A stretch of DNA of 64,000 nt, taken from Ignatzschineria sp. RMDPL8A (lineage in GTDB: Bacteria; Pseudomonadota; Gammaproteobacteria; Cardiobacteriales; Wohlfahrtiimonadaceae). The DNA lies in the NCBI RefSeq assembly GCF_029815055.1, contig NZ_JAPPWA010000002.1, positions 1,178,001 to 1,242,000 of the forward strand, read 5' to 3'. Under the pieces are notes generated by a model that saw only the letters and a list, made by a program, of their open reading frames with translations, was not told the origin of the DNA and made no database searches. Of this stretch, positions 1-64,000 are shown one piece after another (the first letter of the stretch is position 1; every line of letters starts with the position of its first letter). The position numbers were made by a program, and so were the translations under genes.

Positions 1-693
1 GGATTTAGACATTTTATTAACGCCATCTAAGCCCACAAGAAGTGGCATTGTGATCGCACATTGTGGCTTTTCAATGCCATAGGCGCGCTGTAAATCACGG
101 CCCATTAAGACGTTAAAGCGTTGGTCGGTTCCGCCCATTTCAACGTCGGTTTTAAGATGTACTGAGTCATATCCTTGAAGAAGCGGATAGATAAATTCGT
201 GCACCGCAATCGGTTGCTGGGATTTGTAGCGTTTTTCAAAGTCATCACGCTCAAGCATGCGCGCAACGGTGTAATGTGACGCTAATTGAATAAGCCCTGC
301 TGACCCTAAATCCGTCAACCATTCTGAGTTAAAGACCACTTTTGTGAGCTCAGGATCGAGCACTTTAAAGATCTGCTCTTGATAGGTTTTGGCGTTTTCA
401 AGTACCTGTTCGCGCGTTAACGGTTTACGGGTGACATCTTTTCCAGAGGGGTCGCCGATCATTCCGGTAAAGTCGCCGATCAGGAAGTTTACTTCATGGC
501 CAAGATCTTGGAAATGGCGCATTTTGTTGATCACGACAGTATGCCCAAGGTGAAGGTCCGGGGCAGTGGGGTCAAATCCAACTTTAATCCGTAATTGTCT
601 GTTCTCTTTGAGTTTTTCCGTAAGCATATCCACGGAGATAATCTCATCAACTCCGCGCTCAATTAACTTTAAACTCTCTTCTATGCTAGCCAT
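1..693 (-). CDS. tyrS: Tyrosyl-tRNA synthetase, 3' part outside window
   Basis: Charges tRNA-Tyr with tyrosine in the cytoplasm. The reverse strand from the ATG at 693 reads 231 codons without a stop and leaves the window at base 1. The class I signature PDLHLGH lies near residue 40, followed by a [16 protein letters not shown] stretch typical of TyrRS. The KMSKS motif is formed by the very last codons (VNKMSKS), so only the tRNA-binding C-terminus is missing. The HLGH variant points to the TyrZ-like bacterial subtype. It is separated from yfhL by a terminator and so is probably transcribed on its own. Confidence 0.95.
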
Positions 694-741
694 TTTTTCT
701 CCAAATTAACTTGTGCTATGAGCGTTATTTTGTATCAAAAT

Positions 742-771
742 TAAAAAAAGTGAGGCAGATTTTCATCTGCC
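742..771 (-). terminator. Intrinsic terminator after yfhL
   Basis: On the minus strand a perfect 7-bp stem GGCAGAT/ATCTGCC with a GAAA loop is followed after TCAC by a run of T. It lies between yfhL and tyrS and should end the yfhL transcript before tyrS. Confidence 0.8.
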
Positions 772-1014
772 ATCATCCATTATTGATTGGTTTAATTATC
801 AATAAATCCATATCCGATCAATCGTGCAAAGGGTTAATGAATATCAGCGCGATCTAATGGGATATTGATCCATTGAGTGCTCTATCTGCTTGATTCGATG
901 GTGATGCGTGCACCCTTAGCGCATGCGCGAAATCGTTTATTAGCTGGCGATCGCGCTCGCAGTATCGGGTGCGGCTCATTGAGCATCGATGCGAGGCATT
1001 ATCCCGCAAGGGCA
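772..1014. other. Intergenic stretch, no gene seen
   Basis: Between the yfhL stop and its terminator. Both strands were read and no ORF with a ribosome binding site was seen. It contains short palindromes (GCGCATGCGC, GCGATCGC) of no clear meaning. Confidence 0.4.
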
Positions 1015-2558
<1,544 letters not shown>

Positions 2559-2674
2559 GTTTATAACCCTCATTGACACTAGAAAAATTAATGTTTCATT
2601 ATATACGAAATTTGCGTATCCTCCAAACGAATTACAAAAGCAAAAGTGCGTCAAATCCCTTGAGATCACGCATT

Positions 2675-2705
2675 AAAAAGGCAAGCACTCAGGCTCGCCT
2701 TTTTT
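2675..2705 (-). terminator. Bidirectional terminator after tcyP
   Basis: Stem AAAAAGGC(A)AGC / GCTCGCCTTTTT with loop ACTCAG gives a T-run on both strands. It lies just after the stop of the cystine symporter gene and before serS. Confidence 0.75.
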
Positions 2706-2741
2706 TTTCAATTTTTGCGATCTCTTTGATCTGCGTCTTTT

Positions 2742-4178
2742 TTAGATCGCAAGATCTTCATCGGAACGAATCTCCGCGCCCGGATTATTGTAGGTATTCT
2801 CATCGAGCATGCCCACTTCTTTATCGGTGATGAGCGCTGCCGTCATCGCGCCGGAGACGTTTGCAAGGGTACGGCCCATATCGATAATGGGGTCGATCGC
2901 AAGCACCATACCGATTAAGGGGAAATATTCCCCAAGTCCCATTCCCGAAAGTGAGATGGTTGCGGCAATGGTCGCCGTTCCCGGAATCCCCGCAACGCCG
3001 ATGGAACCGATCACAACAACGATTAAGAGCATGATGTAAAATTGAAGGTTCATCTCAATGCCGATCATGTTCGCTACCATCATGACAAGGAGCGCGGGGA
3101 AAAATCCGGCACAGCCGTTCATGCCCATGGTTGCCCCAAGTGAGGGAATGAGGTTCGCTGTTCCGCTTGAAACACCCATGCGCTCAGTTAAAGTGGCAAT
3201 GGACATCGGGAGCGTTCCCATCGACGAGCGGCTCGAAAATGCCATCACCCACGTATCGCGCGCTTTTTTAATAAAGGTAACCGGCGAAAGGCCGTGCATC
3301 ATCACCAGTAAAATATGAATTAAAATCATAATAAGGGTTGCAGCATAGATCGCTACAATAAAGCTCGAAACATTGATAATCGCGGGAATCCCGTTACTCA
3401 TCACCGTGCCGGCTAAAAGGGCGATAATTGCGTAGGGCATCAGTTTGATAATCATCGAAGTGACGCTCATCACAATGCGGTGCAGTGCGTTAATAAAGGA
3501 TTTAAAGAGCGCAATCTCTTCGGGGAGTTTTCGCTCCGCTTTATTTGCGGCAACGCCTAAAAGCGCTGAGAAGATCACCAGTCCCACCACATTGTTGGTG
3601 TGCATTGCAGTAATAATATTGCTTGGAATGAGGCCGACTAAAATGTTGACGATGTTCGATTGTTCGCGAATAACGGCCGATTGCGTCACCTCCACGTCAC
3701 CTTGGCCAAGCCCTAAAATATTGGCAAGCAGCATTCCGACAATGGCGGCAAGTCCTGTGGTGAAGAGCAGCCAAAAGATCCCACGCGTTGCGATTTTAGA
3801 GAGGTATTTCTCTGCGGCAAAATCGAGCACCACTTTTAGAATCGACACAAACACAAGGGGAATGACGAGCATCCGAATAAGCGAGATAAAACTTCGCCCA
3901 AAAAGTCCGTACCAGAGCGCCGTTTCTTTAAGAGCGGTGGTGGAGTTTTCCGGCATTCCTTCAAGCAGTTGAAGCGAAAATCCGAGCGCAATCCCGAGGA
4001 TTAATCCCACCATCATGCGCATGAAAAAGCTTTTTTTATGTTTTCCCATACGATGGATGATGAAAAATCCGACGAGCAGGAATAGAAACCACACCAGCGT
4101 CTGCCAATGGGTAATAACGAGAAAGTGTTCAAAAAAGGCGCCCGAAAAGATCGAGGTATCGCTGCTTATTGCATTCAT
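2742..4178 (-). CDS. tcyP: L-cystine/dicarboxylate-type cation symporter (TcyP-like)
   Basis: Inner-membrane secondary transporter of the dicarboxylate/amino acid:cation symporter family, 478 aa with about eight or more hydrophobic segments plus re-entrant loops. The region LIRMLVIPLVFVSILKVV and the substrate-site stretch with GATMGMNGCAGFFPALLV resemble E. coli TcyP (YdjN), the L-cystine/sulfocysteine importer, rather than GltP. The ATG at 4178 has an AAGGAG site. The cystine assignment is supported by the short upstream ORF with five consecutive Cys codons (4360-4455). The upstream leader also holds the palindrome TATCTCTTGAGATA at 4205-4218. A glutamate or dicarboxylate substrate is the alternative. 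Confidence 0.8.
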   Translation of the reverse strand: MNAISSDTSIFSGAFFEHFLVITHWQTLVWFLFLLVGFFIIHRMGKHKKSFFMRMMVGLILGIALGFSLQLLEGMPENSTTALKETALWYGLFGRSFISLIRMLVIPLVFVSILKVVLDFAAEKYLSKIATRGIFWLLFTTGLAAIVGMLLANILGLGQGDVEVTQSAVIREQSNIVNILVGLIPSNIITAMHTNNVVGLVIFSALLGVAANKAERKLPEEIALFKSFINALHRIVMSVTSMIIKLMPYAIIALLAGTVMSNGIPAIINVSSFIVAIYAATLIMILIHILLVMMHGLSPVTFIKKARDTWVMAFSSRSSMGTLPMSIATLTERMGVSSGTANLIPSLGATMGMNGCAGFFPALLVMMVANMIGIEMNLQFYIMLLIVVVIGSIGVAGIPGTATIAATISLSGMGLGEYFPLIGMVLAIDPIIDMGRTLANVSGAMTAALITDKEVGMLDENTYNNPGAEIRSDEDLAI

Positions 4179-4359
4179 AATAAACTCCTTAAATGGGGCA
4201 AGGGTATCTCTTGAGATAAATGCACAGACAACAGAAAAAGCACACCTTATTTAAGATGATGCCATACGCTATCTGCGAAAATCGTCCCTGATGCTTAGAT
4301 TAAAAAAATTGAAAAATTGGAAATAAATTTGGGGTATTTTTAGAGGGCAATCGGTTGGA

Positions 4360-4455
4360 TTAACACGAGCGTGAAATAGGGCAGCAACAGCAACAAACAT
4401 TCGCAGCTAAATGTGCAATGTTGATACGCTGTGTAGAGTGTCTGCTCATTTTCAT
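4360..4455 (-). CDS. Poly-cysteine leader peptide upstream of tcyP
   Basis: A 31-codon ORF that I read on the minus strand starts at ATG 4455 behind GGAGAG (spacing ~6) and ends with TAA at 4360-4362. It encodes MKMSRHSTQRINIAHLAANV, then CCCCC, PISRSC and stop. The five consecutive Cys codons (TGT/TGC alternating, 4381-4395) and a final Cys just before the stop look like a ribosome-stalling cysteine sensor. The ORF is in the same orientation as the cystine transporter, 181 nt ahead of its start. Polycysteine leader ORFs acting as cysteine-responsive attenuators are known in mycobacteria. No clear mutually exclusive terminator hairpin was found by eye, so the mechanism is open. Confidence 0.65.
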   Translation of the reverse strand: MKMSRHSTQRINIAHLAANVCCCCCPISRSC

Positions 4456-4713
4456 GCTCTCTCCAGTAGAAAAAGATGGGATAAAAAATCGGTTTGAAAA
4501 ACCTTTATTAGTTATACCGCCATTTCAGGGCGATTGCAATAGGGTGAAACGATCTTCTTTGAATGCAGGTTTTAACCGTCTTTTTCTCACGCTTAATGCT
4601 ATGATAAACGGCGTTATCGCATGGAATGGATGATAGGTTATGCAGAGATTTGTCATTGGCGATTTAAGTTGAAAATCAAAATTAAACACAACAAAAAATG
4701 AGGAGAGGTCACG

Positions 4714-5031
4714 ATGTTGAGCGAAGCGACCATTTTTATTGCAGGGTATGCGCGTCTGCCTCAAGGTATGGCGGCAAAAAATTTGTATGATTCGATGACC
4801 ATTACTGCTGAAGTGGATAAAAAATATGGGGTGATTGTCGATGCGGAATGCACCTTGGTGACCGAGCTTGGGCGCGATTTTATGAAACGTCTTCTAAAAG
4901 GGCACAGTCTATTGGATGGCACACAAACCTTAATTGAGATGATTCAAGTCTATTACAAAGGCAAAGCGGCGAGCGCGCTTGTGGCGGCGGTAAAAGATTT
5001 GGAGTATCAATTTCACGGACTCTCCCGTTAA
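4714..5031 (+). CDS. DUF3870 domain protein
   Basis: A 105-aa soluble protein with the sequence FIAGYARLPQGMAAKN near residue 8 and ITAEVDKKYGVIVDAECTLV near residue 30, which I recognise as DUF3870. Function is unknown. A GAGGAGAGG ribosome site precedes the ATG. It precedes the structured leader RNA and glaH on the same strand, so a link with glutarate or amino acid catabolism is possible but not shown. Confidence 0.75.
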   Translation: MLSEATIFIAGYARLPQGMAAKNLYDSMTITAEVDKKYGVIVDAECTLVTELGRDFMKRLLKGHSLLDGTQTLIEMIQVYYKGKAASALVAAVKDLEYQFHGLSR

Positions 5032-5052
5032 AATCAAAAATGATTAAAAAGA

Positions 5053-5082
5053 TTGACTTTTATTTTAGTTGCATGCTACATT
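5053..5082 (+). promoter_or_regulatory. Sigma70-like promoter for leader RNA/glaH
   Basis: TTGACT and TACATT are separated by 18 bp, just before a structured untranslated stretch and glaH. This is a sequence match only. Confidence 0.5.
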
Positions 5083-5090
5083 CAACTTAA

Positions 5091-5289
5091 CACGATATCC
5101 CAGAGAGAAGTCGGCCATATCACCCATGGTGCGAGCCTTCTTAGAGACGATATCAAATAGATAAAATGGCAACAAACACAATTAAGCGACTGCTTAGTTA
5201 TCTGAGACTGCCCGCCGGCAGCTAATAGGATACCAAAACCAGTAACGCGTTCCGCTCAATGGAGTGGGGCTTTCGTTACTGGTTTTTTT
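5091..5289 (+). ncRNA. Structured leader RNA or sRNA with terminator before glaH
   Basis: The stretch has no ORF but clear nested pairing. CGATATC (5093-5099) can pair with CGATATC (5148-5154) and encloses a long hairpin AGAAG-GGC-CACC/GGTG-GCC-TTCT (5106-5142). A second hairpin AAGC/GCTT follows at ~5184-5195 and a third CTGCC/GGCAG at ~5208-5221. The stretch ends in a strong intrinsic terminator (5235-5289; AAAACCAGTAACG/CGTTACTGGTTTT, then T-run). It sits 75 nt before the glaH ATG. Either a riboswitch-type attenuator for glaH or a free sRNA would fit; I do not recognise a known riboswitch class. Confidence 0.55.
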
Positions 5290-5364
5290 GTTGCTTAAAA
5301 TAGATAAGCCAATAAAGTATATTTACAATAGAGAACAATTAAAACTAAGGTAGGAGAAGAGGAT

Positions 5365-6282
5365 ATGTCTACGTTTTTACAGAAAAATGATCGCTTTGAA
5401 ATTGCGTTAAACCCCCAATCAAAACGCATTCACAATATTACTCTTGCAAAATCAGTGCTTGAGACATTTTATAACCGCGTTCGTGAGGAAAATATCGAGG
5501 TTCAGCGCCTTGAATATACGCCGTATGAGCGTCAAGTGATCGCTTCTTATTTAGATGAAGCGGCGGGCAGTGATTTTGGGAATATTCTTCGCGATATTGT
5601 CAATGACCGCGACACTGGTGGATTTACCATTGGCGTTGAAGGCGTGACTGATTGCACAAGCGAATATGTGATTTTCTCCACGGCGATTGCGCACCTTGTG
5701 GGAATCTCAAACTTTGACTCGATGACCGGTAAATATTACGCGCGTTTTACCGTACGTGATACCGATGATAGTGACTCGTACTTGCGTCAAGCATATCGTC
5801 TCTTTACCCTTCATACCGATGGTACGTTCGTCAGCGAGCCGACCGATTGGTTGTTGATGATGAAAATGGTTGAAGAGAATGCGGTGGGAGGCGAGAGCCG
5901 TCTGCTTCACTTAGATGATTGGGCAGAGCTTGAGAAATTTACCAGTAGCCCACTTGGATCACACAAATTCCAATACATTGCGCCGCCGAGCAAAAATGTT
6001 CAGGAAGAGGTTCAACGCCAGCTCTTCTTTAATAAGAATAATCGCCCATGCATCTGCTTTATCGATCAGTTTGCCTATCCTGGCACCATTGAAGAAGCGC
6101 AATTCTTAAAATCGCTCTCACAATCGATGGAATCGGATAAAAGCGTGGTTGAATTAGAACTTCCTGTTGGTAATTTAGTGGTCCTTAATAACGAATTCTG
6201 GTTGCATGGCCGTGCCGCATTTGAGAAAAACCCGAACTTAAATCGTGAGCTTCTCCGTCAACGCGGTCGCTTCTACGAATAA
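5365..6282 (+). CDS. glaH: Glutarate 2-hydroxylase (GlaH/CsiD)
   Basis: Fe(II)/2-oxoglutarate dioxygenase that turns glutarate into L-2-hydroxyglutarate, giving succinate and CO2; a step of lysine-glutarate catabolism in the cytoplasm. The 305 aa (E. coli ~325) contain the iron-binding HxD at H150-x-D152 and the distal His at H281 in FWLHGRAAF, with the family stretch GGFTIGVEG near residue 85. A GGAGAAGAGG ribosome site precedes the ATG. The next step, LhgO, is encoded nearby on the opposite strand (7688-8914), and a GntR regulator adjoins it; unlike in E. coli the two enzyme genes are not in one operon. Confidence 0.92.
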   Translation: MSTFLQKNDRFEIALNPQSKRIHNITLAKSVLETFYNRVREENIEVQRLEYTPYERQVIASYLDEAAGSDFGNILRDIVNDRDTGGFTIGVEGVTDCTSEYVIFSTAIAHLVGISNFDSMTGKYYARFTVRDTDDSDSYLRQAYRLFTLHTDGTFVSEPTDWLLMMKMVEENAVGGESRLLHLDDWAELEKFTSSPLGSHKFQYIAPPSKNVQEEVQRQLFFNKNNRPCICFIDQFAYPGTIEEAQFLKSLSQSMESDKSVVELELPVGNLVVLNNEFWLHGRAAFEKNPNLNRELLRQRGRFYE

Positions 6283-6337
6283 TCGATCTTATAGGCTGGC
6301 GGTATTAGCCTCATAAAATAATCCTTATAAAAAACGA

Positions 6338-6397
6338 GCCTTACTTTTAGCGGAATTTACGATTTGACGATGATTCTGCCGAGAAGTAAGGCTTTTT
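6338..6397 (+). terminator. Terminator after glaH
   Basis: GCCTTACTT pairs with AAGTAAGGC across a ~35-nt loop and is followed by TTTTTT on the plus strand. Confidence 0.7.
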
Positions 6398-6417
6398 TGT
6401 GTCTGAGTTTTGACAAA

Positions 6418-6627
6418 TTATTTGTTGTTTAACGCTTCATGTTCTAGGAGCTGATTTGCTCTATCGAGCTGTTTTTGATGGAGTTCGCTACTTTCATTGA
6501 TGCGGCGCTCCATCTCTTCCTTCTGTTTAATTTTCTGCGGATAATAATTATCCTGTGGCTCACTGCAGGCATTTAAAAGCATCAAAGCGGTGAGTGAGAG
6601 AAGGGCGGTATTAAACAGTTGTCGCAT
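6418..6627 (-). CDS. Small lipoprotein
   Basis: A 69-aa protein with a lipoprotein signal peptide: MRQLFNTALLSLTALMLLNAC, the lipobox LLNAC placing the lipidated Cys near residue 21. The mature part is short, charged and probably helical (KEEMERRINESSELHQKQ). The frame is open upstream to 6735, but the lipoprotein start at 6627 is preferred because the signal peptide begins there and AAAAGGA lies 11 nt upstream. It follows the L,D-transpeptidase gene by 25 bp and probably belongs to its operon, which suggests a cell-envelope role. No family recognised. Confidence 0.75.
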   Translation of the reverse strand: MRQLFNTALLSLTALMLLNACSEPQDNYYPQKIKQKEEMERRINESSELHQKQLDRANQLLEHEALNNK

Positions 6628-6652
6628 CGTAGGAGTAGTCCTTTTAAAGCCG

Positions 6653-7366
6653 TTAGGGTTCATCAATGTAGATCCAGAGGAGCACCGGTTTGGTCTTCGT
6701 TTGAAGGAGCGCATCAATACGGCGCATTGCCTCATCGCTAATCACCGGACATCCTTGACTATAGCCCATGGGAAGATATTTCGGGAAGGTTTCATCAGTG
6801 GGGATTTTATCAAATGAGTGGAGCACAATATAGCGGCGAAACGCGTTGTCGTTAGTCGGTTCCAGTCCATGCATTTTATAATGAATATTGATGCCCCAGC
6901 GGCTCCATGAGCGTTCACCAAGACGATATTTCCCAAGAGAGGACGCGTAACTATCCGGCGTATTGCTAAAGGTGATCGATTGATTGGTGCTCTCAAATCC
7001 CGGTGCGCCATATCCATGGGCGACTAAACTCTCGATAATGGGTTGTTGCTCGGTAAAATCCCAGACAAAAAAACGATTGGCCCCTGAATGGATCGAAAAA
7101 TTAATTAAAACGGCGTGTTCAAGATCAAATTGATGGGCTAAAGCATATTGATAGGCCTCATCTGCGCGCTGCCGTAGGGAGGTTTCGAGTGTCTTTTTAG
7201 AGGCGTTTTTATCATGATTGACAAGGGCGTGGCTGCGCTCCCAAAAGCTCGGAATCAGGCGAATTCGATCACGAAAATAGTAGCTCGCGCCGATTAAGAG
7301 TAAGAGGGTGATGAGAATCAACGCGTAGAGCGTAATTCGGAGGAGCGGCTTTATTTTGATAGGCAT
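6653..7366 (-). CDS. YkuD_2-type L,D-transpeptidase family protein
   Basis: A 237-aa envelope protein with an N-terminal membrane anchor (residues ~8-28) and a periplasmic catalytic domain. The domain shows the YkuD_2 pattern: YIVLHSF with the conserved His near residue 183 and MGYSQGCPVIS with the nucleophilic Cys near residue 207. Such enzymes cross-link or edit peptidoglycan or attach proteins to it through meso-diaminopimelate. It is the first gene of a short operon with the small lipoprotein. Which L,D-transpeptidase reaction it carries out cannot be told from the sequence. Confidence 0.82.
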   Translation of the reverse strand: MPIKIKPLLRITLYALILITLLLLIGASYYFRDRIRLIPSFWERSHALVNHDKNASKKTLETSLRQRADEAYQYALAHQFDLEHAVLINFSIHSGANRFFVWDFTEQQPIIESLVAHGYGAPGFESTNQSITFSNTPDSYASSLGKYRLGERSWSRWGINIHYKMHGLEPTNDNAFRRYIVLHSFDKIPTDETFPKYLPMGYSQGCPVISDEAMRRIDALLQTKTKPVLLWIYIDEP

Positions 7367-7452
7367 AGTGCGGGTTAAGAGAGAAAGTGAATAATCAACT
7401 GAAGAATCAATTTAAAAATCAACGACGTGTGCTCTATCATACCGCAATTATC

Positions 7453-7529
7453 AAAAAAAGAGGAAGAGGCAATTTTAAATAGTTTCAACCGGTGAATGAA
7501 GTTTCGCGCGGTTTCACTATACCTCTTCC
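7453..7529 (-). terminator. Long hairpin terminator downstream of lhgO
   Basis: On the minus strand GGAAGAGG pairs with CCTCTTCC over about 70 nt, with inner pairing ATAGT/ACTAT and AACCG/CGGTT, followed by TCTTTTTTT. It lies ~160 nt after the lhgO stop. Between stop and hairpin (7530-7687) there is no convincing gene; an out-of-frame open tail up to the TAA at 7605-7607 was considered and set aside. Confidence 0.65.
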
Positions 7530-7687
7530 GAGTAAGCTCTTGTTAGCGGGAATTGCTTCAAGGAGGCGAAGCAGGCGCTGCGAAGAGAGTTGAGTTCGGA
7601 CTCATTATTTAAGTGCCGAGAATTCTGAGGCAATCTGATTCTGGGGAATGGGGTCGTCACTCAAAATAATCGGGCTTACTTTTGGTT

Positions 7688-8914
7688 TTAGGGCTGATTC
7701 GATTCCTGCATCACATCGCGCACGATGTGTTCCGCAATGGCAAGCGATGAGGTCGCACCCGGAGATGGAGCATTACGAATATGGATGATGTTGCCATCAC
7801 GGCGAATCACGAAATCATCGACGAGTGAGCCATCTTTCTCCATCGCTTGCGCGCGAATACCGCGAGTTGCCGGGTAGACCTTCATGCCGTTTAATGAGGG
7901 CACATACTTCACCGCTTCACTTACAAATTGTTTGGTGCTGAGCACGGTTTTTACCTCGCGCATCGCTGCCGGAACGTTTTTAAGGGCAAAGCACCAAAAA
8001 CCGGGGAAGGTGGCGTAATCGAACATATCTTTGAGATTACATCCTTTTCCATCGTAATTTTCCCGCGCTTTTGAGAGAAACGCATTGGGGCCGATCGTCA
8101 TTTTTCCATCGATCCGTTTGGTGAAATGAACGCCTAAGAAGGGATATTTCGGATCGGGGACGGGATAGATTAAGCCTTTAACCTCGCCCGTGTGCGCGTC
8201 ATCAAGAACAAAATATTGCCCAAAGAAGGGAACGATTTTAGGAGTGCCGATATCGCCTGAATTGACGGCTAATCGATCCGATTGCAATCCGGCGCAGGTC
8301 ACGGCGTAATCAAAGGTTTCAGGGTGTTCGATTGTGCCATTTTCCTTATCGATCATCACATGAATGGTGCCATCACGATTTTCAAGTGATTTGACCGGGC
8401 TTGAGAGATGGATTTCACCGCCACGCTCAATAATCTCTGCGGCAATGCGTTTGGCGATCTTCTCGTAGCTCACAATGGCGGTTTCAGGCGAATGAAGCGC
8501 CGCAATGCCGATACAATTGGGCTCAACCTCGCGAATCTCATCATCATAGAGCATTTTTATGCCGGGAACGCCGTTATCGCTCGCCTTTTGGTAGATCGCA
8601 AGCAGACGCTCTTTTTCCACCTCATTAAGAGCCACCACTAATTTTCCACACTCATCATAGGGAAGGTCGTTGGCCGCGCAGTACTCTCGCACTAGCGTCA
8701 CGCCTCGGCGACATAATTTTGCTTTTAGACTGCCTTTTGCATAATATAATCCTGCATGAACCACGCCCGAGTTATGGCTTGACTGGTGTTGTGCAACGCT
8801 CGATTCTTTCTCAAAGAGAGAGACCTTCGCCTCCGGGTAATCGAGCAAAAGTTGCCGTGCAACGGCTAGCCCATTGATCCCGCCTCCAATAATCGCATAC
8901 TTGATTGTTGCCAC
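7688..8914 (-). CDS. lhgO: L-2-hydroxyglutarate dehydrogenase/oxidase (LhgO)
   Basis: FAD enzyme of the membrane face that oxidises L-2-hydroxyglutarate to 2-oxoglutarate and passes electrons to the quinone pool; it completes the GlaH route. The 408 aa start with the dinucleotide-binding motif IIGGGINGLAVARQLL, followed by the LhgO-typical HQSSHNSGVVHAGLYYAKGS, and end with the flavin-site stretch RNAPSPGATSSLAIAEHI. The start is a GTG at 8914 behind AAGGAG. Only 29 bp separate it from the divergent GntR gene, so its promoter must lie inside that gene. Confidence 0.93.
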   Translation of the reverse strand: MATIKYAIIGGGINGLAVARQLLLDYPEAKVSLFEKESSVAQHQSSHNSGVVHAGLYYAKGSLKAKLCRRGVTLVREYCAANDLPYDECGKLVVALNEVEKERLLAIYQKASDNGVPGIKMLYDDEIREVEPNCIGIAALHSPETAIVSYEKIAKRIAAEIIERGGEIHLSSPVKSLENRDGTIHVMIDKENGTIEHPETFDYAVTCAGLQSDRLAVNSGDIGTPKIVPFFGQYFVLDDAHTGEVKGLIYPVPDPKYPFLGVHFTKRIDGKMTIGPNAFLSKARENYDGKGCNLKDMFDYATFPGFWCFALKNVPAAMREVKTVLSTKQFVSEAVKYVPSLNGMKVYPATRGIRAQAMEKDGSLVDDFVIRRDGNIIHIRNAPSPGATSSLAIAEHIVRDVMQESNQP

Positions 8915-8943
8915 AATTAACTCCTTTAGATGATGACACTAAT

Positions 8944-9660
8944 ATGAAAAAATTAAAAAAAATTGAGAATTTATCCGATCAGGCGTTTACCCTCATTCGT
9001 GAGGCGATCATGAACAATGTGCTAAAACCCGGGAAACTCTACTCAGCGACCGAAATTGGGGAATGGATCGGTGTGTCACGGACGCCCATTCGTGAGGCGG
9101 CGCAACAGCTCGCAAATATTGGTCTGGTGCGAGTAGAAAAGAATCGTGGGATTCGCATTTTGCCTACATCGTTGCAGGGATTAATTGAGTCCTTTCAAAT
9201 TCGTCTGATGCTGGAAGTGCCGATGATTCGTAAAACGGCAACTTCCCGCAGTGATGACGATTTAGTGCTCATTAAAGAGGCGTTTGAGAAGTTTCAGGTC
9301 GCTGCTGAATCCGATGATGCAAAAGCGACGTTGGAAGCTGATAAAGAGTACCATTTGGCGATCTTAAAGGCTTCGGGCATTGGGCGTGCGCTCACCATTA
9401 TTGAAAACACGCGAAACACCGTACTTCTCACAGGGCCAAGCACGATTCCTCATTCACGTTCTTGCATGGATGCGTTTAATGATCATAAAGCGCTCCATGA
9501 AGCGATTCTTACGAAAGATGCCGTTCAAGCGGGCATTGAGATGGAAAGACATATCATCAATACGGCGAACATGCTGATTACGCAGGAATCTAAAAGTCGT
9601 GACGATTGGGAAGGTGCTGAGCTTTTAGAGCAATTTGAGTGGATCTGTAATCCGCGGTAA
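8944..9660 (+). CDS. GntR (FadR/FCD-type) transcriptional regulator
   Basis: A 238-aa regulator with an N-terminal winged helix (ATEIGEWIGVSRTPIREAAQQL, residues ~37-58) and an all-helical FCD ligand domain with His residues placed as in metal-binding members (DKEYHLAIL, DHKALHEAI). The start at 8944 keeps the full wHTH; the frame is open upstream to 8905 but that would overlap lhgO. By its divergent position it probably regulates lhgO, and perhaps glaH, in response to glutarate or 2-hydroxyglutarate, like CsiR. The 29-bp gap leaves little room for separate promoters. Confidence 0.87.
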   Translation: MKKLKKIENLSDQAFTLIREAIMNNVLKPGKLYSATEIGEWIGVSRTPIREAAQQLANIGLVRVEKNRGIRILPTSLQGLIESFQIRLMLEVPMIRKTATSRSDDDLVLIKEAFEKFQVAAESDDAKATLEADKEYHLAILKASGIGRALTIIENTRNTVLLTGPSTIPHSRSCMDAFNDHKALHEAILTKDAVQAGIEMERHIINTANMLITQESKSRDDWEGAELLEQFEWICNPR

Positions 9661-9797
9661 ATTCTCCTCGTTTAATTATTATTTAACACCATTTTTATCA
9701 CAGTAGTATGTTGCATGCAACTAAAAAAGTGCAATGGATTATTACGCCCATGAATTTGCCCGTTAATGGATCAGATCAAAAGGAGAGAGAAATCATT

Positions 9798-10361
9798 ATG
9801 GAAGCCGCGATGCGCAGTTTTGCAGTGAAACTTAATAAAGCGATTAAAGAGGATATGGAGCGCCTATTGCCGCTGATGGAAGGGGAGGCGGTCTATGGGA
9901 TTGCACTCGTGGCGGACTCTTTTTTGGAATCGCTCTATATCGCCATTAATACCGAAGAATCGCTTGCCGCGCTCATGAGTGAAACGGAAGCGAAATATGG
10001 GGAGATCGCGCCGATGGATCGCCTTAAGCTCCGCTGGCAACCGGAAGCGTGGGTCTATAACAGCAGTAATTTGCAATTTCCCGCGATGCTCGAGCTTAAT
10101 CAATTTTTAGTTAATAAAACCGTCGAGGATTTTAACGGCTTTGAGATGCTCTTTTATGAAACGGTTCTCGATGAGATGACTAAACTCGATCGTAATGGCG
10201 TTTTTGGCGAGATGGAGAGAAGGGTCGATCGCATTATTTTTCTCACCATTGAGGGGGATTCCCGCCGCGTGAGTATCGAAAATTTCTTTGCGAGCCAACT
10301 TAATAGCGAAGCACAATTTGCAGAGTTTATGGCGCGTTTTGAGCCAATCCATCAGAAATAA
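9798..10361 (+). CDS. DUF4303 family protein
   Basis: A soluble protein of ~187 aa with the pattern of DUF4303: VYGIALVADSFLESLYIAINTEE near the N-terminus, RLKLRWQPEAWVY in the middle and a C-terminal FFASQLNSEAQFAEFMARF. The function of the family is unknown. The frame is open back to 9708; I chose the ATG at 9798 because AAAGGAGAGAG precedes it, though the spacing is long, and ATG 9810 is possible. It lies between a regulator gene and a convergent ABC operon and gives no clue to its job. Confidence 0.7.
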   Translation: MEAAMRSFAVKLNKAIKEDMERLLPLMEGEAVYGIALVADSFLESLYIAINTEESLAALMSETEAKYGEIAPMDRLKLRWQPEAWVYNSSNLQFPAMLELNQFLVNKTVEDFNGFEMLFYETVLDEMTKLDRNGVFGEMERRVDRIIFLTIEGDSRRVSIENFFASQLNSEAQFAEFMARFEPIHQK

Positions 10362-10410
10362 AATAAGCAATAAACCAAACAATAAAACGGGCGTAAAGCA
10401 GGCAAGAAAC

Positions 10411-10457
10411 AACCTGCAGGAACTTCTTAATATAGGGAAGTACACTGCAGGTTTTTT
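10411..10457 (+). terminator. Terminator after DUF4303 gene
   Basis: AACCTGCAG pairs with CTGCAGGTT, with inner pairing AACTTC/GAAGT, followed by TTTTTT. Confidence 0.75.
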
Positions 10458-10489
10458 ATACCTCAATATTTTATATTGATTACGACCAT

Positions 10490-11179
10490 TTAGCGTTGCG
10501 GTCCTAAATAGGCCAACCAGCGTTTTTCGCACTTTCTAAAGATAAAGACGAGCACAAACGTGATGGCGATATAGAGTGCTGCCGCAATTAAAAACGGGGT
10601 AAATACCGCAAAGGTTTGGTAATGCACCTGTTTCGCAAATCCTAAAATATCCACTAGCGTGATGGCAGACGCTTGCGCTGTTCCGTGCAGCATAAAGATC
10701 ACCTCGTTCCCATAAGCGGGAAGGGCGCGTCTAAATCCTGATGGGAAAATAATGCGGCGAAAGAGCGTGAATTTGCTCATACCAAAAGCCATTCCGGCCT
10801 CGATCTCCCCTTTAGGAGTGTTTTTAATCGAGCCTTTAAAAATCTCTAAGGAATAGGCGGCGGTATTGAGCGAAAACGCCACAAGCGCACATGCATACGG
10901 CTCACTTAAAATATTATCCCAGAGCCATTCAATATCGCGAATCGCTTCAAACTGCCCAAGCCCAAAGTAGAGAATATAGATCTGGACAAGAAGTGGCGTG
11001 CCGCGGAAAAAATAGCTGTAGGCATCAATTGGCAGATGAATCCATTTGCGTTTTGAGAGCGCTAAAATCGAGAGCGGTACCGCAAGTAAGAGGCCGGCAA
11101 TCGATGAGATAAAGGTGAGCTGAATGGTGAGCCATATGGCCTCTAAAAGCTCCGGAAAACGGTCAATCATCGTACTCAT
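10490..11179 (-). CDS. hisM: HisM-like polar amino acid ABC permease
   Basis: A 229-aa inner-membrane permease of the His/Glu/Gln/Arg ABC family with about five TM helices. The sequence closely follows HisM: TYFFRGTPLLVQ-type stretch near residue 55, the EAA loop GEIEAGMAFGMSKFTLFRRIIFPSGFRRALP near residue 125, and the end CEKRWLAYL. Its start overlaps the end of hisQ by 4 bp (ATGA), so translation is coupled. The usual binding protein (HisJ) and ATPase (HisP) are not encoded next to it. Confidence 0.87.
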   Translation of the reverse strand: MSTMIDRFPELLEAIWLTIQLTFISSIAGLLLAVPLSILALSKRKWIHLPIDAYSYFFRGTPLLVQIYILYFGLGQFEAIRDIEWLWDNILSEPYACALVAFSLNTAAYSLEIFKGSIKNTPKGEIEAGMAFGMSKFTLFRRIIFPSGFRRALPAYGNEVIFMLHGTAQASAITLVDILGFAKQVHYQTFAVFTPFLIAAALYIAITFVLVFIFRKCEKRWLAYLGPQR

Positions 11180-11871
11180 ATCGACACCTCTGTACTAAAT
11201 CCGAGGCTGTAACGGCGCTCTAAAAAGCGAATCACTAAGATCGATAGGCTCGTGAAAAGGAGGAATCCGATGCTCGCTACCATATAAAAGTTAAAGGTCA
11301 AACGCGTCGCTTTCCCCGCATTATTGGCCATAAAGACAAGATCTTGCAGCCCAATGAGTGAAACGAGTGCGGTTGTTTTAAGAAGTACCAGCCAGTTATT
11401 GCTTAAGCCCGGCAGTGCAAAACGCATCGCTTGAGGGAATAAAATGCGGCGGTAGATATGGTTTTTAGGCATACCGAGTGCGACAGAGGCTTCCACTTGG
11501 CCTTTTGGAACGGCTAAAATCGCCCCACGAAACGTTTCGGTAATAAAAGCGCCGAAATAAAAGCCGATCGTAATCACGCCCGAAATAAAGGGGGTGAGAA
11601 AAATATTTTTCGTGCCGATCAGCCCCGTAATCCAGTTTAACAACTCCTGAATCCCGTAAAAGAAGAGGAAAATTAGCACAAGATCCGGAATGCCGCGAAT
11701 GATCGTGGTGTAACTGCTAATGGTAAAACGAAGCGTTTTTGATTGACTAAAGGAGAGAAATGCTGCCCCTAAACCAAAAAAAAGTGCTGCCAAAAACGAG
11801 GTAATGCCGAGGGTGATGGTAAGGAAAAACCCCTCGAGTAACGAGGGGGAATATTCAATAATTTCGTTCAT
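11176..11871 (-). CDS. hisQ: HisQ-like polar amino acid ABC permease
   Basis: A 231-aa inner-membrane permease, partner of HisM. It shows the HisQ-like sequence TTIIRGIPDLVLIFLFFYGIQ near residue 55, the EAA loop with VEASVALGMPKNHIYRRILFPQAMRFALPG, and the end LERRYSLGF. The gene starts 6 bp after the glnS stop and overlaps hisM, so glnS-hisQ-hisM look like a single operon. The likely substrates are basic amino acids or histidine, but glutamine cannot be excluded given the link to glnS. Confidence 0.87.
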   Translation of the reverse strand: MNEIIEYSPSLLEGFFLTITLGITSFLAALFFGLGAAFLSFSQSKTLRFTISSYTTIIRGIPDLVLIFLFFYGIQELLNWITGLIGTKNIFLTPFISGVITIGFYFGAFITETFRGAILAVPKGQVEASVALGMPKNHIYRRILFPQAMRFALPGLSNNWLVLLKTTALVSLIGLQDLVFMANNAGKATRLTFNFYMVASIGFLLFTSLSILVIRFLERRYSLGFSTEVSI

Positions 11872-11877
11872 CCAGAC

Positions 11878-13527
11878 TTATTCTCCGAAACTATCTTTAA
11901 GCGTCACAATGCGGTTAAAGACAAGTGCGTCACCGGCTTTTGAGTCACGGGTGAAGTAAGCAATGCGCTCAAATTGATACGGAACTTGTGCTTCTGATTT
12001 GGCAAGCTCAGGTTCAACTTTCGCTGTTTTCACCACTAATGAATCATCGGCGATGTAGTCGAGCATATCGCCCTCTTCACCAGCAGGATTGGTCACCGTA
12101 AAGAGACGGTTATATTCGTTGATCGTCGCATCAACGGCGGTTTTGCAAGTAACCCATTGGATTACGCCGCGCGCTTTAACGCCTTCAACATTTTTACCAA
12201 GCGAACCGGGAACGATTTCAGCGATCACCTCGATCACCTCACCATTTTCGTCTTTCACAACGTCTGTGGCTTTAATGATATAGGCACCGCGTAGACGAGT
12301 ATATTTGCCTAAGACTAAGCGTTTGTAGTGTTTGTTCGCTTCTTCTCTAAAGTCCGCGCGCTCAATGAAAATCTCATTACTAAAGAGGATCTCACGGCGG
12401 CCGCGCTCTTCTTGTTGCGGGTGATTCGGAACGCTCACCATTTCGTCCGCCTCAACGTTGGTTAAGGTGACTTTGATGGGATCCATAACCGCCATGCGGC
12501 GATCGGCTTGTTCATTTAATACATCGCGCATTGCTTGATCGAGCTGTTGCACTTCGATGTAGTTTTCCGATTTAGTCACCCCAATGCGATCACAGAAAAG
12601 ATGAAGCGCTTCAGGAGGGCAGCCGCGGCGACGTAATCCTGCGATGGTTGGCATGCGAGGATCGTCCCAGCCATCCACATGACCTTCAGCTACGAGCTGG
12701 GTTAAACGGCGTTTTGAGGTCACGGTATACTCTAAGTTTAAGCGTGAAAACTCATATTGATGCGGGGTATGCTCAACGCCGCAATGCTCCACAAACCAAT
12801 CATATAAAACGCGGTGATCTTCAAATTCAAGCGTACAAATCGAGTGGGTAATGCCTTCAAATGCATCGCTTAAGCTGTGCGCGAAGTCATACATCGGATA
12901 GATGCACCATTTGTTGCCGGTTTGGTGATGATCTTCATGGCGAATACGATAGATCGCAGGGTCACGCAGATTCATGTTGGGTGCGCTCATATCGATCTTG
13001 GCACGTAAAATTTTAGCGCCGTCTTCAAATTCGCCGTTACGCATACGCTCAAACAGATCGAGGTTTTCTTCAATCGAACGTTCACGATAGGGGGAGTTTT
13101 TGCCCGGTTCAGTTAAGGTTCCGCGCATTGCACGAAGCTCGTCCGCACTGCTGTCATCAACATAGGCTAGCCCTTTTTTAATGAGGGTGACCGCCGCGTC
13201 ATAAAACTTCTCAAAATAATCGGATGCATAGAATAGATTGTCCCACTTAAAGCCAAGCCACTCCACGTCCTTTTTGATCGACTCAACAAACTCGATCTCT
13301 TCTTTCGTTGGGTTGGTGTCGTCAAAACGAAGGTTGCATTTTCCACCGTAATCGCGCGCAATTCCGAAGTTTAAACAGATCGATTTCGCGTGACCAATGT
13401 GTAGATAGCCATTCGGTTCAGGGGGGAAACGGGTGTGGATATCAGAGGGTTGCTGGTATTTTCCACTAGCTAAATCCTGATCAATAATTTGACGAATAAA
13501 ATTAGTGCGAATGGTACTTTCTGACAT
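11878..13527 (-). CDS. glnS: Glutaminyl-tRNA synthetase
   Basis: Class I synthetase that charges tRNA-Gln. The 549 aa match the family length (E. coli 554). The HIGH motif is in [21 protein letters not shown] (residues ~34-54) and the second signature is VTSKRRL near residue 270. The C-terminal anticodon-binding beta-barrels are complete. First gene of an apparent operon with hisQ and hisM, an unusual arrangement. Confidence 0.97.
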
Positions 13528-13593
13528 ATCTATTCTGGCCTTTCTGATAGTGTAAATTTATAAATTCAAAGTTTGATATTTTATCATAGAAAA

Positions 13594-13622
13594 CGCGTGA
13601 TTTCGACTGATTGAGATCACGC
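13594..13622 (-). terminator. Terminator between znuA-like gene and glnS
   Basis: GCGTGAT/ATCACGC stem with a ~15-nt loop and a short T-run on either strand. It lies after the stop of the metal-binding protein gene. Confidence 0.6.
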
Positions 13623-13656
13623 ATTTTTACGCTAAGCTATCTTGTTTGATGGTAAG

Positions 13657-14613
13657 CTAATCGATTGAGTTTAACATGGTTTCCACATTGCGTTTGAAGA
13701 GCTTGATATAGCTATTGGCTGTATCATCTTTGGTGAGCGCATCAGAATAGAGGATGCCGCCGTTTTTGAGCTTGAGATCCTCCATCAGATTTTTAAGAAG
13801 GCGCGAGGCTTCAATGTTTTCAAAAAAGAGCGTGGTGATATTGTTCTTTTTAATAAGCGTCATCGTTTCCGCCAAATCACCGGCAGAGGGTTCGCCCGCA
13901 AAATGGGAATTCATTAAGGTGTGGAAATGCACGCCATATTCATGCTCAAAATATTGGAAACTATTGTGCAAAATAAGGAAGTGGGGCGCTCTGTTTGATT
14001 TGGCCTTAAGACTGTCGCGCGTCCATTTATCAAGGGCTAAAAGCTCTTTTTGATAATCTTCGAAATTGGCCTCGTAGTGGGCTTTCCCTTCAGGGTCTAG
14101 GGCGATGAGCTCCTGTTTAATGGCATCAGCCATCTTGATCACATTGAGCGGGCTTTGCCAGATATGTGGGTCAAATTCGCCATGCTCATGGTCGTGATTC
14201 TCGTGATCGTGAGCTGTATGGCCATCGTGATCATCGTGGTGTCCTGAATGGTCGTGGTCGTGATGATGATTGGGGTCGGCAGGAAGTGGAGCGATGGCAG
14301 TGCTCACGTCTAGTAGCGCACCATTAAAACCAGAAGCATCGACGGTGCGGGTTAACCAACCTTCAAAGTGAAGCCCGTTAATAATGAAAAGATCGGCTTT
14401 TTTAAGATCGATAAAATCGTAGGGCGTTGGCTCATAGGTGTGGGCATTTTGATTGGCACCAATGATGGCCTTGCTCTGAATGCGCTCACCGCCGATGGTT
14501 TCGGTAATATCATTTAAGATGGAAAAACTGGTGATCACATTGAGCTTTTTCGCAAGGGCGGGCGACAATGTGAGTAGGCATAGGGTGGAAAATAGCGCTA
14601 TCAATCGCTTCAT
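13657..14613 (-). CDS. Zinc/manganese ABC substrate-binding protein (ZnuA-like)
   Basis: A periplasmic cluster A-I metal-binding protein of 318 aa with an N-terminal signal peptide (ends near residue 21). Metal ligands are visible: His in NAHTYEPTPYD (~60), His in FDPHIW (~152) and His in ILHNSFQYFEHEYG (~218). A long His/Asp-rich loop (~residues 115-147) is typical of zinc-type ZnuA proteins. No permease or ATPase gene is next to it, so it is an orphan in this window. A palindrome at 14667-14690 is a likely metalloregulator site. Manganese rather than zinc cannot be excluded. Confidence 0.85.
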   Translation of the reverse strand: MKRLIALFSTLCLLTLSPALAKKLNVITSFSILNDITETIGGERIQSKAIIGANQNAHTYEPTPYDFIDLKKADLFIINGLHFEGWLTRTVDASGFNGALLDVSTAIAPLPADPNHHHDHDHSGHHDDHDGHTAHDHENHDHEHGEFDPHIWQSPLNVIKMADAIKQELIALDPEGKAHYEANFEDYQKELLALDKWTRDSLKAKSNRAPHFLILHNSFQYFEHEYGVHFHTLMNSHFAGEPSAGDLAETMTLIKKNNITTLFFENIEASRLLKNLMEDLKLKNGGILYSDALTKDDTANSYIKLFKRNVETMLNSID

Positions 14614-14666
14614 GGGACTGATCTCCTTAAGGGGTTATTCTATCAAAAGTTTATTTTGTATTGCTT

Positions 14667-14690
14667 AATTGACTACATATGTAGACAATT
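14667..14690. promoter_or_regulatory. 24-bp palindrome, candidate metalloregulator operator
   Basis: AATTG-A-CTACATATGTAG-A-CAATT is a near-perfect dyad, broken only by an A/A pair. It lies 53 bp upstream of the metal-binding protein gene, in the promoter zone. It does not match the Zur or Fur consensus that I know; an MntR/DtxR-type or other repressor is a guess. Confidence 0.55.
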
Positions 14691-14745
14691 GAGTTAATAG
14701 ACATTATAGCCTGAAGTGATCGAATCTGCTGAAAATATCTTAGAA

Positions 14746-15522
14746 TTAGCCTCGAATGAGTTGAATCAGCGGGTTTGTTGGGTCGAGCAGCAGTTTAATC
14801 GCCATGATGGTACTTAAGATAATAAGAAGGGGTTTAATTAATCGTGCGCCAAAGCGAACCGCAAAGCGGCTACCAATCTGCGCGCCGACAAATGCGCCCA
14901 CCGCCATGCAGAGCGCAATCACAAAATAGGCGTTGCCGTGAAATAAAAAGACAAGAAGCGAGCCTAAATTACAGGAGAAATTGGCAAGTTTTGTGTAGGC
15001 ATTGGCGCTCAATAAGCCATGACCTTGAAGGGCGACAAACGCGACGATATAAAACGACCCTGTTCCCGGACCAAAAACGCCATCGTAAAAACCAATGAGT
15101 GGCACAAAGGTGAAGAGAAACAGCAGGCGTGGCATTTTGGGTTTCCGCTCAACGTCAGTAAATTTGGGCGAAAAGATAAAATAGGTTGCGATCACTAGAA
15201 GTAGGATCGGGGCAGCGGCTTTCAAATATTCTTGTGGAATTTGGCTAATGAGATTGGCACCGAGCATTCCGCCACTAAAGGCAAGGAGTGCAATGGGCCC
15301 CCCTTTTTTCCAATTGATCAGTTTACGGCGTGCAAAAGCGGCCGTTGCGGAGAAGGAGCCGGCCGTTGCTTGGAGTTTATTGGTGGCGATGGCGTTAATT
15401 GGCGGGAGTCCTGCAATCATAAGGGCAGGAAGGGTGAGTAATCCGCCTCCGCCCGCAATGGCATCGATGGTTCCGGCAATCATTGCGACAAGGGTGAGTA
15501 GGGCGATAATATCCGCTTCCAT
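14746..15522 (-). CDS. TSUP (TauE/SafE/YfcA) family membrane transporter
   Basis: About 258 aa with eight hydrophobic segments. The N-terminal GTIDAIAGGGGLLTLPALM and central GFYDGVFGPGTGSFYIVAFV repeats are the hallmark of the TSUP family, which exports sulfite and organosulfonates or other small anions. I chose the ATG at 15522 (behind AAAAAAGGA) over an upstream TTG at 15564. It is transcribed away from ubiC. The substrate is unknown. Confidence 0.85.
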   Translation of the reverse strand: MEADIIALLTLVAMIAGTIDAIAGGGGLLTLPALMIAGLPPINAIATNKLQATAGSFSATAAFARRKLINWKKGGPIALLAFSGGMLGANLISQIPQEYLKAAAPILLLVIATYFIFSPKFTDVERKPKMPRLLFLFTFVPLIGFYDGVFGPGTGSFYIVAFVALQGHGLLSANAYTKLANFSCNLGSLLVFLFHGNAYFVIALCMAVGAFVGAQIGSRFAVRFGARLIKPLLIILSTIMAIKLLLDPTNPLIQLIRG

Positions 15523-15654
15523 AGGATCCTTTTTTGAGGTGTCTGAGTTATTGTTATAAGACAAGATTCGGCGTAAAGGTACGGATCTCGTTGAGGAGTA
15601 AGACCGTTCTGCGTTACACTATACCCCATCATTTTTAGAGAAGGAAGAGGCGTT

Positions 15655-16269
15655 ATGGCGAATTTATCGGAGTGGCGAGATGGGCTAAAATCGATCTACG
15701 ATCGGGAGCCACATTTTAAAGTACTCGATCCACTATTGTGCATCCAATCGTTAACGGCAGGATTGAAATCGCTCGGCGCTGACTTTTCCGTTTCCTTGTT
15801 ATTTTTAGGTAATCGCCAAATTGAAGCGCTCGGCGATCCGCGATTTAATGCATTGTCTGATCATTATCTCTTTAGCCGAGAGGTCTTTTTGCTTCTTAAT
15901 GGAACTCCGGTTGTATGGGCGCAGAGTCTTTGTCAAGGAATGCCCTCCTCCCTTGAAAAAGGGCGGGTGAATGAGTCGCGCTGGCTTGAAATTCTCGATT
16001 GCGGAACGGAACCGCTCGGGCATAAACTCTTTGATGGTTCGCTCCCGATTACACGTACCCCGTTTGAATATGCGGTGGTGAAAAATCCGCCCACGTTTGC
16101 GTGGGGAATGGAGGTTCAAGATCATTCTGATCATGCTCTCGATGTTCCAACCGTTATTGCGCGCCGTTCGATATTTGATTGGGCTGGCGATGGATTGGAA
16201 TTGACGGAATATTATCTCCCTGCACTCTTTGAGTTTATCGGCGAAAAATCGATTGAGCGTGCTGTATGA
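15655..16269 (+). CDS. ubiC: Chorismate--pyruvate lyase
   Basis: A 204-aa cytoplasmic enzyme that releases pyruvate from chorismate to give 4-hydroxybenzoate, the first ubiquinone precursor. Conserved features are the central REVFLLLNGTPVVWAQS (residues ~79-95), the LGHKLF stretch near residue 122 and the C-terminal IARRSIFDW...LTEYYLP. Sequence identity to E. coli UbiC looks low, but the order of motifs and the length fit. AGAAGGAAGAGG precedes the ATG. It overlaps the following DUF456 gene by 4 bp. No ubiA is present here. Confidence 0.82.
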   Translation: MANLSEWRDGLKSIYDREPHFKVLDPLLCIQSLTAGLKSLGADFSVSLLFLGNRQIEALGDPRFNALSDHYLFSREVFLLLNGTPVVWAQSLCQGMPSSLEKGRVNESRWLEILDCGTEPLGHKLFDGSLPITRTPFEYAVVKNPPTFAWGMEVQDHSDHALDVPTVIARRSIFDWAGDGLELTEYYLPALFEFIGEKSIERAV

Positions 16270-16838
16270 CGATTCTCTTTGCGCTTTTAGCGCTCGTATT
16301 GATTGTGATCGGCGCACTTGGATCGGTCTTCCCGATTTTGCCGGGGCTTCCTTTGATGTTTGTGGGGTATTGGTGGCTCGCCTATCTCGATGGATTTACG
16401 CGCATGTCGCTTGTAAGCGTGATCGTTGTCGGTGTGATCGCCGGAATTGGCTCTGTGATCGATTATTTAGCGACGGCCTATGGCGCAAAACTTACCGGAT
16501 CGGGGCGAAAAGGCATTTGGCTTTCGATGTTAGGCTCGATTGTGGGATTGTTAGTTGCGTCGATTTTAGGCATGGTGATCGGACTTGTGCTCGGGGCAAT
16601 GCTCGGTGAAATTTTAGATCGGAAAGATCTCTACAACGCGGGAAAGGTTGGATTAGGTGCTTTTTTAGGCTTTGCAGTGGGGCTTGTGATTCGCGTGATT
16701 TTCTCCATTTTGATCTTAATCTATGCGGTAATCCAAACCATTAAGATGATCGCAAGTGGGGTGGAGGGCATGGAGATCAATTGGGCGTGGGTGAAAACGC
16801 TAGCGGTTTCGCTCTGGAAGCTTGTGGGTGGGGGATAG
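16266..16838 (+). CDS. DUF456 membrane protein
   Basis: A 190-aa protein with about five hydrophobic segments and Gly-rich helices (VGLLVASILGMVIGLVLGAM), characteristic of DUF456. The early stretch FPILPGLPLMFVGYW is typical. The function is unknown. The start codon overlaps the ubiC stop (ATGA), so translation is coupled to ubiC. Confidence 0.8.
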   Translation: MTILFALLALVLIVIGALGSVFPILPGLPLMFVGYWWLAYLDGFTRMSLVSVIVVGVIAGIGSVIDYLATAYGAKLTGSGRKGIWLSMLGSIVGLLVASILGMVIGLVLGAMLGEILDRKDLYNAGKVGLGAFLGFAVGLVIRVIFSILILIYAVIQTIKMIASGVEGMEINWAWVKTLAVSLWKLVGGG

Positions 16839-16884
16839 GAAGAGGTACGTTACCAGTTTTTAAATAAAACTTGAGGCAAAGAAA

Positions 16885-16912
16885 AAGCACTGACTCGTTT
16901 GAATCAGTGCTT
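16885..16912 (-). terminator. Terminator of tRNA-Asp unit
   Basis: AAGCACTGA/TCAGTGCTT stem followed by TTTTCTTT on the minus strand, directly after the tRNA-Asp gene. Confidence 0.8.
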
Positions 16913-16918
16913 CTTATG

Positions 16919-16996
16919 TGGCGGAACGGACGGGACTCGAACCCGCGACCCCCTGCGTGACAGGCAGGTATTCTAAACCAACTGAACTACCGCTCC
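16919..16996 (-). tRNA. tRNA-Asp (GTC), copy 1
   Basis: Minus strand 5' GGAGCGG acceptor pairs with CCGTTCC; the anticodon loop CTGTCAC gives anticodon GTC; the T arm holds GGGTTCGAGTCCC; CCA is encoded. It is 78 nt, one more D-loop base than E. coli tRNA-Asp. It is identical to copy 2 over its full length. Confidence 0.97.
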
Positions 16997-17027
16997 TAAT
17001 TTGCTATTGCTAGCGTCTAGGTGAAGT

Positions 17028-17055
17028 ATTATACTAAAGTAAATTTAATTGTCTA
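17028..17055 (-). promoter_or_regulatory. Promoter of tRNA-Asp copy 1
   Basis: On the minus strand TAGACA and TATAAT are spaced 16 bp, ending about 31 bp before the tRNA. Confidence 0.55.
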
Positions 17056-17150
17056 GCATAATTTTTGTTCAATCTTAACTGCTTCACCTAACTCAACTAA
17101 GATTGTTTGCGTATTTGATCTTATAAATGTAATCAAACATACGTTAAAAC

Positions 17151-17228
17151 TGGCGGAACGGACGGGACTCGAACCCGCGACCCCCTGCGTGACAGGCAGG
17201 TATTCTAAACCAACTGAACTACCGCTCC
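17151..17228 (-). tRNA. tRNA-Asp (GTC), copy 2
   Basis: Sequence identical to the copy at 16919-16996, 154 bp upstream on the same strand, with CCA encoded. The spacer contains its own promoter-like TATAAT for the next copy and an AATCTTA/TAAGATT hairpin near 17070-17105, so the two may be separate transcripts. A TATAAT (minus strand, 17267-17272) with ATGACA lies upstream of this copy. Confidence 0.97.
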
Positions 17229-17440
17229 TAAGTTTTGTTTCTCGTTGTTGCCAACTGAGGATTCGTATTATACAAAGAAAAAAACATTTGTCATCTTTTT
17301 TTATTAAATTGGCTAACAATGGCGCACCGGCGATCATAAATGAACGAGTTAGACGGGAAAAACTCTCGTGTTGCGTGCGAGCCGTGCTACTATAAATGCA
17401 GTTAAATTTATCACACTCAACATTGCGAGGTACGATTGAG

Positions 17441-18166
17441 ATGGCCAAATTACGACAATTGATGATGCTCAGCGCGCTTTTACTGGTAGGAAAGATCGGG
17501 ATTGCCGATTCGCTAACTATCGAGCCGATTTCAGCTGAACGAGAGATTCGCGCGGTGCTCGATATGGAGTCTAATCGTTTTGCCATCGTCGGCGGTTGCA
17601 ATACCTTTACCGGTTCGATGTATCTTAAAGAGCACGATATTTTTCGTACCAATCCCCACCGTTTAGCCGTAACTAAGATGGCGTGTGAGGTGGAGATGGA
17701 AGGGCTCGATCAAAAAGTGCGCTCCTTTTTACGCAATAAACCGAAGATGGTGCGAAAGGGCGATGCGCTCTATCTCGTTGGAAATATTCGTGGCGAGTCT
17801 GAGAGCCGTTACATTCCGGTAGAGCTTGATAAGGGCGCGTTTAGAGATATTGAGGCGCTTGAATATGATACGACGTTTCTCTATGTTTCCGGTAAACCGG
17901 CGGTCTGTAAGTTAGGAACGACAGAATCGGGCGAAACCTGCCTGCTCGTTCGTAAAAAACCGGAGGATCAGTGGGAGATCTATAAAGGGGAGATTGAAGG
18001 ATTTACTCCCAATGAGAATATCGATTATCGTCTCCGCTTAAAAGCTTATCCCCGTGCAGATGGTGAAACGCGTCTCGTCCTTGATATGATTGTCGAACAG
18101 GTGTCGATCGATACCAAAGAGGAGCTCGATGAAGCAGGGATCGATGCGGAAGGGCTCGAGCCGTAA
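17441..18166 (+). CDS. META + DUF4377 domain envelope protein
   Basis: A protein of ~241 aa with an N-terminal signal peptide (to about residue 22). The first half is a META/HslJ-like domain (FAIVGGCNTFTGSMYL...LAVTKMACEVEMEGLDQ), the second resembles DUF4377 (RLRLKAYPRADGETRLVLDMIVEQVSID). HslJ-type proteins are envelope stress or heat-shock-linked; the role here is unknown. The frame is open back to 17396, but the start at 17441 gives a clean signal peptide. Confidence 0.75.
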   Translation: MAKLRQLMMLSALLLVGKIGIADSLTIEPISAEREIRAVLDMESNRFAIVGGCNTFTGSMYLKEHDIFRTNPHRLAVTKMACEVEMEGLDQKVRSFLRNKPKMVRKGDALYLVGNIRGESESRYIPVELDKGAFRDIEALEYDTTFLYVSGKPAVCKLGTTESGETCLLVRKKPEDQWEIYKGEIEGFTPNENIDYRLRLKAYPRADGETRLVLDMIVEQVSIDTKEELDEAGIDAEGLEP

Positions 18167-18215
18167 CCGATAGCGGTTACTGATAGAGACTCATAAATTA
18201 CCGGAATAGATAATA

Positions 18216-18250
18216 AAAAACGCGAGGATCGTAGGATGGCTCGCGTTTTT
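18216..18250. terminator. Bidirectional terminator
   Basis: AAAAACGCGAG/CTCGCGTTTTT stem with T-runs on both strands, between the convergent META-domain gene and corA. Confidence 0.8.
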
Positions 18251-18296
18251 GTCTTAGCTCGTCTTATATATATCTATATATGGGTAGATAAAAAGA

Positions 18297-19340
18297 TTAC
18301 AGCCAACCTTTTCGCTTAAAGAGTAGGTAGGGCGCAATTCCGGATAAAAACATCAGTCCGATCGAGAGCGGATAACTGTAACGGAAATTGAGCTCCGGCA
18401 TAAAGGCAAAGTTCATACCATAGATACTTGCAATAAGCGTCGGTGGCAGAAAGACCACCGATGCAATGGAGAAGATCTTGATAATACGGCTCTGCTCAAG
18501 GGAGATTTTACCCATAGCAGCATCGAGCAGGAAGTTTACCTTGTCAAAGAGAAACGAGGTGTGACTGGTGAGCGATTCTAAGTCGCGCAGAATTTCCCGT
18601 ACATCTTCATTTTGATCATTGGTTAATAGTCGGCCCCGCAATAAAAAGGAGAGCGAACGGCGCGTATCCATTAAGGATAGTCGAGCTTTACCATTAATAT
18701 CTTCTTGAATAGAGATCTCCGATAAGATCGTATCCATATCGACTTTTTTTAGCTCGTCATCTTCCTCTTGCTCAAGCTCTTTTTGCCGGCGGCGACGGGA
18801 TTTGCGGGGCTCTTTCTCTTCCGTTTTATTGCCATTAATGAGCACATAAGGACTTGTTGATTCAAGCTTGGTGTAGATAAGTTCAAGAACGTCAGCAACG
18901 TGTTCAACCGCCGTTTCATGAAGGCCAATTAAGATGTCCATCACATCAATGACCGATTCCATATCATTAATTTGCGGATGGCGAGCGCGTAGGCGATAGA
19001 GTCTAAAAGAGCTTAAATCCTCATCGTGCAGGGTAAAGAGGCGGCCATTATAGATTGAGAAAGCGACGGTGACATTGGTAACCCGATCGCCAAAATCATT
19101 TAAAAAGAAGCTGTGGACGTGAATCCCATCTTCATCTTCATAAAAGCGTGCGGACGCCTCGATATCTTTAATCTCCGCTTTCTCCGGCAACTCAAAATTG
19201 TAATAAGCTTCAACTAAGGCGCGTTCTTCTTCGGTAGGATCGACAAGATCAATCCAGATCATCTCTTTTTGAAAATCGTCGTTCGATGAGATTTTGCTCT
19301 GCACCAGTCGACCATTTTTTAATATAAACGCTGTAATCAC
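18297..19340 (-). CDS. corA: CorA magnesium/cobalt channel
   Basis: A 347-aa pentameric inner-membrane Mg2+ channel. The large N-terminal cytoplasmic domain is followed by two C-terminal TM helices with the YGMNF signature (GMN) just after TM1 and a basic C-terminus (FKRKGWL). An unusually charged insertion (Lys/Arg then Glu/Asp runs, residues ~172-200) is seen in the cytoplasmic domain; it may affect gating or just be a species feature. It is monocistronic. Confidence 0.93.
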   Translation of the reverse strand: MITAFILKNGRLVQSKISSNDDFQKEMIWIDLVDPTEEERALVEAYYNFELPEKAEIKDIEASARFYEDEDGIHVHSFFLNDFGDRVTNVTVAFSIYNGRLFTLHDEDLSSFRLYRLRARHPQINDMESVIDVMDILIGLHETAVEHVADVLELIYTKLESTSPYVLINGNKTEEKEPRKSRRRRQKELEQEEDDELKKVDMDTILSEISIQEDINGKARLSLMDTRRSLSFLLRGRLLTNDQNEDVREILRDLESLTSHTSFLFDKVNFLLDAAMGKISLEQSRIIKIFSIASVVFLPPTLIASIYGMNFAFMPELNFRYSYPLSIGLMFLSGIAPYLLFKRKGWL

Positions 19341-19619
19341 CTTAGTTTACCTCCTGATTTTAGCGGGAAAGTGGTTTTTATGAAGAATAAGAGCATATTA
19401 TAGCGTATCTCTTTTTGCTTGCCGAGAGTTTTAGAAAAGGGCGGTTTTGGCACACTTTTTTCCATCAAAAAAGAAGAGTTGATCAAAAAATAAGCATGTG
19501 ATAATCTCTTGAATTTACAGGGATATCACCCCGATAAATGCAATAAATTAAAAAAAAATTTGCTTTTTAGTCTGAATGCGTTATAAGCATGCCATAGAGT
19601 TTTTATATAGGAGAAAACC

Positions 19620-19820
19620 ATGACAGCAGGATACGACGATTTTATTGATGAGGATCTTATTGAAGAGGAAGAAATTCCTGAGGTAAAACCCAATAAATCT
19701 CAAGCGTGGCGTGATATTGAAGCGATTCGTGAACAGCGCGCATTAGAGAAAAAGCTCGCAAAAGAGTACGAGCTTGAAAGTTTTGAAGATGATTGGGATT
19801 TTGATGATCTCGATGATTAA
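19620..19820 (+). CDS. Small acidic protein, PA3496-like
   Basis: A 66-aa protein, very acidic at both ends with a basic helical centre (WRDIEAIREQRALEKKLAKEYE). It resembles the PA3496 family of short proteins named for envelope integrity, in which a similar RRxIEExLExRxL helix occurs. An AGGAG site precedes the ATG. It lies between corA and grpE, each with its own regulatory region. Function not established. Confidence 0.65.
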   Translation: MTAGYDDFIDEDLIEEEEIPEVKPNKSQAWRDIEAIREQRALEKKLAKEYELESFEDDWDFDDLDD

Positions 19821-19910
19821 TATTTAGACAAAATCATCAATTCACCTTGAAAAAATTATAATGGACCTCAAATTATAGGTGTTATAGAATTTTTACGTAG
19901 GGAAAAGATC

Positions 19911-20480
19911 ATGTCAGATACAAAAAATGAGATGGATGTAGAGCTTGAAAATGATGCGCTCGACGCAGAAGCGACTGATGAAGTGGTGGAAGGCGAAGAG
20001 AGCGAATTAACGCTTGAAGAGTTAACGGCTGCGTATGAAGCAGCACAAGCGGAAAAAGAGAAGCTATATAATCAATATTTACTCGCAGCCGCCGATGTGA
20101 AAAACATCAAACGCCGTGCTGAGATTGATGTGGCAAACGCCCATAAATATGCGCTTGATAAATTTGTAAAAGAATTACTGCCCATTTTAGATGCGATGGA
20201 GCTCGAATTAAACGCGTTGCAAAAATCTGAAAATGATGAAGTAAAACAATTTATCACAGGATCAGAGCTCACCTACAAAATGCTCTTAAATGCATGTGAG
20301 AAATTTGGCGTCGTCCAGATTAATCCCACCGGTGAAAAACTCGACCCTGAGCGTCATCAAGCCATTACCATGCAGAAAAATCGTGAATTTGAATCCGGTC
20401 ATGTGATTCAAGTGGTGCAAAAAGGATATTTGCTAAACGAACGCGTGGTACGAGCGGCACAGGTGATTGTTGCAGAATAG
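19911..20480 (+). CDS. grpE: GrpE nucleotide exchange factor
   Basis: A 189-aa cochaperone that drives ADP release from DnaK. It has an acidic disordered N-terminus, a long dimerisation coiled coil (residues ~37-70, then ADVKNIKRRAEIDVANAHKYAL), a four-helix part, and the C-terminal beta domain with PERHQAITM and VIQVVQKGYLLNERVVRAAQVIV. dnaK and dnaJ are not next to it in this window. No sigma32 promoter was identified. Confidence 0.95.
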   Translation: MSDTKNEMDVELENDALDAEATDEVVEGEESELTLEELTAAYEAAQAEKEKLYNQYLLAAADVKNIKRRAEIDVANAHKYALDKFVKELLPILDAMELELNALQKSENDEVKQFITGSELTYKMLLNACEKFGVVQINPTGEKLDPERHQAITMQKNREFESGHVIQVVQKGYLLNERVVRAAQVIVAE

Positions 20481-20623
20481 CCGCACGATTAGGGCGCTTC
20501 TGAGCTTTTATTGAGATAAAGCTAGAAAAAAAGGAATACATGCCTTATCATTTAGTTAGTTAAATGTAGCTTTTAGGTGCCTCGGGTACTTAAATATTGC
20601 CAACTTTTTTAGAGGAGATGCAA

Positions 20624-20740
20624 ATGTCACAACAAAGTTCAGATAGAATTACTTTCCCCATTCTAGCGGTATTAAGTGGTGCGTGTTTATTAGGGATTGT
20701 GGTTGTACTTGTTAAATCACTTGTGATGCATTTCATGTAA
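20624..20740 (+). CDS. 38-aa single-span membrane protein
   Basis: A short ORF that I read by hand: ATG at 20624 behind AGAGGAGATG, stop at 20738-20740. The product begins MSQQSSDRITFPILAVLSG and continues as one hydrophobic helix (ILAVLSGACLLGIVVVLV), ending KSLVMHFM. The strong ribosome site, single TM helix and terminator downstream support a real small protein. Small subunits of respiratory or transport complexes look like this, but I cannot name a partner. Confidence 0.55.
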   Translation: MSQQSSDRITFPILAVLSGACLLGIVVVLVKSLVMHFM

Positions 20741-20818
20741 TAGAGCCTGAAATAGCAACGTAAAAGGCGATTTAGCAGATATGCAATGCGCCCCTTAATT
20801 CGTTCACACAAATCTATG

Positions 20819-20851
20819 AGAAGGGTATGCTGACATACCCTTCTTCCTTTT
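20819..20851 (+). terminator. Terminator before gloA
   Basis: Perfect 10-bp stem GAAGGGTATG/CATACCCTTC with a CTGA loop, followed by TTCCTTTT; only ~15 bp before the gloA ATG, so it may also affect gloA expression. Confidence 0.65.
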
Positions 20852-20864
20852 GAGGAGAACAAAA

Positions 20865-21290
20865 ATGACAGTTAAATTTTTACATACGATGGTCCGCGTT
20901 AAAGACCTTGAGAAATCCCTTGAATTTTTCTCAAATGTTTTAGGATTAAAAGAGACTCGCCGTAAAGAATATCCCCAGTGGGAATGTACGCTTGTCTATT
21001 TAGCGGCGCCGGGGCAAGAGGTTGAGATCGAATTGACCTATAACTGGGATTCAGAAGAAGAGTATGGTATTGGTCGCGCGTTTGGGCACTTAGCCTTTGA
21101 GGTGGACGATATCTATGAAGTGTGTCAACGTGCGATGGATGCCGGCATTGAGATCAATGTTCCTCCTCGCGATGGTTGGATGGCATTTTTCCGCTCGCCC
21201 GATGATATCTCGATCGAATTATTGCAAAAAGGGGAGCCGAAAGAGCCGCAATCCCCATGGACTGAAATGGAAAATGTTGGCTGGTGGTAA
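20865..21290 (+). CDS. gloA: Glyoxalase I (lactoylglutathione lyase)
   Basis: A 141-aa VOC-fold enzyme that isomerises the glutathione-methylglyoxal adduct to S-lactoylglutathione. The four metal ligands are visible: His in FLHTMVRVKD (~6), Glu in VEIELTYNW (~57), His in FGHLAFEVDD (~75) and Glu in ISIELLQ (~123). It is close to E. coli GloA, a nickel enzyme. The start at 20865 follows GAGGAGAAC; an upstream in-frame start at 20850 would add five residues and lies inside the terminator. greA follows 48 bp later. Confidence 0.92.
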   Translation: MTVKFLHTMVRVKDLEKSLEFFSNVLGLKETRRKEYPQWECTLVYLAAPGQEVEIELTYNWDSEEEYGIGRAFGHLAFEVDDIYEVCQRAMDAGIEINVPPRDGWMAFFRSPDDISIELLQKGEPKEPQSPWTEMENVGWW

Positions 21291-21338
21291 CGCTCGCACA
21301 ACATTTACTTCAAAGACGTATCAACAGGAATTGAGACA

Positions 21339-21815
21339 ATGAATAAATATCCCATTACGAAAGAGGGCGCTGAGCGTTTACGTGCAGAGCTTGATGATCT
21401 TAAAAAAGTACAACGTCCACGCATTGTTGCAGACATTGCAGAAGCCCGTGAACACGGTGACTTAAAAGAGAATGCTGAGTATCATGCTGCCCGTGAAGAG
21501 CAAGGCTTTATCGAAGCTCGAATCAGCGATTTTGAAGCACGCCTTTCGAATGCTCAAGTGATCGATATTACGCAGATCGCCAATACCGGTAAGGTGATTT
21601 TCGGGGTAACGGTAACGCTTTTTGATGTCAATGAAGAGAAAGAAGTGACCTATCAGATCGTCGGCGATTATGAGGCGGATGTGAAGGCGAATAAACTTTC
21701 GATCTCCTCGCCGATTGCTCGTGCGCTTATCGGAAAAGAAGTTGACGATGAGGTTACCATTAAAACCCCAGGTGGTGATAAAATGTATGAGATTTTAGAG
21801 GTAGAACACATCTAA
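21339..21815 (+). CDS. greA: Transcription elongation factor GreA
   Basis: A 158-aa factor that rescues backtracked RNA polymerase by stimulating RNA cleavage. The N-terminal coiled-coil hairpin carries [25 protein letters not shown] with the acidic tip, and the C-terminal FKBP-like domain ends [25 protein letters not shown]. Full length. It is followed 34 bp later by an AI-2E family gene. Confidence 0.97.
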
Positions 21816-21849
21816 AACACCGACAACACCATGAAATAAGGCAGGTCAC

Positions 21850-22965
21850 ATGAAGGCGTTATCATTTCACCCCGTAGCGAAATGGATTATCGGGCTCATT
21901 TTAGTATTAGGGCTCTTTTTCTTCCATGAATTTATTGTTCCCGCACTCGGCGCAATGATTATCGCATTTGTGACCTGGCAATCCTACAGCGATCTACTGC
22001 GTCTCTGTAAGGGGCGCGAACTTGTGGCAGCTAGTGTTGCAACGGTCTTTATCGTCCTTGCAATCGTACTGCCTTTTATTTGGCTCGCGCATTATTCACT
22101 CAATGAGATCCAAGGGCTTTTTGAATGGATTACCGCGCTTAACCGAGATGGAAAGCCAACGCCCGATTGGATTCAAAATCTTCCCCTTGTTGGCGATGAA
22201 TTGAACAAATGGTGGGAGAGCTTTTTAAATCGCCCCAACGGGGTGAACGAGCTCCTTGCCAAAGCGGGGCTTAAAAACATCTTTTCATACAGCATGGTGA
22301 TCACCAAAGAGATTACCCGTCACTTTGCCGGGCTTGGGTTTACCCTCCTTTTTATGATTATCACGCTCTTTTTCCTCTATAAAGATGGCCGCAGTATCTG
22401 TGAGCAGATCGATATTGTCGGTGAGCGGGTATTTCCGGATCGCTGGCATCGCATTTCCCGCATTGTCCCGACGTTGATCAGTTCCACCGTTACCGGCATG
22501 GTCGTAATTGCGATCGGTGAGGGGATTGTGTTTGGGTTTGTCTATTATTTTGTCGGCGCACCATCCCCCTTAACGCTTGGGGTGATTACCGGTGTATTTG
22601 CCCTTATCCCGGGAGGTGCACCATTATCGATGACGATGGTCTCGCTCTATTTAGTGGGAAGTGGCTCAACGACAAGCGGATTAATTCTCTTTGCATGGGG
22701 AACGATTCAGCTTTTTGTAGTGGATAAAACCATTCGCCCACGCCTTGTTGGCGGTGCAGTTAAACTGCCATTTTTGCCCACGATTATGGGACTGGTTGGC
22801 GGGGTTAAAACCATGGGCGTGATTGGATTATTTATCGGACCTGTGATTATGGCACTCATTGTGGCGTTATGGCGTGAGTGGGTCCATGAAGAGGATCACC
22901 GAATTCCCGAGCCTGAGCCGAAAAAGGCGATTAAAACAAAGCGAAAACCCTCCGCCAAAAGTTAG
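21850..22965 (+). CDS. AI-2E family (UPF0118) membrane transporter
   Basis: A 371-aa inner-membrane protein with about eight TM helices, a soluble segment after TM3 (residues ~85-145) and the family stretch GVFALIPGGAPLS. Members include TqsA, YdiK and PerM, as well as sodium/proton antiporters; the substrate cannot be assigned. A short basic tail (KKAIKTKRKPSAKS) ends the protein. Confidence 0.85.
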   Translation: MKALSFHPVAKWIIGLILVLGLFFFHEFIVPALGAMIIAFVTWQSYSDLLRLCKGRELVAASVATVFIVLAIVLPFIWLAHYSLNEIQGLFEWITALNRDGKPTPDWIQNLPLVGDELNKWWESFLNRPNGVNELLAKAGLKNIFSYSMVITKEITRHFAGLGFTLLFMIITLFFLYKDGRSICEQIDIVGERVFPDRWHRISRIVPTLISSTVTGMVVIAIGEGIVFGFVYYFVGAPSPLTLGVITGVFALIPGGAPLSMTMVSLYLVGSGSTTSGLILFAWGTIQLFVVDKTIRPRLVGGAVKLPFLPTIMGLVGGVKTMGVIGLFIGPVIMALIVALWREWVHEEDHRIPEPEPKKAIKTKRKPSAKS

Positions 22966-22996
22966 ATGGGGATTCTTTGAATCAGGTGGATAAAAG

Positions 22997-23028
22997 AAGA
23001 GCTAAATTGAGTTGATTTAGCTCTTTTT
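22997..23028 (+). terminator. Terminator after AI-2E gene
   Basis: AAGAGCTAAAT/ATTTAGCTCTT stem with TGAGTTG loop and following T-run. Confidence 0.8.
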
Positions 23029-23190
23029 GTTTATGAATTTAAATGATTAAACGTGTAGTCGCATCGCACTGCATGATAGACTAAGCATTAATTTAGCTGA
23101 CTTATTTACAAAAAATCACACACTAAAGGCTATGCTAGGATTCTTCACATTATTTAGCTAGAGTTTAGTATTACGCGAGAGGTTTGCGCT

Positions 23191-24264
23191 ATGAATCGAC
23201 GTTATCTTTCCCTTGGGCTCTCCCTGTTGATGCTCTTTCCGATGTTCCTCCAAGCACAAGATAAGGCAACGGAAGTGGAGCTTGAAGCGAGCCAATTAAT
23301 TCCTAAAAGCGAAGAGATCTATGCGATCGGCACGCTCTTTCCCTCCTCGGAAATCACCATTCGTCCTGAAATTTCGGGGCGCATTATCGGCATTGATTTT
23401 ATTGAAGGGCGCAATGTTGCTAAAGACGATGTACTCATTCGATTTGATAAACGCGTTCAGGCGGCGAATGTCGTGGAAGCGGAATCAAAAGTGATGATTG
23501 CCCGGCAAAACTATGAGCGTTTTCAAGCGGCAAAAGCCGGAGCTACGGCGCAAATGCGAGATGAAGCCCATGCAACCCTTCTCCAAGCGGAAGCGCGTCT
23601 TGAAATTGCCAAAGCCGATCTTGAAAAGATGACCATTCACGCACCTTTTAATGGCACGATGGGACTAAAAAACTTCGATCTAGGCGATTATATCCAAGCG
23701 GGCACGAGCCTAGTGACACTCTCAAATACCGATCAGCTCAAGCTTGAGTTTAATATTCCAGAGCGCGTTGCACACATTGCAAAAGTGGGGCAACAGGTGG
23801 AATTTTCCATTGATAACTTTCCCCATGAGATGTTTGAGGCAGAGGTGTATGCCGTGAGCCCAAAAATTGAGCAAGAGGGGCGATCGCTAGCGATCCGCGC
23901 GCTCTACAATAATACTGATGAGAAATTAATCTCCGGAATGTTCACCCGTCTCGCGCTTAAAATTCCTTATGGATATGATGTGGTGATGGTGCCGGAGGAG
24001 GCAATTGTGGCGCAAGAGGGGAAACATTTTCTCTATATTGCCGAACCCATTGCCGGCAATGATAAACAATATAAAGCGCTCATGCGCGAGGTGGAGCTTG
24101 GTGAGCGAACTCGTTCACACGTGGAGATTTTAAAAGGGCTTTCCGGTGGGGAGCTTGTGATTCGGGCGGGGCAAATCCGAATTAGCGATGGCGCAACGGT
24201 GCAGGAAAATGAACGCTCACGCACGCTTCGCCTTGAGCGATTAGAGACGGCGAATGCGCTGTAG
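23191..24264 (+). CDS. RND efflux periplasmic adaptor (MFP)
   Basis: A 357-aa periplasmic adaptor with a signal peptide (residues 1-22). A lipoyl half (SEITIRPEISGRIIGIDFIEG), a helical hairpin (residues ~85-140, with repeated Ala/Glu), the second lipoyl half (IHAPFNGTMGLKNFDLGDYI) and a beta-barrel follow in order. It bridges the RND pump encoded next (12 bp later) to an outer-membrane channel. No TolC-like gene follows, so an unlinked channel is presumably used. No regulator is adjacent. Confidence 0.9.
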   Translation: MNRRYLSLGLSLLMLFPMFLQAQDKATEVELEASQLIPKSEEIYAIGTLFPSSEITIRPEISGRIIGIDFIEGRNVAKDDVLIRFDKRVQAANVVEAESKVMIARQNYERFQAAKAGATAQMRDEAHATLLQAEARLEIAKADLEKMTIHAPFNGTMGLKNFDLGDYIQAGTSLVTLSNTDQLKLEFNIPERVAHIAKVGQQVEFSIDNFPHEMFEAEVYAVSPKIEQEGRSLAIRALYNNTDEKLISGMFTRLALKIPYGYDVVMVPEEAIVAQEGKHFLYIAEPIAGNDKQYKALMREVELGERTRSHVEILKGLSGGELVIRAGQIRISDGATVQENERSRTLRLERLETANAL

Positions 24265-24276
24265 GGAGTTACCATT

Positions 24277-27200
24277 ATGATGTTATCAGAAGTCTCCATT
24301 CGTCGCCCGGTCTTTGCGATAGTGATCAATATTGTGCTGATTTTACTCGGCATGATTGCGCTTGATCGTTTGAGCATTCGCGAATATCCCGATATTGATG
24401 TGCCGATCATTAGCGTTCGCACCAGTTATTCTGGCGCTAGCCCTGAGATTATCGAAACTCAGGTGACAAAAGCAGTGGAAGATGCGGTCACGAGCATTGA
24501 AGGAATCGATTATATTACCTCGATGTCTCGCCGCGGATTTTCTAACGTTAATATCACCTTTAAACCCAATAAAAATATTGAAGAGGCGGCTAATGACGTG
24601 CGCGACCGAGTCTCTCGCGCGAAACGCATGCTACCCGAAGAGGTCGATGAGCCGATTATCAGCAAAAGTGATTCTGATGCCGATCCGGTGATGGTGCTCA
24701 CGCTTTCAAGTGATAATCATAGTGCCATTGAGCTTACTAAAATGGTGGAGCTTGCGATAAAACCGCAACTTGAACTCCTTGAGGGCGTGTCGAGCATTAC
24801 CATTTGGGGAGAACGTCAGCCGGTGATGCGCGTCTGGCTCGATACCCAAAAGATGGCGGCTTTTGAGATTACGGTGGCCGATATCGAGTCAGCGCTTCGA
24901 ACGCAAAACGTCGAGATTCCTGCAGGAACGGTGAAGAGCTCCACGCAAGAGTTTTCAGTTGTCGCGCGGACCGATTTAAATAGTGAAGAGGAATTTGGCG
25001 ATGTCGTCATTAAAACGACAAAACCGGAAAGCTCCAATGTAAACCAGCATATTGTACGCCTTCGCGATGTGGCAAATGTCGAGCTTGGCGGGGTGGAAGA
25101 GACCACAAAACCGCGCATGAATGGGAAGCAGGGCGTTGGGATTGCGATTATTAAGCAATCGGTGGCAAATCCTTTAACTCTTTCGAGCGAGGTACGGCGC
25201 GTATTACCGGCGCTTCAAGCAAGTCTAGACGATTCGGTTGAGCTTGGGATTAGTTCAGATAACTCCGTCTTTATCAATAAATCGCTTAAATCGGTCTATC
25301 AAACCATTGTAGAAGCGCTGATTTTTGTCGGAATTATTATCTTCTTTTTCCTCCGCGATGCGCGGGCGACCATTATTCCCATGATCACGGTGCCGATTGC
25401 GCTAGTTGGAACACTCTTTTTAATGTATGTGCTTGGTTATTCGATCAATACGTTGACGATGCTGGCGTTTGTGCTGGCAATTGGGCTCGTGGTCGATGAT
25501 GCGATTGTAATGCTTGAAAATATTCACCGCCATATTGAAGCGGGAATGCATCCGATTCGCGCCGCCTTTGTGGGTTCAAAAGAGATCGGTTTTGCCATTA
25601 TTGCAATGACGATTACGCTTGCGGCGGTCTTTTTACCGCTCACTTTTTCAGAGGGGCGAATTGGGCAGCTCTTTGTTGAGTTTGCTATGACGCTGGCACT
25701 GGCGGTGATGATTTCAGGTTTTACCGCGCTGACGCTCTCGCCGATGATGTGCTCGCGTCTTTTAAAACCGTCCCATAAACAGGGGAAACTCTCATCTCTG
25801 ATTGAGCGCTTTTTAACGGGAATTAATCACCTCTATGAAGGGCTGCTTGCGAAAGTTCTTAAGGTGAAAAGCGTGATTGTGATCGTGATGGTGCTCGTAT
25901 TGGCGGGAACGTACGGGCTCTTTAATCTCCTTCCTCAAGCGCTTTCGCCGATTGAAGATCGCGGGAATATTCGTATTGCAGCAATTTCCCCTGATGGTGC
26001 GACGGTTGATTTTACTGACCGCTATTTAAACGAGGTGGAAGATCTCTTAATCAACGAGCCTGAGGCGGAAAATGTCTTTGTGGTGTCGGGCGTTGCATCG
26101 GGCGGATTTGGTTCGGTGACGCTCAAAGATTGGGACGAACGTAAAGAGTCGCAGATGGCGATGGTGAGCCGATTAAACCGCGAGTTTCGCGATGTCGCGC
26201 TTGGGCTTCGCGTCTTTGCAAGTAACCAACAATCGCTTGGGCAGGATGGGCGCTCAAAAGAGGTTGAGATTGTTATTCGATCGAACGAATCCTTTGAAGT
26301 GCTCGACCAAAAGGTTAATAAAATTATGGCGCGTCTGAATCAGATGCCCGAGCTTGTTACGCCAGACAACGATCTTCGCATGAATACGCCACAGCTTGAA
26401 GTCTCGGTGGATCGTGAAAAACTTGCGCTCCTTGGCGTTGATGTCAATGTTGTCGGCAAGGCGCTTGAAACGGCGCTCGGTGGCCGTAATATTACCCGCT
26501 TTAAAGAGGGCGCTGAGCAGTATGATGTACTTGTGCAAGTAAACCCTGATAAGCGCAGTAAACCGCGGGATATGGAAGATATCTATGTGCGCACTAAGAG
26601 TGGCGAGATGGTGCCGTTATCAACGTTTGCCACTATTAAAGAGACCATTGCGCCTCAGGTATTACGCCACTTTAATAAACTCCGTTCGGTGACGATTTCA
26701 GCGAACTTAGAAGAGGGGACATCGCAAGGAGAAGGCCTGCGGATGGTTGAAGAGGTAATTCGTGAGGTGATGCCTGATGCGATGCTCGATTACACCGGTT
26801 CAGCGCGAGAGCTCATTGATTCTGGTTCGTCGATGTATCTGATGTTTGGGCTTGCGGTGCTCTTTATTTATCTTGTATTAGCGGCGCAATTTGAGTCGTG
26901 GATTGACCCCTTTATTATTCTCACCTCGGTGCCCCTTGCTGGATTTGGTGCTCTTGGCGCGCTCTATCTTACGGGGAATTCGCTCAATATCTACAGCCAG
27001 ATTGGCCTTGTGACGCTTGTTGGGCTCATTACTAAACACGGGATTTTGATCGTTGAATTTGCCAATCAATTGCAAGATGAAGGCAAGGCAAAACTTGAGG
27101 CAATCAAAGAGTCGGCGGCCCTTCGTCTGCGCCCCATTTTAATGACAACGGGAGCAATGGTGCTCGGTTCTTTACCGCTTGCACTTGCAACGGGCGCGGG

Positions 27201-27357
27201 CGCTGAATCCCGCGAAGCAATCGGCTGGGTCATCGTCGGTGGTCTTACACTTGGAACACTTCTGACGCTCTTTGTGGTGCCGGTAGTCTATATGATTATC
27301 AATCGCCACAAACGCATCGACTTTTCAGAGTATGAGGTGAGTGAGGAGGTCGTCTAA
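24277..27357 (+). CDS. RND (HAE1) multidrug efflux pump
   Basis: A 1026-aa proton-driven trimeric inner-membrane pump with 12 TM helices and two large periplasmic loops. The N-terminus SEVSIRRPVFAIVINIVLIL and the proton-relay stretch GLVVDDAIVMLENIHRHIE in TM4 are typical; the matching TM10 Lys is in LITKHGILIVEFANQL. The sequence looks closer to the MexQ/VexF-like or TriC-like branch than to AcrB, judged by eye. It forms a two-gene operon with the adaptor. Substrates unknown. Confidence 0.92.
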   Translation: MMLSEVSIRRPVFAIVINIVLILLGMIALDRLSIREYPDIDVPIISVRTSYSGASPEIIETQVTKAVEDAVTSIEGIDYITSMSRRGFSNVNITFKPNKNIEEAANDVRDRVSRAKRMLPEEVDEPIISKSDSDADPVMVLTLSSDNHSAIELTKMVELAIKPQLELLEGVSSITIWGERQPVMRVWLDTQKMAAFEITVADIESALRTQNVEIPAGTVKSSTQEFSVVARTDLNSEEEFGDVVIKTTKPESSNVNQHIVRLRDVANVELGGVEETTKPRMNGKQGVGIAIIKQSVANPLTLSSEVRRVLPALQASLDDSVELGISSDNSVFINKSLKSVYQTIVEALIFVGIIIFFFLRDARATIIPMITVPIALVGTLFLMYVLGYSINTLTMLAFVLAIGLVVDDAIVMLENIHRHIEAGMHPIRAAFVGSKEIGFAIIAMTITLAAVFLPLTFSEGRIGQLFVEFAMTLALAVMISGFTALTLSPMMCSRLLKPSHKQGKLSSLIERFLTGINHLYEGLLAKVLKVKSVIVIVMVLVLAGTYGLFNLLPQALSPIEDRGNIRIAAISPDGATVDFTDRYLNEVEDLLINEPEAENVFVVSGVASGGFGSVTLKDWDERKESQMAMVSRLNREFRDVALGLRVFASNQQSLGQDGRSKEVEIVIRSNESFEVLDQKVNKIMARLNQMPELVTPDNDLRMNTPQLEVSVDREKLALLGVDVNVVGKALETALGGRNITRFKEGAEQYDVLVQVNPDKRSKPRDMEDIYVRTKSGEMVPLSTFATIKETIAPQVLRHFNKLRSVTISANLEEGTSQGEGLRMVEEVIREVMPDAMLDYTGSARELIDSGSSMYLMFGLAVLFIYLVLAAQFESWIDPFIILTSVPLAGFGALGALYLTGNSLNIYSQIGLVTLVGLITKHGILIVEFANQLQDEGKAKLEAIKESAALRLRPILMTTGAMVLGSLPLALATGAGAESREAIGWVIVGGLTLGTLLTLFVVPVVYMIINRHKRIDFSEYEVSEEVV

Positions 27358-27383
27358 CGTTTCATATAAAAATATATAAGATT

Positions 27384-27422
27384 AAAAAGCCTACTGAGAT
27401 AATGTTCTGAGTAGGCTTTTTT
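27384..27422. terminator. Bidirectional terminator
   Basis: AAAAAGCCTACT/AGTAGGCTTTTTT between the convergent RND operon and argC. Confidence 0.85.
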
Positions 27423-27439
27423 AATTGATTTTTAATGGA

Positions 27440-28477
27440 TTAAATATACATCGATGTCAGTTTCAGTCCGAGAGTTTCATCAAGTCCATGCATAATATTC
27501 ATGCTCTGTACCGCTTGGCCGGCAGCGCCTTTGATGAGATTATCGATCGCGGAAATAACGATCACTTTTTGACGTTCTTCATCAACGCGAATGGCGATAT
27601 CGCAAAAGTTTGTCCCTTTCACATGACTCAATTCCGGTAATGATTCACGGACGCGCACAAAGGCTTCCCCTTGATAAAAATCTTGATAGAGTTTTAACAG
27701 ATCGGCCTCGGTTTGATGGGTGTTTAGATCGAGATAAATGGTGGATAAAATTCCACGGTTAATTGGAATAAGGTGGGGCGTAAAGACGATTTCGACAGAC
27801 TCATCGGCGACATGTGAGAGCTCTTGCTCAATCTCGGGGCGATGGCGATGGGAAAAGACGCCGTACGCTTTAAAACTCTCATTAACCTCGCAAAATAGCG
27901 AGGCGGTTTTATTACCTCGACCGGCCCCCGTTGTGCCTGATTTGGAATCGACAATAATCGTTTTTGGATTGACAAGCTTCGCGTTTAAAAGAGGCGCTGC
28001 GCCCAAAATGGCGGAGGTTGGAAAACATCCTGGTGAGGCGACAATATCCGATTGTTTAATCTCTTCTCGATAGAGCTCGCAAAGCCCGTAAACCGCCCGA
28101 TCATTGAGTATTTTTGATTCGTGTTTGACCTTATACCATTTCTCATAGGTTTCAAGATCATCAAAGCGGAAATCTGCCCCAAGGTCGATCACTTTGACAT
28201 GATGATCGTGCGCCTTTTGCGCAAGGGGTTGTGAAAGCCCGTGAGGGAGCGCCATAAACAGGCAATCGAGCTCATCAATACGGCTCATCAGCGCATCATC
28301 AGAGAGTAGGATTTGGCGTCGTCGACCCTGAAAATTTGGATATACCTCTGCAAGATCCATGCCCTCATAAGAGCGCGACGCAAGCATCGTGACCTCAACA
28401 TTCGGGTGGTTCTCAAGGAGCCATAAAAGCTGAATGCCCGCATAGCCCGTAACGCCAATAATTCCTACTTTGATCAT
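27440..28477 (-). CDS. argC: N-acetyl-gamma-glutamyl-phosphate reductase
   Basis: A 345-aa NADPH-dependent reductase, third step of arginine synthesis. The Rossmann motif VGIIGVTGYAG begins at residue 3, and the catalytic Cys is in SPGCFPTSAILGAAPLL (near residue 150) with the active-site His in HRHRPEIEQEL. Full length. It is followed upstream on the same strand by an isochorismatase-like gene 18 bp away. The other arg genes are elsewhere. Confidence 0.95.
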   Translation of the reverse strand: MIKVGIIGVTGYAGIQLLWLLENHPNVEVTMLASRSYEGMDLAEVYPNFQGRRRQILLSDDALMSRIDELDCLFMALPHGLSQPLAQKAHDHHVKVIDLGADFRFDDLETYEKWYKVKHESKILNDRAVYGLCELYREEIKQSDIVASPGCFPTSAILGAAPLLNAKLVNPKTIIVDSKSGTTGAGRGNKTASLFCEVNESFKAYGVFSHRHRPEIEQELSHVADESVEIVFTPHLIPINRGILSTIYLDLNTHQTEADLLKLYQDFYQGEAFVRVRESLPELSHVKGTNFCDIAIRVDEERQKVIVISAIDNLIKGAAGQAVQSMNIMHGLDETLGLKLTSMYI

Positions 28478-28495
28478 GATTTTATCTGTTCCTTT

Positions 28496-29029
28496 CTATT
28501 TAATCAGGTTGCTAATCTCTCTAAATTTTGGATGCAGAGAGGTTTCTAATAATTCAAATAATAGCGTCTCGACCGAGGTGATCTGCGCGCCGAGTGCCAT
28601 CATTTTTTTAATGCCAACTTTACGATTTTCCGCTGTGCGTGAGCCGATGCAGTCGGCGACAATTTCAACGCGATAACCCTCTTTTAAGAGATCTTTCACC
28701 GTTTGATAGACGCATACATGGGATTCCATACCGGCAACAATGACGCGTTTACGGCCACTTTTTTCAAGCGCCTCGACAAAGGCAGGTTGTAGATAGCCAC
28801 TAAATTCACGTTTTTCAATCGGCTCACAATAGCCCGTCAATTCACTTTTTAACGGCTCGCAGGTTGGTCCCAATCCTTTTGGATATTGCTCGAGCCATAA
28901 AATGGGAATCTCGAGGGTTTTTAAGCCCGAAATCAGCCGATGGGTTTCACGAATAATTGCTTCATTTTGGTCGATCACATTCGCAAGTCGCTCCTGGACA
29001 TCGACGAGTACAAAAATAGTGTTATTCAT
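28496..29029 (-). CDS. Isochorismatase-family cysteine hydrolase
   Basis: A 177-aa hydrolase of the YcaC/isochorismatase-like family. Catalytic residues are visible: Asp in FVLVDVQERL (D10), a Lys in EKREFSG (~93) and the nucleophilic Cys in GMESHVCVYQT (~127) with the preceding cis-peptide region. Substrate unknown; members cleave amides or act on nicotinamide-like compounds. It is directly upstream of argC and likely cotranscribed with it. Confidence 0.85.
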   Translation of the reverse strand: MNNTIFVLVDVQERLANVIDQNEAIIRETHRLISGLKTLEIPILWLEQYPKGLGPTCEPLKSELTGYCEPIEKREFSGYLQPAFVEALEKSGRKRVIVAGMESHVCVYQTVKDLLKEGYRVEIVADCIGSRTAENRKVGIKKMMALGAQITSVETLLFELLETSLHPKFREISNLIK

Positions 29030-29355
29030 TATCGCTCCTCACGCATGTTCGATGCGTTTGATATTTATTGTTATATAAATAGTTTTAGCACTAACCCATC
29101 AAAGTAACAAGAGGGCGACGGAAAACCCTCAATTTTAGAGGCGGGAGAGAAGAAAAATTTAGGAGGAGAAAATTTTGCTTCATTTTGAGTAAATGTTCAC
29201 CAATCCCGTGCAAATTTTTATTAAACTTTTATTAAACTCACGCAAATAGCACTTGAATAATCGCATCATAAATATCGTTAGATTGCATTAAAACAAGTGG
29301 TTATCTGCAATAAAAGAGATAAGTGCTCAACTTGTAATCATATGGTAAAAAAAGT
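29030..29355. other. Intergenic region before tRNA-Met, no gene seen
   Basis: AT-rich divergent region between the isochorismatase-family gene and tRNA-Met. No ORF with a ribosome site and no clear structured RNA were seen on either strand. Confidence 0.4.
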
Positions 29356-29384
29356 TTGACAGAAAAGGCATTACCCCCTAGAAT
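29356..29384 (+). promoter_or_regulatory. Promoter of tRNA-Met
   Basis: Consensus TTGACA and TAGAAT with exactly 17 bp between, ending 15 bp before the tRNA 5' end. Confidence 0.8.
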
Positions 29385-29399
29385 ACACATCAGTTCAAC

Positions 29400-29476
29400 G
29401 GACATATAGCTCAGTTGGTTAGAGCACAACACTCATAATGTTGGGGTCGGTAGTTCGAATCTACCTATGTCCACCA
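29400..29476 (+). tRNA. tRNA-Met (CAT), elongator type
   Basis: 77 nt with encoded CCA. The acceptor GGACATA pairs with TATGTCC, the anticodon loop is CTCATAA (CAT), and the body AGCTCAGTTGGTTAGAGCACAACACTCATAATG is like E. coli elongator tRNA-Met; an Ile2 (lysidine) identity is less likely. Its last 14 bases belong to a ~250-bp sequence repeated at 36598, so this gene is the target site of the island. Confidence 0.95.
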
Positions 29477-29714
29477 CATAAAACACGGAAGCCCTTGATT
29501 TTCAAGGGCTTTTTTGTTGTCCAGCATAAAAATGCCGAAGATTCTGCCGAATATTTTAAAATCCCTCCTCAAATTGATTAGCCGATTGATCCTTTTAAAT
29601 TTATCCATAAAGTCCATTTTTTTACTTTTATAAGCTCTGATCAAGTATCGATATTGTGTCGATGCGATCGACACATTGTAAAAACGTGTCGATTTTTTTC
29701 TATTTTTTAAACAT
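29463..29714 (+). repeat. Left ~250-bp direct repeat of genomic island
   Basis: Begins inside the 3' end of tRNA-Met and recurs at 36598-36848 with roughly 5-8 % differences judged by eye. It contains a terminator (29489-29515; AAGCCCTTGA/TCAAGGGCTT) and an array of 8-bp GT(A/G)TCGAT motifs: 29645, 29656, 29667 (inverted) and 29686, the first three spaced 11 bp. It ends at TTAAACAT just before the fic promoter. Confidence 0.9.
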
Positions 29715-29720
29715 ATTATG

Positions 29721-29749
29721 TTGATGTGCTGATTCCATCAACCTATACT
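29721..29749 (+). promoter_or_regulatory. Promoter of the fic operon with overlapping dyad
   Basis: TTGATG and TATACT are spaced 17 bp. The -35 is one arm of an inverted repeat TTGATG-N9-CATCAA (29721-29741), a likely operator. The fic start is 24 bp after the -10. Confidence 0.65.
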
Positions 29750-29772
29750 GTATTAAAAATTTAAAAGGAAAA

Positions 29773-30852
29773 ATGATGACTTGGATTGCTGATCAACCCT
29801 ATAACGATCTTCCTCTATTGCCTCCTAATATAGAGATTGAAACTAAAGAAGTGTTAAAAGCCTGTATTACTGCACGTGCTTCGTTAGCAGAATTAAATCA
29901 GGCAGGAAAGCTTTTACCGAACCAAGGGCTTCTTATCAATTTATTGCCCATTTTAGAAGCTCAGGGGAGTTCTGAGATAGAAAATATCGTTACCACTACA
30001 GATAAACTCTTTCAGTATGCTGGGGAAGAGAATAGTGCGGATCCTATGACCAAAGAAGCCTTAAATTATCGTCGTGCGCTTTATAATGGATTTATTTCAT
30101 TAAAAAACGTTCCTCTTTCAAGCCGTACCGCAATCGAAATTTGCAGTACATTAAAAGGCAGTGATATGAACGTGCGGAAGCAATTAGGAACAGCATTGCG
30201 CAATAGTACTACCGGTGATGTTATTTATACTCCGCCAGCAGGGGAAGGGACCATTAGAACATTACTGAAAAATTGGGAAGATTTTTTGCATGTTGAAGAT
30301 GATCTCGATCCGTTAGTTAAGCTTGCCATTTTACATTATCAATTTGAAGCGATTCATCCCTTTATAGATGGAAATGGCCGGACAGGAAGAATCCTCAATA
30401 TTTTATATTTGATTGAGAAAGAGCTTCTGACTTTACCCATCCTCTATTTGAGCCGTTATATTGTTATGAATAAGCGCAATTATTATCGATTGTTGTTAAC
30501 GGTTACCGCAAGTGGCGAGTGGGAGTCCTGGATTTTGTTTATGTTAAAAGCCATTGAAGAAACCTCTACCTGGACAAAAAATAAAATCGCTTCAATAACG
30601 ACATTAATCGAAGAAACGGCTCAACATATTAGAGAGAAAGAACCAAAAATATATAGCTATGAGCTCGTCAATATTCTCTTTGAGCAGCCTTATTGTCGTA
30701 TTGCTAACTTAGTAGAGAAAGATATTGCTAAGCGCCAAACCGCATCGAATTATTTACAAAAACTTTGTGATATTGGTGTGTTGACTGAGCATACGGAAGG
30801 TCGAGAAAAAATGTTTATTAATAATAAGTTGATTGAATTGATGAGGGGATAG
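29773..30852 (+). CDS. Fic-domain AMP-transferase, class II
   Basis: A 359-aa protein (ATG at 29773, or 29776). The Fic core motif HPFIDGNGRTGR lies at residues ~199-210; this enzyme family usually transfers AMP from ATP to target hydroxyl groups. The N-terminal helix contains SSEIEN (near residue 70), matching the inhibitory (S/T)xxxE(G/N) motif of class II Fic proteins, so activity is probably self-inhibited until triggered. A C-terminal winged-helix-like part (~290-359; DIAKRQTASNYLQKL) may bind DNA or regulate. The next gene starts 1 bp after the stop, so it is coupled to the large nuclease/STAND gene. The target is unknown. Confidence 0.88.
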   Translation: MMTWIADQPYNDLPLLPPNIEIETKEVLKACITARASLAELNQAGKLLPNQGLLINLLPILEAQGSSEIENIVTTTDKLFQYAGEENSADPMTKEALNYRRALYNGFISLKNVPLSSRTAIEICSTLKGSDMNVRKQLGTALRNSTTGDVIYTPPAGEGTIRTLLKNWEDFLHVEDDLDPLVKLAILHYQFEAIHPFIDGNGRTGRILNILYLIEKELLTLPILYLSRYIVMNKRNYYRLLLTVTASGEWESWILFMLKAIEETSTWTKNKIASITTLIEETAQHIREKEPKIYSYELVNILFEQPYCRIANLVEKDIAKRQTASNYLQKLCDIGVLTEHTEGREKMFINNKLIELMRG

Positions 30853-30853
30853 T

Positions 30854-33800
30854 ATGAGTCTAAATCATGCACATGAAGGTTATGAGTATCAAGATCTGAT
30901 AGCCAGTTATTTTATTTTGAAAGAAGCTTTATCGGGTAATTTAGACAGTGTTTTTTCTATTGATAGAAAAAACAGTGATAACGATAGATTTGATGATATT
31001 GTGATTACAAATAAACAGAAAGTACAACGCAAACAGATTAAGTATAGCAACCGAGATACAGGAAAAAAATTAACAAAAGATTATCTTTCTGCAGATAGCC
31101 ATTATCAAATTGCTCTTCATAGTTTATATGAAACTTGGATAAATTTAGAAACTTCTAATACTGAATTTAGATTATGCTTGGCATGGGATGAACCAATAGA
31201 TAACAATATCACAAGAGTATTAGTTGAACAGTCATCTGATATATCTTCTTTTTCTATATTTCCAACAAAGGTTTTTAAAATAGATTTGGATAAATTATGG
31301 GAAATAGAACCAGAAAATTTTAATCGTTGGGATAGTCTAAAAAATTACGCAACAGAACATAATCTTGATAGAAGTACTTTTAAGAATTTTACAGATGAGT
31401 TGTTAATAGAAGTTAATTTCCCAAAAGCAAGTTTAAGCTTTAAGGAACCAGATGATTTAGAGAACATTTTAATTCTACAAGCGGAAAAATTAGGGATAGG
31501 GCAATATCCTAATGATGATGTTTATATCAATGATTTTTTAGTTCGCCTTGCTAAATTAGCAGGAAATTATCGAACTCGATCGGCTGAAGTTACTGTTACA
31601 GATGTTTTAATTGAATTAAGAGTAAAAACTGATTTTGGAAAAATTGAGCAAAAATTCGATATTAATGCCAATTTAAATATTACTTCGGATTCAGACTATA
31701 ACTCTTTTCTAGAAGAGATTGAAAATAAAAAAACAATTTTACTTGGAGAACCAGGCTCTGGAAAATCATGGTTTTTAACTAATTTTATAAATCACCTTTC
31801 ACAAAAAAATATTGCAGTTATACGTCATTATTGTTTTACAGGGACAGATGATGATTTGTTACTTGATAGAATTAAGACTGATACATTCTATGGTAATTTA
31901 GTTTCATCCATTTTAGAGAAATTTCCAGATCTATTTACTGAAAAAGAAAATAGATATGTAGCAAATCTATCTGAATTGAATCTTTTGCTCTCGAAGATTG
32001 AAGAGCCTTTTATACTAATTATTGATGGGTTAGATCATATTGAAAGAGTTTTAAAAAATTCAAAGGAATTGTCAGAAGATAGAACCAGAATTATAGAAGC
32101 TATTTCTCAATTAGAAACTTCTGAAAATATATCCATTGTTTTAGGTTCGCAAAACGTTGAAGAAGTGAAATTTCTTACAGAGGATTTTAACTATCAAGAA
32201 ATATCAATACCTAAATGGAATATTAATTTTACAAAGCAATTAATGGATAAGTTTAGCCGTAAAGATATCAGTTTTGAAAAAGATAATCTTTCAGATCTCC
32301 TCTACAAAAAGAGTGAGGGCAACCCTCTTTATTTAACATATATTTTAAGATCAATAGAAAATATACAACGGGTCTCACAAGAACAGATTGAAAGCCTACC
32401 TCAATATGATTTTAACTTACAGAGCTATTATAAACATCTCACAGCTCAATTAGAAAGAAATACAACAGCTGATACGTTATCTTGTTTGGATTTTTCTCTC
32501 TATAAGAATGAGCTAAAAGAAGTAGTAAAACCTGCTTATATGATGGAGAAAGACTTAAAAATATTATCTCCCGTCATTATAGAGAATGCTTCTAGAGGTG
32601 GCATAAGGCTATATCATGATAGTTTCCGACGTTTTAATTTAGAGAGATTGCCTGAAGAAGCAAAATTGGAATTGCATGAAAATATAGCATTTTGGTTGGA
32701 AGAACAAGGATTTTATGAAAATCAAAAATCCTATCGCTATCTAACCAAATACCTCATTGAATCTCATCAATATGAAAAAATTAAAGAATTAGCTAATGTT
32801 GATTTCTTAATTAATAGTTTATACCAAGGTCACTCTGAGGCTTTAATCAAAAATAATTTTAAGTCCTTTTTAAAAGTTGCAACAGAACAGCTCGATTGGC
32901 CATTTATTATTTATTTAAGTGAATTGAATCGTACGATATATTCAACTATATCAGAGGAGTATCATAGTCAAATTATAGAGAATTTTGAGCTATTTTTTGA
33001 GGCTATTTGTGTGATCGAAGGAACAAGTAAAGCCAATAATCTTTTGTATTTTAATGGTGAAAAAAATTTCGATAATCATATTACAGCACAAGCATTCAGT
33101 ATTTTACAAAAATTTGGTTATAAACCAAGATGGGAAAATATTAGTGAATTGTTTGAAAAAGACAATTTAGAAAATAATTTTAAATATACAGTTAAATATT
33201 GGCTTCAAGAAATAGAACCAATAGATATTTTCAACTACAGATTATTAGGTGATAATTTTAAAATTAATTTATTCAATATATTTATTGAAGAGCTTTATTA
33301 TGCAAAGGGTTTCAGCCAAGTTTATGCGATATATGAATCAGTTTCTAATAAAAAATTAGCAGAAAAGATTGGCGATTTAATTAATAGAGTTTTGCAAAAA
33401 ACAAATTGTAAAGATCTTATTCCTATTGATATTTTAACTCACAAGAACGAGCTAAAAAAATTAAGCTGTTCTTTTATTAGCGATCCATATAATAAAAAAG
33501 ATATAGTTGAGTTTTATAATAGTGTAAAAAAATATTCCATATTAGATATTGAGACTTTAATTTCCTTTGAAGAATCATTACCTAAACAGGATTTTATTTA
33601 TAATTGGATAAAATTTTATATCCGAAATACTGTAGCTATTAATCAGAATTTATCAGAAAAAGAATTAGAAAAATACATAGTTAGCAATTTTCGGTTCTTA
33701 GCAAGTGATTTAGAGTTATTTAAAGGGGATCCAAGACCATATGATTTTTTACATCCGAATAAGGACATTATAGAAATAACTGTCTTAGAGGCATTAAAAT

Positions 33801-35590
33801 ATATTGCGACTGTTGAAGCTTGGAAGGATGTTGTTCTATCTTTGAAAAAAATACATATTGACTATACTCTTCCTGTTTTCTACTTAGTAGAAAATAATTT
33901 TTTAAATAAAGATAATATTCAGTTTGTTATAGATGTTTATGATGAGTGGGATAATTTGTCTGAAGATGTTGTATATGAAAAACATGCTGAGTATTCTTTT
34001 AAGAAAGCAATCTACTATGGAAAATTGGGGAATAAAGAACTTGCAAAAGAAGAATTAAAAAAAGCTCTTCGATACATAACAGGATACACCTATAGAAAAG
34101 ACACTAGCTTAAATGAAGTAATTAATCCTTTGTCAGTTTTAAATAAAATTAGTTCTGAAATCGCGCTTGAATATGCTAAAAAATTAAAATACCTAACCGA
34201 TGCCGTGATGAATCATACAGAAGATGGCAAAGACACTCGTTGGTTAACGATGGATTGGTTTAAAAAGCTTATAGAGATAGATTATGATTTGGCTACTAAA
34301 TATTTAATTAATCAATTTATTGCTAAACCTACATTTTGGAAGCTGGATTATATGTTTATAGATTACCTACATATAAGTTTCGATAAAGTTGATCCTATTA
34401 TTTTAAGTTTTCTGTACCGATTATCGCCAACAAATAATCGAGATGAATATTTAAATGGATTCTTAAATGTTTTAGAAGAATTAAAGGGAATAAATGAAAA
34501 TTTAGCAAAACAATCATTAATCGATTTATCAGAGAGACATTGGAATGATTCATATGACACTTTAAAAGATACTAGTGTAGTCAGATTAATATCATTACTA
34601 GATGAGTTTGGATTGAAGCATGGTTTTACAGACATTAATCCTAACAATAAGAGCTCTAACATTGGTGTAAAAAGTGTGAAAATAGTAGAAAATACTGTCA
34701 TAGAGTTATCTTCTCTCGATAAGATGAATGATAAAGAGTTGTTAGAGCACATCAAGAATAAAAGAAGTCTAACTGAAATAGAATCCAATTATTTATTTAC
34801 ATTTTTACAGAAAAAACAAGATGATCAAGTAATTACTAAATTCTTGTTAAAAATAATTCAACAGCAATTCCTATCAGATGATTTATCGAGAAGTTTACAA
34901 AAAATAATTTATGATTTACCTATAAGTGAGGAAGCCAAAATTGTTCTTTTAGTAAATAACTTTGTTTATTCTAAGGATGGTTGGTTTGCAAACTTTACAG
35001 AACGAGAATCTCTCAAAATAGCAGTTGATTATGATAGAAACATGGCAATGCAAACACTTGTAGAGGTTTTATATTATTACTTTTCGAGCACTGGGTATTT
35101 TTCAGAATCAACAGCTAACCTCATTATTGCACTGACTAATGCAGGGGCTGATAAAGATACTATTATTGATATGTATAAATCAGGGTATCAAGTCTTAGAA
35201 AGTAGATTGCCTGATATTAATAATTTTGATTGGCAAGATGTAGAGAGCCCAGAGTTTTTAGAAATGAATTGTGATGAGCTTGCTATTGTAATGTTATTGA
35301 GTAAATCAAAATTTCATGATGCTTATATTCAAAGAGAAATAATTTATGCTCTTAGCTACTTTATGAAAGAAAATGGGGATTTATTAATTAAACCTCTTAG
35401 ATGGGTTTTTAATCGACATGAGCAATTTAATATGTTGTTTATAGCAACTGTATTAAAACTTCTAGAAACAGAGAAAGATAATAATAAAATGCTTTTAGCA
35501 GAAGTTAAAGAAAGTCTGGAAAGCTTATACAACATAGAAAGCGTATATATTGATGATAAAGTTCATAGTCTCATTGGAGGGGTATCATAA
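30854..35590 (+). CDS. Nuclease-STAND ATPase defence protein (Avs/Cap4-like architecture)
   Basis: A 1578-aa protein of strongly AT-rich codon use. Residues 1-110 look like a Cap4/DUF4297-type PD-(D/E)xK nuclease: E11 in YEYQDL, D47/D48 in FDDIVI and Q61-I-K63. Residues ~290-560 form a STAND-type P-loop ATPase: Walker A GEPGSGKS (298-305), Walker B FILIIDGLDH (386-395), a sensor-like LGSQN and GNPLYL before a winged helix. The rest (~600-1578) is helical and repeat-like without clear motifs and would be the sensor. This order (effector nuclease, STAND switch, long helical sensor) matches antiviral Avs proteins. It lies between fic and an unknown gene and shares the stop/start base with the latter. 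The anti-phage role is inferred from architecture and island context. Confidence 0.75.
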   Translation: MSLNHAHEGYEYQDLIASYFILKEALSGNLDSVFSIDRKNSDNDRFDDIVITNKQKVQRKQIKYSNRDTGKKLTKDYLSADSHYQIALHSLYETWINLETSNTEFRLCLAWDEPIDNNITRVLVEQSSDISSFSIFPTKVFKIDLDKLWEIEPENFNRWDSLKNYATEHNLDRSTFKNFTDELLIEVNFPKASLSFKEPDDLENILILQAEKLGIGQYPNDDVYINDFLVRLAKLAGNYRTRSAEVTVTDVLIELRVKTDFGKIEQKFDINANLNITSDSDYNSFLEEIENKKTILLGEPGSGKSWFLTNFINHLSQKNIAVIRHYCFTGTDDDLLLDRIKTDTFYGNLVSSILEKFPDLFTEKENRYVANLSELNLLLSKIEEPFILIIDGLDHIERVLKNSKELSEDRTRIIEAISQLETSENISIVLGSQNVEEVKFLTEDFNYQEISIPKWNINFTKQLMDKFSRKDISFEKDNLSDLLYKKSEGNPLYLTYILRSIENIQRVSQEQIESLPQYDFNLQSYYKHLTAQLERNTTADTLSCLDFSLYKNELKEVVKPAYMMEKDLKILSPVIIENASRGGIRLYHDSFRRFNLERLPEEAKLELHENIAFWLEEQGFYENQKSYRYLTKYLIESHQYEKIKELANVDFLINSLYQGHSEALIKNNFKSFLKVATEQLDWPFIIYLSELNRTIYSTISEEYHSQIIENFELFFEAICVIEGTSKANNLLYFNGEKNFDNHITAQAFSILQKFGYKPRWENISELFEKDNLENNFKYTVKYWLQEIEPIDIFNYRLLGDNFKINLFNIFIEELYYAKGFSQVYAIYESVSNKKLAEKIGDLINRVLQKTNCKDLIPIDILTHKNELKKLSCSFISDPYNKKDIVEFYNSVKKYSILDIETLISFEESLPKQDFIYNWIKFYIRNTVAINQNLSEKELEKYIVSNFRFLASDLELFKGDPRPYDFLHPNKDIIEITVLEALKYIATVEAWKDVVLSLKKIHIDYTLPVFYLVENNFLNKDNIQFVIDVYDEWDNLSEDVVYEKHAEYSFKKAIYYGKLGNKELAKEELKKALRYITGYTYRKDTSLNEVINPLSVLNKISSEIALEYAKKLKYLTDAVMNHTEDGKDTRWLTMDWFKKLIEIDYDLATKYLINQFIAKPTFWKLDYMFIDYLHISFDKVDPIILSFLYRLSPTNNRDEYLNGFLNVLEELKGINENLAKQSLIDLSERHWNDSYDTLKDTSVVRLISLLDEFGLKHGFTDINPNNKSSNIGVKSVKIVENTVIELSSLDKMNDKELLEHIKNKRSLTEIESNYLFTFLQKKQDDQVITKFLLKIIQQQFLSDDLSRSLQKIIYDLPISEEAKIVLLVNNFVYSKDGWFANFTERESLKIAVDYDRNMAMQTLVEVLYYYFSSTGYFSESTANLIIALTNAGADKDTIIDMYKSGYQVLESRLPDINNFDWQDVESPEFLEMNCDELAIVMLLSKSKFHDAYIQREIIYALSYFMKENGDLLIKPLRWVFNRHEQFNMLFIATVLKLLETEKDNNKMLLAEVKESLESLYNIESVYIDDKVHSLIGGVS

Positions 35591-36465
35591 TGGATGAACC
35601 ATATCAGAGGCAAATTCTAGACTATATCAATCAGCACTTATTGTATTATTCACACTGGAAAGAGATACTTCCTTCAACAATATCACAAGAAATATTGTTG
35701 GATATCAGAGAGCATGAGTTGGATGTATTCCATAATCGTGGATATTCTTTGCAATCACCTAATAATTACATTGAGGCTTTAGTCTTTGAGCATGTTAATC
35801 AATGGCTCTATCAAAACTATAAAGAGAGCGTTGTTTTTGAAAAGGATATTATGATTGATGTTAAAACCATGATAGCAACATCTAGTTCATTAATTCAAAG
35901 ACCGATTATTCAAACTCCTTCTAAAACTATTTCAGGATTTAAAGAGCCTATTACTGAAGGAGATTATGTTCAAATAGCACGATTTGAAAGAGAATTAACC
36001 TTAAATAGATCTTGGGAAAAAGCTAATAATGGTGGAGGAATAGTATGTGAAGGCTTACTTCCTTGTCAACTAAATGATGTAAATCCTTTATTGCCCAATA
36101 CAGGAATTACTCATCATATTTGGACGAATACTTTTTATAAAAATAACCCATTTATTCAAGGTTTTTATGGAAAAATGAATAGCATTGAGGCTCCATACGT
36201 TTTATGGATGAATAGCGAGTTGTTATCCATGTTGGGACTAACGCTTGATGATTATAAACAAGGATTGCAAGCATTAAACAAGCAAAATGAGATAGCTTTG
36301 CAGTTTAGACAATGGCGATCAAAATTTATTGACAAAGGTTCCTCATTTGTTGGTATGGAATCTAATATAGCTAAATTAGAAGGGTGTGATTTAATATTAA
36401 GAAAAGATTATTATGACAAGCTTAAAGAAATCATTCCTCAATTATGTTTTTTTACTGATTTATAA
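35590..36465 (+). CDS. Unknown island protein
   Basis: A 291-aa soluble protein with no domain I recognise. It is rich in aromatic residues, with a Gly-rich spot NNGGGIVCEGLL near residue 150 and no signal peptide or TM helix. The start codon shares a base with the stop of the nuclease/STAND gene (TAATG), so synthesis is coupled and stoichiometry may matter. A role as accessory or immunity factor of the fic-STAND operon is an inference. Base composition is low in G+C like the rest of the island. Confidence 0.7.
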   Translation: MDEPYQRQILDYINQHLLYYSHWKEILPSTISQEILLDIREHELDVFHNRGYSLQSPNNYIEALVFEHVNQWLYQNYKESVVFEKDIMIDVKTMIATSSSLIQRPIIQTPSKTISGFKEPITEGDYVQIARFERELTLNRSWEKANNGGGIVCEGLLPCQLNDVNPLLPNTGITHHIWTNTFYKNNPFIQGFYGKMNSIEAPYVLWMNSELLSMLGLTLDDYKQGLQALNKQNEIALQFRQWRSKFIDKGSSFVGMESNIAKLEGCDLILRKDYYDKLKEIIPQLCFFTDL

Positions 36466-36522
36466 TTGATGTAAGAAAAACTCTTGTCCTTATTTTGCCC
36501 CCTTAATTAAAATTACTTAAAT

Positions 36523-36611
36523 AGACATATAGAGGTAAATTCAATAGAATCATAAAGATAACTAACTATACGCCTGTATGTTTATTCTATATTTTCCACC
36601 TATGTCCACCA
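36523..36611 (+). pseudogene. Possible decayed tRNA-Met copy at right island end
   Basis: GACATATAG (36524-36532) equals bases 2-10 of the tRNA-Met, TCATAA-like anticodon remains follow near 36550, and ACCTATGTCCACCA (36598-36611) equals its last 14 bases. The middle cannot fold into a cloverleaf. This fits a degenerated duplicate left by integration, but chance similarity of the 5' part is possible. Confidence 0.35.
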
Positions 36612-36848
36612 CATAAAACATGGAAGCCCTTTATTTTTAAGGGCTTTTTTGTTGTCCAGCATAAAAATGCCGAAGATTCTGCCGAAGATTTTAAAATCCC
36701 TCCTCAAATTGATTAGCCGATTGATCCCTGTAAATTTATCCATAAAGTCCATTTTTTATTTTTATAAGCTCTGATCAAGTGTCGATATTGTGTCGATGCG
36801 ATCGACACATTGTAAAAACGTGTCGATTTTTCACTGATTTTTAAACAT
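36598..36848 (+). repeat. Right ~250-bp direct repeat of genomic island
   Basis: Second copy of 29463-29714. It starts with the 14-bp tRNA-Met 3' end, includes the same terminator (36624-36650) and the GTGTCGAT array at 36779, 36790, 36801 (inverted) and 36820 with identical spacing. The two copies delimit a unit of 7135 bp. Chromosomal sequence (sufE) resumes to the right. No integrase gene lies inside. Confidence 0.9.
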
Positions 36849-36851
36849 AAT

Positions 36852-36900
36852 AAAGCCCCAAGCTCGCATTTTAAAACTCATGCGAATCGCTTGGGGCTTT
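36852..36900 (-). terminator. Terminator after sufE
   Basis: AAAGCCCCAAGC/GCTTGGGGCTTT with an inner CGCAT/ATGCG pairing, 40 bp after the sufE stop. Confidence 0.7.
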
Positions 36901-36939
36901 CGAATTTGGATTGACCGGATTTAATTTTCCGGACGTTAA

Positions 36940-37374
36940 TTAATGCTGCGCGTGAACGGCGGTGATCGCGTACTTTTTGATGGTATCGATCATAGCGGAA
37001 AGGCCGGTGGCGCGTTGGGGGGAGAGGTGGTCTTCAAGGCCGATCTCTTTAATAAACCAGAGATTAATGGTAGGTACATCTTCAAGTTTTTGACCGTTAT
37101 AGGTGCGGATTACAAGGGCAATGAGGCCTGAGACAATCGCGGCATCGCTCATGCCTTGGCAGAAGAGTCGTCCATCTTGATGATCGCATTTAATCCAGAC
37201 GCTCGACATGCATCCGAGCATCCGATTCTCTTCGGTGCAAAATTCTTGCGGCACGCCTTGAAGTTTTTTCCCAAGATCGATCAGATAACTATATTTTGAG
37301 TACCAATCGGGAAAGATGGAAAATTCGTTTACAATATCCTGTTGAATCTCGTCGAAATGTTTATAAGTTGTCAT
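36940..37374 (-). CDS. sufE: SufE-family cysteine desulfurase partner
   Basis: A 144-aa sulfur acceptor that takes persulfide sulfur from SufS (or CsdA) for Fe-S cluster assembly. The acceptor Cys is in MLGCMSSVWI (near residue 54), and the pattern LIDLGKKLQGVP...CTEENRMLGC and SDAAIVSGLIALVI follow the family. Length is normal. No suf genes lie beside it; CsdE rather than SufE is possible. Confidence 0.88.
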   Translation of the reverse strand: MTTYKHFDEIQQDIVNEFSIFPDWYSKYSYLIDLGKKLQGVPQEFCTEENRMLGCMSSVWIKCDHQDGRLFCQGMSDAAIVSGLIALVIRTYNGQKLEDVPTINLWFIKEIGLEDHLSPQRATGLSAMIDTIKKYAITAVHAQH

Positions 37375-37477
37375 CGCTTTTTGAATCTATCTGTCTGGTT
37401 AAATCGGAATCTCTCTATCCTATCATTTTTGCTATCGCTTCGGGTAGTATTCTCTCGATTTTGGCATAGTGCCGACA

Positions 37478-37512
37478 TTAAAAACCCTCTATCAGCGGAT
37501 GCTAATAGAGGG
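37478..37512 (-). terminator. Terminator after 29-aa gene
   Basis: On the minus strand CCCTCTAT/ATAGAGGG stem (with extended pairing CTAATAG/CTGATAG) followed by TTTTTAA, ~50 bp after the stop of the 29-codon gene. Confidence 0.75.
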
Positions 37513-37559
37513 CTCGTTATGACGAGATTTATTGTTTTTTTATTGTGTTTAAACTAGAT

Positions 37560-37649
37560 TTATTTCGCGGTTTGGAACATACGAATATAGAGAAATGCGC
37601 CAATTAAGAAAACCGCCCATGCCAGAATTAAAACGATTGTATCTCCCAT
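37560..37649 (-). CDS. 29-aa single-span membrane peptide
   Basis: A short ORF found by hand: ATG at 37649 behind an ideal CAGGAGGAAAACA site, stop TAA at 37560. The product starts MGDTIVLILAWAVFLIGAFL and ends YIRMFQTAK: one TM helix with a short basic tail, inside-positive. A dedicated ribosome site and a terminator downstream make it very likely translated. It resembles in style tiny subunits of oxidases or transporters (CydX, KdpF, MetS) but I cannot assign it to one. Confidence 0.65.
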   Translation of the reverse strand: MGDTIVLILAWAVFLIGAFLYIRMFQTAK

Positions 37650-38101
37650 TGTTTTCCTCCTGTTGTTTGCCTCTGCAATTGCAGAAATTTTATAACGGGT
37701 AGTTACCAATATAATCAATCTATTTTACTAAAACAAGTCGCTACCATTTAGGTCACATATAAAAAACTTTGTTCAACACTCTCTTTTTCGCTCTTTGTCT
37801 ATAAAGACGCGCTCCTTGTGCCTCAATTTAACGATTTAAGGTGTAGCCCAACTCTCGAATTTATTTTCATTGTGCTAAATAAGAACAAAAATCTGCCTAA
37901 GGATTGATCATTCGTTGGGGGATAATAGTTGCGTAAAAGATATATTGTTTAAGAGATTTGCATTTATAAGCAATATTATTGATCAATTTAACGCCATTTG
38001 GATCATAATATTTTGGCATTTTAATTGGGACTCTCCACGCTAAAAGTAGTTGTAATTACGGTAATTTTCTTTCGGCCATTCTTGATTTAGGTCTATTTTA
38101 T
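37650..38101. other. Long AT-rich intergenic region upstream of the deaminase gene
   Basis: About 450 bp with no supported ORF on either strand. It holds several TTGATC and ATTGATC half-sites and AT tracts and probably serves as an extended regulatory region. Confidence 0.4.
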
Positions 38102-38119
38102 AATCAATATTCGTTGATT
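38102..38119. promoter_or_regulatory. Inverted repeat upstream of the FNR box
   Basis: AATCAA-TATTCG-TTGATT is a perfect 6-6-6 dyad 40 bp upstream of the FNR box. The half-sites resemble FNR half-sites facing outwards; the binding protein is unknown. Confidence 0.4.
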
Positions 38120-38141
38120 TTTTAATCATCTATATTGAAAA

Positions 38142-38155
38142 TTGATATTTATCAA
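38142..38155. promoter_or_regulatory. Perfect FNR/ANR box
   Basis: TTGAT-ATTT-ATCAA matches the FNR consensus exactly. A -10-like TATGAT at 38172-38177 puts the box roughly at -35 to -41, the position of an activator site. It lies 76 bp before the deaminase start. Confidence 0.8.
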
Positions 38156-38231
38156 TCAAAAAAATCTATGGTATGATGCGCCCCTATTATTTTTAAGAAT
38201 CGTAATTAGCAGGGATGCTGAGGAGGTACAC

Positions 38232-39650
38232 ATGGGTATTTCACGTAGAAAATTTCTTTTAGGTATGGGGGCTGCAGGGGTTGTAGCTGGCGGAGCGGCT
38301 GTGGTTCCTATGGCTCGCCGTGAAGGGACACTCGTAGCGGCTAAATCGAGAGCATTATTTGTGCCCGGTACGGAAGGCGCACTTCCTAAAGAGGCGGATG
38401 TTGTCATTATCGGTGGCGGTATTCAAGGGGTGCTCAGCGCGATCAATTTAAGAGAGCGTGGCATGAGCGTTGTAGTGTGTGAAAAAGGTGAGATTGCGGC
38501 CGAGCAATCGGGCCGTGCCTATAGTCAAATCATCAGCTATAAAACCTCACCTGAGATCTTCCCTCTGCATCATTACGGTAAAAAGCTTTGGCGTGGCATG
38601 AACGAGAAAATCGGCGCGGACACAAGCTATCGTACCCAGGGCCGTGTTGAAGCGATTGCGAGCGAAAAAGAGTTAGAAATCGTTCAAGATTGGATCAAAC
38701 TCAACTCAAATCCCGGTTTTGGCAGCGGTCTAAATACCCGTATTATCCAAGGTGCAGAATTAGCCAACCGTCTTCCCAATGCGCAAACCGAGTGGCAATT
38801 AGCGGGCTTTGAAGAAGATTCGGGCAGTGTTGACCCAGAAACAGGGGTACCGGTATTAGCGCGTTATGCAAAAAGCATTGGCGTTAAAATCTTCACCCAT
38901 TGTGCAGTGCGCGGTATTGAAACTGCCGGTGGTAAAATCTCCGATGTTGTGACAGAAAAAGGATCGATCAAAACCTCATCTGTAGTGCTTGCGGGCGGGA
39001 TCTGGTCACGTCTCTTTATGGGCAACATGGGCGTTGATCTTCCGACATTAAATGTCTATCTTTCACAGCAACGCGTTTCAGGTGTTCCCGGCGCGCCAAA
39101 AGGCAACGTGCATCTTCCAAACGGCATTCACTTCCGCGAACAAGCCGATGGAACCTATGCTGTTGCACCGCGTATCTTCACAAGCTCAATCGTTAAAGAT
39201 AGCTTCCTTTTAGGTCCTAAATTTATGCATCTTTTAGGCGGTGGCGAGCTTCCGCTTGAGTTTAAATTAGGCCCAGACCTCTTTAATTCATTCAAAATGG
39301 CGACTTCTTGGAACTTAGATGAAGTGACGCCGTTTGAGAAATTCAGAACCGTGACTGCAACGCAAAATAATGCGCATTTAGATGCCGTATTTGATCGCAT
39401 GAAAGCGGAATTCCCACAATTTGAAGCCTCTGAAGTGGTTGAACGTTGGGGCGCAGTTGTGAGCCCAACGTTTGATGAATTGCCGATCATCTCAGAGGTA
39501 TCAAAATACCCAGGATTGGTGATTAACACGGCAACGGTTTGGGGAATGACCGAAGGGCCTGCATCCTCTGAAATCACCGCCGACCTCATCACCGGGCAAA
39601 AACCTGTGATCGATCCGAAAGCGTTTAGCCTTGCGCGTTTTGATAAATAA
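38232..39650 (+). CDS. Tat-exported L-amino acid deaminase (Proteus LAAD type)
   Basis: A 472-aa FAD enzyme that deaminates L-amino acids to 2-oxo acids and ammonia, passing electrons to the membrane respiratory chain. The N-terminus MGISRRKFLLGMGAAGVVAG is a twin-arginine signal/anchor. The Rossmann motif VVIIGGGIQGVLSAINL follows at ~residue 55, then AAEQSGRAYSQIISYK and a C-terminal PGLVINTATVWGMTEGPASSEITADL, all as in Proteus and Providencia LAAD. Start at 38232 behind AGGAGGT; the open frame upstream is not used. A perfect FNR box upstream and an exported RidA downstream suggest an oxygen-regulated amino acid catabolic unit. Substrate range (aromatic or broad) is not readable. Confidence 0.9.
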   Translation: MGISRRKFLLGMGAAGVVAGGAAVVPMARREGTLVAAKSRALFVPGTEGALPKEADVVIIGGGIQGVLSAINLRERGMSVVVCEKGEIAAEQSGRAYSQIISYKTSPEIFPLHHYGKKLWRGMNEKIGADTSYRTQGRVEAIASEKELEIVQDWIKLNSNPGFGSGLNTRIIQGAELANRLPNAQTEWQLAGFEEDSGSVDPETGVPVLARYAKSIGVKIFTHCAVRGIETAGGKISDVVTEKGSIKTSSVVLAGGIWSRLFMGNMGVDLPTLNVYLSQQRVSGVPGAPKGNVHLPNGIHFREQADGTYAVAPRIFTSSIVKDSFLLGPKFMHLLGGGELPLEFKLGPDLFNSFKMATSWNLDEVTPFEKFRTVTATQNNAHLDAVFDRMKAEFPQFEASEVVERWGAVVSPTFDELPIISEVSKYPGLVINTATVWGMTEGPASSEITADLITGQKPVIDPKAFSLARFDK

Positions 39651-39713
39651 CGAGTACTATAGGTAAGTCGTACCAATAAACCATTCACTTAATTGAAATG
39701 TAAGGAGTTTATG

Positions 39714-40211
39714 ATGCGTTTAAAACAATTATTATTAGCAGTTCCATTTGTAATGGGCGTTGCAAGTGCCGATGCAAATCTAGAAACGGAGGGCTTTGTG
39801 GCTCATAAATTAAATGGCATGCCAATCGCGGAGTCTGTTGAGATTAGCGCGGGCAAAAACATCATTTTCTTAAGCGGAAAAGTCCCAACGATGAAAGAAG
39901 CGGGGCTTCCAGCGACAGAATTAGCCTCATACGGGGATACTGAAGCGCAAACAGTGAACGTGCTTGAGCAGATTAAAGCGCACCTTGAAGAGCTCGGTTT
40001 AACCATGCAAGATGTGGTTAAAATGCAAGTCTTCTTAGTGGGCGGCGAAGAGAATGACGGCTTCATGGATTTTAAAGGATTCATGAACGGCTATACACAA
40101 TTCTTTGATGGCGAAAGCGATAAACTTCCCGCACGTTCAGCGTTTCAGGTGGCAAAACTTGCGAACCCTGCATGGCGCGTTGAGATAGAAGTGACGGCGA
40201 TCCGTCCATAG
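39714..40211 (+). CDS. Exported RidA-family enamine/imine deaminase
   Basis: A ~165-aa protein consisting of a signal peptide (MRLKQLLLAVPFVMGVASADA) and a RidA/YjgF domain. RidA proteins hydrolyse reactive 2-imino acids. The domain keeps ARSAFQVAKLANPAWRVEIEVTAI with the conserved Arg that binds the carboxylate. Most RidA proteins are cytoplasmic, so export is notable; it would place the enzyme where the deaminase encoded 63 bp upstream releases imino acids. The ATG at 39714 is 6 nt after AAGGAG; ATG 39711 and a TTG at 39693 are alternatives. Confidence 0.85.
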   Translation: MRLKQLLLAVPFVMGVASADANLETEGFVAHKLNGMPIAESVEISAGKNIIFLSGKVPTMKEAGLPATELASYGDTEAQTVNVLEQIKAHLEELGLTMQDVVKMQVFLVGGEENDGFMDFKGFMNGYTQFFDGESDKLPARSAFQVAKLANPAWRVEIEVTAIRP

Positions 40212-40275
40212 TTGATGATCGTTACCATGTGACTATCTGACTATCTATATATAGAAGGCGCAAAATGCCTTCATC

Positions 40276-40312
40276 AAAAACCTCGGTATGAATATTTCGC
40301 CGAGGTTTTTTC
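40276..40312 (+). terminator. Terminator after ridA-like gene
   Basis: AAAAACCTCGG/CCGAGGTTTTTT; a second hairpin GAAGGC/GCCTTC lies just before it (40254-40272). Confidence 0.8.
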
Positions 40313-40393
40313 TTAGGATTTTCTATAAAAATCTTGTCTTATAGGCTACCCTAATGTAATGTTTCATTTTTTTAAGTAAACGAGGGTGAATCT

Positions 40394-40612
40394 ATGACCG
40401 ATCTTGTCTTTGGATCACTGATTTTTTTGCCAGGCATTTTAAAAGTGCTGATTCTCGGCTTTTTTATCTGGCTCTTTGCGCGGGGATTTTATCGTAAAAA
40501 ACTCTACGCCGGCACAATTTGGCACCCCAATTTGGTGGACATTAGTGTCTATTTTGTCTCTCTTTATATCAGCCACCTGATTCTTCTATTTATACAAGGC
40601 TTACAAGGTTAG
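40394..40612 (+). CDS. DUF1656 small membrane protein (AaeX-like)
   Basis: A 72-aa protein with two TM helices and the DUF1656 pattern ending ..GTIWHPNLVDISVYFVSLYI. It is the usual small first gene of AaeXAB-type aromatic acid efflux operons. The next gene starts 3 bp after its stop. Its role in the pump is unknown even in E. coli. Confidence 0.87.
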   Translation: MTDLVFGSLIFLPGILKVLILGFFIWLFARGFYRKKLYAGTIWHPNLVDISVYFVSLYISHLILLFIQGLQG

Positions 40613-40615
40613 TAA

Positions 40616-41503
40616 ATGAACGCGACATTAAAACGATATCTGATTACGGTTGTGATGGCTTTTATCATGATTGTAGTAGCGTACCAGCTGTGGAATTTTT
40701 ATATTTTGGGCGGTTGGACCCGTGATGGAAAAATTCGTGCCAATGTGATTCAAGTCTCGGCGCAGGTTTCGGGGAAACTCGTGTCACTTCCGATCGTGGA
40801 TAATCAATATGTGGAGAAGGGCGACCTGCTATTTGAGATCGATCCCACCGATTATGAGATCAATTTGAAAAATGCTGAAGCGCAGCTTAAACAGCTCGAA
40901 GTGCGCCGAGAGCAAGCGAAACAACAATATGAGCGCCGTACCAGTTTAAGCAACGCCGCCGCCATCTCAAAAGAGCATCTTGAAGAGGTGAAATACAATT
41001 TAGATCTATTAAATGATCAGGTGGAGCAGGCTCAAATTGCGGTGGAAAAAGCAGAACTTGATCTGAGCCGTACGAAGATTCACGCTGAAGCGAGCGGCTA
41101 TATTACCAATATGAATATTCGTGAGGGGAACGTGATTCCTGCAGGGCAACCGCTATTTGCCCTTGTGGATAAAGAGAGTTTCCATGTGGTCGGGTATTTT
41201 GAAGAGACCAAGCTTAAGCATATTGATGTAGGCTACCGTGTTGAGATTATTCCCTATAATGGTGCGCCGAAAATGTATGGCTATATCACCGGTTACGGAC
41301 GGGCGATTTTTGACCAAAGTGCGCAAACGGCGGAGCAATTATTGCAATCGATTCAGCCCAATTATCCGTGGGTAACGCTTGCACAGCGGATTCCGGTGAA
41401 AATTGCCTTTGATCATAGCAGTGCGGAGATTGATGAGCGCCATCTTATTGCCGGAACGACGGTGACGATCATTGTGCTCGATGAGAAACAAGCAAAGAAA
41501 TAG
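40616..41503 (+). CDS. AaeA/EmrA-like membrane fusion protein
   Basis: A 295-aa adaptor with one N-terminal TM helix (residues ~8-28), a first lipoyl half (VIQVSAQVSGKLVSLPIVDNQYV), a helical hairpin (residues ~85-150, with QLKQLEVRREQAKQQYERR), a second lipoyl half (KIHAEASGYITNMNIREGNVI) and a beta-barrel. It works with the FUSC-family protein encoded 6 bp downstream to export aromatic carboxylic acids or similar compounds. Confidence 0.88.
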   Translation: MNATLKRYLITVVMAFIMIVVAYQLWNFYILGGWTRDGKIRANVIQVSAQVSGKLVSLPIVDNQYVEKGDLLFEIDPTDYEINLKNAEAQLKQLEVRREQAKQQYERRTSLSNAAAISKEHLEEVKYNLDLLNDQVEQAQIAVEKAELDLSRTKIHAEASGYITNMNIREGNVIPAGQPLFALVDKESFHVVGYFEETKLKHIDVGYRVEIIPYNGAPKMYGYITGYGRAIFDQSAQTAEQLLQSIQPNYPWVTLAQRIPVKIAFDHSSAEIDERHLIAGTTVTIIVLDEKQAKK

Positions 41504-41509
41504 ACATCT

Positions 41510-43543
41510 ATGAAGGATCTTGATGCAGCGCCGAGAGCGCAGGAAATGGACGAAGTCCAGACCGAAAAAATCGGGGCAGAGCCAACCGGGACGGGACGTG
41601 AAAAAGGGCTAGCGATGCTCCAAGGGCTTGATCGCTTTTTTGCGAGCCTAAATTATTCCTATGGTTTAAGAATGATTGTAGGGATTGCGCTTGCGTGGTT
41701 TGTGGCATTTCGTCTGCAAACCGATAAACCCTATTGGGCGATTATGACGGTGATGATCGTCACCTTGCCAACGCAAAGTGAGCTTCTTGAGAAGTTTATT
41801 GCACGGCTCATTGGTACGGTCGTTGGGGCGATTAGCGTTAATATTATTGCCGCCTACGCGCTCGATGATCAGTGGTTATTTGTGATCTATATGGCATTTT
41901 GGCTCGCGCTGTGTGCCTATTTGGCCAGTGCGCGAAGCTCGATGCTCACCTATTGTTTCTCGCTTTGTGGCTATACTTCGGCGATTTTAGGGTTCAGCCT
42001 CTCGGTGATTCCATCGTCCTATATGGTGTTTCAAATTTCGCAAGCGCGGATTTTAGAGATTTGGATTGGGCTCGTCACTGCCTTTTTTATCTCAATGTTG
42101 TGGCCTGCCTATTTAGAGCACCGCGATATTCGCCATAAACTTCGCGCCAAACGTTTTAAAGTCCGCGAGCTCTATGAGATGTTATTAACGCCGGGGCAGG
42201 ATCATAAAGCCTTTGCGATGCAATATAAATCGACGCTTCAGGATCTGATGGATTTTCGGGATCGGGTGTTTCAGAGCTTTTTATCGGTATCGACGGAGCG
42301 CAATGAAGTACTCTCGATCTATCAAAATGGCCACCGCTTAATTACTGCGATGTCCGGCGTTTTATCGCTTGAATCGATGAAGCATGATCTGCTCAAAAGT
42401 GATCGGGAAGCGATGATTGATTATCTCGATAGGCTGCGTGAGTGGTTTTTAAAAGGACGGTCGCGGGAGCGGAAACTGGCCACAAAACCGGTCGCGCCGG
42501 ATGCCTTACTCTCGAGCAGTAAAGGGCGTTATTTTGTCAAACAGCTCGATGATAAATTGATGGATCTATTGGCATTAAGGGCCCCCGATACCGATCGCGC
42601 CGATCTCTATATTCCGAGCATTCGCATCTATTATAGTGACCGAAAAGAGGCGCTCATTAATGGGGCGAGAACGTTTTTAAGCATTATTGCCGGGATGGCG
42701 TTTTGGATGGGAACGCAGTGGGAAACGGGCTATATTCTGCTCGTTTTAATCGGGCTGATCTGTACGCTCGGGGCGACCTATCCGATGATTAATAAACTCC
42801 TCACGGTGACGCTCGTACTCACCATTTTTATGACGGTGCCGGTCGCCTATATGCTTAAATTTGGCGTGTTGATTAAAGCCAATGGTCTATTGCCGGCGAT
42901 GCTGATTGTGCTCCCGATCTACTTTTTTGCGGCGATGATTAAGATCCGTTCGCTCATCGGTTTTCTGATCGGTTATGCCTTTATGCTCTCGTCAGTATTT
43001 TTGATCGGGTTTGCCAATCCGATGACCTATAATTTCGCTCAATTTGCCAATAATGCACTTTCGGTAGTGATTGCATTGGTGATTATTTTAATGATTTTTA
43101 ATATCATTCGCCCAAGCTCTGATGATCGGAAAATTGAACGTATTTTAGAGAGCATTAATCATCAATTTACCCTTGTTGAAAAGAATGTCACGCCGAAAGC
43201 GGTGCGGGATTACGAGGCGTATCTCTATAGCGCGATCTATAAAGCGCGTATTATTCCAGAATCCTACGGCAAAGCTCGGTTCTTATCCTATGCGTTTTTA
43301 ACGCTTGTTATTTTGCGTCAACAACTCGCACTTTCCAATAACGAGGTGCGCTGGGCACTCCCCGATGCGCTCCAAACTGCCATTCAATATGAGCAATTTG
43401 AGGAGGCGCTTTCCTTAATCTCAGAGTATGAGAAAAACGCCCATAATGACGCCGAACGCATGAACTACTGGGAGCTTTCCGCCGCGATTCGTGCGCTGTT
43501 GGTGTTTTTAGATCATCATCAATCCAATTTTGCAGATCAATAA
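41510..43543 (+). CDS. FUSC-family (AaeB-like) efflux transporter
   Basis: A 677-aa inner-membrane protein. Two blocks of TM helices (residues ~45-200 and ~385-520) are separated by a large cytoplasmic domain, the AaeB/FUSC arrangement. The stretch FRLQTDKPYWAIMTVMIVTLPTQ near residue 70 is typical of the family. Third gene of the aaeXAB-like operon; the photolyase gene follows after 1 bp. The substrate (aromatic acids such as p-hydroxybenzoate in E. coli) is inferred from the family. Confidence 0.88.
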   Translation: MKDLDAAPRAQEMDEVQTEKIGAEPTGTGREKGLAMLQGLDRFFASLNYSYGLRMIVGIALAWFVAFRLQTDKPYWAIMTVMIVTLPTQSELLEKFIARLIGTVVGAISVNIIAAYALDDQWLFVIYMAFWLALCAYLASARSSMLTYCFSLCGYTSAILGFSLSVIPSSYMVFQISQARILEIWIGLVTAFFISMLWPAYLEHRDIRHKLRAKRFKVRELYEMLLTPGQDHKAFAMQYKSTLQDLMDFRDRVFQSFLSVSTERNEVLSIYQNGHRLITAMSGVLSLESMKHDLLKSDREAMIDYLDRLREWFLKGRSRERKLATKPVAPDALLSSSKGRYFVKQLDDKLMDLLALRAPDTDRADLYIPSIRIYYSDRKEALINGARTFLSIIAGMAFWMGTQWETGYILLVLIGLICTLGATYPMINKLLTVTLVLTIFMTVPVAYMLKFGVLIKANGLLPAMLIVLPIYFFAAMIKIRSLIGFLIGYAFMLSSVFLIGFANPMTYNFAQFANNALSVVIALVIILMIFNIIRPSSDDRKIERILESINHQFTLVEKNVTPKAVRDYEAYLYSAIYKARIIPESYGKARFLSYAFLTLVILRQQLALSNNEVRWALPDALQTAIQYEQFEEALSLISEYEKNAHNDAERMNYWELSAAIRALLVFLDHHQSNFADQ

Positions 43544-43544
43544 T

Positions 43545-44954
43545 ATGACGCATAGTACGCCTCCCACAACGCTCGTCTGGTTTCGCCGAGATCTTCGGGT
43601 GTTTGATCATCGTGCGCTTCAATATGCCGTTCAGCAAAAAAGACCGATGGTTGCGGTGTTTATCTTTGATCGTGAGATTTTAGATCCGCTTCCAAATGAA
43701 GATCGAAGGCTCTCTTTTATCCATGAGACGGTTGCAGAATTAAAAGCATCACTTGCTGAAAAAAGCGTTCCTCTCTATGTTTTGAAGGGCCTACCAAAAA
43801 ACATCATTCCGGAATTGGCAGGAAAAACAGGGGCGGTAGAGGTGGTATCGGCTGAGGATTATGAGCCGAGTGCCATTATGCGGGATACTGAGGTTGCTCA
43901 CTGTTTAGAGGCACTTGGAATCGCGTTTACTCAGGTAAAAGATCAGGTGATTTTTGCAAAAAATGAGGTGATGACGCAAAAAGAGACGCCATTTCATGTT
44001 TTCACCCCCTATTATCGCCGTTGGATGGCTAAACTGCATGCGGGTGCGATCGATTGTCAACAGGATAATTGGGCGCAATTGGCAGATAACCAAAAAGCGC
44101 TTCCTACAGCGCTTCAATCACCTCCTGAAATGCCAACGCTTGAGGCATTAGGATTTACGCCGCAAACGCTACTACTTAGCGGGGGCGAAACAAGTGCGCA
44201 AGTCGTATTGGCAGATTTTTTAACGCGGATCGATCGCTATCATCTGGCGCGAGATTTTCCCTCTAAAAAGGGCGTTTCGTACCTGTCGGTGCATTTACGG
44301 TTTGGAACATTGTCGATTCGGCATCTAGTGACCCTTGCGTTAGAGGCGGATAGTGAAGGCGCGCAAATTTGGCTGAAAGAGCTCGTTTGGCGCGAATTTT
44401 ACCAGCAGTTTTTAACCCATTATCCCAATGTGGTGCGAGAGAGTTTTAAAGAAGAATATCGCGATCTTAAGTGGGAGAATAATGAGGCGTGGTTTGAGCG
44501 CTGGAAAATGGGACAGACCGGTTATCCGCTCATTGATGCAGCGATGCGACAACTCCTTCATAGTGGCTATATGCACAATCGTTTACGCATGATTGTTGCG
44601 AGTTTTTTAGTGAAAGATCTCTTAATCGATTGGCGCTGGGGCGAGGCGTGGTTTGCTAAAATGCTGCTCGATTTTGATCTTGCGGCCAATAATGGCGGCT
44701 GGCAGTGGGCGGCAAGTACCGGCTGTGATGCGCAACCGTACTTCCGTATTTTTAATCCCATTACCCAGTCAGAAAAATTTGATCCAAGCGGTGATTTTAT
44801 TCGCCGATATGTCCCAGAAATTGCCCATCTTGATAATAAATCCATCCACGCCCCGTGGCTCAGTAAAACCCACAAAAAGCCGCTCAATTATCCAGATCCA
44901 ATCGTTGATCATAAAACGCAACGGTTAAAAGCGTTGGAGCTGTTTAAGGTGTAG
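43545..44954 (+). CDS. phrB: Deoxyribodipyrimidine photolyase
   Basis: A 469-aa light-driven enzyme that repairs cyclobutane pyrimidine dimers. The N-terminal antenna domain opens with TTLVWFRRDLRVFDHRAL, and the FAD-binding helical domain carries WGEAWFAKMLLDFDLAANNGGWQW and the CPD-class stretch QPYFRIFNPITQSEKFDPSGDFIRRYVPEI. Start at 43545 is 1 bp after the FUSC stop, so it is cotranscribed with the efflux operon. Its last bases overlap the convergent WYL gene by 11 bp. Confidence 0.94.
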   Translation: MTHSTPPTTLVWFRRDLRVFDHRALQYAVQQKRPMVAVFIFDREILDPLPNEDRRLSFIHETVAELKASLAEKSVPLYVLKGLPKNIIPELAGKTGAVEVVSAEDYEPSAIMRDTEVAHCLEALGIAFTQVKDQVIFAKNEVMTQKETPFHVFTPYYRRWMAKLHAGAIDCQQDNWAQLADNQKALPTALQSPPEMPTLEALGFTPQTLLLSGGETSAQVVLADFLTRIDRYHLARDFPSKKGVSYLSVHLRFGTLSIRHLVTLALEADSEGAQIWLKELVWREFYQQFLTHYPNVVRESFKEEYRDLKWENNEAWFERWKMGQTGYPLIDAAMRQLLHSGYMHNRLRMIVASFLVKDLLIDWRWGEAWFAKMLLDFDLAANNGGWQWAASTGCDAQPYFRIFNPITQSEKFDPSGDFIRRYVPEIAHLDNKSIHAPWLSKTHKKPLNYPDPIVDHKTQRLKALELFKV

Positions 44955-45867
44955 GGTTTGTCGAGGGTATGCTTTGAAATCCCGGAGCCATAGGATTTAA
45001 ATGACTCAGAATATCGTGTCGATTTTCTAGCCAGAGGTGATAACTTTGGGGATTGAGCATTCCAGATTCGGAGCAATCCACATTCCAGACCCGTAAAAAG
45101 TAGTTAGCGGTTGATTTTTTAACACTGATTTTTCGTTTGCCACGAACCATTTGATATTCATACTCGATTACAGCCGCTTGATTTGGATTTAATTTTGGGT
45201 GAGGCATTAATAAGAGTTCAATTTCTTCATTCCAAAAAATGTCGTTGGTTGGTGATTCATGAGGTTGAACACTTTCATTTAAGCATTCAGCATTCATAAT
45301 TCTCGCTGGAGACATATCGATAAACTTGCTGTAATTTCGATCAAATAGACGGATATAGAGTCGTAAACCATCATTAAAAAGTGCGTGCGGTGCAACGATA
45401 CGTTCTTTAGACATGCCACTTTTAAGCGATAAATAAGTTATTTTCACACACTTTTTATGGATTATCCCATGAATGATGGGAGCTAATGCGGCCTGCTCAG
45501 GGAGATTGATCTTTGGCAGTCCATATACGAGCAATTGATTAAGCTCGGGCACACTTTCCAGTTGTAGCCAATAGAGCGCTTCTTCTTCAGAGATAGTAAA
45601 GAGCGGTTTAAAGGCGTGAGTGATTTCGTTGGCTTTCGTCTCTTTATTAAATTGCGCATTTTTTTGATCGCTTAGATCAATATATTCCTTAATTGCTCTA
45701 GTGGCTGAGGCTTCACTTAAATTGAATTTTTCAATAAGATCGGCACGCGTTACGAATCCCTTATAGATTAAGCAAAATTCAATATATCGTAATCGATTTG
45801 AGAGGTTTTGAAAGAGGGAAATGGTCTGATCCATAGCAAGATGAAAGCTCGTTAATGAGTAATTCAT
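44944..45867 (-). CDS. WYL-domain transcriptional regulator
   Basis: A 307-aa regulator with an N-terminal HTH (IEKFNLSEASATRAIKEYI-like helix pair around residues 45-65) and a WYL domain near residue 130-200 (KITYLSLKSGMSKERIVAPHALFNDGLRLYIRLFDR). WYL proteins sense nucleic-acid-related ligands and often control defence islands. It is divergent from the helicase-nuclease gene with ~170 bp between, so it probably controls that cassette. An in-frame ATG 11 codons further in is possible. Confidence 0.85.
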   Translation of the reverse strand: MNYSLTSFHLAMDQTISLFQNLSNRLRYIEFCLIYKGFVTRADLIEKFNLSEASATRAIKEYIDLSDQKNAQFNKETKANEITHAFKPLFTISEEEALYWLQLESVPELNQLLVYGLPKINLPEQAALAPIIHGIIHKKCVKITYLSLKSGMSKERIVAPHALFNDGLRLYIRLFDRNYSKFIDMSPARIMNAECLNESVQPHESPTNDIFWNEEIELLLMPHPKLNPNQAAVIEYEYQMVRGKRKISVKKSTANYFLRVWNVDCSESGMLNPQSYHLWLENRHDILSHLNPMAPGFQSIPSTNPTP

Positions 45868-46040
45868 TCATCATATCAAAAAGCCCTTAAGAAGCGTATT
45901 AAAACGATATAAAGAGGTATTGAATCCTTTAGTCAAATCAAAATGACTTGATTATTAAGTTTATTATGATACTGTTTTGTTATATTGTTGTTTTTTATTG
46001 TTGCTCAGCGAGTTTAAATATAAATTTAGGGAGAAGGTGT

Positions 46041-49000
46041 ATGAGTAAGTCAGTTCGGGGGCGCACATTAGAGGGGTTATTTCCAGGGGGTGTTCCCAAA
46101 ATCGATTTTGCTAATCCGATTTACGATTTGATTGAGCGTAAGTTTTATAAATCTTCTCATGAATTTAAATCAGGTCAGTTTTTGGCGTTGCCATTTCCGA
46201 CGGGGATTGGGAAAACGTATAATACGCTGTCATTTGCGCTACAATTTTTACTTGATGAGATTGAGCGAGAGTTAAATTCAGAGGGTGAGTATACGCCTCG
46301 TTACTGCTACTACATCACCAATTCGGTGGATAATGTTCATAATGCTTATTTGGATTTGCTAGATCGAATTGACGAGATTAATTCATTCTCGAGTGCTCAA
46401 AAAAATCTTCTGAAAGAGTCGATTTTATATGCACCTAACAATACGACGACGCTCTACACTATGTTTGATGAGTATAGTGATGTGCTTGAGCGGATTTATG
46501 AGGTATTTGAAGTAGATAAAACAAAGGAGCTTTATAATGGACTTAATCAGGTGCGATCGCAGTACTATGCGGCTAATTCAATTAAGGGGAATCAAAGCGA
46601 TATAAAAATTTTCCAAGATCAGCTAGCAGAGAGAGCGTCACAGGCTTACTCAAGGCTGGTGTTGCACCTTCAAAAGAAACTAAAAAAGGATCAAACAAAT
46701 CAGTTAAAAGGGCAGGTTCGATTATTAAAAAACCTAATCCCAGGAAGTCTATTAGAACCCGAGATTGGACGTGTTCGTATCGTGTTTATGACTACGAAAA
46801 AATTTATGTTTGGGCTCCATCAGACAACGAAAAAGTTTTATCCCTCAGCCAATTTATCCGAGAATTATCTCATTATTGATGAGATTGATCGTCAGCAAGC
46901 TGAAATTTTAGATCATTTAACTAGAGCCAATGAGATCGATATTCTATCAATTATACGCTCAATATATGCTCATTCAAAAACTGCCAAGCTTCCTCAGAAG
47001 CCTAAGTATGATGGGATTAATGTGCTTCTTGAAGCATATTTTGAAAAGGTGAGAGAGTTTTATGAATCGCATCATTTAGAGTGCAGTTTTCTACTGCATA
47101 AAGGATTAGAGAACTCGAAGAAACAGGTATTGCTCTTTAGTGACAAGCTAGCAACCCATATCACAAGCTTTGAGAAAAAACTGGTCTTTCAAACCAATCA
47201 GAAATATGATTTTCATGAAATTGGTATCAAAGGTGAGATTGGGGCGCATGAGGTGGATTTTCCTAAGTTTATTGGCGCCATGGAAAAACTTGCCAACCGT
47301 GATTTTTTCTATTTGATGCAGAATGTGGTTGAGCAGTACCAAAAAAATATGGCAAGTTTAGAGCAGAAGCGAAAGTCAAAAAATGGCCTCAATAAGCATG
47401 AGCCTGAAGATGCACCTGATGCGATTATAGCAACGGTTTTAGAGCATCTTCATCTATTTCATTTAGTCGACCACATGAAAGCACTCTTACTTCACCACAC
47501 TGGACGAAAAAAAGAGAAAGAGTTTAATCTTGGTGATTACCATATTCGAGGATTAAATTTAATCGAAGTGGATCGTCATGAAAATGTGATCGATTCAGTA
47601 CTCTTTAGACAGCATGGATTTGCTCGAACTCCGACAGGTATGCTCGGTGATTGGGTCTTAGCAGGGGGCAATATTTTGGGAGTGAGTGCTACCGCTGAAT
47701 GTGAAAGTGTCATCCATAACTTTGATATGAAGCATCTTGCTCATCGGCTCGGGAGTCGATGGATCGAGTTAACGTCTGATGATCGTAAAATTGTCCAAGA
47801 TTATTACAATTTGGAACGTAATTATCATCATGCGAAGATTAATTTGGATGCGCGTGAAGTGGTCACTGATGTTAATCATATTAAGGGGCTCATTGCTCGT
47901 TGGAGAGGCAAGCCTATAGCGCATCAGGAAGTGTTTTATCGAGCATTTTTTAAGCCTGAAAAAGTTCATCAATATGATCATTCTCTACGAGAATTAAGTA
48001 AGATTTGCATCGCAATTGAGGCATTCCTGGATGCTCCTAATAATCGCTATATGATGCTGATGTTAAATGCTGGAATCGTTAAGTTGGCATTTAAGGATAA
48101 GGAATATACAAATAAAAAAGAGGCGTGCCTAGCAAGCTTTTTAGAGTGGTATGTGGCGTACTTATCTGCGAAAAAAGAGATTGATACGAAATTGGTGTTG
48201 GGTGTTAATGCCGCTTATTTAAAGCAAGGAAAGTTTGAAACCGACGTGATTGCTCATCTAGAGAATCATTCGGGAAAGGTTATTGTATTTACTACGTATG
48301 CGACGATGTCTTCAGGGAAAAACCCTAAGTATAAATTTAATCATATCCATGAAAATAACACGTTGCATAATGTTGGAAAGCGAGAAGATCTCTATACCGA
48401 TATTGATGCTATTTACCTACAAAAGCCAACTCATTTGATTTCCATTGATGATCGAGCAAATCGTATTAGTAACCAATTGAGGTTGATGCATTATGGGCTC
48501 TCTCTTCAAGAGGGGCGATTTTTAAGTCCAAATGTGGCAGCTAGTTGGTGTAATACTGTTTTAACGGCAAACAATATGGATAATGCCTGTGGAGAGGCTA
48601 AAAAGAGGTGGTATAACACAAATATTGGATCGAACTGCTCGGAGGACGCATTGTTTTCGGTGTATCGAATGGTTGAGCAAGCCGTTGGGCGCACGGCGAG
48701 AACATCGATTAAGCGAGATACCATTTTACTATTGTTGGATGAAGATTTATCCCCGATTCTTGCGCAAGATAATCGGCAGTCAGCGATTTTAACGCATGAA
48801 TATGTTGCGTTAAGGAAATTAGCACAAGAGCAGAGTTTTCAAGCGCCATCATTGATCACTCGAGAGGAGCAGAGCCAGCATAACTTAGCACTTCTTCATA
48901 CTAGACGAGGATATCAATATATTAACCAACGATTAAGAGGGCTTGAGCATCAGCCTCAAGAAAAAGACGTGGCGTTATGGGAAGCACTTCGTTATGCCGT

Positions 49001-49730
49001 ATTAAGAATACCTGCATCAGTTTCTAAGCCGATCGAAAAAGACTTTTATCTTCATTCTAATATAGCGGATCAATATGAGTATTCAGCGCCTAAAAATGAG
49101 AATGAAATTCACAAATATACATTTTTTAAATACATTAATCCGGGAGATGGCAACATAAAGCGAACAGTGAGTGAGGCGGCCTCCAAGCTCCCCATTTTTA
49201 TGAAAAACCCAATCGTTAAAGACCATTTTGAAACGCAAGGATTTGCGACTGCGTGGGAAGCGGGCGCGCGTTATCTACTAACACCCCCGATGTTTATTAA
49301 TATCTATTTAGGTGCCTTAGGGGAAGAGGTCGGTCGTGCGATTTTACAGGCACAAGGTTGCATGATTTCTGCATTGCCTAATGAGCATTACGAGCGTTTT
49401 GACGGACTTCTCACATTTCAAGACCAGACGGTTTTAATTGATTTTAAACATTGGAATTTACAGGCATGGCGTATGCGAGATGAGGCTGATCGAATGCTTG
49501 AGATAGAGAAAATGGCCAAGAAGTTAAGAGCGCTACCTTATCAGAAATTGATTGTATGCAATATTCATTCTGAAGAGGCTGAAGAGGTACGATATTACGA
49601 TCAGACATTTAAACCGGCTTTGCCAAATGACAGTCAGATCATAGAAATTCCAGCTTTGATTGAAGGAGAGAATGGGGAAATCGCATCCGATAATATTCGC
49701 GCACTATTAGTGTGGCTTCAAAATAAATAA
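46041..49730 (+). CDS. SF2/DinG-like helicase fused to a PD-(D/E)xK nuclease
   Basis: A 1229-aa protein. Helicase motifs: Walker A PTGIGKT (53-59), DEID box (280-283) and motif VI QAVGRTAR (880-887); the very long spacing with inserted helices is unlike common SF2 enzymes. The C-terminus (~1090-1229) has a restriction-endonuclease-like core: E1095/E1096 in GEEVGRA, D1121 in RFDGLL and D1134-x-K1136 in LIDFKHW. The start at ATG 46041 follows GAGAAGG; the upstream open frame is hydrophobic and lacks a ribosome site. It is paired with the 661-aa gene 19 bp downstream and divergent from a WYL regulator. A defence role is inferred. Confidence 0.78.
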   Translation: MSKSVRGRTLEGLFPGGVPKIDFANPIYDLIERKFYKSSHEFKSGQFLALPFPTGIGKTYNTLSFALQFLLDEIERELNSEGEYTPRYCYYITNSVDNVHNAYLDLLDRIDEINSFSSAQKNLLKESILYAPNNTTTLYTMFDEYSDVLERIYEVFEVDKTKELYNGLNQVRSQYYAANSIKGNQSDIKIFQDQLAERASQAYSRLVLHLQKKLKKDQTNQLKGQVRLLKNLIPGSLLEPEIGRVRIVFMTTKKFMFGLHQTTKKFYPSANLSENYLIIDEIDRQQAEILDHLTRANEIDILSIIRSIYAHSKTAKLPQKPKYDGINVLLEAYFEKVREFYESHHLECSFLLHKGLENSKKQVLLFSDKLATHITSFEKKLVFQTNQKYDFHEIGIKGEIGAHEVDFPKFIGAMEKLANRDFFYLMQNVVEQYQKNMASLEQKRKSKNGLNKHEPEDAPDAIIATVLEHLHLFHLVDHMKALLLHHTGRKKEKEFNLGDYHIRGLNLIEVDRHENVIDSVLFRQHGFARTPTGMLGDWVLAGGNILGVSATAECESVIHNFDMKHLAHRLGSRWIELTSDDRKIVQDYYNLERNYHHAKINLDAREVVTDVNHIKGLIARWRGKPIAHQEVFYRAFFKPEKVHQYDHSLRELSKICIAIEAFLDAPNNRYMMLMLNAGIVKLAFKDKEYTNKKEACLASFLEWYVAYLSAKKEIDTKLVLGVNAAYLKQGKFETDVIAHLENHSGKVIVFTTYATMSSGKNPKYKFNHIHENNTLHNVGKREDLYTDIDAIYLQKPTHLISIDDRANRISNQLRLMHYGLSLQEGRFLSPNVAASWCNTVLTANNMDNACGEAKKRWYNTNIGSNCSEDALFSVYRMVEQAVGRTARTSIKRDTILLLLDEDLSPILAQDNRQSAILTHEYVALRKLAQEQSFQAPSLITREEQSQHNLALLHTRRGYQYINQRLRGLEHQPQEKDVALWEALRYAVLRIPASVSKPIEKDFYLHSNIADQYEYSAPKNENEIHKYTFFKYINPGDGNIKRTVSEAASKLPIFMKNPIVKDHFETQGFATAWEAGARYLLTPPMFINIYLGALGEEVGRAILQAQGCMISALPNEHYERFDGLLTFQDQTVLIDFKHWNLQAWRMRDEADRMLEIEKMAKKLRALPYQKLIVCNIHSEEAEEVRYYDQTFKPALPNDSQIIEIPALIEGENGEIASDNIRALLVWLQNK

Positions 49731-49749
49731 CCTTAAAAGGAGAGAGGAA

Positions 49750-51735
49750 ATGGATGTTCAAATAAATCGAATGGCAGTTACATTTTCGTATGAAAGAATT
49801 TGTCAAGATTTTGATGTGTTGCTAATCCGCTATGATAATCCTGAATATGGGGCTTTTGGACGGGTGATTAATGCAATTTATGCGGAAATAAAACCCTTGT
49901 CGTTGTCTAAAGAGGCGGGCTATGCGTATTATGTTTTATTACCTAAAGGGCAGGGGCGAGCGGCTAGATTAGAGGATGATCATTTTGTTATTAGAGAGCA
50001 AGACCCGCGCAACATAAAGCCTCTGCATTTAGCGCGATTACTGATTGGTGCATTGCCTGTATTATCCGACTCCGAGGAACGGTTTTGCGAAAAACTCGGG
50101 CTTTACTATCTTGTTGAGTGTGAAGAAGATCGTGGTGTTCCGATTATTCGAACATTCCAAATTGTTTTGGAAGAAGATCAACAAGGAGCGGAGACGATTG
50201 TTGTAAATTTAACAGGAACAACATTTATACCTCTTGCCTATTACCAAAACAGAGATGGATCTTTGCCACCCAAAGTAGCGCGGTTACCGCGATTTCATTT
50301 TGATGAATTTTCTCAAGAGATGAAGAAAGATCTGAAAGGGGATTTTATTTGTCGAGGGCATAAAACTAAGCGAATGAAGAGTCAAGTAGTCTCTTTAGAC
50401 CGAAGCCGTCCACATCTTTTTTGGCAAAGTAAGTTAGGTGTTTTGAAGCTATTTTTAGATGATGTGAAACGCTATCTAGGGAGTTATATAACCTATCAAC
50501 TTGAAACGATCGAGAGTGATTATCGGGTCTATTTCAGCTCAAAAAAGATCAATGATCTTTATAAGAAAATTGATTCTGTCATACGTATGCGACCATTTAA
50601 TATTGTGAATTTATCTGACGTTGATCCGAGTAAATTAATTGAATTTGTTAAAAAAGATCAGCTCAATTATGCCATAAGTACAGAGCTAGATCCCAAGGCC
50701 TTTAACTTAGTGATCCATCATTCACCCCAATATTACGCCGATCGTTATAGGAAGGACCCATATCAGGATCTACATAGAGAAAACGTTGTTGTTCAGTCGA
50801 TTATGGTTGAAAATATTGAGTCGACTGAGGCTTATGAGGCGTGTAAGAAAGAATTTGCGATTAAAGAAGAAATTTTACGGAATCAATTTTTATTAATATC
50901 GCTCGAAGGTACTTGGACTTTTATCAAGCGGGAGATGCGATCCATACTTGATGCAGACGGACAAGAAACGAAAGAGAAAGAAGCGTGGCATCATCTACTT
51001 GAGGTAAAAGGGGGTCAATTAAGTTATCGCTCTATTTCGCCAAATGATGATTCTTTTGATGAGGTTTTGATTACACTTCCGATCGTTGAGGACGATCAAT
51101 GGGAGTATGCAATATGCCATGAAAAGAGTGGCACGTCGTATATTATCCAAGAGACCAATTATGTAGAACTGCCTGATTTTGAGTCAATTAGTGAGGTGAT
51201 GAAAGAACTTGAAGTCGGCCATGATACGGGTATTTTAAGAGAGTGGATTGAAGAGTTCTTAGCGCTCTTGAAGTCCTCGAAATTAGATATTAAGGCAAGT
51301 GATGAGCAGATATCAGATTTAATAGCACGCCTTGAGAGGTTGTTGGACCTTTCAAAGAAACGATATTTTAAGGAAGATTGGGGAAGGGGTGCCTATGCGC
51401 TTTTTTATCGCGGGGTAGCGAAATCTTTTTTTGACTGGCTCTATGCAGAAAAAAGGATACTCTTAGGTGCTTCCTTACAAGGGAAACAGGGCTATATGAA
51501 TGCCGCGTTTGGTCTTTTTTATAATAATCGCGAAAAACTCTATTATGTGGGTGCTCAAAACATTAAGGAAAAAGTCTCGCAATTTTGTGTGCTTCGGCGG
51601 ATTATTACCGATGCTGAAAGTGTTCCGGATGCTCTTTTAGAGATGATGACGCACTTTCACATTCGGCATAAAAATTCAACCGTATATCCCTTTCCCTTTA
51701 AGCATTTGCGCGAATACCAGAAACTCAATGCTTAA
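49750..51735 (+). CDS. Unknown 661-aa partner of the helicase-nuclease
   Basis: A soluble 661-aa protein behind AAGGAGAGAGG. I do not recognise a family with confidence. Residues ~318-355 (LVIHHSPQYYADRYRKDPYQ, then VVVQSIMVEN) faintly recall the region before the catalytic core of pPIWI-RE/Argonaute-like proteins, which are described with DinG-type helicases and REase domains; the similarity is weak. The C-terminus (~545-661) is rich in aromatics (YALFYRGVAKSFFDWLY) and ends FPFKHLREYQKL. No TM helix. It follows the helicase-nuclease by 19 bp and must be cotranscribed. Confidence 0.65.
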   Translation: MDVQINRMAVTFSYERICQDFDVLLIRYDNPEYGAFGRVINAIYAEIKPLSLSKEAGYAYYVLLPKGQGRAARLEDDHFVIREQDPRNIKPLHLARLLIGALPVLSDSEERFCEKLGLYYLVECEEDRGVPIIRTFQIVLEEDQQGAETIVVNLTGTTFIPLAYYQNRDGSLPPKVARLPRFHFDEFSQEMKKDLKGDFICRGHKTKRMKSQVVSLDRSRPHLFWQSKLGVLKLFLDDVKRYLGSYITYQLETIESDYRVYFSSKKINDLYKKIDSVIRMRPFNIVNLSDVDPSKLIEFVKKDQLNYAISTELDPKAFNLVIHHSPQYYADRYRKDPYQDLHRENVVVQSIMVENIESTEAYEACKKEFAIKEEILRNQFLLISLEGTWTFIKREMRSILDADGQETKEKEAWHHLLEVKGGQLSYRSISPNDDSFDEVLITLPIVEDDQWEYAICHEKSGTSYIIQETNYVELPDFESISEVMKELEVGHDTGILREWIEEFLALLKSSKLDIKASDEQISDLIARLERLLDLSKKRYFKEDWGRGAYALFYRGVAKSFFDWLYAEKRILLGASLQGKQGYMNAAFGLFYNNREKLYYVGAQNIKEKVSQFCVLRRIITDAESVPDALLEMMTHFHIRHKNSTVYPFPFKHLREYQKLNA

Positions 51736-51738
51736 AAC

Positions 51739-51773
51739 AAAAACCCGCCTCATCAGATGAACGCGGGTTTTAT
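51739..51773. terminator. Bidirectional terminator of the cassette
   Basis: AAACCCGC/GCGGGTTT stem with T-runs on both strands, between the 661-aa gene and the convergent 48-aa gene. Confidence 0.8.
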
Positions 51774-51814
51774 TGTGTCAGTTTAAATGATCATGAATGC
51801 TTTATGCGCATCAC

Positions 51815-51961
51815 TTAGAGTGTACACGCACCGCCGGCGCAACCGGTGTCTTCGATTACCTCGGGGCTATCGGCTGCGATGGGGTTATCGGAATTTTTCG
51901 GCACATCTTTGTAGAGATCATCTAAGTCGAATTCGAAGTCTAAATCGTCATTATTGCTCAT
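51815..51961 (-). CDS. 48-aa acidic peptide with C-terminal two-Cys motif
   Basis: A short ORF found by hand: ATG at 51961 with AAGGAG 5 nt upstream, stop at 51815. The product starts MSNNDDLDFEFDLDDLYKDV, has a loose middle rich in Pro, Asp and Ser, and ends DTGCAGGACTL. The layout of acidic leader plus short Gly/Cys-rich tail looks like a RiPP precursor or a small metal- or thiol-reactive protein. No modifying enzyme lies next to it. Translation is well supported by the ribosome site and by the terminator downstream. Confidence 0.6.
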   Translation of the reverse strand: MSNNDDLDFEFDLDDLYKDVPKNSDNPIAADSPEVIEDTGCAGGACTL

Positions 51962-52161
51962 GGAGTCTCCTTATCATTAATAGGGGATCATTGTACTGAA
52001 AAAAGAGGGGATGGGGCAAATAAGAAACGATTCGTGGATAAATATAGATGGAGCTCAAGAAGCGGGCGATTCGGGCTTGAGTTTTCTTGCGATCTCCCAT
52101 ATAGATCAATGTGTCATACTTTATTTAACCCATTTTAAATCTGCGCCTGTAAGGGGGAGTG

Positions 52162-53307
52162 ATGCGTCTTTTGCCCATCTCGATATTATCGGGATTATCG
52201 ATACTTTTTTATCTCATCATTGCATCGGTGGATTATTTTTATACCGCGATGACAACCCATGTGAGTTTTACGCTCGCACTTTCGCAATATGGTCACGAGG
52301 TTTTGCTCTCAGGTGGGGTGATGGCGTTATTTTTGGCGATGGTGTTGTGGGTGATTGGTGTGCATGAGCGAGTTCAAATGTTGGATGCGCGCAGTATCGG
52401 CTATGCATTGGTGTTTTCGTTGCTCACTTACTTCGGGAACATACAATTAAACGCGCTTGAGGGGTGGGCGGTCTATCTTGTTTTAGGCATTGAATATATG
52501 GCCTATCCCCCGTATATTTTGGTGATGCTCTCGATGATCGCTGCGTTTTTGTGGGGGCTTATTATCTGGAAAGTCTTTCAATTTCTTTCGGCGACTTGGA
52601 TGCATATTTGGCGCGCTGAGAAAGAAGTTTTCACCCTTGAAAAGCGCCACTCAATCACTGCATTTTCACTAACGGCGCTGCTCTTTTTGGGCTTTTTTCG
52701 ATTGGAAGGGGCGGCGATTATCTCTGCGTTTTTCCATAGTCTAGCAAGCGAAGATCTTAAAAATGTACTCATCATTTCGCTTCTTGTTTGCGCGGGCGTC
52801 GGAGTCTTTCTCTATCTGCAATATCTCGCTTGGCGAACTGTCTTAACAGGAGTGCGCTATCAGAAAATTTCTATTCTGCGCATTTTTATTACGGCGATTA
52901 TTGCGGTGATCCTAACGCTCGTATTTGTCGTGGTGTCACATAAACTCATGGGCGCGGGCGAGGTTATCGTAACATCGCGTGATCTGCTTTCGATCGATCT
53001 TTTTTCTAGCATTATGATGAATTTTGTGGCATTTGGATTAATGCTCTCTTATTTTGAAACATTAAAAAAACATTTCGTGCCGAAAAATCCGTGTAGAACG
53101 GCCATTGTGCTCTTATTGGGATTAACGATCGGTTGTGGCGGCGCGCTCTTTTTGTTAACGGGCGACCTGAGACAGACCTATCTGATTAGCACCTATCTGC
53201 TGCTTGTGTTTGGGGCGTTGATGTTGCTGCAAATTGAGCTCGCTCGCACCATCACCCCGATTACCTATTTTACTACTGCACGTGAAACGACGCAGGCGAG
53301 ACGTTAA
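52162..53307 (+). CDS. Polytopic membrane protein of unknown function
   Basis: A 381-aa protein with about ten predicted hydrophobic helices spread over the whole length and no soluble domain. I do not recognise a family. AAGGGGGAG precedes the ATG at 52162 (GTG one codon earlier is possible). It is divergent from the 48-aa acidic peptide gene, and its end overlaps the convergent nuclease-like gene by 35 bp. Confidence 0.75.
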   Translation: MRLLPISILSGLSILFYLIIASVDYFYTAMTTHVSFTLALSQYGHEVLLSGGVMALFLAMVLWVIGVHERVQMLDARSIGYALVFSLLTYFGNIQLNALEGWAVYLVLGIEYMAYPPYILVMLSMIAAFLWGLIIWKVFQFLSATWMHIWRAEKEVFTLEKRHSITAFSLTALLFLGFFRLEGAAIISAFFHSLASEDLKNVLIISLLVCAGVGVFLYLQYLAWRTVLTGVRYQKISILRIFITAIIAVILTLVFVVVSHKLMGAGEVIVTSRDLLSIDLFSSIMMNFVAFGLMLSYFETLKKHFVPKNPCRTAIVLLLGLTIGCGGALFLLTGDLRQTYLISTYLLLVFGALMLLQIELARTITPITYFTTARETTQARR

Positions 53308-54499
53308 TGCGCGGAACGCCCTTATATTCCTCAATTTTACCGTAGGCGCACACCTCAAAATATTTTAGCTGATAGGGCGAAGCGTTTTCACGAGTGATGG
53401 TGGGAATATGCTCTTCCCAGATCACAAAAGTGGCCGCTTGATTGGGGTAATTTTCTTCCAAATTAAGATAGATGCCTTTTTTAAAGTCGCTCACTTGAAC
53501 CACTTTCCCGCAGACCTCTTTGGTTTGCCCGATATAGTGGCGCGCATTTTTAGCGCTGATTGAGGCACGTTTGATTGGCTGAATCGGGGCGGGGGCATTG
53601 ATACTTGTTTGTGTCGGTGTGCTCTCTTTTTCCATATTAGAGAGTTTAAAAAAGACAGCGCCGAGCGCGATCACAATGATCCCCGTTAAAATATACATGG
53701 TGCGGAGCATCAGCTGATTTTCCTTTTTTGTTTTTTTGAGATTAAGTTCGGTGTCGTCTTTCGCTTTTTGGAGCTGTTCGGTGCGATTTTGGGCAATTTT
53801 TTCAGCGGTCTGCTCAAGGGTGGCAAGATCGCGCTCATATTTCGCTTCAAGAGATTGTTTGGCGGTCTCCATCGTGTGGAGGCGCTGTTGCATCTCGTTA
53901 TAGGCATCGGGATTGATGGAATCTTGCGCCGATTTTGATTTCTCTTTTAAGGATTTTAGCTCGAAAGTAGCTTGGCGGAGGGATTGTTTGAGCCGATAAG
54001 TTTCGCTCTCAAGGGTGTCGTGTTGCTCTTTGAGCTGCTTGGCTTCGAGATGTTTTTGCGCTTGGAAGTAGAGCGTTTTATTGATGCGTTCAATGATCGC
54101 GCTTGAATTGCGAAACATCTGACTATTGGAAAAACGTAACAGTGGGCCAACCTGCTCTAAGAGATCATTTTGACGACTTAAAAAATCCGCCCATTGCGCT
54201 TGGAGCTCATTTTGACCGCGTCGAGCGCCATCGAGTTCAATGGCTAAAAAGTGCCCTTTGGTGCCATTTTGAATGACAAAATCAATGCGGCGATTGCGGT
54301 TTTGGCCATCAACAAAGGGGTATTGCGGGGTGACATCATCGGGGGAGACGCTGCTCAATTTTGAGAGCACGCGCACCACAAAATCGAATTCAAATCCGTC
54401 TGAAATTGCCTGCCGATGGCGCTGTACCCAGCCTTGCCATTTGGGATCTAAGCATTGAAATGAGTTGTTTTTCACTCTGCGTCCTTGCGTTACCGTCAA
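53273..54499 (-). CDS. Membrane-anchored DUF-type nuclease/coiled-coil/OB protein
   Basis: A 408-aa protein with an unusual domain order. Residues ~15-130: DUF2726-like PD-(D/E)xK domain (NRRIDFVIQ with Asp near 72, FLAIELDGARR with Glu near 88-90). Residues ~145-265: long coiled coil rich in Lys/Glu/Gln. Residues ~268-288: one TM helix (MYILTGIIVIALGAVFF). Residues ~320-408: OB-fold-like domain (YIGQTKEVCGKVVQVSDF, IYLNLEENYPNQAATFVIW). The topology would put the nuclease in the cytoplasm and the OB domain in the periplasm. Function unknown. Confidence 0.7.
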   Translation of the reverse strand: MTVTQGRRVKNNSFQCLDPKWQGWVQRHRQAISDGFEFDFVVRVLSKLSSVSPDDVTPQYPFVDGQNRNRRIDFVIQNGTKGHFLAIELDGARRGQNELQAQWADFLSRQNDLLEQVGPLLRFSNSQMFRNSSAIIERINKTLYFQAQKHLEAKQLKEQHDTLESETYRLKQSLRQATFELKSLKEKSKSAQDSINPDAYNEMQQRLHTMETAKQSLEAKYERDLATLEQTAEKIAQNRTEQLQKAKDDTELNLKKTKKENQLMLRTMYILTGIIVIALGAVFFKLSNMEKESTPTQTSINAPAPIQPIKRASISAKNARHYIGQTKEVCGKVVQVSDFKKGIYLNLEENYPNQAATFVIWEEHIPTITRENASPYQLKYFEVCAYGKIEEYKGVPRINVSPASFHVQ

Positions 54500-54604
54500 T
54501 CCTCCTATTTTAAAAGTTTGGGCGATCGATTACAAATAAATCACTGAAATAAGACCCCATTTTTACGCTCGATTTGAATGGTCGATAACAGACAAATGAA
54601 TAAT

Positions 54605-54626
54605 TGATTTATCTGTAGGTAAATCA
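54605..54626. promoter_or_regulatory. Dyad upstream of hemerythrin gene
   Basis: TGATTTA-N8-TAAATCA is a perfect inverted repeat 60 bp upstream of the hemerythrin-protein start. It is not an exact FNR or NsrR site; the regulator is unknown. Confidence 0.4.
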
Positions 54627-54686
54627 GCGGATTACACAGTAAGATGGATTCATTCCTTACACATAACTCATTAGAGGAGGCCAATT

Positions 54687-55064
54687 ATGAAACGTGATCC
54701 ACGTCTAATCCCTTTTTCACAGGAACATCACGGCGCATTAAAATTGTCGCTAAAACTGCAAAATGCCCCCACTGACGAAGCGACCGCAGAATTGTTACTT
54801 GCTGAGCGAGAGGGGCTACTCACTCATTTTTTTGAAGAGGAACAGCTGATTATTCCGATCCTCAATAGTATGTCCTCAAGCGGTGCGCTGTTGTTGCAAT
54901 TTTTAAATGATCACCGCGATCTCCGTCATCTCTTAACGGAAAATGATCCGGCAACCTATGTCGAGCTTGGGAAGCGGTTAAATTCACACACGCGCTTTGA
55001 AGAGCGTGAACTGTTTCCGGCGATTGAAGCGTATTGGGCAAAGGTCGAGGCGGGAATGGAGTAG
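54687..55064 (+). CDS. Hemerythrin-domain protein
   Basis: A 125-aa four-helix protein with the HHE di-iron ligand pattern: His in QEHHGAL (14-15), His/Glu in LLTHFFEEEQLIIP (~47-52), His in NDHRDL (~76) and His/Glu in HTRFEERELFP (~98-102). Such proteins bind oxygen or NO or buffer iron. It lies directly upstream of narGHJI on the same strand but with its own terminator, so it may deal with NO formed during nitrate respiration; this is inferred. Confidence 0.88.
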   Translation: MKRDPRLIPFSQEHHGALKLSLKLQNAPTDEATAELLLAEREGLLTHFFEEEQLIIPILNSMSSSGALLLQFLNDHRDLRHLLTENDPATYVELGKRLNSHTRFEERELFPAIEAYWAKVEAGME

Positions 55065-55107
55065 TGCCTTGAATAACGGGCGTTACGAAAACCCTTATAA
55101 AAACAGG

Positions 55108-55135
55108 AAGAGTGCCAAGAGCGCTCTTTTTTTAT
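55108..55135 (+). terminator. Terminator after hemerythrin gene
   Basis: AAGAGTGC/GCGCTCTT stem, loop CAAGA, followed by a T-run. Confidence 0.8.
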
Positions 55136-55230
55136 GTCTCTTTTTTGTGCCTAAAATCGTGATGTTAATAAAGAGGTGAAAGTCGCACGTTGCAAAGCGG
55201 TGACATTGGCGTTTTACACTCATGCTAAAA

Positions 55231-55310
55231 GGACTAATCACAAATAATTAGATGGACTAATTATAAAGATTCGATGATTAGCTAATGCGGTCAATATCTT
55301 AGATTGACGC
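55231..55310 (+). promoter_or_regulatory. Nitrate-operon regulatory block upstream of narG
   Basis: An ~80-bp block almost identical to 62127-62209 before narK1. It holds ATTAG-N5-CTAAT, then ATAAAGATTCG, the palindrome ATTAGCTAAT and the dyad GTCAAT-N7-ATTGAC. The repeated (C)TAAT/ATTAG units may be sites for a NarL/NarP-like response regulator; the TTGAC after the dyad may be part of an FNR-type site or a -35. Confidence 0.65.
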
Positions 55311-55360
55311 AGGTTGGTAGAGTAAGACCATCATTAATGTAATGAGTAAGGAAAACGAAT

Positions 55361-58300
55361 ATGAGTCACTTTTTAGATCGTTTAAACTTCTTTATTAAGA
55401 AAGAAGAGAGTTACTCCGACGGTCACGGTACGGTCAGTAACGAAAGCCGTGATTGGGAAAAAGGTTATCGCGGTCGTTGGCAACACGACAAAGTAGTGCG
55501 TTCAACTCACGGAGTGAACTGTACCGGTTCGTGTAGCTGGAAAATTTTCGTGAAAAATGGATTGATCACGTGGGAGATGCAGCAGACCGATTATCCGCGC
55601 ACCCGTCCCGATCTTCCCAATCATGAACCGCGCGGCTGTCCTCGTGGGGCATCGTACAGTTGGTATGTCTATTCAGCACAACGGGTAAAATATCCGATGC
55701 TGCGTGGGGCATTGGCTGAAATTTGGCGTGAAGAGCGTCAAACTAAAGATCCGATCAGCGCATGGACGGCGATCTGTAACGATCCGGAAAAACTCAAGGC
55801 CTATAAATCTCAACGGGGTTTAGGCGGTATGGTTCGCTCAAACTGGGAAGAGGTTTATGAACTTATTGCAGCAGCAAACGCATATACTGTTAAGCAGTAC
55901 GGCCCTGATCGTGTTATTGGGTTTTCTCCTATCCCTGCTATGAGTATGGTGAGCTATGCTGCCGGAACGCGCTATCTGTCGCTTCTTGGTGGGGTGCCGC
56001 TCTCGTTTTATGACTGGTATTGTGACTTACCACCTGCAAGTCCGCAGGTATTTGGTGAGCAAACTGACGTTGCTGAAAGTGCCGATTGGTACAACTCAAA
56101 CTATCTTTTAGTCTGGGGCTCAAACGTTCCGATGACCCGTACGCCCGATGCTCACTTCTATACTGAAGTGCGTTATAAAGGGACCAAAACCGTTGCGATC
56201 TCCAGTGACTTTGGTGAGATGGCAAAATTCGGGGATATCTGGCTTGCACCAAAACAAGGGACCGATGCTGCGCTGGGTATGGCGATGGGTCATGTGATTT
56301 TAAAAGAATTCCACATCGACAATCCCTCTCCGTATTTCCAAGATTATTGCCGCCGTTATACCGATATGCCGGTGTTAGTTCGTTTAGTTAAAAATGGCGA
56401 TACTTATGAGCCAGAATATTTCTTACGCGCATCGCATTTAGCGGGCGAGGTGAGCGAGCAACAAAATAGCGAATGGAAAACGCTTGTGATTGATGAAAAA
56501 ACGGGCGAACTTGTGGTACCAAATGGCTCCGTTGGATTCCGTTGGGATGGCAGTCAGCGCTGGAACTTAGAAGAACGTGCCGGCGAGCGTGAGTATCAAG
56601 CGCAATTATCGGTGATGGATCACCATGATGATGTGTTAGATGTGGCATTTCCTTACTTTGAGAAAGACCAAGATGAGATCTTAATTCATAAAGTGCCCGT
56701 GAAACGCATTACTGATCATGAAGGCAATGAATGCTTTGTGACTACAGTGTTTGATTTAACCGTAGCCAACTATGGCATCGATCGCGGTCTCAAGGATCAA
56801 AATGCTGCGAAAGATTACTTTGATGACGCGGCGTATACGCCAAAATGGCAAGAGAAAATTACCGGCGTTAAACCGGAAGATGTGATTCAAGTGGCGCGTG
56901 AATTTGCGCAAAACGCTCATGATACTAAAGGACGTAGTATGGTGATCGTTGGTGCGGGTCTAAATCACTGGTATCACATGGATATGTCCTATCGCAGTAT
57001 TATCAATATGCTGATGATGTGTGGTTGTATCGGTAAAAGTGGTGGTGGCTGGTGTCACTATGTTGGGCAAGAGAAACTTCGTCCGCAAACCGGTTGGGCA
57101 CCGCTTGCATTTGGGCTTGACTGGAACCGTCCGTCACGTCAAATGAACGGGACATCGTTCTACTATAACCATACGGGCCAATGGCGTCATGAAACCTTAG
57201 GGGTTGACGAAATTATGGCACCGAATCAGATGGGCAAAATGGAAAACATGAGCCTAATTGATTACAACGCGAAAGCGGAACGAATGGGCTGGTTACCAAC
57301 GGCGCCTCAATTGACCACAAACCCACTTGATGTGGCGAAAATGGCGAAAGACGCCGGTAAAGATGCCTCGAGCTTTGTGGCGGAGCAGTTAAAATCTGGC
57401 GGATTAGATATGTCATGTAATGACCCGGATAATCCGAAAAACTTTCCACGCAACCTCTTTGTATGGCGCTCGAACCTCTTAGGGTCATCAGCAAAAGGGC
57501 ATGAGTATTTCCTTAAATATCTCTTAGGAACGCAAAATGCGCTCGATGAGAGCCACGCGGACGGCTGCATTGAACCAAAAGAGATTAAAGTGCGCCCGGC
57601 GGTTGAAGGGAAACTTGATCTTCTCGTGACACTCGACTTTAGAATGTCCACTACCTGCCTATATTCAGATGTGGTCCTTCCAACGGCGACGTGGTATGAA
57701 AAAGACGACATGAATACCTCGGACATGCACCCCTTTATTCACCCCTTATCGGAAGCGGTCAATCCTCTTTGGGAGAGCCGTACCGACTGGGAGATCTATA
57801 AAGGTCTTGCGAAGAAATTCTCTGAGTTGTCGAAAGATTACTTAGGCGTTCGTGAAGATGTGCTCTTAACCCCGCTGATGCACGATACTCCCGAAGAGCT
57901 TGGTCAACCCTTTGATCCAAAAGATTGGAAAAAAGGTGAATGTGATCCGATTCCAGGGAAAACTATGCCGAAAATTACCGTGGTTGAGCGGGATTACGGC
58001 GCGATTTATGACAAATTTACCAGCGTTGGACCGCTTCTTGAGAAGGTGGGCAACGGCGGTAAAGGGATGAATTGGAAAACCGATAAGGAAGTCGATTTCC
58101 TCCGTAAACTCAATAAAGTCAAAGGGGGCGACAGTGTTGCCAAAGATCAGCCTCGCTTAGATACTGCCATTGATGCAGCTGAGATGATCTTAACACTGGC
58201 ACCCGAAACAAATGGGGAAGTGGCGGTGAAGGCGTGGGATGCGCTCTCTAAAACCACAGGACGTGATCACTCGCACCTTTCTCACCCGAACGAGCATACT

Positions 58301-59047
58301 AAAATCCGCTTTAGAGACATTCAAGCGCAGCCGCGTAAGATTCTCACCTCGCCAATTTGGTCTGGGATTGAGAGCGACGAAGTATGTTATAACGCAGGGT
58401 ATACCAACGTTCATGAGCTGATTCCATGGCGCACCATTACCGGTCGTCAGCAGTTCTATCAAGACCACTTATGGATGCGTGGCTTTGGAGAACAGCTCTG
58501 TGTGTACAAACCGCCGATCGATCTGAAAACAACGCAGAAAGTGATTGGTCAATATGACAATGGCAATAAAGAGATTGTGCTGAACTTCTTAACGCCGCAC
58601 CAAAAATGGGGCATTCACAGTACCTACTCTGACAACATTCGCATGTTAACCCTTTCACGCGGTGGCCCACACGTTTGGATCAGTGAATCGGACGCGAAAG
58701 CGGCAGGCATTGTCGATAACGATTGGATCGAAGTCTTCAACGTCAACGGAACCTTAACGGCGCGTGCGGTGGTGAGTCAGCGGATTCCTGAAGGAATGAC
58801 CATGATGTATCACGCACAAGAGAAAATTATTAACGTACCCGGTTCTGAAATTACCGGAAATCGCGGCGGAATTCACAACTCAGTGACCCGTGCGGTGACC
58901 AAACCGACCCATATGATTGGGGGATATGCACAGCTCTCTTATGGGTTTAACTACTACGGAACGGTTGGGGCAAATCGCGATGAGTTTGTCGTCGTTCGCA
59001 AGATGAATCGTGTGGATTGGCTTGATGAGCCAGCGGATTCGAAGTAA
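55361..59047 (+). CDS. narG: Respiratory nitrate reductase alpha subunit
   Basis: The 1228-aa catalytic subunit (E. coli 1246) that reduces nitrate to nitrite at a bis-MGD molybdenum centre on the cytoplasmic side of the membrane. The N-terminal FS0 [4Fe-4S] motif HGVNCTGSCSWKIF (His and three Cys, with a fourth in RGCPRG) is intact, and the Mo region GEQTDVAESADWYNSNYLL (Asp ligand) follows NarG closely. First gene of narGHJI. Confidence 0.98.
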   Translation: MSHFLDRLNFFIKKEESYSDGHGTVSNESRDWEKGYRGRWQHDKVVRSTHGVNCTGSCSWKIFVKNGLITWEMQQTDYPRTRPDLPNHEPRGCPRGASYSWYVYSAQRVKYPMLRGALAEIWREERQTKDPISAWTAICNDPEKLKAYKSQRGLGGMVRSNWEEVYELIAAANAYTVKQYGPDRVIGFSPIPAMSMVSYAAGTRYLSLLGGVPLSFYDWYCDLPPASPQVFGEQTDVAESADWYNSNYLLVWGSNVPMTRTPDAHFYTEVRYKGTKTVAISSDFGEMAKFGDIWLAPKQGTDAALGMAMGHVILKEFHIDNPSPYFQDYCRRYTDMPVLVRLVKNGDTYEPEYFLRASHLAGEVSEQQNSEWKTLVIDEKTGELVVPNGSVGFRWDGSQRWNLEERAGEREYQAQLSVMDHHDDVLDVAFPYFEKDQDEILIHKVPVKRITDHEGNECFVTTVFDLTVANYGIDRGLKDQNAAKDYFDDAAYTPKWQEKITGVKPEDVIQVAREFAQNAHDTKGRSMVIVGAGLNHWYHMDMSYRSIINMLMMCGCIGKSGGGWCHYVGQEKLRPQTGWAPLAFGLDWNRPSRQMNGTSFYYNHTGQWRHETLGVDEIMAPNQMGKMENMSLIDYNAKAERMGWLPTAPQLTTNPLDVAKMAKDAGKDASSFVAEQLKSGGLDMSCNDPDNPKNFPRNLFVWRSNLLGSSAKGHEYFLKYLLGTQNALDESHADGCIEPKEIKVRPAVEGKLDLLVTLDFRMSTTCLYSDVVLPTATWYEKDDMNTSDMHPFIHPLSEAVNPLWESRTDWEIYKGLAKKFSELSKDYLGVREDVLLTPLMHDTPEELGQPFDPKDWKKGECDPIPGKTMPKITVVERDYGAIYDKFTSVGPLLEKVGNGGKGMNWKTDKEVDFLRKLNKVKGGDSVAKDQPRLDTAIDAAEMILTLAPETNGEVAVKAWDALSKTTGRDHSHLSHPNEHTKIRFRDIQAQPRKILTSPIWSGIESDEVCYNAGYTNVHELIPWRTITGRQQFYQDHLWMRGFGEQLCVYKPPIDLKTTQKVIGQYDNGNKEIVLNFLTPHQKWGIHSTYSDNIRMLTLSRGGPHVWISESDAKAAGIVDNDWIEVFNVNGTLTARAVVSQRIPEGMTMMYHAQEKIINVPGSEITGNRGGIHNSVTRAVTKPTHMIGGYAQLSYGFNYYGTVGANRDEFVVVRKMNRVDWLDEPADSK

Positions 59048-59095
59048 TCCGCTTCCCACCCACGAATCTATAGATAGTATGAATGAGGTATAAAA

Positions 59096-60673
59096 ATGAG
59101 AATTAGAGCTCAAATAGGCATGGTCCTAAACCTAGACAAATGTATCGGTTGCCACACCTGTTCGGTCACCTGTAAAAATATCTGGACAAGCCGTGATGGC
59201 GTTGAGTATGCCTGGTTTAACAACGTAGAAACCAAGCCAGGCATCGGTTTTCCGAAAGAGTGGGAAAACCAAGAGAAATGGAAAGGCGGTTGGGTTCGTA
59301 AACGCAATGGCAAAATCGAACTCAAACAAGGGGTGCGCTTTAAAGTTTTAGCGAACATCTTTTCAAACCCCAATATGCCGGAAATTGATGATTACTACGA
59401 GCCATTTACGTATGACTACGAGCATCTTCAAAACGCGCCATCGATGAAAACCTCACCGGTTGCGCGCCCCGTATCGGTATTGACCGGTCAAAAAATGGAG
59501 AAAATCCATCACGGCCCTAACTGGGAAGATGATCTTGGTGGTGAATTTGAAAAACGCTCGAAAGATCAGCTCTTTGAAGGCATTCAAAAAGAGATCTACG
59601 GCGAGTTTGAACGCACCTTTATGATGTATCTGCCACGTCTTTGTGAGCACTGTTTAAATCCTGCGTGTGTGGCGTCGTGTCCATCGGGCTCGATCTACAA
59701 ACGGGAAGAAGATGGTGTGGTGCTCATTGACCAAGACAAATGTCGCGGTTGGAGAATGTGTGTATCGGGCTGTCCGTACAAAAAAATCTACTACAACTGG
59801 ACGAGCGGCAAAGCGGAAAAATGTACGTTTTGTTATCCCCGTATTGAAGCCGGTATGCCAACTGCTTGTTCAGAATCCTGCGTTGGGCGGATTCGCTACT
59901 TAGGCGTAATGCTCTACGATGCCGATAAGATAGAAGCAGCGGCGAGCGTTGAAGATCCGAAAGATCTCTACCAATCGCAACTCGATCTCTTCTTAGATCC
60001 AAACGATCCGAAAGTAATTAAAGCGGCACGTGAGCAGGGCATTGATGAGGAGTGGATTAAAGCGGCGCAAAAATCACCGGTCTATAAAATGGCGATGGAA
60101 TGGAAAGTGGCGTTCCCGCTTCACCCTGAATATCGTACATTGCCGATGGTTTGGTACATTCCGCCTCTATCTCCGATCCAAGGCGCGATGAATAAAGGCG
60201 ATATCAAACGCGATAAAGATGGCATTTTACCCAATGTTGACGAGCTTCGTATCCCACTTCGCTATCTTGCAAACCTGTTAACCGCGGGTAAGATCGAGCC
60301 GATCGAAAAAGCGCTCAACACCATGATTGCGATGCGTCAATTTAAGCGTGAAGAGTCGGTCTTTAATCGTAAAAATCCGGAAATTTTGACCGGGACTGGA
60401 TTAAACGCTGAGCAGATCGAAGAGATGTATCAAGTGATGGCGATTGCGAACTATGAAGATCGTTTCGTTATTCCAACCAATCATAAAGAGCAGGCAGAAT
60501 ATGCTTTTGACGATCAAGCAAGCTGCGGCTTTAGTTTTGGTAATGGCTGTTCAGATGGCCGTTCTGAAGCATCGCTCTTTGGCAAACGTAAAAGTTCACC
60601 GATCATTTTCCACGATCTTCGTGCACAAATTAAAGAGCTGAAAGCCCAAAAAGCGGAAGCTAATAAGGAGTAA
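59096..60673 (+). CDS. narH: Respiratory nitrate reductase beta subunit
   Basis: A 525-aa iron-sulfur subunit that relays electrons from NarI to NarG. Cys clusters: CIGCHTCSVTC at the N-terminus, CEHCLNPACVASCPSG, CRGWRMCVSGCPY (Trp in place of a Cys, as expected for the [3Fe-4S] cluster of NarH) and CTFCYPR...ACSESC. It starts 48 bp after narG and ends 3 bp before narJ. Confidence 0.98.
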   Translation: MRIRAQIGMVLNLDKCIGCHTCSVTCKNIWTSRDGVEYAWFNNVETKPGIGFPKEWENQEKWKGGWVRKRNGKIELKQGVRFKVLANIFSNPNMPEIDDYYEPFTYDYEHLQNAPSMKTSPVARPVSVLTGQKMEKIHHGPNWEDDLGGEFEKRSKDQLFEGIQKEIYGEFERTFMMYLPRLCEHCLNPACVASCPSGSIYKREEDGVVLIDQDKCRGWRMCVSGCPYKKIYYNWTSGKAEKCTFCYPRIEAGMPTACSESCVGRIRYLGVMLYDADKIEAAASVEDPKDLYQSQLDLFLDPNDPKVIKAAREQGIDEEWIKAAQKSPVYKMAMEWKVAFPLHPEYRTLPMVWYIPPLSPIQGAMNKGDIKRDKDGILPNVDELRIPLRYLANLLTAGKIEPIEKALNTMIAMRQFKREESVFNRKNPEILTGTGLNAEQIEEMYQVMAIANYEDRFVIPTNHKEQAEYAFDDQASCGFSFGNGCSDGRSEASLFGKRKSSPIIFHDLRAQIKELKAQKAEANKE

Positions 60674-60676
60674 ATC

Positions 60677-61306
60677 ATGCATCTACTGTTTAAATTAGTG
60701 TCGATTTTACTGCGCTACCCAAGTGATGAGCTCAAAACGAGCCTTCCTCAAATCCGCCAGGCAGTCTTAGAGCTGCCTGTGCTCAAAGCTTATGAGGCGG
60801 AGCTTGATAAGGTGTTAACGCATCTTGAAGAGACCGATCTTTTAGCACTGCAGATGGAGTATGTGAATGCGTTTGATTTAAATCGCTCGCAAGCGCTCTA
60901 TCTCTTTGAGCACATTCATGGTGAAAACCGTGACCGTGGCGGGGCGATGGTGGATCTTGTAGCCGCCTATGAAGCGCATGGATTAATCCTTGAAGCGAAC
61001 GAGCTTCCCGATTATCTCCCCCTTGTTTTAGAGTTTCTCTCTGAGGTGGATAATGAGGTGGCGAGCCGAATTTTAGCCGATGCGGTGAGCGTGATTAATC
61101 ATGTGGGCGGTAAGCTCAAAGAGAATGGCAATCCGTACGCACCACTCTTTGATGTGATTGTCGATATGAGTCCGTGTGAACCCCGTCCGCTCATTGATCC
61201 GCCGGTGCGCGATATGGATGAGGCAATGGATATGTTCGGCGTGAGTAATGAGGGGGTTGAACCGCTCTTAACGCCAGGGCTTCCGCCTTGTATCCAACGC
61301 CATTAA
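60677..61306 (+). CDS. narJ: Nitrate reductase assembly chaperone
   Basis: A 209-aa TorD-like chaperone needed for molybdenum cofactor insertion into NarG; not part of the final enzyme. The all-helical sequence with LLRYPSDEL and DYLPLVLEFLS is characteristic. Slightly shorter than E. coli NarJ (236). Confidence 0.93.
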   Translation: MHLLFKLVSILLRYPSDELKTSLPQIRQAVLELPVLKAYEAELDKVLTHLEETDLLALQMEYVNAFDLNRSQALYLFEHIHGENRDRGGAMVDLVAAYEAHGLILEANELPDYLPLVLEFLSEVDNEVASRILADAVSVINHVGGKLKENGNPYAPLFDVIVDMSPCEPRPLIDPPVRDMDEAMDMFGVSNEGVEPLLTPGLPPCIQRH

Positions 61307-61335
61307 ATGTTCGCTTAAATTAGTAGGAGCTTAGC

Positions 61336-62019
61336 ATGAACACACTACATCAATTCGTTTTTGGAATTTATCCATATATAGCGCTCGCGATCTTCCTCTT
61401 TGGCAGTTTAGTTCGATTCGAGCGTGAGCAATATTCATGGAAATCCGAGAGTAGCCAACTCTTATATGAGGGCAATCTCCGTCTTGGAAATAACCTCTTT
61501 CACGTGGGGATTCTCTGTATCTTCTTTGGGCATTTAGTGGGATTATTAACCCCGGTTGCGGTTTGGGATTTTCTCGGTGTGAGCCACGGTCTTAAACAGA
61601 TCGTTGCCATGACCGCCGGCGGCATCTTCGGTTTAATGACCTTAATTGGGCTCGGTATCTTGATCCATCGCCGTTTTAGTAACGATCGGTTAAACATCAA
61701 CAGCACTTGGCGCGATAAACTCGTTCTAATCTGGCTTTTAGTAACGCTTCTCCTTGGATTGAGCACAATCTTTGTGAGCGCGGGCCACATGGACGGGGAA
61801 GAGATGGTGAAACTGATGAACTGGGCGCAACATATCGTCACCTTTAGAGGCGGTGCGGCGGGCTTTATTGAAGGCACTTCCATCATCTTTAAATGCCATA
61901 TCTTTATGGGAATGTCGCTCTTTGTTATCTTCCCATTTACCCGCTTAGTCCACATTTGGAGTGGCTTTGCATCGGTGGGCTACCTTGGCCGTAAACGCCA
62001 AATCGTTCGCCGCCGTTAA
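61336..62019 (+). CDS. narI: Respiratory nitrate reductase gamma subunit
   Basis: A 227-aa cytochrome b subunit with five TM helices that oxidises quinol at the periplasmic side. Heme-ligand His residues are visible in NNLFHVGILCIFFGHLVGL (both helix II His) and in the C-terminal IFMGMSLF..TRLVHIW region. Last gene of the operon, followed by a terminator. Confidence 0.96.
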   Translation: MNTLHQFVFGIYPYIALAIFLFGSLVRFEREQYSWKSESSQLLYEGNLRLGNNLFHVGILCIFFGHLVGLLTPVAVWDFLGVSHGLKQIVAMTAGGIFGLMTLIGLGILIHRRFSNDRLNINSTWRDKLVLIWLLVTLLLGLSTIFVSAGHMDGEEMVKLMNWAQHIVTFRGGAAGFIEGTSIIFKCHIFMGMSLFVIFPFTRLVHIWSGFASVGYLGRKRQIVRRR

Positions 62020-62041
62020 TCAAATGCCATTAGATGCAATG

Positions 62042-62077
62042 AAAGGATTAATCTCACCCGGATTAGTCCTTTTTTTA
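62042..62077 (+). terminator. Terminator after narI
   Basis: AAAGGATTAATC/GGATTAGTCCTTT stem with T-run, 23 bp after the narI stop. Confidence 0.8.
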
Positions 62078-62126
62078 TGTGGCGGATATCGATTAGGGTA
62101 TGGAGATCCTTAGACGCTGCAGAAGA

Positions 62127-62209
62127 GCTAATCCGAAGTAATTAGTGGGACTAATCATAAAGATTCGCCCATTAGCTAATGAGGTCAATATCTTAGATTG
62201 ACAAGGGTT
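62127..62209 (+). promoter_or_regulatory. Second copy of the nar regulatory block, before narK1
   Basis: Near-identical to 55231-55310: same ATTAG-N5-CTAAT, ATAAAGATTCG, ATTAGCTAAT and GTCAAT-N7-ATTGAC elements in the same order and spacing. It shows that narK1 has its own nitrate- or oxygen-responsive promoter. Confidence 0.65.
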
Positions 62210-62276
62210 GTTACAGTAACCCCATCAAGCGAAAAAGGATTGCTCGCTCGATAAACACAAACCATAACCCTCGAAT

Positions 62277-62337
62277 AGGCCTGTTACGCACCGGGCCTTA
62301 TGCGGCATCTTAGGTTCTCATCGGCTTAAGGTGCCGC
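62277..62337 (+). promoter_or_regulatory. Leader hairpins in the narK1 5' UTR
   Basis: A small hairpin AGGCC/GGCCT (62277-62298) is followed by an 11-bp stem GCGGCATCTTA/TAAGGTGCCGC (62302-62337). No T-run follows, so it is not a terminator. A role in mRNA stability or translation control is possible. Confidence 0.45.
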
Positions 62338-62392
62338 ACCCCTCATTAACAATTGAGGATACGTTCTGATAGACAAGAAAAGGAACCCAATT

Positions 62393-63634
62393 ATGTTATT
62401 GAATCGTAATCAACTCTCAGACAACTTTAAACGGTATTCTGTCCTTACGAGCAGTACCTTTGCATTTACCATGTGTTTCATGGTGTGGACCATGTTTTCG
62501 GTCATTGCGATTCCCATTAGTGAAGAGCTTGGCCTTAACGAATTTCAATTTGGACTTTTAACCGCAATGCCGGTGTTATCGGGGTCACTTATCCGTATCC
62601 CCCTTGGTATGATGACCGACCGTTTCGGCGGGCGTAAAGTCTTTCTTTGGCTCTTAGCGCTCTCAATTGTGCCGATCTATATGATTCAATCGGTGAGTAA
62701 TTTCTACGCACTTCTTGGGATCGGCTTAGTGATGGGGCTTGCCGGCGGATCATTCTCCGTTGGAACGCCGTATGTGGCAAAATGGTTCCCGCCACACCGT
62801 AAAGGCTTAGCGATGGGAATCTTTGGCGCTGGAAACATGGGATCATCGATCAATACGCTCATTGCACCGACGTTAGTTGCACTGGGTACATGGCATTTAG
62901 TCCCGAAAGTCTATGCCGGTATGATCGCCTTTACCTTTGTCTTTTTCTTCCTCTTTAGCTTCCACGATGAAAAACATATTTCGCACGCAAATTCATCGCT
63001 TAAAGATCAATTTAAACTCTTAAAAGACCCCAAAGTGCTCTGCTATAGCCAGCTCTATAGTGTGGTATTTGGCGGATATGTGGGGCTTGCGCTCTGGTTA
63101 ACAAGCTATTATCGCGCGGAGTTTGCACTTCCTTTAACCACCGCGGGTTTCTTAGCAGCGTGCTTTTCAATGCCGGGCGGGGTGCTTCGCGCCTTTGGTG
63201 GATGGCTTTCCGATAAATTTGGGGCCTATCGCGTAACTGCTGCGGTGCTTTGGATCTGCTTTATCAGCTTCTTTATTCTCTCTTATCCAAAAACTGACTT
63301 TATTGTGGAAACCACTCGCGGGGATGTGGGCTTCCATATCTCACTCAACATCTACGTCTTTACCACAATCTTATTTGTGGTCGGCGTTGCGATGGCAGTG
63401 GGGAAAGCGTCCGTTTTTAAATTTATCTCGGACAACTACGATGAAAATATCGGTGCAGTATCGGGTATTGTGGGCTTAGCAGGCGGTTTAGGCGGCTTCT
63501 TACTCCCCATCTTATTTGGCTTTGCGTTAGATTTAACAGGCATTCGCTCATCGTGCTTTATGCTTCTTTTTGGCACAACCTGTGTGGCGCTCATCTATCT
63601 TGCTTGGTCACGCAAAACGCTCAATGAAGAGTAG
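62393..63634 (+). CDS. narK: NarK1-type nitrate transporter (MFS)
   Basis: A 413-aa major facilitator with 12 TM helices, a probable nitrate/proton symporter of the NarK1 type. The nitrate signature-like GLAGGSFSVGTPYVAKWFPPHRKGLAMGIFGAGNMG stretch and GIVGLAGGLGGFLLPILFGFALD are characteristic of the NNP family. AAAAGGAACC precedes the ATG. It precedes a NarK2-type gene, as in operons with narK1K2. Confidence 0.92.
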   Translation: MLLNRNQLSDNFKRYSVLTSSTFAFTMCFMVWTMFSVIAIPISEELGLNEFQFGLLTAMPVLSGSLIRIPLGMMTDRFGGRKVFLWLLALSIVPIYMIQSVSNFYALLGIGLVMGLAGGSFSVGTPYVAKWFPPHRKGLAMGIFGAGNMGSSINTLIAPTLVALGTWHLVPKVYAGMIAFTFVFFFLFSFHDEKHISHANSSLKDQFKLLKDPKVLCYSQLYSVVFGGYVGLALWLTSYYRAEFALPLTTAGFLAACFSMPGGVLRAFGGWLSDKFGAYRVTAAVLWICFISFFILSYPKTDFIVETTRGDVGFHISLNIYVFTTILFVVGVAMAVGKASVFKFISDNYDENIGAVSGIVGLAGGLGGFLLPILFGFALDLTGIRSSCFMLLFGTTCVALIYLAWSRKTLNEE

Positions 63635-63799
63635 CCCAGCACGGTTAAAAGCATGATTAAACTTAAACAACACAATTAAACACTCGACGAGGAATGATGC
63701 CGATTTTGAGATAGGGCGCTCAAACGGATCATTCCTCAGGCTTTTTCAATACAACGTTTCAAGCCCTAATTTTTAGACTCAATTATGAGGACATTTACC

Positions 63800-64000
63800 A
63801 TGAAATATCTATTAACTGATTGGCGCGTGGAAGACCCCGAATTTTGGGAAACCACCGGTAAAAAAGTGGCCCGTCGCAATCTCTGGATTTCAATCTTTGC
63901 ACTCGCACTGGCGTTTATTGTGTGGCAACTTTGGAGTGTGACCGTGGTCTATCTCCCGCAGATCGGCTTTGATCTCACAGCCAACCAGCAGGCGTGGCTC
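63800..64000 (+). CDS. NarK2-type nitrate/nitrite antiporter, 5' end only
   Basis: The first 67 codons are in the window (ATG at 63800, frame open to the edge). The N-terminus MKYLLTDWRVEDPEFWETTG, then KKVARRNLWISIFALALAF, matches the NarK2-type nitrate/nitrite antiporter start, with one TM helix begun. The spacing of ~165 bp to narK1 suggests the same operon or a separate promoter. Confidence 0.88.
   Translation, partial: MKYLLTDWRVEDPEFWETTGKKVARRNLWISIFALALAFIVWQLWSVTVVYLPQIGFDLTANQQAWL

What the first reader, a model, noticed from the sequence alone, without database searches (positions are those of the whole stretch)
29721..36465. Three-gene coupled operon: class II Fic protein, Cap4-like nuclease/STAND ATPase, unknown protein
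The genes follow with 1-bp gap and 1-bp overlap behind a single promoter with an overlapping dyad. The middle protein shows nuclease residues (E11, D47/48, QIK 61-63), Walker A/B and GNPLYL of STAND ATPases and ~1000 residues of helical sensor-like sequence, an Avs-type layout. Linking it tightly to a self-inhibited Fic AMP-transferase and a conserved-looking unknown protein is an arrangement I do not know as a described defence system; Fic could be a second effector or a regulator of the nuclease.
Basis: partly seen in the sequence, partly recalled or inferred. Interest (0 to 1): 0.85.

Follow-up and report, generated by a model that had tools for sequence, protein, structure and literature searches.

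The report
Split Avs3-like phage sensor beside SoFic
A bacterial genome carries a known anti-phage gene (SoFic) directly in front of a giant nuclease-sensor protein resembling the phage sensor Avs3, whose C-terminal tail seems to be made as a separate protein; the sensor and its tail recur together in other bacteria, without SoFic beside them.

Summary
The three ORFs are real, intact and packed as described, but they are not one three-gene system. (1) Gene 1 is a full SoFic, a known stand-alone anti-phage AMP-transferase. (2) Genes 2 and 3 form a conserved two-gene unit: the third gene lies directly behind the large gene in 12 of 12 related loci that hold the large gene's 3' end (one copy broken), in Gammaproteobacteria and Arcobacter, while SoFic is absent from all 13 related loci with at least 3 kb of upstream sequence. 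(3) The large protein's N-terminal part folds like the Cap4 nuclease plus STAND ATPase of Avs3 (first Foldseek hit, 8dgc). The third protein's own, low-confidence model also has Avs3 first, at Avs3's C-terminus. In a cyanobacterial homologue (more weakly in one other genome) this domain is fused to the large protein's C-terminus. Genes 2+3 thus look like an Avs3-like receptor with a detached C-terminal domain. (4) The operon sits between about 258-bp direct repeats starting in a tRNA-Met 3' end, a site holding other cargo in relatives. No sequence-level link to Avs3 was found; phage trigger and DNA cleavage are inferred, not shown.

The parts
29400..29476 (+). tRNA-Met (CAT), the site beside which the module sits
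   Evidence: ARAGORN
29460..29718 (+). left direct repeat: last 14-17 nt of the tRNA, its terminator, spacer and a dyad (29642-29688)
29487..29513 (+). terminator-like hairpin behind the tRNA
29721..29749 (+). promoter TTGATG-17-TATACT with overlapping TTGAT..ATCAA dyad; conserved before fic genes or fic remnants in relatives
29773..30852 (+). SoFic, class II Fic AMP-transferase with SoFic-like C-terminal domain
   Evidence: NF046030 611 bits (cut-off 550); Pfam Fic_N, Fic, SoFic-like_C; motifs
30854..35590 (+). Avs3-like large protein: Cap4-type nuclease (about aa 7-261), STAND/NACHT ATPase (about aa 262-525), presumed helical sensor to aa 1578 (not folded)
35590..36465 (+). separately encoded Avs3-like C-terminal domain (291 aa)
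   Evidence: adjacent in 12 of 12 loci; fused in L006; fold match to Avs3 1823-2043
36595..36852 (+). right direct repeat, beginning with a tRNA 3'-end fragment (ACCTATGTCCACCA)
36622..36648 (+). terminator-like hairpin in the right repeat, possible end of the operon transcript

Best explanation
The stretch is a small defence module next to tRNA-Met holding two independent anti-phage devices on one likely transcript. SoFic is a self-inhibited AMP-transferase. Genes 2+3 are a two-subunit Avs3-like receptor: the large protein has the Cap4-type DNase, the STAND ATPase and most of the sensor; the third protein supplies the C-terminal domain that in Avs3 and in a cyanobacterial homologue is part of the same chain. 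Most likely the two subunits, made in near-equal amounts by translational coupling, associate into an Avs3-shaped receptor. A phage protein held by the sensor drives ATP-dependent oligomerisation, which pairs the nuclease domains and degrades DNA. Shown here: gene anatomy, conserved pairing, absence of SoFic elsewhere, fusion; supported by predicted models: the nuclease, ATPase and C-terminal-domain folds. Inferred: subunit association, phage trigger, oligomerisation, DNA cleavage.
For: SoFic identity over the equivalog cut-off and 1.1e-157 match to solved SoFic. From large-gene searches, the third gene follows in 8 of 8 loci that hold the large gene's 3' end. Third-gene searches added three new genomes (G576, G875, G1001) and the 3' part of the G399 locus, each with the large gene in front. 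Overlap of 1, 8 or 20 bp in the window and the 7 relatives measured. No SoFic at 13 loci with at least 3 kb upstream or over cut-off in 9 genomes + 2 plasmids. Model of aa 1-640: Avs3 8dgc_A is Foldseek rank 1, E 1e-8; VIA Z 13.7 over model 1-525 / Avs3 6-574; nuclease part matches LmuA Z 13.1 and HamA Z 11.6. Third-protein model: the two Avs3 chains rank 1 and 2, E 3.5e-4 and 5e-4, next 0.16; VIA Z 8.8, 169 residues, model 90-291 / Avs3 1823-2043. Fusion: a third-family profile made without it finds the C-terminus of the 2006-aa Pseudanabaena homologue as best non-member among 1643 ORFs (12.8 bits, E 0.0048; best of 2000 shuffles 4.8, best reversed ORF 6.4). A second, weaker C-terminal fusion in L119. 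Defence-type neighbours in L004 (REase_I), L005 (PD-Lambda-4), L015 (PDC-M62A/B), L014 (PDC-S05). Avs3 activation by tetramerisation of nuclease domains: passages of PMC11291478.
Against: No sequence-level match of the large or third family to any Avs3 chain in the PDB, and no PADLOC Avs3 match of the large proteins of the window, L004, L006, L012 and L015 or of the window's third protein. The third-protein model is poor (pLDDT 58; Foldseek TM-score 0.32-0.34, rmsd 12-15), and Z 8.8 is modest: sigma-factor helices score up to 7.8 on its residues 1-82. The N-terminal model is moderate (67.6), and in the VIA list MalT and plant NLRs score slightly above Avs3 on the ATPase (13.9-14.5), which are ties. 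The sensor aa 640-1578 was not folded. Pfam Cap4_nuclease matches 1 of 10 members, below cut-off. The L119 fusion scores 22 bits only with the profile that includes L006, 4.4 bits without. Scanned neighbours in L012 and L007 (one each) gave no PADLOC match. No functional data.
Confidence: 0.65

Rival explanations
1. One three-gene system in which Fic is a second effector or a regulator of the nuclease receptor.
For: One likely promoter, 1-bp spacing, a GAGGGG ribosome-binding-type sequence for the large gene inside the fic end; the only other ORF of at least 80 aa between the repeats lies inside the large gene on the other strand.
Against: SoFic missing from the 13 related loci with at least 3 kb upstream and, over cut-off, from 9 carrier genomes. 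SoFic occurs in family members G009 and G013 behind the same promoter region, and the large gene is in 0 of 16 same-family genomes. In same-species G040 a fic remnant is followed closely by a different gene. GC differs: 0.375 vs 0.282.
Confidence: 0.07
2. The third protein is not part of the receptor but an inhibitor or immunity-type partner that keeps the nuclease receptor off.
For: Strict adjacency and coupling also fit toxin-inhibitor pairs.
Against: The domain is fused to the receptor C-terminus in L006 and its model matches the Avs3 C-terminus. In Gallibacterium L014 the third gene is broken while the large gene is open, hard to square with a needed inhibitor.
Confidence: 0.13
3. The receptor senses something other than phage packaging proteins, for example plasmids or another phage protein.
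For: Known Avs triggers differ (terminase, portal, Ksap1, JADA; PMC12931631 passages), and nothing here identifies the ligand.
Against: The first Foldseek hit for both models is the terminase-bound Avs3; the third protein corresponds to its C-terminus.
Confidence: 0.2

Closest known systems
Avs3 (PDB 8dgc)
   Same: N-terminal Cap4-type nuclease, STAND ATPase and a C-terminal domain, matched in order by two independent models.
   Different: Encoded by two coupled genes; no sequence-profile match to the solved Avs3 chain; no PADLOC Avs3 match; trigger unknown.
SoFic (NF046030; PADLOC SoFic)
   Same: Full length, catalytic and inhibitory motifs, SoFic-like C-terminal domain, over equivalog cut-off.
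   Different: Sits 1 bp before a receptor gene.
Lamassu LmuA / Hachiman HamA / Cap4 nucleases
   Same: Nuclease domain fold.
   Different: Here fused to a STAND ATPase and sensor.
cis-mobilizable elements (CIMEs) and other tRNA-site cargo modules
   Same: Cargo bracketed by direct repeats holding a tRNA 3' end, without an integrase between them.
   Different: Repeats are long (about 258 bp); excision or transfer not shown. The CIME term was seen in a search listing only; the concept is recalled.

Membership tests
Avs3 / AVAST | N-terminal Cap4-type PD-(D/E)xK nuclease | tested here: met
   VIA match of aa 7-261 to LmuA Z 13.1 and aa 6-260 to HamA Z 11.6, of 1-525 to Avs3 Z 13.7; FDD..QxK motif in all 10 homologues; Pfam Cap4_nuclease only below cut-off
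Avs3 / AVAST | STAND/NACHT ATPase with Walker A and B | tested here: met
   NACHT and NPHP3_N at E up to 0.01 in 10 of 10 members; GEPGSGKS, IDGLDH; NLR and Apaf-1 folds
Avs3 / AVAST | long helical-repeat C-terminal sensor | tested here: inconclusive
Avs3 / AVAST | C-terminal domain in the same chain | tested here: not met
   separate gene in the window and in 12 of 12 loci; fused only in L006 and, weaker, L119
Avs3 / AVAST | sequence-profile relation to known Avs3 | tested here: inconclusive
   no PADLOC Avs3 match, no PDB sequence match; whether these profiles would reach this divergence is unknown
Avs3 / AVAST | binding of large terminase and activation | not testable with these tools
   needs experiment
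SoFic | over NCBIfam equivalog cut-off, full length | tested here: met
   611 bits vs 550, residues 4-358
SoFic | HxFx(D/E)GNGRxxR and class II inhibitory (S/T)xxxE(G/N); motif definitions recalled | tested here: met
   positions 195 and 66
SoFic | protection against phage | not testable with these tools
   reported for other SoFics (PMC12249575, abstract)
CIME-like tRNA module | direct repeats including tRNA 3' end, no recombinase inside | tested here: met
CIME-like tRNA module | excision or site-specific transfer | not testable with these tools
   needs experiment

The most novel reading that the evidence does not exclude
A bipartite bacterial NLR-type receptor in which the terminal ligand-reading domain is a separate, dissociable subunit: it may catch the phage protein first and only then complete the Avs3-like receptor, so assembly itself is the activation step. 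Transcription behind SoFic would give the same cell a second killing arm.
Probability: 0.2. Interest if true: 0.68.

Novelty: new variant of a known kind. Interest (0 to 1): 0.5.

Why it matters
Avs proteins are bacterial counterparts of NLR immune receptors. A natural split at the C-terminal domain, conserved in Gammaproteobacteria and Arcobacter and undone by fusion elsewhere, gives a ready tool to ask what that domain does: ligand reading, autoinhibition or assembly. The window's 291-aa protein had no Pfam match over cut-off and no NCBIfam or PADLOC match, so the fold link gives its family a first testable role. The case also warns against reading tight spacing as one system: two kinds of defence have become neighbours at a tRNA hotspot.

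Tried and rejected
Fic as part of the system was rejected on distribution. A first genome-contig scan with the single large protein found nothing; the alignment query found 9 loci. Two scans of viral contigs and two of phage records gave no relatives of genes 2 or 3. Sequence searches of the PDB with the large and third proteins or families gave nothing or only chance-level hits. Eight other STAND-type proteins from plasmids (one each from L099-L102, L104, L105; two from L103) showed no convincing copy of the third domain (best 4.4 bits, not at the C-terminus), so it is not general to bacterial STAND proteins. A tyrosine integrase as mover was sought: 3 in the own genome, none in the module; two have the size of XerC/XerD (the reading is mine). 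There are two dyads: one at the promoter (29721-29741, conserved before fic) and one inside the repeat (29642-29688, recurring at 36776-36822). Papers: PMC12249575 abstract and passages; PMC12799240, PMC12931631, PMC11291478, PMC13236601 and PMC10884400 passages (with abstract starts in listings); all others search listings only. No title or abstract start describing a split Avs3 appeared in the listings of searches (capped lists); the original Avs papers did not appear in these listings, so absence from print is not shown. Dropped before the 12 of 12 count: L009 (5' part of the locus whose 3' part is L118; same genome G399), L010 and L013 (no 3' end of the large gene), L006 and L119 (fused).
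Full report
What is there. The three ORFs exist as described: 29773-30852, 30854-35590 and 35590-36465, with a 1-bp gap and a 1-bp overlap. GC is 0.375, 0.282 and 0.313 against 0.44-0.46 in the flanks. The promoter at 29721-29749 is conserved before fic genes or fic remnants in relatives; its consensus score alone is at chance level.

Gene 1. It is SoFic: 611 bits against an equivalog cut-off of 550, 1.1e-157 to solved SoFic, PADLOC SoFic 1e-121, catalytic and class II inhibitory motifs present. SoFic is reported to protect bacteria against phage by itself (PMC12249575, abstract and passages).

Genes 2 and 3 as a unit. Searches with the large protein gave two plasmids with full-length close relatives and nine genome loci. 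In all 8 of these 11 that hold the 3' end of the large gene, the third gene follows at once. Searches with the third family found again the known carriers G404, G405 and G399 and three new genomes, G576, G875 and G1001; in G399 the match lies on a second contig with the 3' part of the large gene whose 5' part is L009. Each has the large gene in front of the third. Together that is 12 of 12 loci; in Gallibacterium L014 the third gene is broken. Overlaps are 1, 8 or 20 bp in the window and seven relatives measured. Hosts by record title are Pseudoalteromonas, Moraxella, Vibrio, Gallibacterium, Arcobacter and an uncultured gammaproteobacterium. The family is rare: of 369 genomes of the window's class only the own genome, 2 of 108 in the genus of G402, both known before, 2 of 228 in the family of G405, 5 of 394 in the order of G404, one of them the weak fused hit.

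Fic is not linked. tblastn with the window Fic found nothing (E up to 1e-3) in the 12 loci L004-L015 or in L115-L119. Thirteen of these 17 have at least 3 kb before the large gene (L004-L007, L009, L012-L015, L115-L117, L119); L008, L010 and L011 have under 0.6 kb and L118 lacks the 5' end. Genome-wide, 0 of 11 genomes or records had SoFic over cut-off, best 65 bits against 550; other Fic proteins below cut-off occur in 7 of 11, and several of these genomes are drafts or MAGs. Conversely, SoFic with the same promoter region stands in G009 and G013, while the large gene is in 0 of 16 same-family genomes.

What genes 2 and 3 are. The nuclease and ATPase motifs are conserved or nearly so across 10 homologues; NACHT matches 10 of 10 at E up to 0.01, Cap4_nuclease only 1 of 10 and below cut-off. 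The model of aa 1-640 (pLDDT 67.6) has Avs3 as first Foldseek hit, E 1e-8. VIA aligns 417 residues, model 1-525 to Avs3 6-574, Z 13.7, rmsd 9.5 (rank 5; MalT and plant NLRs, matched from about residue 260 on, score 13.9-14.5, ties); the nuclease part matches LmuA (Z 13.1, rmsd 4.4, 205 residues) and HamA (Z 11.6, rmsd 3.8, 195 residues). The third protein's model is poor (pLDDT 58), yet both Avs3 chains lead its Foldseek list at 3.5e-4 and 5e-4 with the next entry at 0.16. VIA places residues 90-291 on Avs3 1823-2043, the end of that chain (Z 8.8, 169 residues, rmsd 5.0); residues 1-82 match sigma-factor helices (Z up to 7.8), likely a common arrangement. This is suggestive by itself and gains weight from the fusion below.

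Fusion. The 2006-aa Pseudanabaena homologue ends in a region that aligns along the third family, including RP..P, YEREL, fRxW and GxDLILRxD. With a profile built without it, it is the best non-member among 1643 ORFs at 12.8 bits (E 0.0048, next 7.1); 2000 shuffles of that region reach 4.8 and reversed ORFs 6.4. In G809 another homologue, interrupted near its start by an IS3-type gene (my reading of the ORF), carries the domain at its C-terminus: 22 bits with the profile that includes L006, 4.4 bits without. So the fused state is supported once and more weakly a second time. Eight other STAND-type proteins from plasmids showed no such domain.

How it most likely works. Avs3 binds a viral protein with its sensor, tetramerises and pairs its N-terminal nuclease domains (passage of PMC11291478); Avs1-Avs4 recognise large terminase, portal or Ksap1 (passage of PMC12931631). 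From the shared ends and the split I infer that the large and third proteins assemble into one such receptor. That the C-terminal domain of Avs3 helps hold terminase is recalled, not read here.

Setting. The operon lies between direct repeats of about 258 bp, 94% identical, the left one starting in the last bases of tRNA-Met. The right copy carries ACCTATGTCCACCA, the tRNA end, without the rest of the tRNA, and around it matches the tRNA ends of genus g2 (G001, G004, G012) over 17 nt exactly. Same-species G040 (310 contigs, 7% contamination) has a type I RM set and an ATPase behind a tRNA-Met on one contig, and on another a tRNA-Met, a 3' fic remnant, a 431-aa ORF and sufE (the name sufE is my reading of the ORF). 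G012 has three copies of the tRNA end and terminator bracketing an IS3/Doc module and an arsRCB module. The site is thus a cargo hotspot; the two defence devices are most simply neighbours brought together there. No recombinase lies in the module, and movement was not shown. Elsewhere the pair has defence-type neighbours: REase_I in L004, PD-Lambda-4 in L005, PDC-M62A/B in L015, PDC-S05 in L014, weak helicase-type hits in L009, none for the single neighbours scanned in L007 and L012.

Limits. No sequence-level link to Avs3 came out of my searches, the sensor was not folded, and nothing functional was tested. I therefore call genes 2+3 Avs3-like by fold and order, not an established Avs3.

Noticed in passing
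L060 (G012:C128) 58-5846: Tandem modules (IS3 + Doc-type Fic; arsR-arsC-arsB) bracketed by direct repeats of up to 257 bp containing a tRNA-Met 3' end and terminator: a repeat-bracketed cargo array on a 5.9-kb contig.
   Followed up: partly
L053 (G040:C284) 353-8319: Same-species strain carries type I RM genes and a PtuA/OLD-like ATPase behind tRNA-Met.
   Followed up: partly
L054 (G040:C93) 316-1729: A fic 3' remnant is followed 22 nt later by a 431-aa ORF with no Pfam or PADLOC match, in the place taken by the receptor gene in the window.
   Followed up: partly
window 29657-29716 and 36791-36850; L053-L059, L061: A ~58-bp element (GTGTCGATTTTTT..TTTTTTAAACAT) recurs near fic genes, fic remnants and small ORFs in three genera, in several genomes as pairs 1.2-2.5 kb apart; role unknown.
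   Followed up: partly
L119 (G809) 3168-10455: Fused Avs3-like homologue interrupted near its start by an IS3-type transposase gene (by eye).
   Followed up: no
L014 11682-12553: Gallibacterium third gene is broken into pieces while the large gene is open.
   Followed up: no
L115 1058-5191 and 10892-13951: Large ORFs on both sides of the pair (1377 and 1019 aa) look like further defence genes by eye; not scanned.
   Followed up: no
L005 3196-6942: PD-Lambda-4-type gene directly upstream of the pair on a Moraxella osloensis plasmid.
   Followed up: partly

What the first reader, a model, noticed from the sequence alone, without database searches (positions are those of the whole stretch)
45868..51735. 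WYL-controlled cassette: helicase fused to restriction-type nuclease plus unknown 661-aa protein
A divergent WYL regulator, a 1229-aa protein with PTGIGKT, DEID, QAVGRTAR and a C-terminal D-x12-D-x-K nuclease core, and a coupled 661-aa protein form a compact unit. The parts recall pPIWI-RE cassettes (PIWI-like protein, DinG helicase, REase) with the REase fused to the helicase, but the PIWI match of the third protein is weak, so it may be a new type.
Basis: partly seen in the sequence, partly recalled or inferred. Interest (0 to 1): 0.82.

Follow-up and report, generated by a model that had tools for sequence, protein, structure and literature searches.

The report
A DdmDE plasmid-elimination defence operon
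These genes encode a relative of DdmDE, a known two-protein bacterial defence from the cholera bacterium in which an Argonaute-like protein finds invading plasmids and a helicase-nuclease destroys them, next to a WYL-type switch gene that probably controls it; it is a good new member of a known kind, not a new kind of system.

Summary
PADLOC DdmD scores 2e-165 and DdmE 3e-38; solved V. cholerae DdmD and DdmE match at 1e-146 and 2e-37. The predicted nuclease domain folds like DdmD, and the DdmE model matches DdmE, then Argonautes. Helicase and PD-(D/E)XK residues are intact and invariant in nine homologues; DdmE lacks a conserved Asp-based slicer site. An upstream WYL gene was already noted for V. 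cholerae ddmDE (VC1772; PMC12409362). In a same-species metagenome genome ddmD is interrupted by an IS3-like element. Verdict: new member of a known kind.

The parts
44944..45867 (-). BrxR/CapW-type WYL-domain regulator gene, divergent from ddmD (307 aa)
   Evidence: Pfam WYL 8.6e-6; PDB 7qfz 4e-37, CapW and BrxR chains about 1e-22; 61% identical homologue at the same place in G011
45868..46040 (.). wyl-ddmD intergenic region (173 bp), expected to hold both promoters
   Evidence: sequence; one promoter-like match, not above chance
45936..45949 (.). candidate WYL operator AATCAAAATGACTT, core of an imperfect palindrome TAGTCAAATCA-aaa-TGACTTGATTA (45930-45954)
   Evidence: only exact copy in the 2.18-Mb genome; same 14-mer inverted in the G011 wyl-ddmD spacer, 0/300 shuffles reach 14; the palindrome alone is not above chance
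46041..49730 (+). ddmD: SF2-type helicase with C-terminal PD-(D/E)XK nuclease, 1229 aa (ORF open from TTG 45948)
   Evidence: PADLOC DdmD 2.2e-165; V. cholerae DdmD 1.4e-146; invariant K58, D280/E281/D283, R884/R887, E1095, D1134, K1136
49128..49727 (+). nuclease domain of DdmD
   Evidence: AlphaFold pLDDT 82.5; Foldseek 9bf1 7e-16, EcoO109I and McrBC next at weak scores
49750..51735 (+). ddmE: probably catalytically inactive Argonaute-like guide protein, 661 aa
   Evidence: PADLOC DdmE 3.1e-38; V. cholerae DdmE 1.7e-37; family profile hits V. cholerae DdmE 1e-130 and L. casei DdmE 6e-14; Foldseek DdmE then Argonautes

Best explanation
This is a DdmDE plasmid-elimination operon with a divergent BrxR/CapW-type WYL regulator. 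By homology to V. cholerae: DdmE, an inactive Argonaute, carries a short single-stranded DNA guide and pairs with plasmid DNA; it recruits DdmD, which leaves an autoinhibited dimer, loads on the displaced strand, translocates 5' to 3' with its helicase and cuts with its PD-(D/E)XK nuclease. Shown here: gene order, homology, intact active-site residues, nuclease fold, Argonaute-like fold of DdmE. Inferred: guide use, target, loss of plasmids. Inferred more weakly: the WYL protein represses its own and the ddmDE promoter from a shared site near 45930-45954 and lets go on a nucleic-acid signal such as ssDNA.
For: PADLOC, PDB sequence matches over nearly the full length of both proteins, invariant motifs, nuclease alignment pairing E1095/D1134/K1136 with V. 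cholerae E1059/D1100/K1102, fold matches, ddmD followed by ddmE in the loci that are complete on that side. WYL; candidate site. Mechanism of DdmDE and the WYL gene VC1772 upstream of it: PMC12409362.
Against: No functional data. The DdmE model is of low global confidence (pTM 0.44). DdmE is only about 21-24% identical to the characterised protein and its near kin. No WYL gene adjoins 4 of the 12 ddmD loci seen, so it is not an obligatory part. No palindrome or promoter match above chance in the spacer.
Confidence: 0.95

Rival explanations
1. A pPIWI-RE cassette with the REase fused to the helicase.
For: Same general parts: Argonaute-like protein, helicase, PD-(D/E)XK nuclease.
Against: No pPIWI-RE Pfam family at E up to 10; nearly end-to-end matches to DdmD and DdmE.
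Confidence: 0.01
2. An ApsAB-type system, the E. coli anti-plasmid relative of DdmDE with an ApsB Argonaute that keeps a MID motif.
For: ApsA and DdmD belong to one broad helicase-nuclease family (PMC11096173).
Against: The partner matches DdmE directly; ApsB is reported to have no sequence similarity to DdmE. ApsA/ApsB sequences were not aligned here.
Confidence: 0.03
3. DdmDE genes are there, but the WYL gene is an unrelated neighbour that does not regulate them.
For: The nearest relatives of this WYL protein in other families have no ddmDE next to them; 4 of 12 ddmD loci lack it.
Against: The divergent WYL-ddmD arrangement recurs in distant genomes, and a WYL gene lies upstream in V. cholerae; 14-mer shared by the two family spacers.
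Confidence: 0.2

Closest known systems
DdmDE of Vibrio cholerae VPI-2, with the WYL gene VC1772 upstream
   Same: Same two proteins, same helicase and nuclease motifs, DdmE without slicer site, a WYL-domain gene upstream
   Different: Vibrio-type homologues are about 29% (DdmD) and 24% (DdmE) identical; the WYL protein lies on a different branch from those at Vibrio-type ddmDE loci (weakly supported). VC1772 itself was not available for comparison
DdmDE of Lactobacillus casei (PDB 9ix4, 9ixm, 9iw3)
   Same: Homologous DdmD and DdmE
   Different: Much more distant (DdmD 1e-13 single-sequence; DdmE only by profile, 6e-14)
ApsAB of E. coli ST38
   Same: Helicase-nuclease plus Argonaute-like protein, anti-plasmid (PMC11096173)
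   Different: Partner is ApsB, reported not to resemble DdmE in sequence
BrxR / CapW WYL regulators of BREX and CBASS
   Same: The WYL protein is a full-length homologue (7qfz 4e-37)
   Different: Sits at ddmDE, which is not named among the BrxR-linked systems in section 22 of PMC9122601

Membership tests
DdmDE | DdmD: SF2 helicase motifs (Walker A, DExD, Q-x-x-GR-x-x-R) | tested here: met
   K58, D280/E281/D283, Q880, G883-R884, R887 invariant
DdmDE | DdmD: C-terminal PD-(D/E)XK nuclease with catalytic residues | tested here: met
   E1095, D1134, K1136 invariant and aligned to V. cholerae E1059, D1100, K1102; fold match
DdmDE | DdmE: homologue of V. cholerae DdmE with Argonaute-like fold | tested here: met
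   3.1e-38, 1.7e-37, Foldseek 2e-32 to 9bgk_E and Argonautes from 2e-9 (model of low global confidence)
DdmDE | DdmE lacks an active DEDX slicer site | tested here: met
   no invariant Asp in the C-terminal half of ten DdmE sequences
DdmDE | ddmD and ddmE adjacent in one operon | tested here: met
   19-nt gap in the window; adjacent in other loci that are complete on that side
DdmDE | DNA-guided plasmid elimination | not testable with these tools
   needs a plasmid-stability assay
pPIWI-RE cassette | pPIWI-RE protein (Pfam pPIWI-RE modules) | tested here: not met
   no such match at E up to 10
pPIWI-RE cassette | separate DinG-type helicase and REase genes | tested here: not met
   one fused protein matching DdmD; typeIV_DinG only 0.0024 over 65 residues
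ApsAB | ApsB-type Argonaute with MID motif | tested here: inconclusive
   protein matches DdmE; no ApsB sequence was available for direct comparison; Q349 and K372 are invariant but the first two MID positions are not evident
BrxR/CapW WYL regulators | full-length homology, from the N-terminal DNA-binding part through the WYL domain to the C-terminus | tested here: met
   residues 19-298 match 7qfz 11-293
BrxR/CapW WYL regulators | binds an inverted repeat upstream of its own gene | tested here: inconclusive
   candidate site shared with G011, palindrome not above chance

The most novel reading that the evidence does not exclude
BrxR-type WYL repressors were recruited to ddmDE more than once, each with its own operator, so that anti-plasmid immunity is silenced until a nucleic-acid signal (perhaps ssDNA of an entering or replicating plasmid) is sensed; and the same regulator family controls both DdmDE and a Wadjet/Mks-type anti-plasmid SMC operon in sister genomes.
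Probability: 0.3. Interest if true: 0.5.

Novelty: new member of a known kind. Interest (0 to 1): 0.22.

Why it matters
It extends DdmDE with its WYL gene to a small-genome gammaproteobacterial lineage outside Vibrio. It gives a comparative handle (a recurring gene arrangement and a candidate operator) on an openly stated question: what the WYL protein next to ddmDE does, said in PMC12409362 to be under study for VC1772.

Tried and rejected
pPIWI-RE: no match. DdmDE on phages: none for DdmD; on plasmids only two distant partial DdmD matches and no DdmE. One viral-contig hit, L058, carries a divergent WYL gene and ddmD, and ends at the end of ddmD. RNA families around the cassette: none. Promoter and terminator scans: at chance level. 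Single origin of ddm-linked WYL genes: two groups on the tree, but forced monophyly is only marginally rejected (AU p 0.042 with, 0.083 without the long-branch SMC-linked rows), so left open. Empty insertion site: the flanking gene 52159-53307 is absent outside the species, and the photolyases of relatives are only 40-44% identical, so no clean empty site could be shown. The main DdmDE structure papers were not in the library; the mechanism is cited from the review PMC12409362.

Full report
Observation. The window holds a divergent WYL-domain gene (44944-45867, -), a 1229-aa ORF (46041-49730, +; open from a TTG at 45948) and a 661-aa ORF (49750-51735, +) 19 nt downstream. The three genes have 38-39% GC against about 46% in the flanks, which fits horizontal acquisition (inference).

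Identity. Pfam and NCBIfam give no usable name to the two large proteins. PADLOC names them DdmD (E 2.2e-165, residues 72-1259 of the long frame against 38-1189 of 1190) and DdmE (3.1e-38, 53-659 against 72-682 of 687). Against the PDB, the first matches solved V. cholerae DdmD at 1.4e-146 and L. casei DdmD at 1e-13; the second matches V. cholerae DdmE at 1.7e-37. Profiles built from homologues fetched here raise this to 1e-130 for V. cholerae DdmE, with L. casei DdmE at 6e-14, and to E=0 (1076 bits) for V. cholerae DdmD.

Active sites. In nine DdmD proteins the Walker A (G55, G57-K58-T59), D280-E281-x-D283, Q880, G883-R884, R887, and the nuclease residues E1095, D1134, K1136 are invariant; the last three align with V. 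cholerae E1059, D1100, K1102. A structure prediction of the last 200 residues (pLDDT 82.5) finds the DdmD structures first (7e-16) and the restriction-type nucleases EcoO109I and McrBC next, at weak scores. The DdmE model is of moderate local and low global confidence, yet its best matches are the DdmE structures followed by Argonautes and PIWI proteins. Ten DdmE sequences have no invariant Asp in the C-terminal half, as expected for an Argonaute without slicer activity. Q349 and K372 are invariant; their spacing resembles the Q and second K of the Argonaute MID pocket (inference, from my own knowledge of the family).

Mechanism. The review PMC12409362 describes V. cholerae DdmDE: DNA-guided DdmE targets plasmids and recruits DdmD, the DdmD dimer comes apart, DdmD loads on the non-target strand, translocates 5' to 3' and cuts. 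Conservation of all catalytic residues and of the gene pair supports the same mechanism here; it has not been shown for these proteins.

Regulator. The WYL protein is a full-length BrxR/CapW-type homologue (7qfz 4e-37; CapW and BrxR chains about 1e-22). The V. cholerae review already notes a WYL gene (VC1772) upstream of ddmDE as a possible regulator under study, so the association is not new. Here, of 12 ddmD loci with some upstream sequence, 8 have a WYL gene divergent from ddmD (window, G011, G382, G370, G485, G513, viral contig L058, and a shortened one in G538) and 4 do not (G753, G815 with only 1.2 kb upstream, and two in Paraperlucidibaca). The nearest relatives of this WYL protein in other families (31-39% identical) are not next to ddmDE in the stretches read, while the WYL genes at ddmDE loci outside the family are only 23-27% identical. 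On the tree the ddm-linked WYL proteins form two groups, but a single group is only marginally rejected (p 0.042 and 0.083).

Candidate operator. The wyl-ddmD spacers of the window and of G011 (DdmD 46%, WYL 61% identical; spacers otherwise dissimilar) share the 14-mer AATCAAAATGACTT in opposite orientation; 0 of 300 dinucleotide shuffles gave 14. It occurs exactly once in the 2.18-Mb genome. In the window it is the centre of an imperfect palindrome with 9 of 11 arm matches, which alone is not above chance. Other ddmDE loci have a different shared element, CAGTRTTTACMTGT, in four spacers (G370, G513, G382, L058; not tested against shuffles). BrxR binds 11-bp inverted repeats upstream of its own gene (PMC9122601), so a shared operator for both divergent promoters is a reasonable inference, not a result.

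Host. The genome is 2.18 Mb in three contigs. The only named record matching it is a metagenome contig titled 'Lysobacteraceae bacterium isolate AS07pgkLD_132' (L010), so the genus is not settled here.

Verdict. The finding is sound as an observation and right in calling it a defence cassette, but it is a member of DdmDE, not a pPIWI-RE variant or a new type.

Noticed in passing
L039:6071-6183 and L056:1-140 (equivalent to window 49480): In a metagenome-assembled genome of the same species (G884) the ddmD gene is interrupted after the nuclease motif: the two contig ends carry matching terminal repeats (TGTTCTGGTC / GACCAGAACA) of what looks like an IS3-type element and a 3-bp duplication ATG.
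   Followed up: partly
L041:9389-16204, also L042 and L040: In sister genomes a related WYL gene is divergent from a four-gene operon with a JetD-like end, a DUF3584/JetC-like SMC protein and MksE: a Wadjet/Mks-type system.
   Followed up: partly
window 53273-54499 (-): 408-aa protein with a sub-threshold MTES_1575 restriction-type nuclease domain followed by a probable coiled coil and membrane helix (the last two read from the sequence).
   Followed up: no
L013:3703-6607: About 3 kb from the WYL end of the G011 ddmDE locus lies an AAA ATPase plus HNH pair matching candidate defence system PDC-M62A/B.
   Followed up: no
L014:13424-15987, L015:147-2000, L015:9981-12692, L012:7893-11423: Paraperlucidibaca carries two different ddmDE sets, without adjacent WYL gene, one next to transposase-like genes.
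   Followed up: no
L018:9012-16463: G007 encodes a 1516-aa helicase-like protein with very weak similarity to DdmD (E 2e-5) and a GPTGLGKT motif near its start, followed by a 927-aa protein; possibly another helicase-based defence pair.
   Followed up: no
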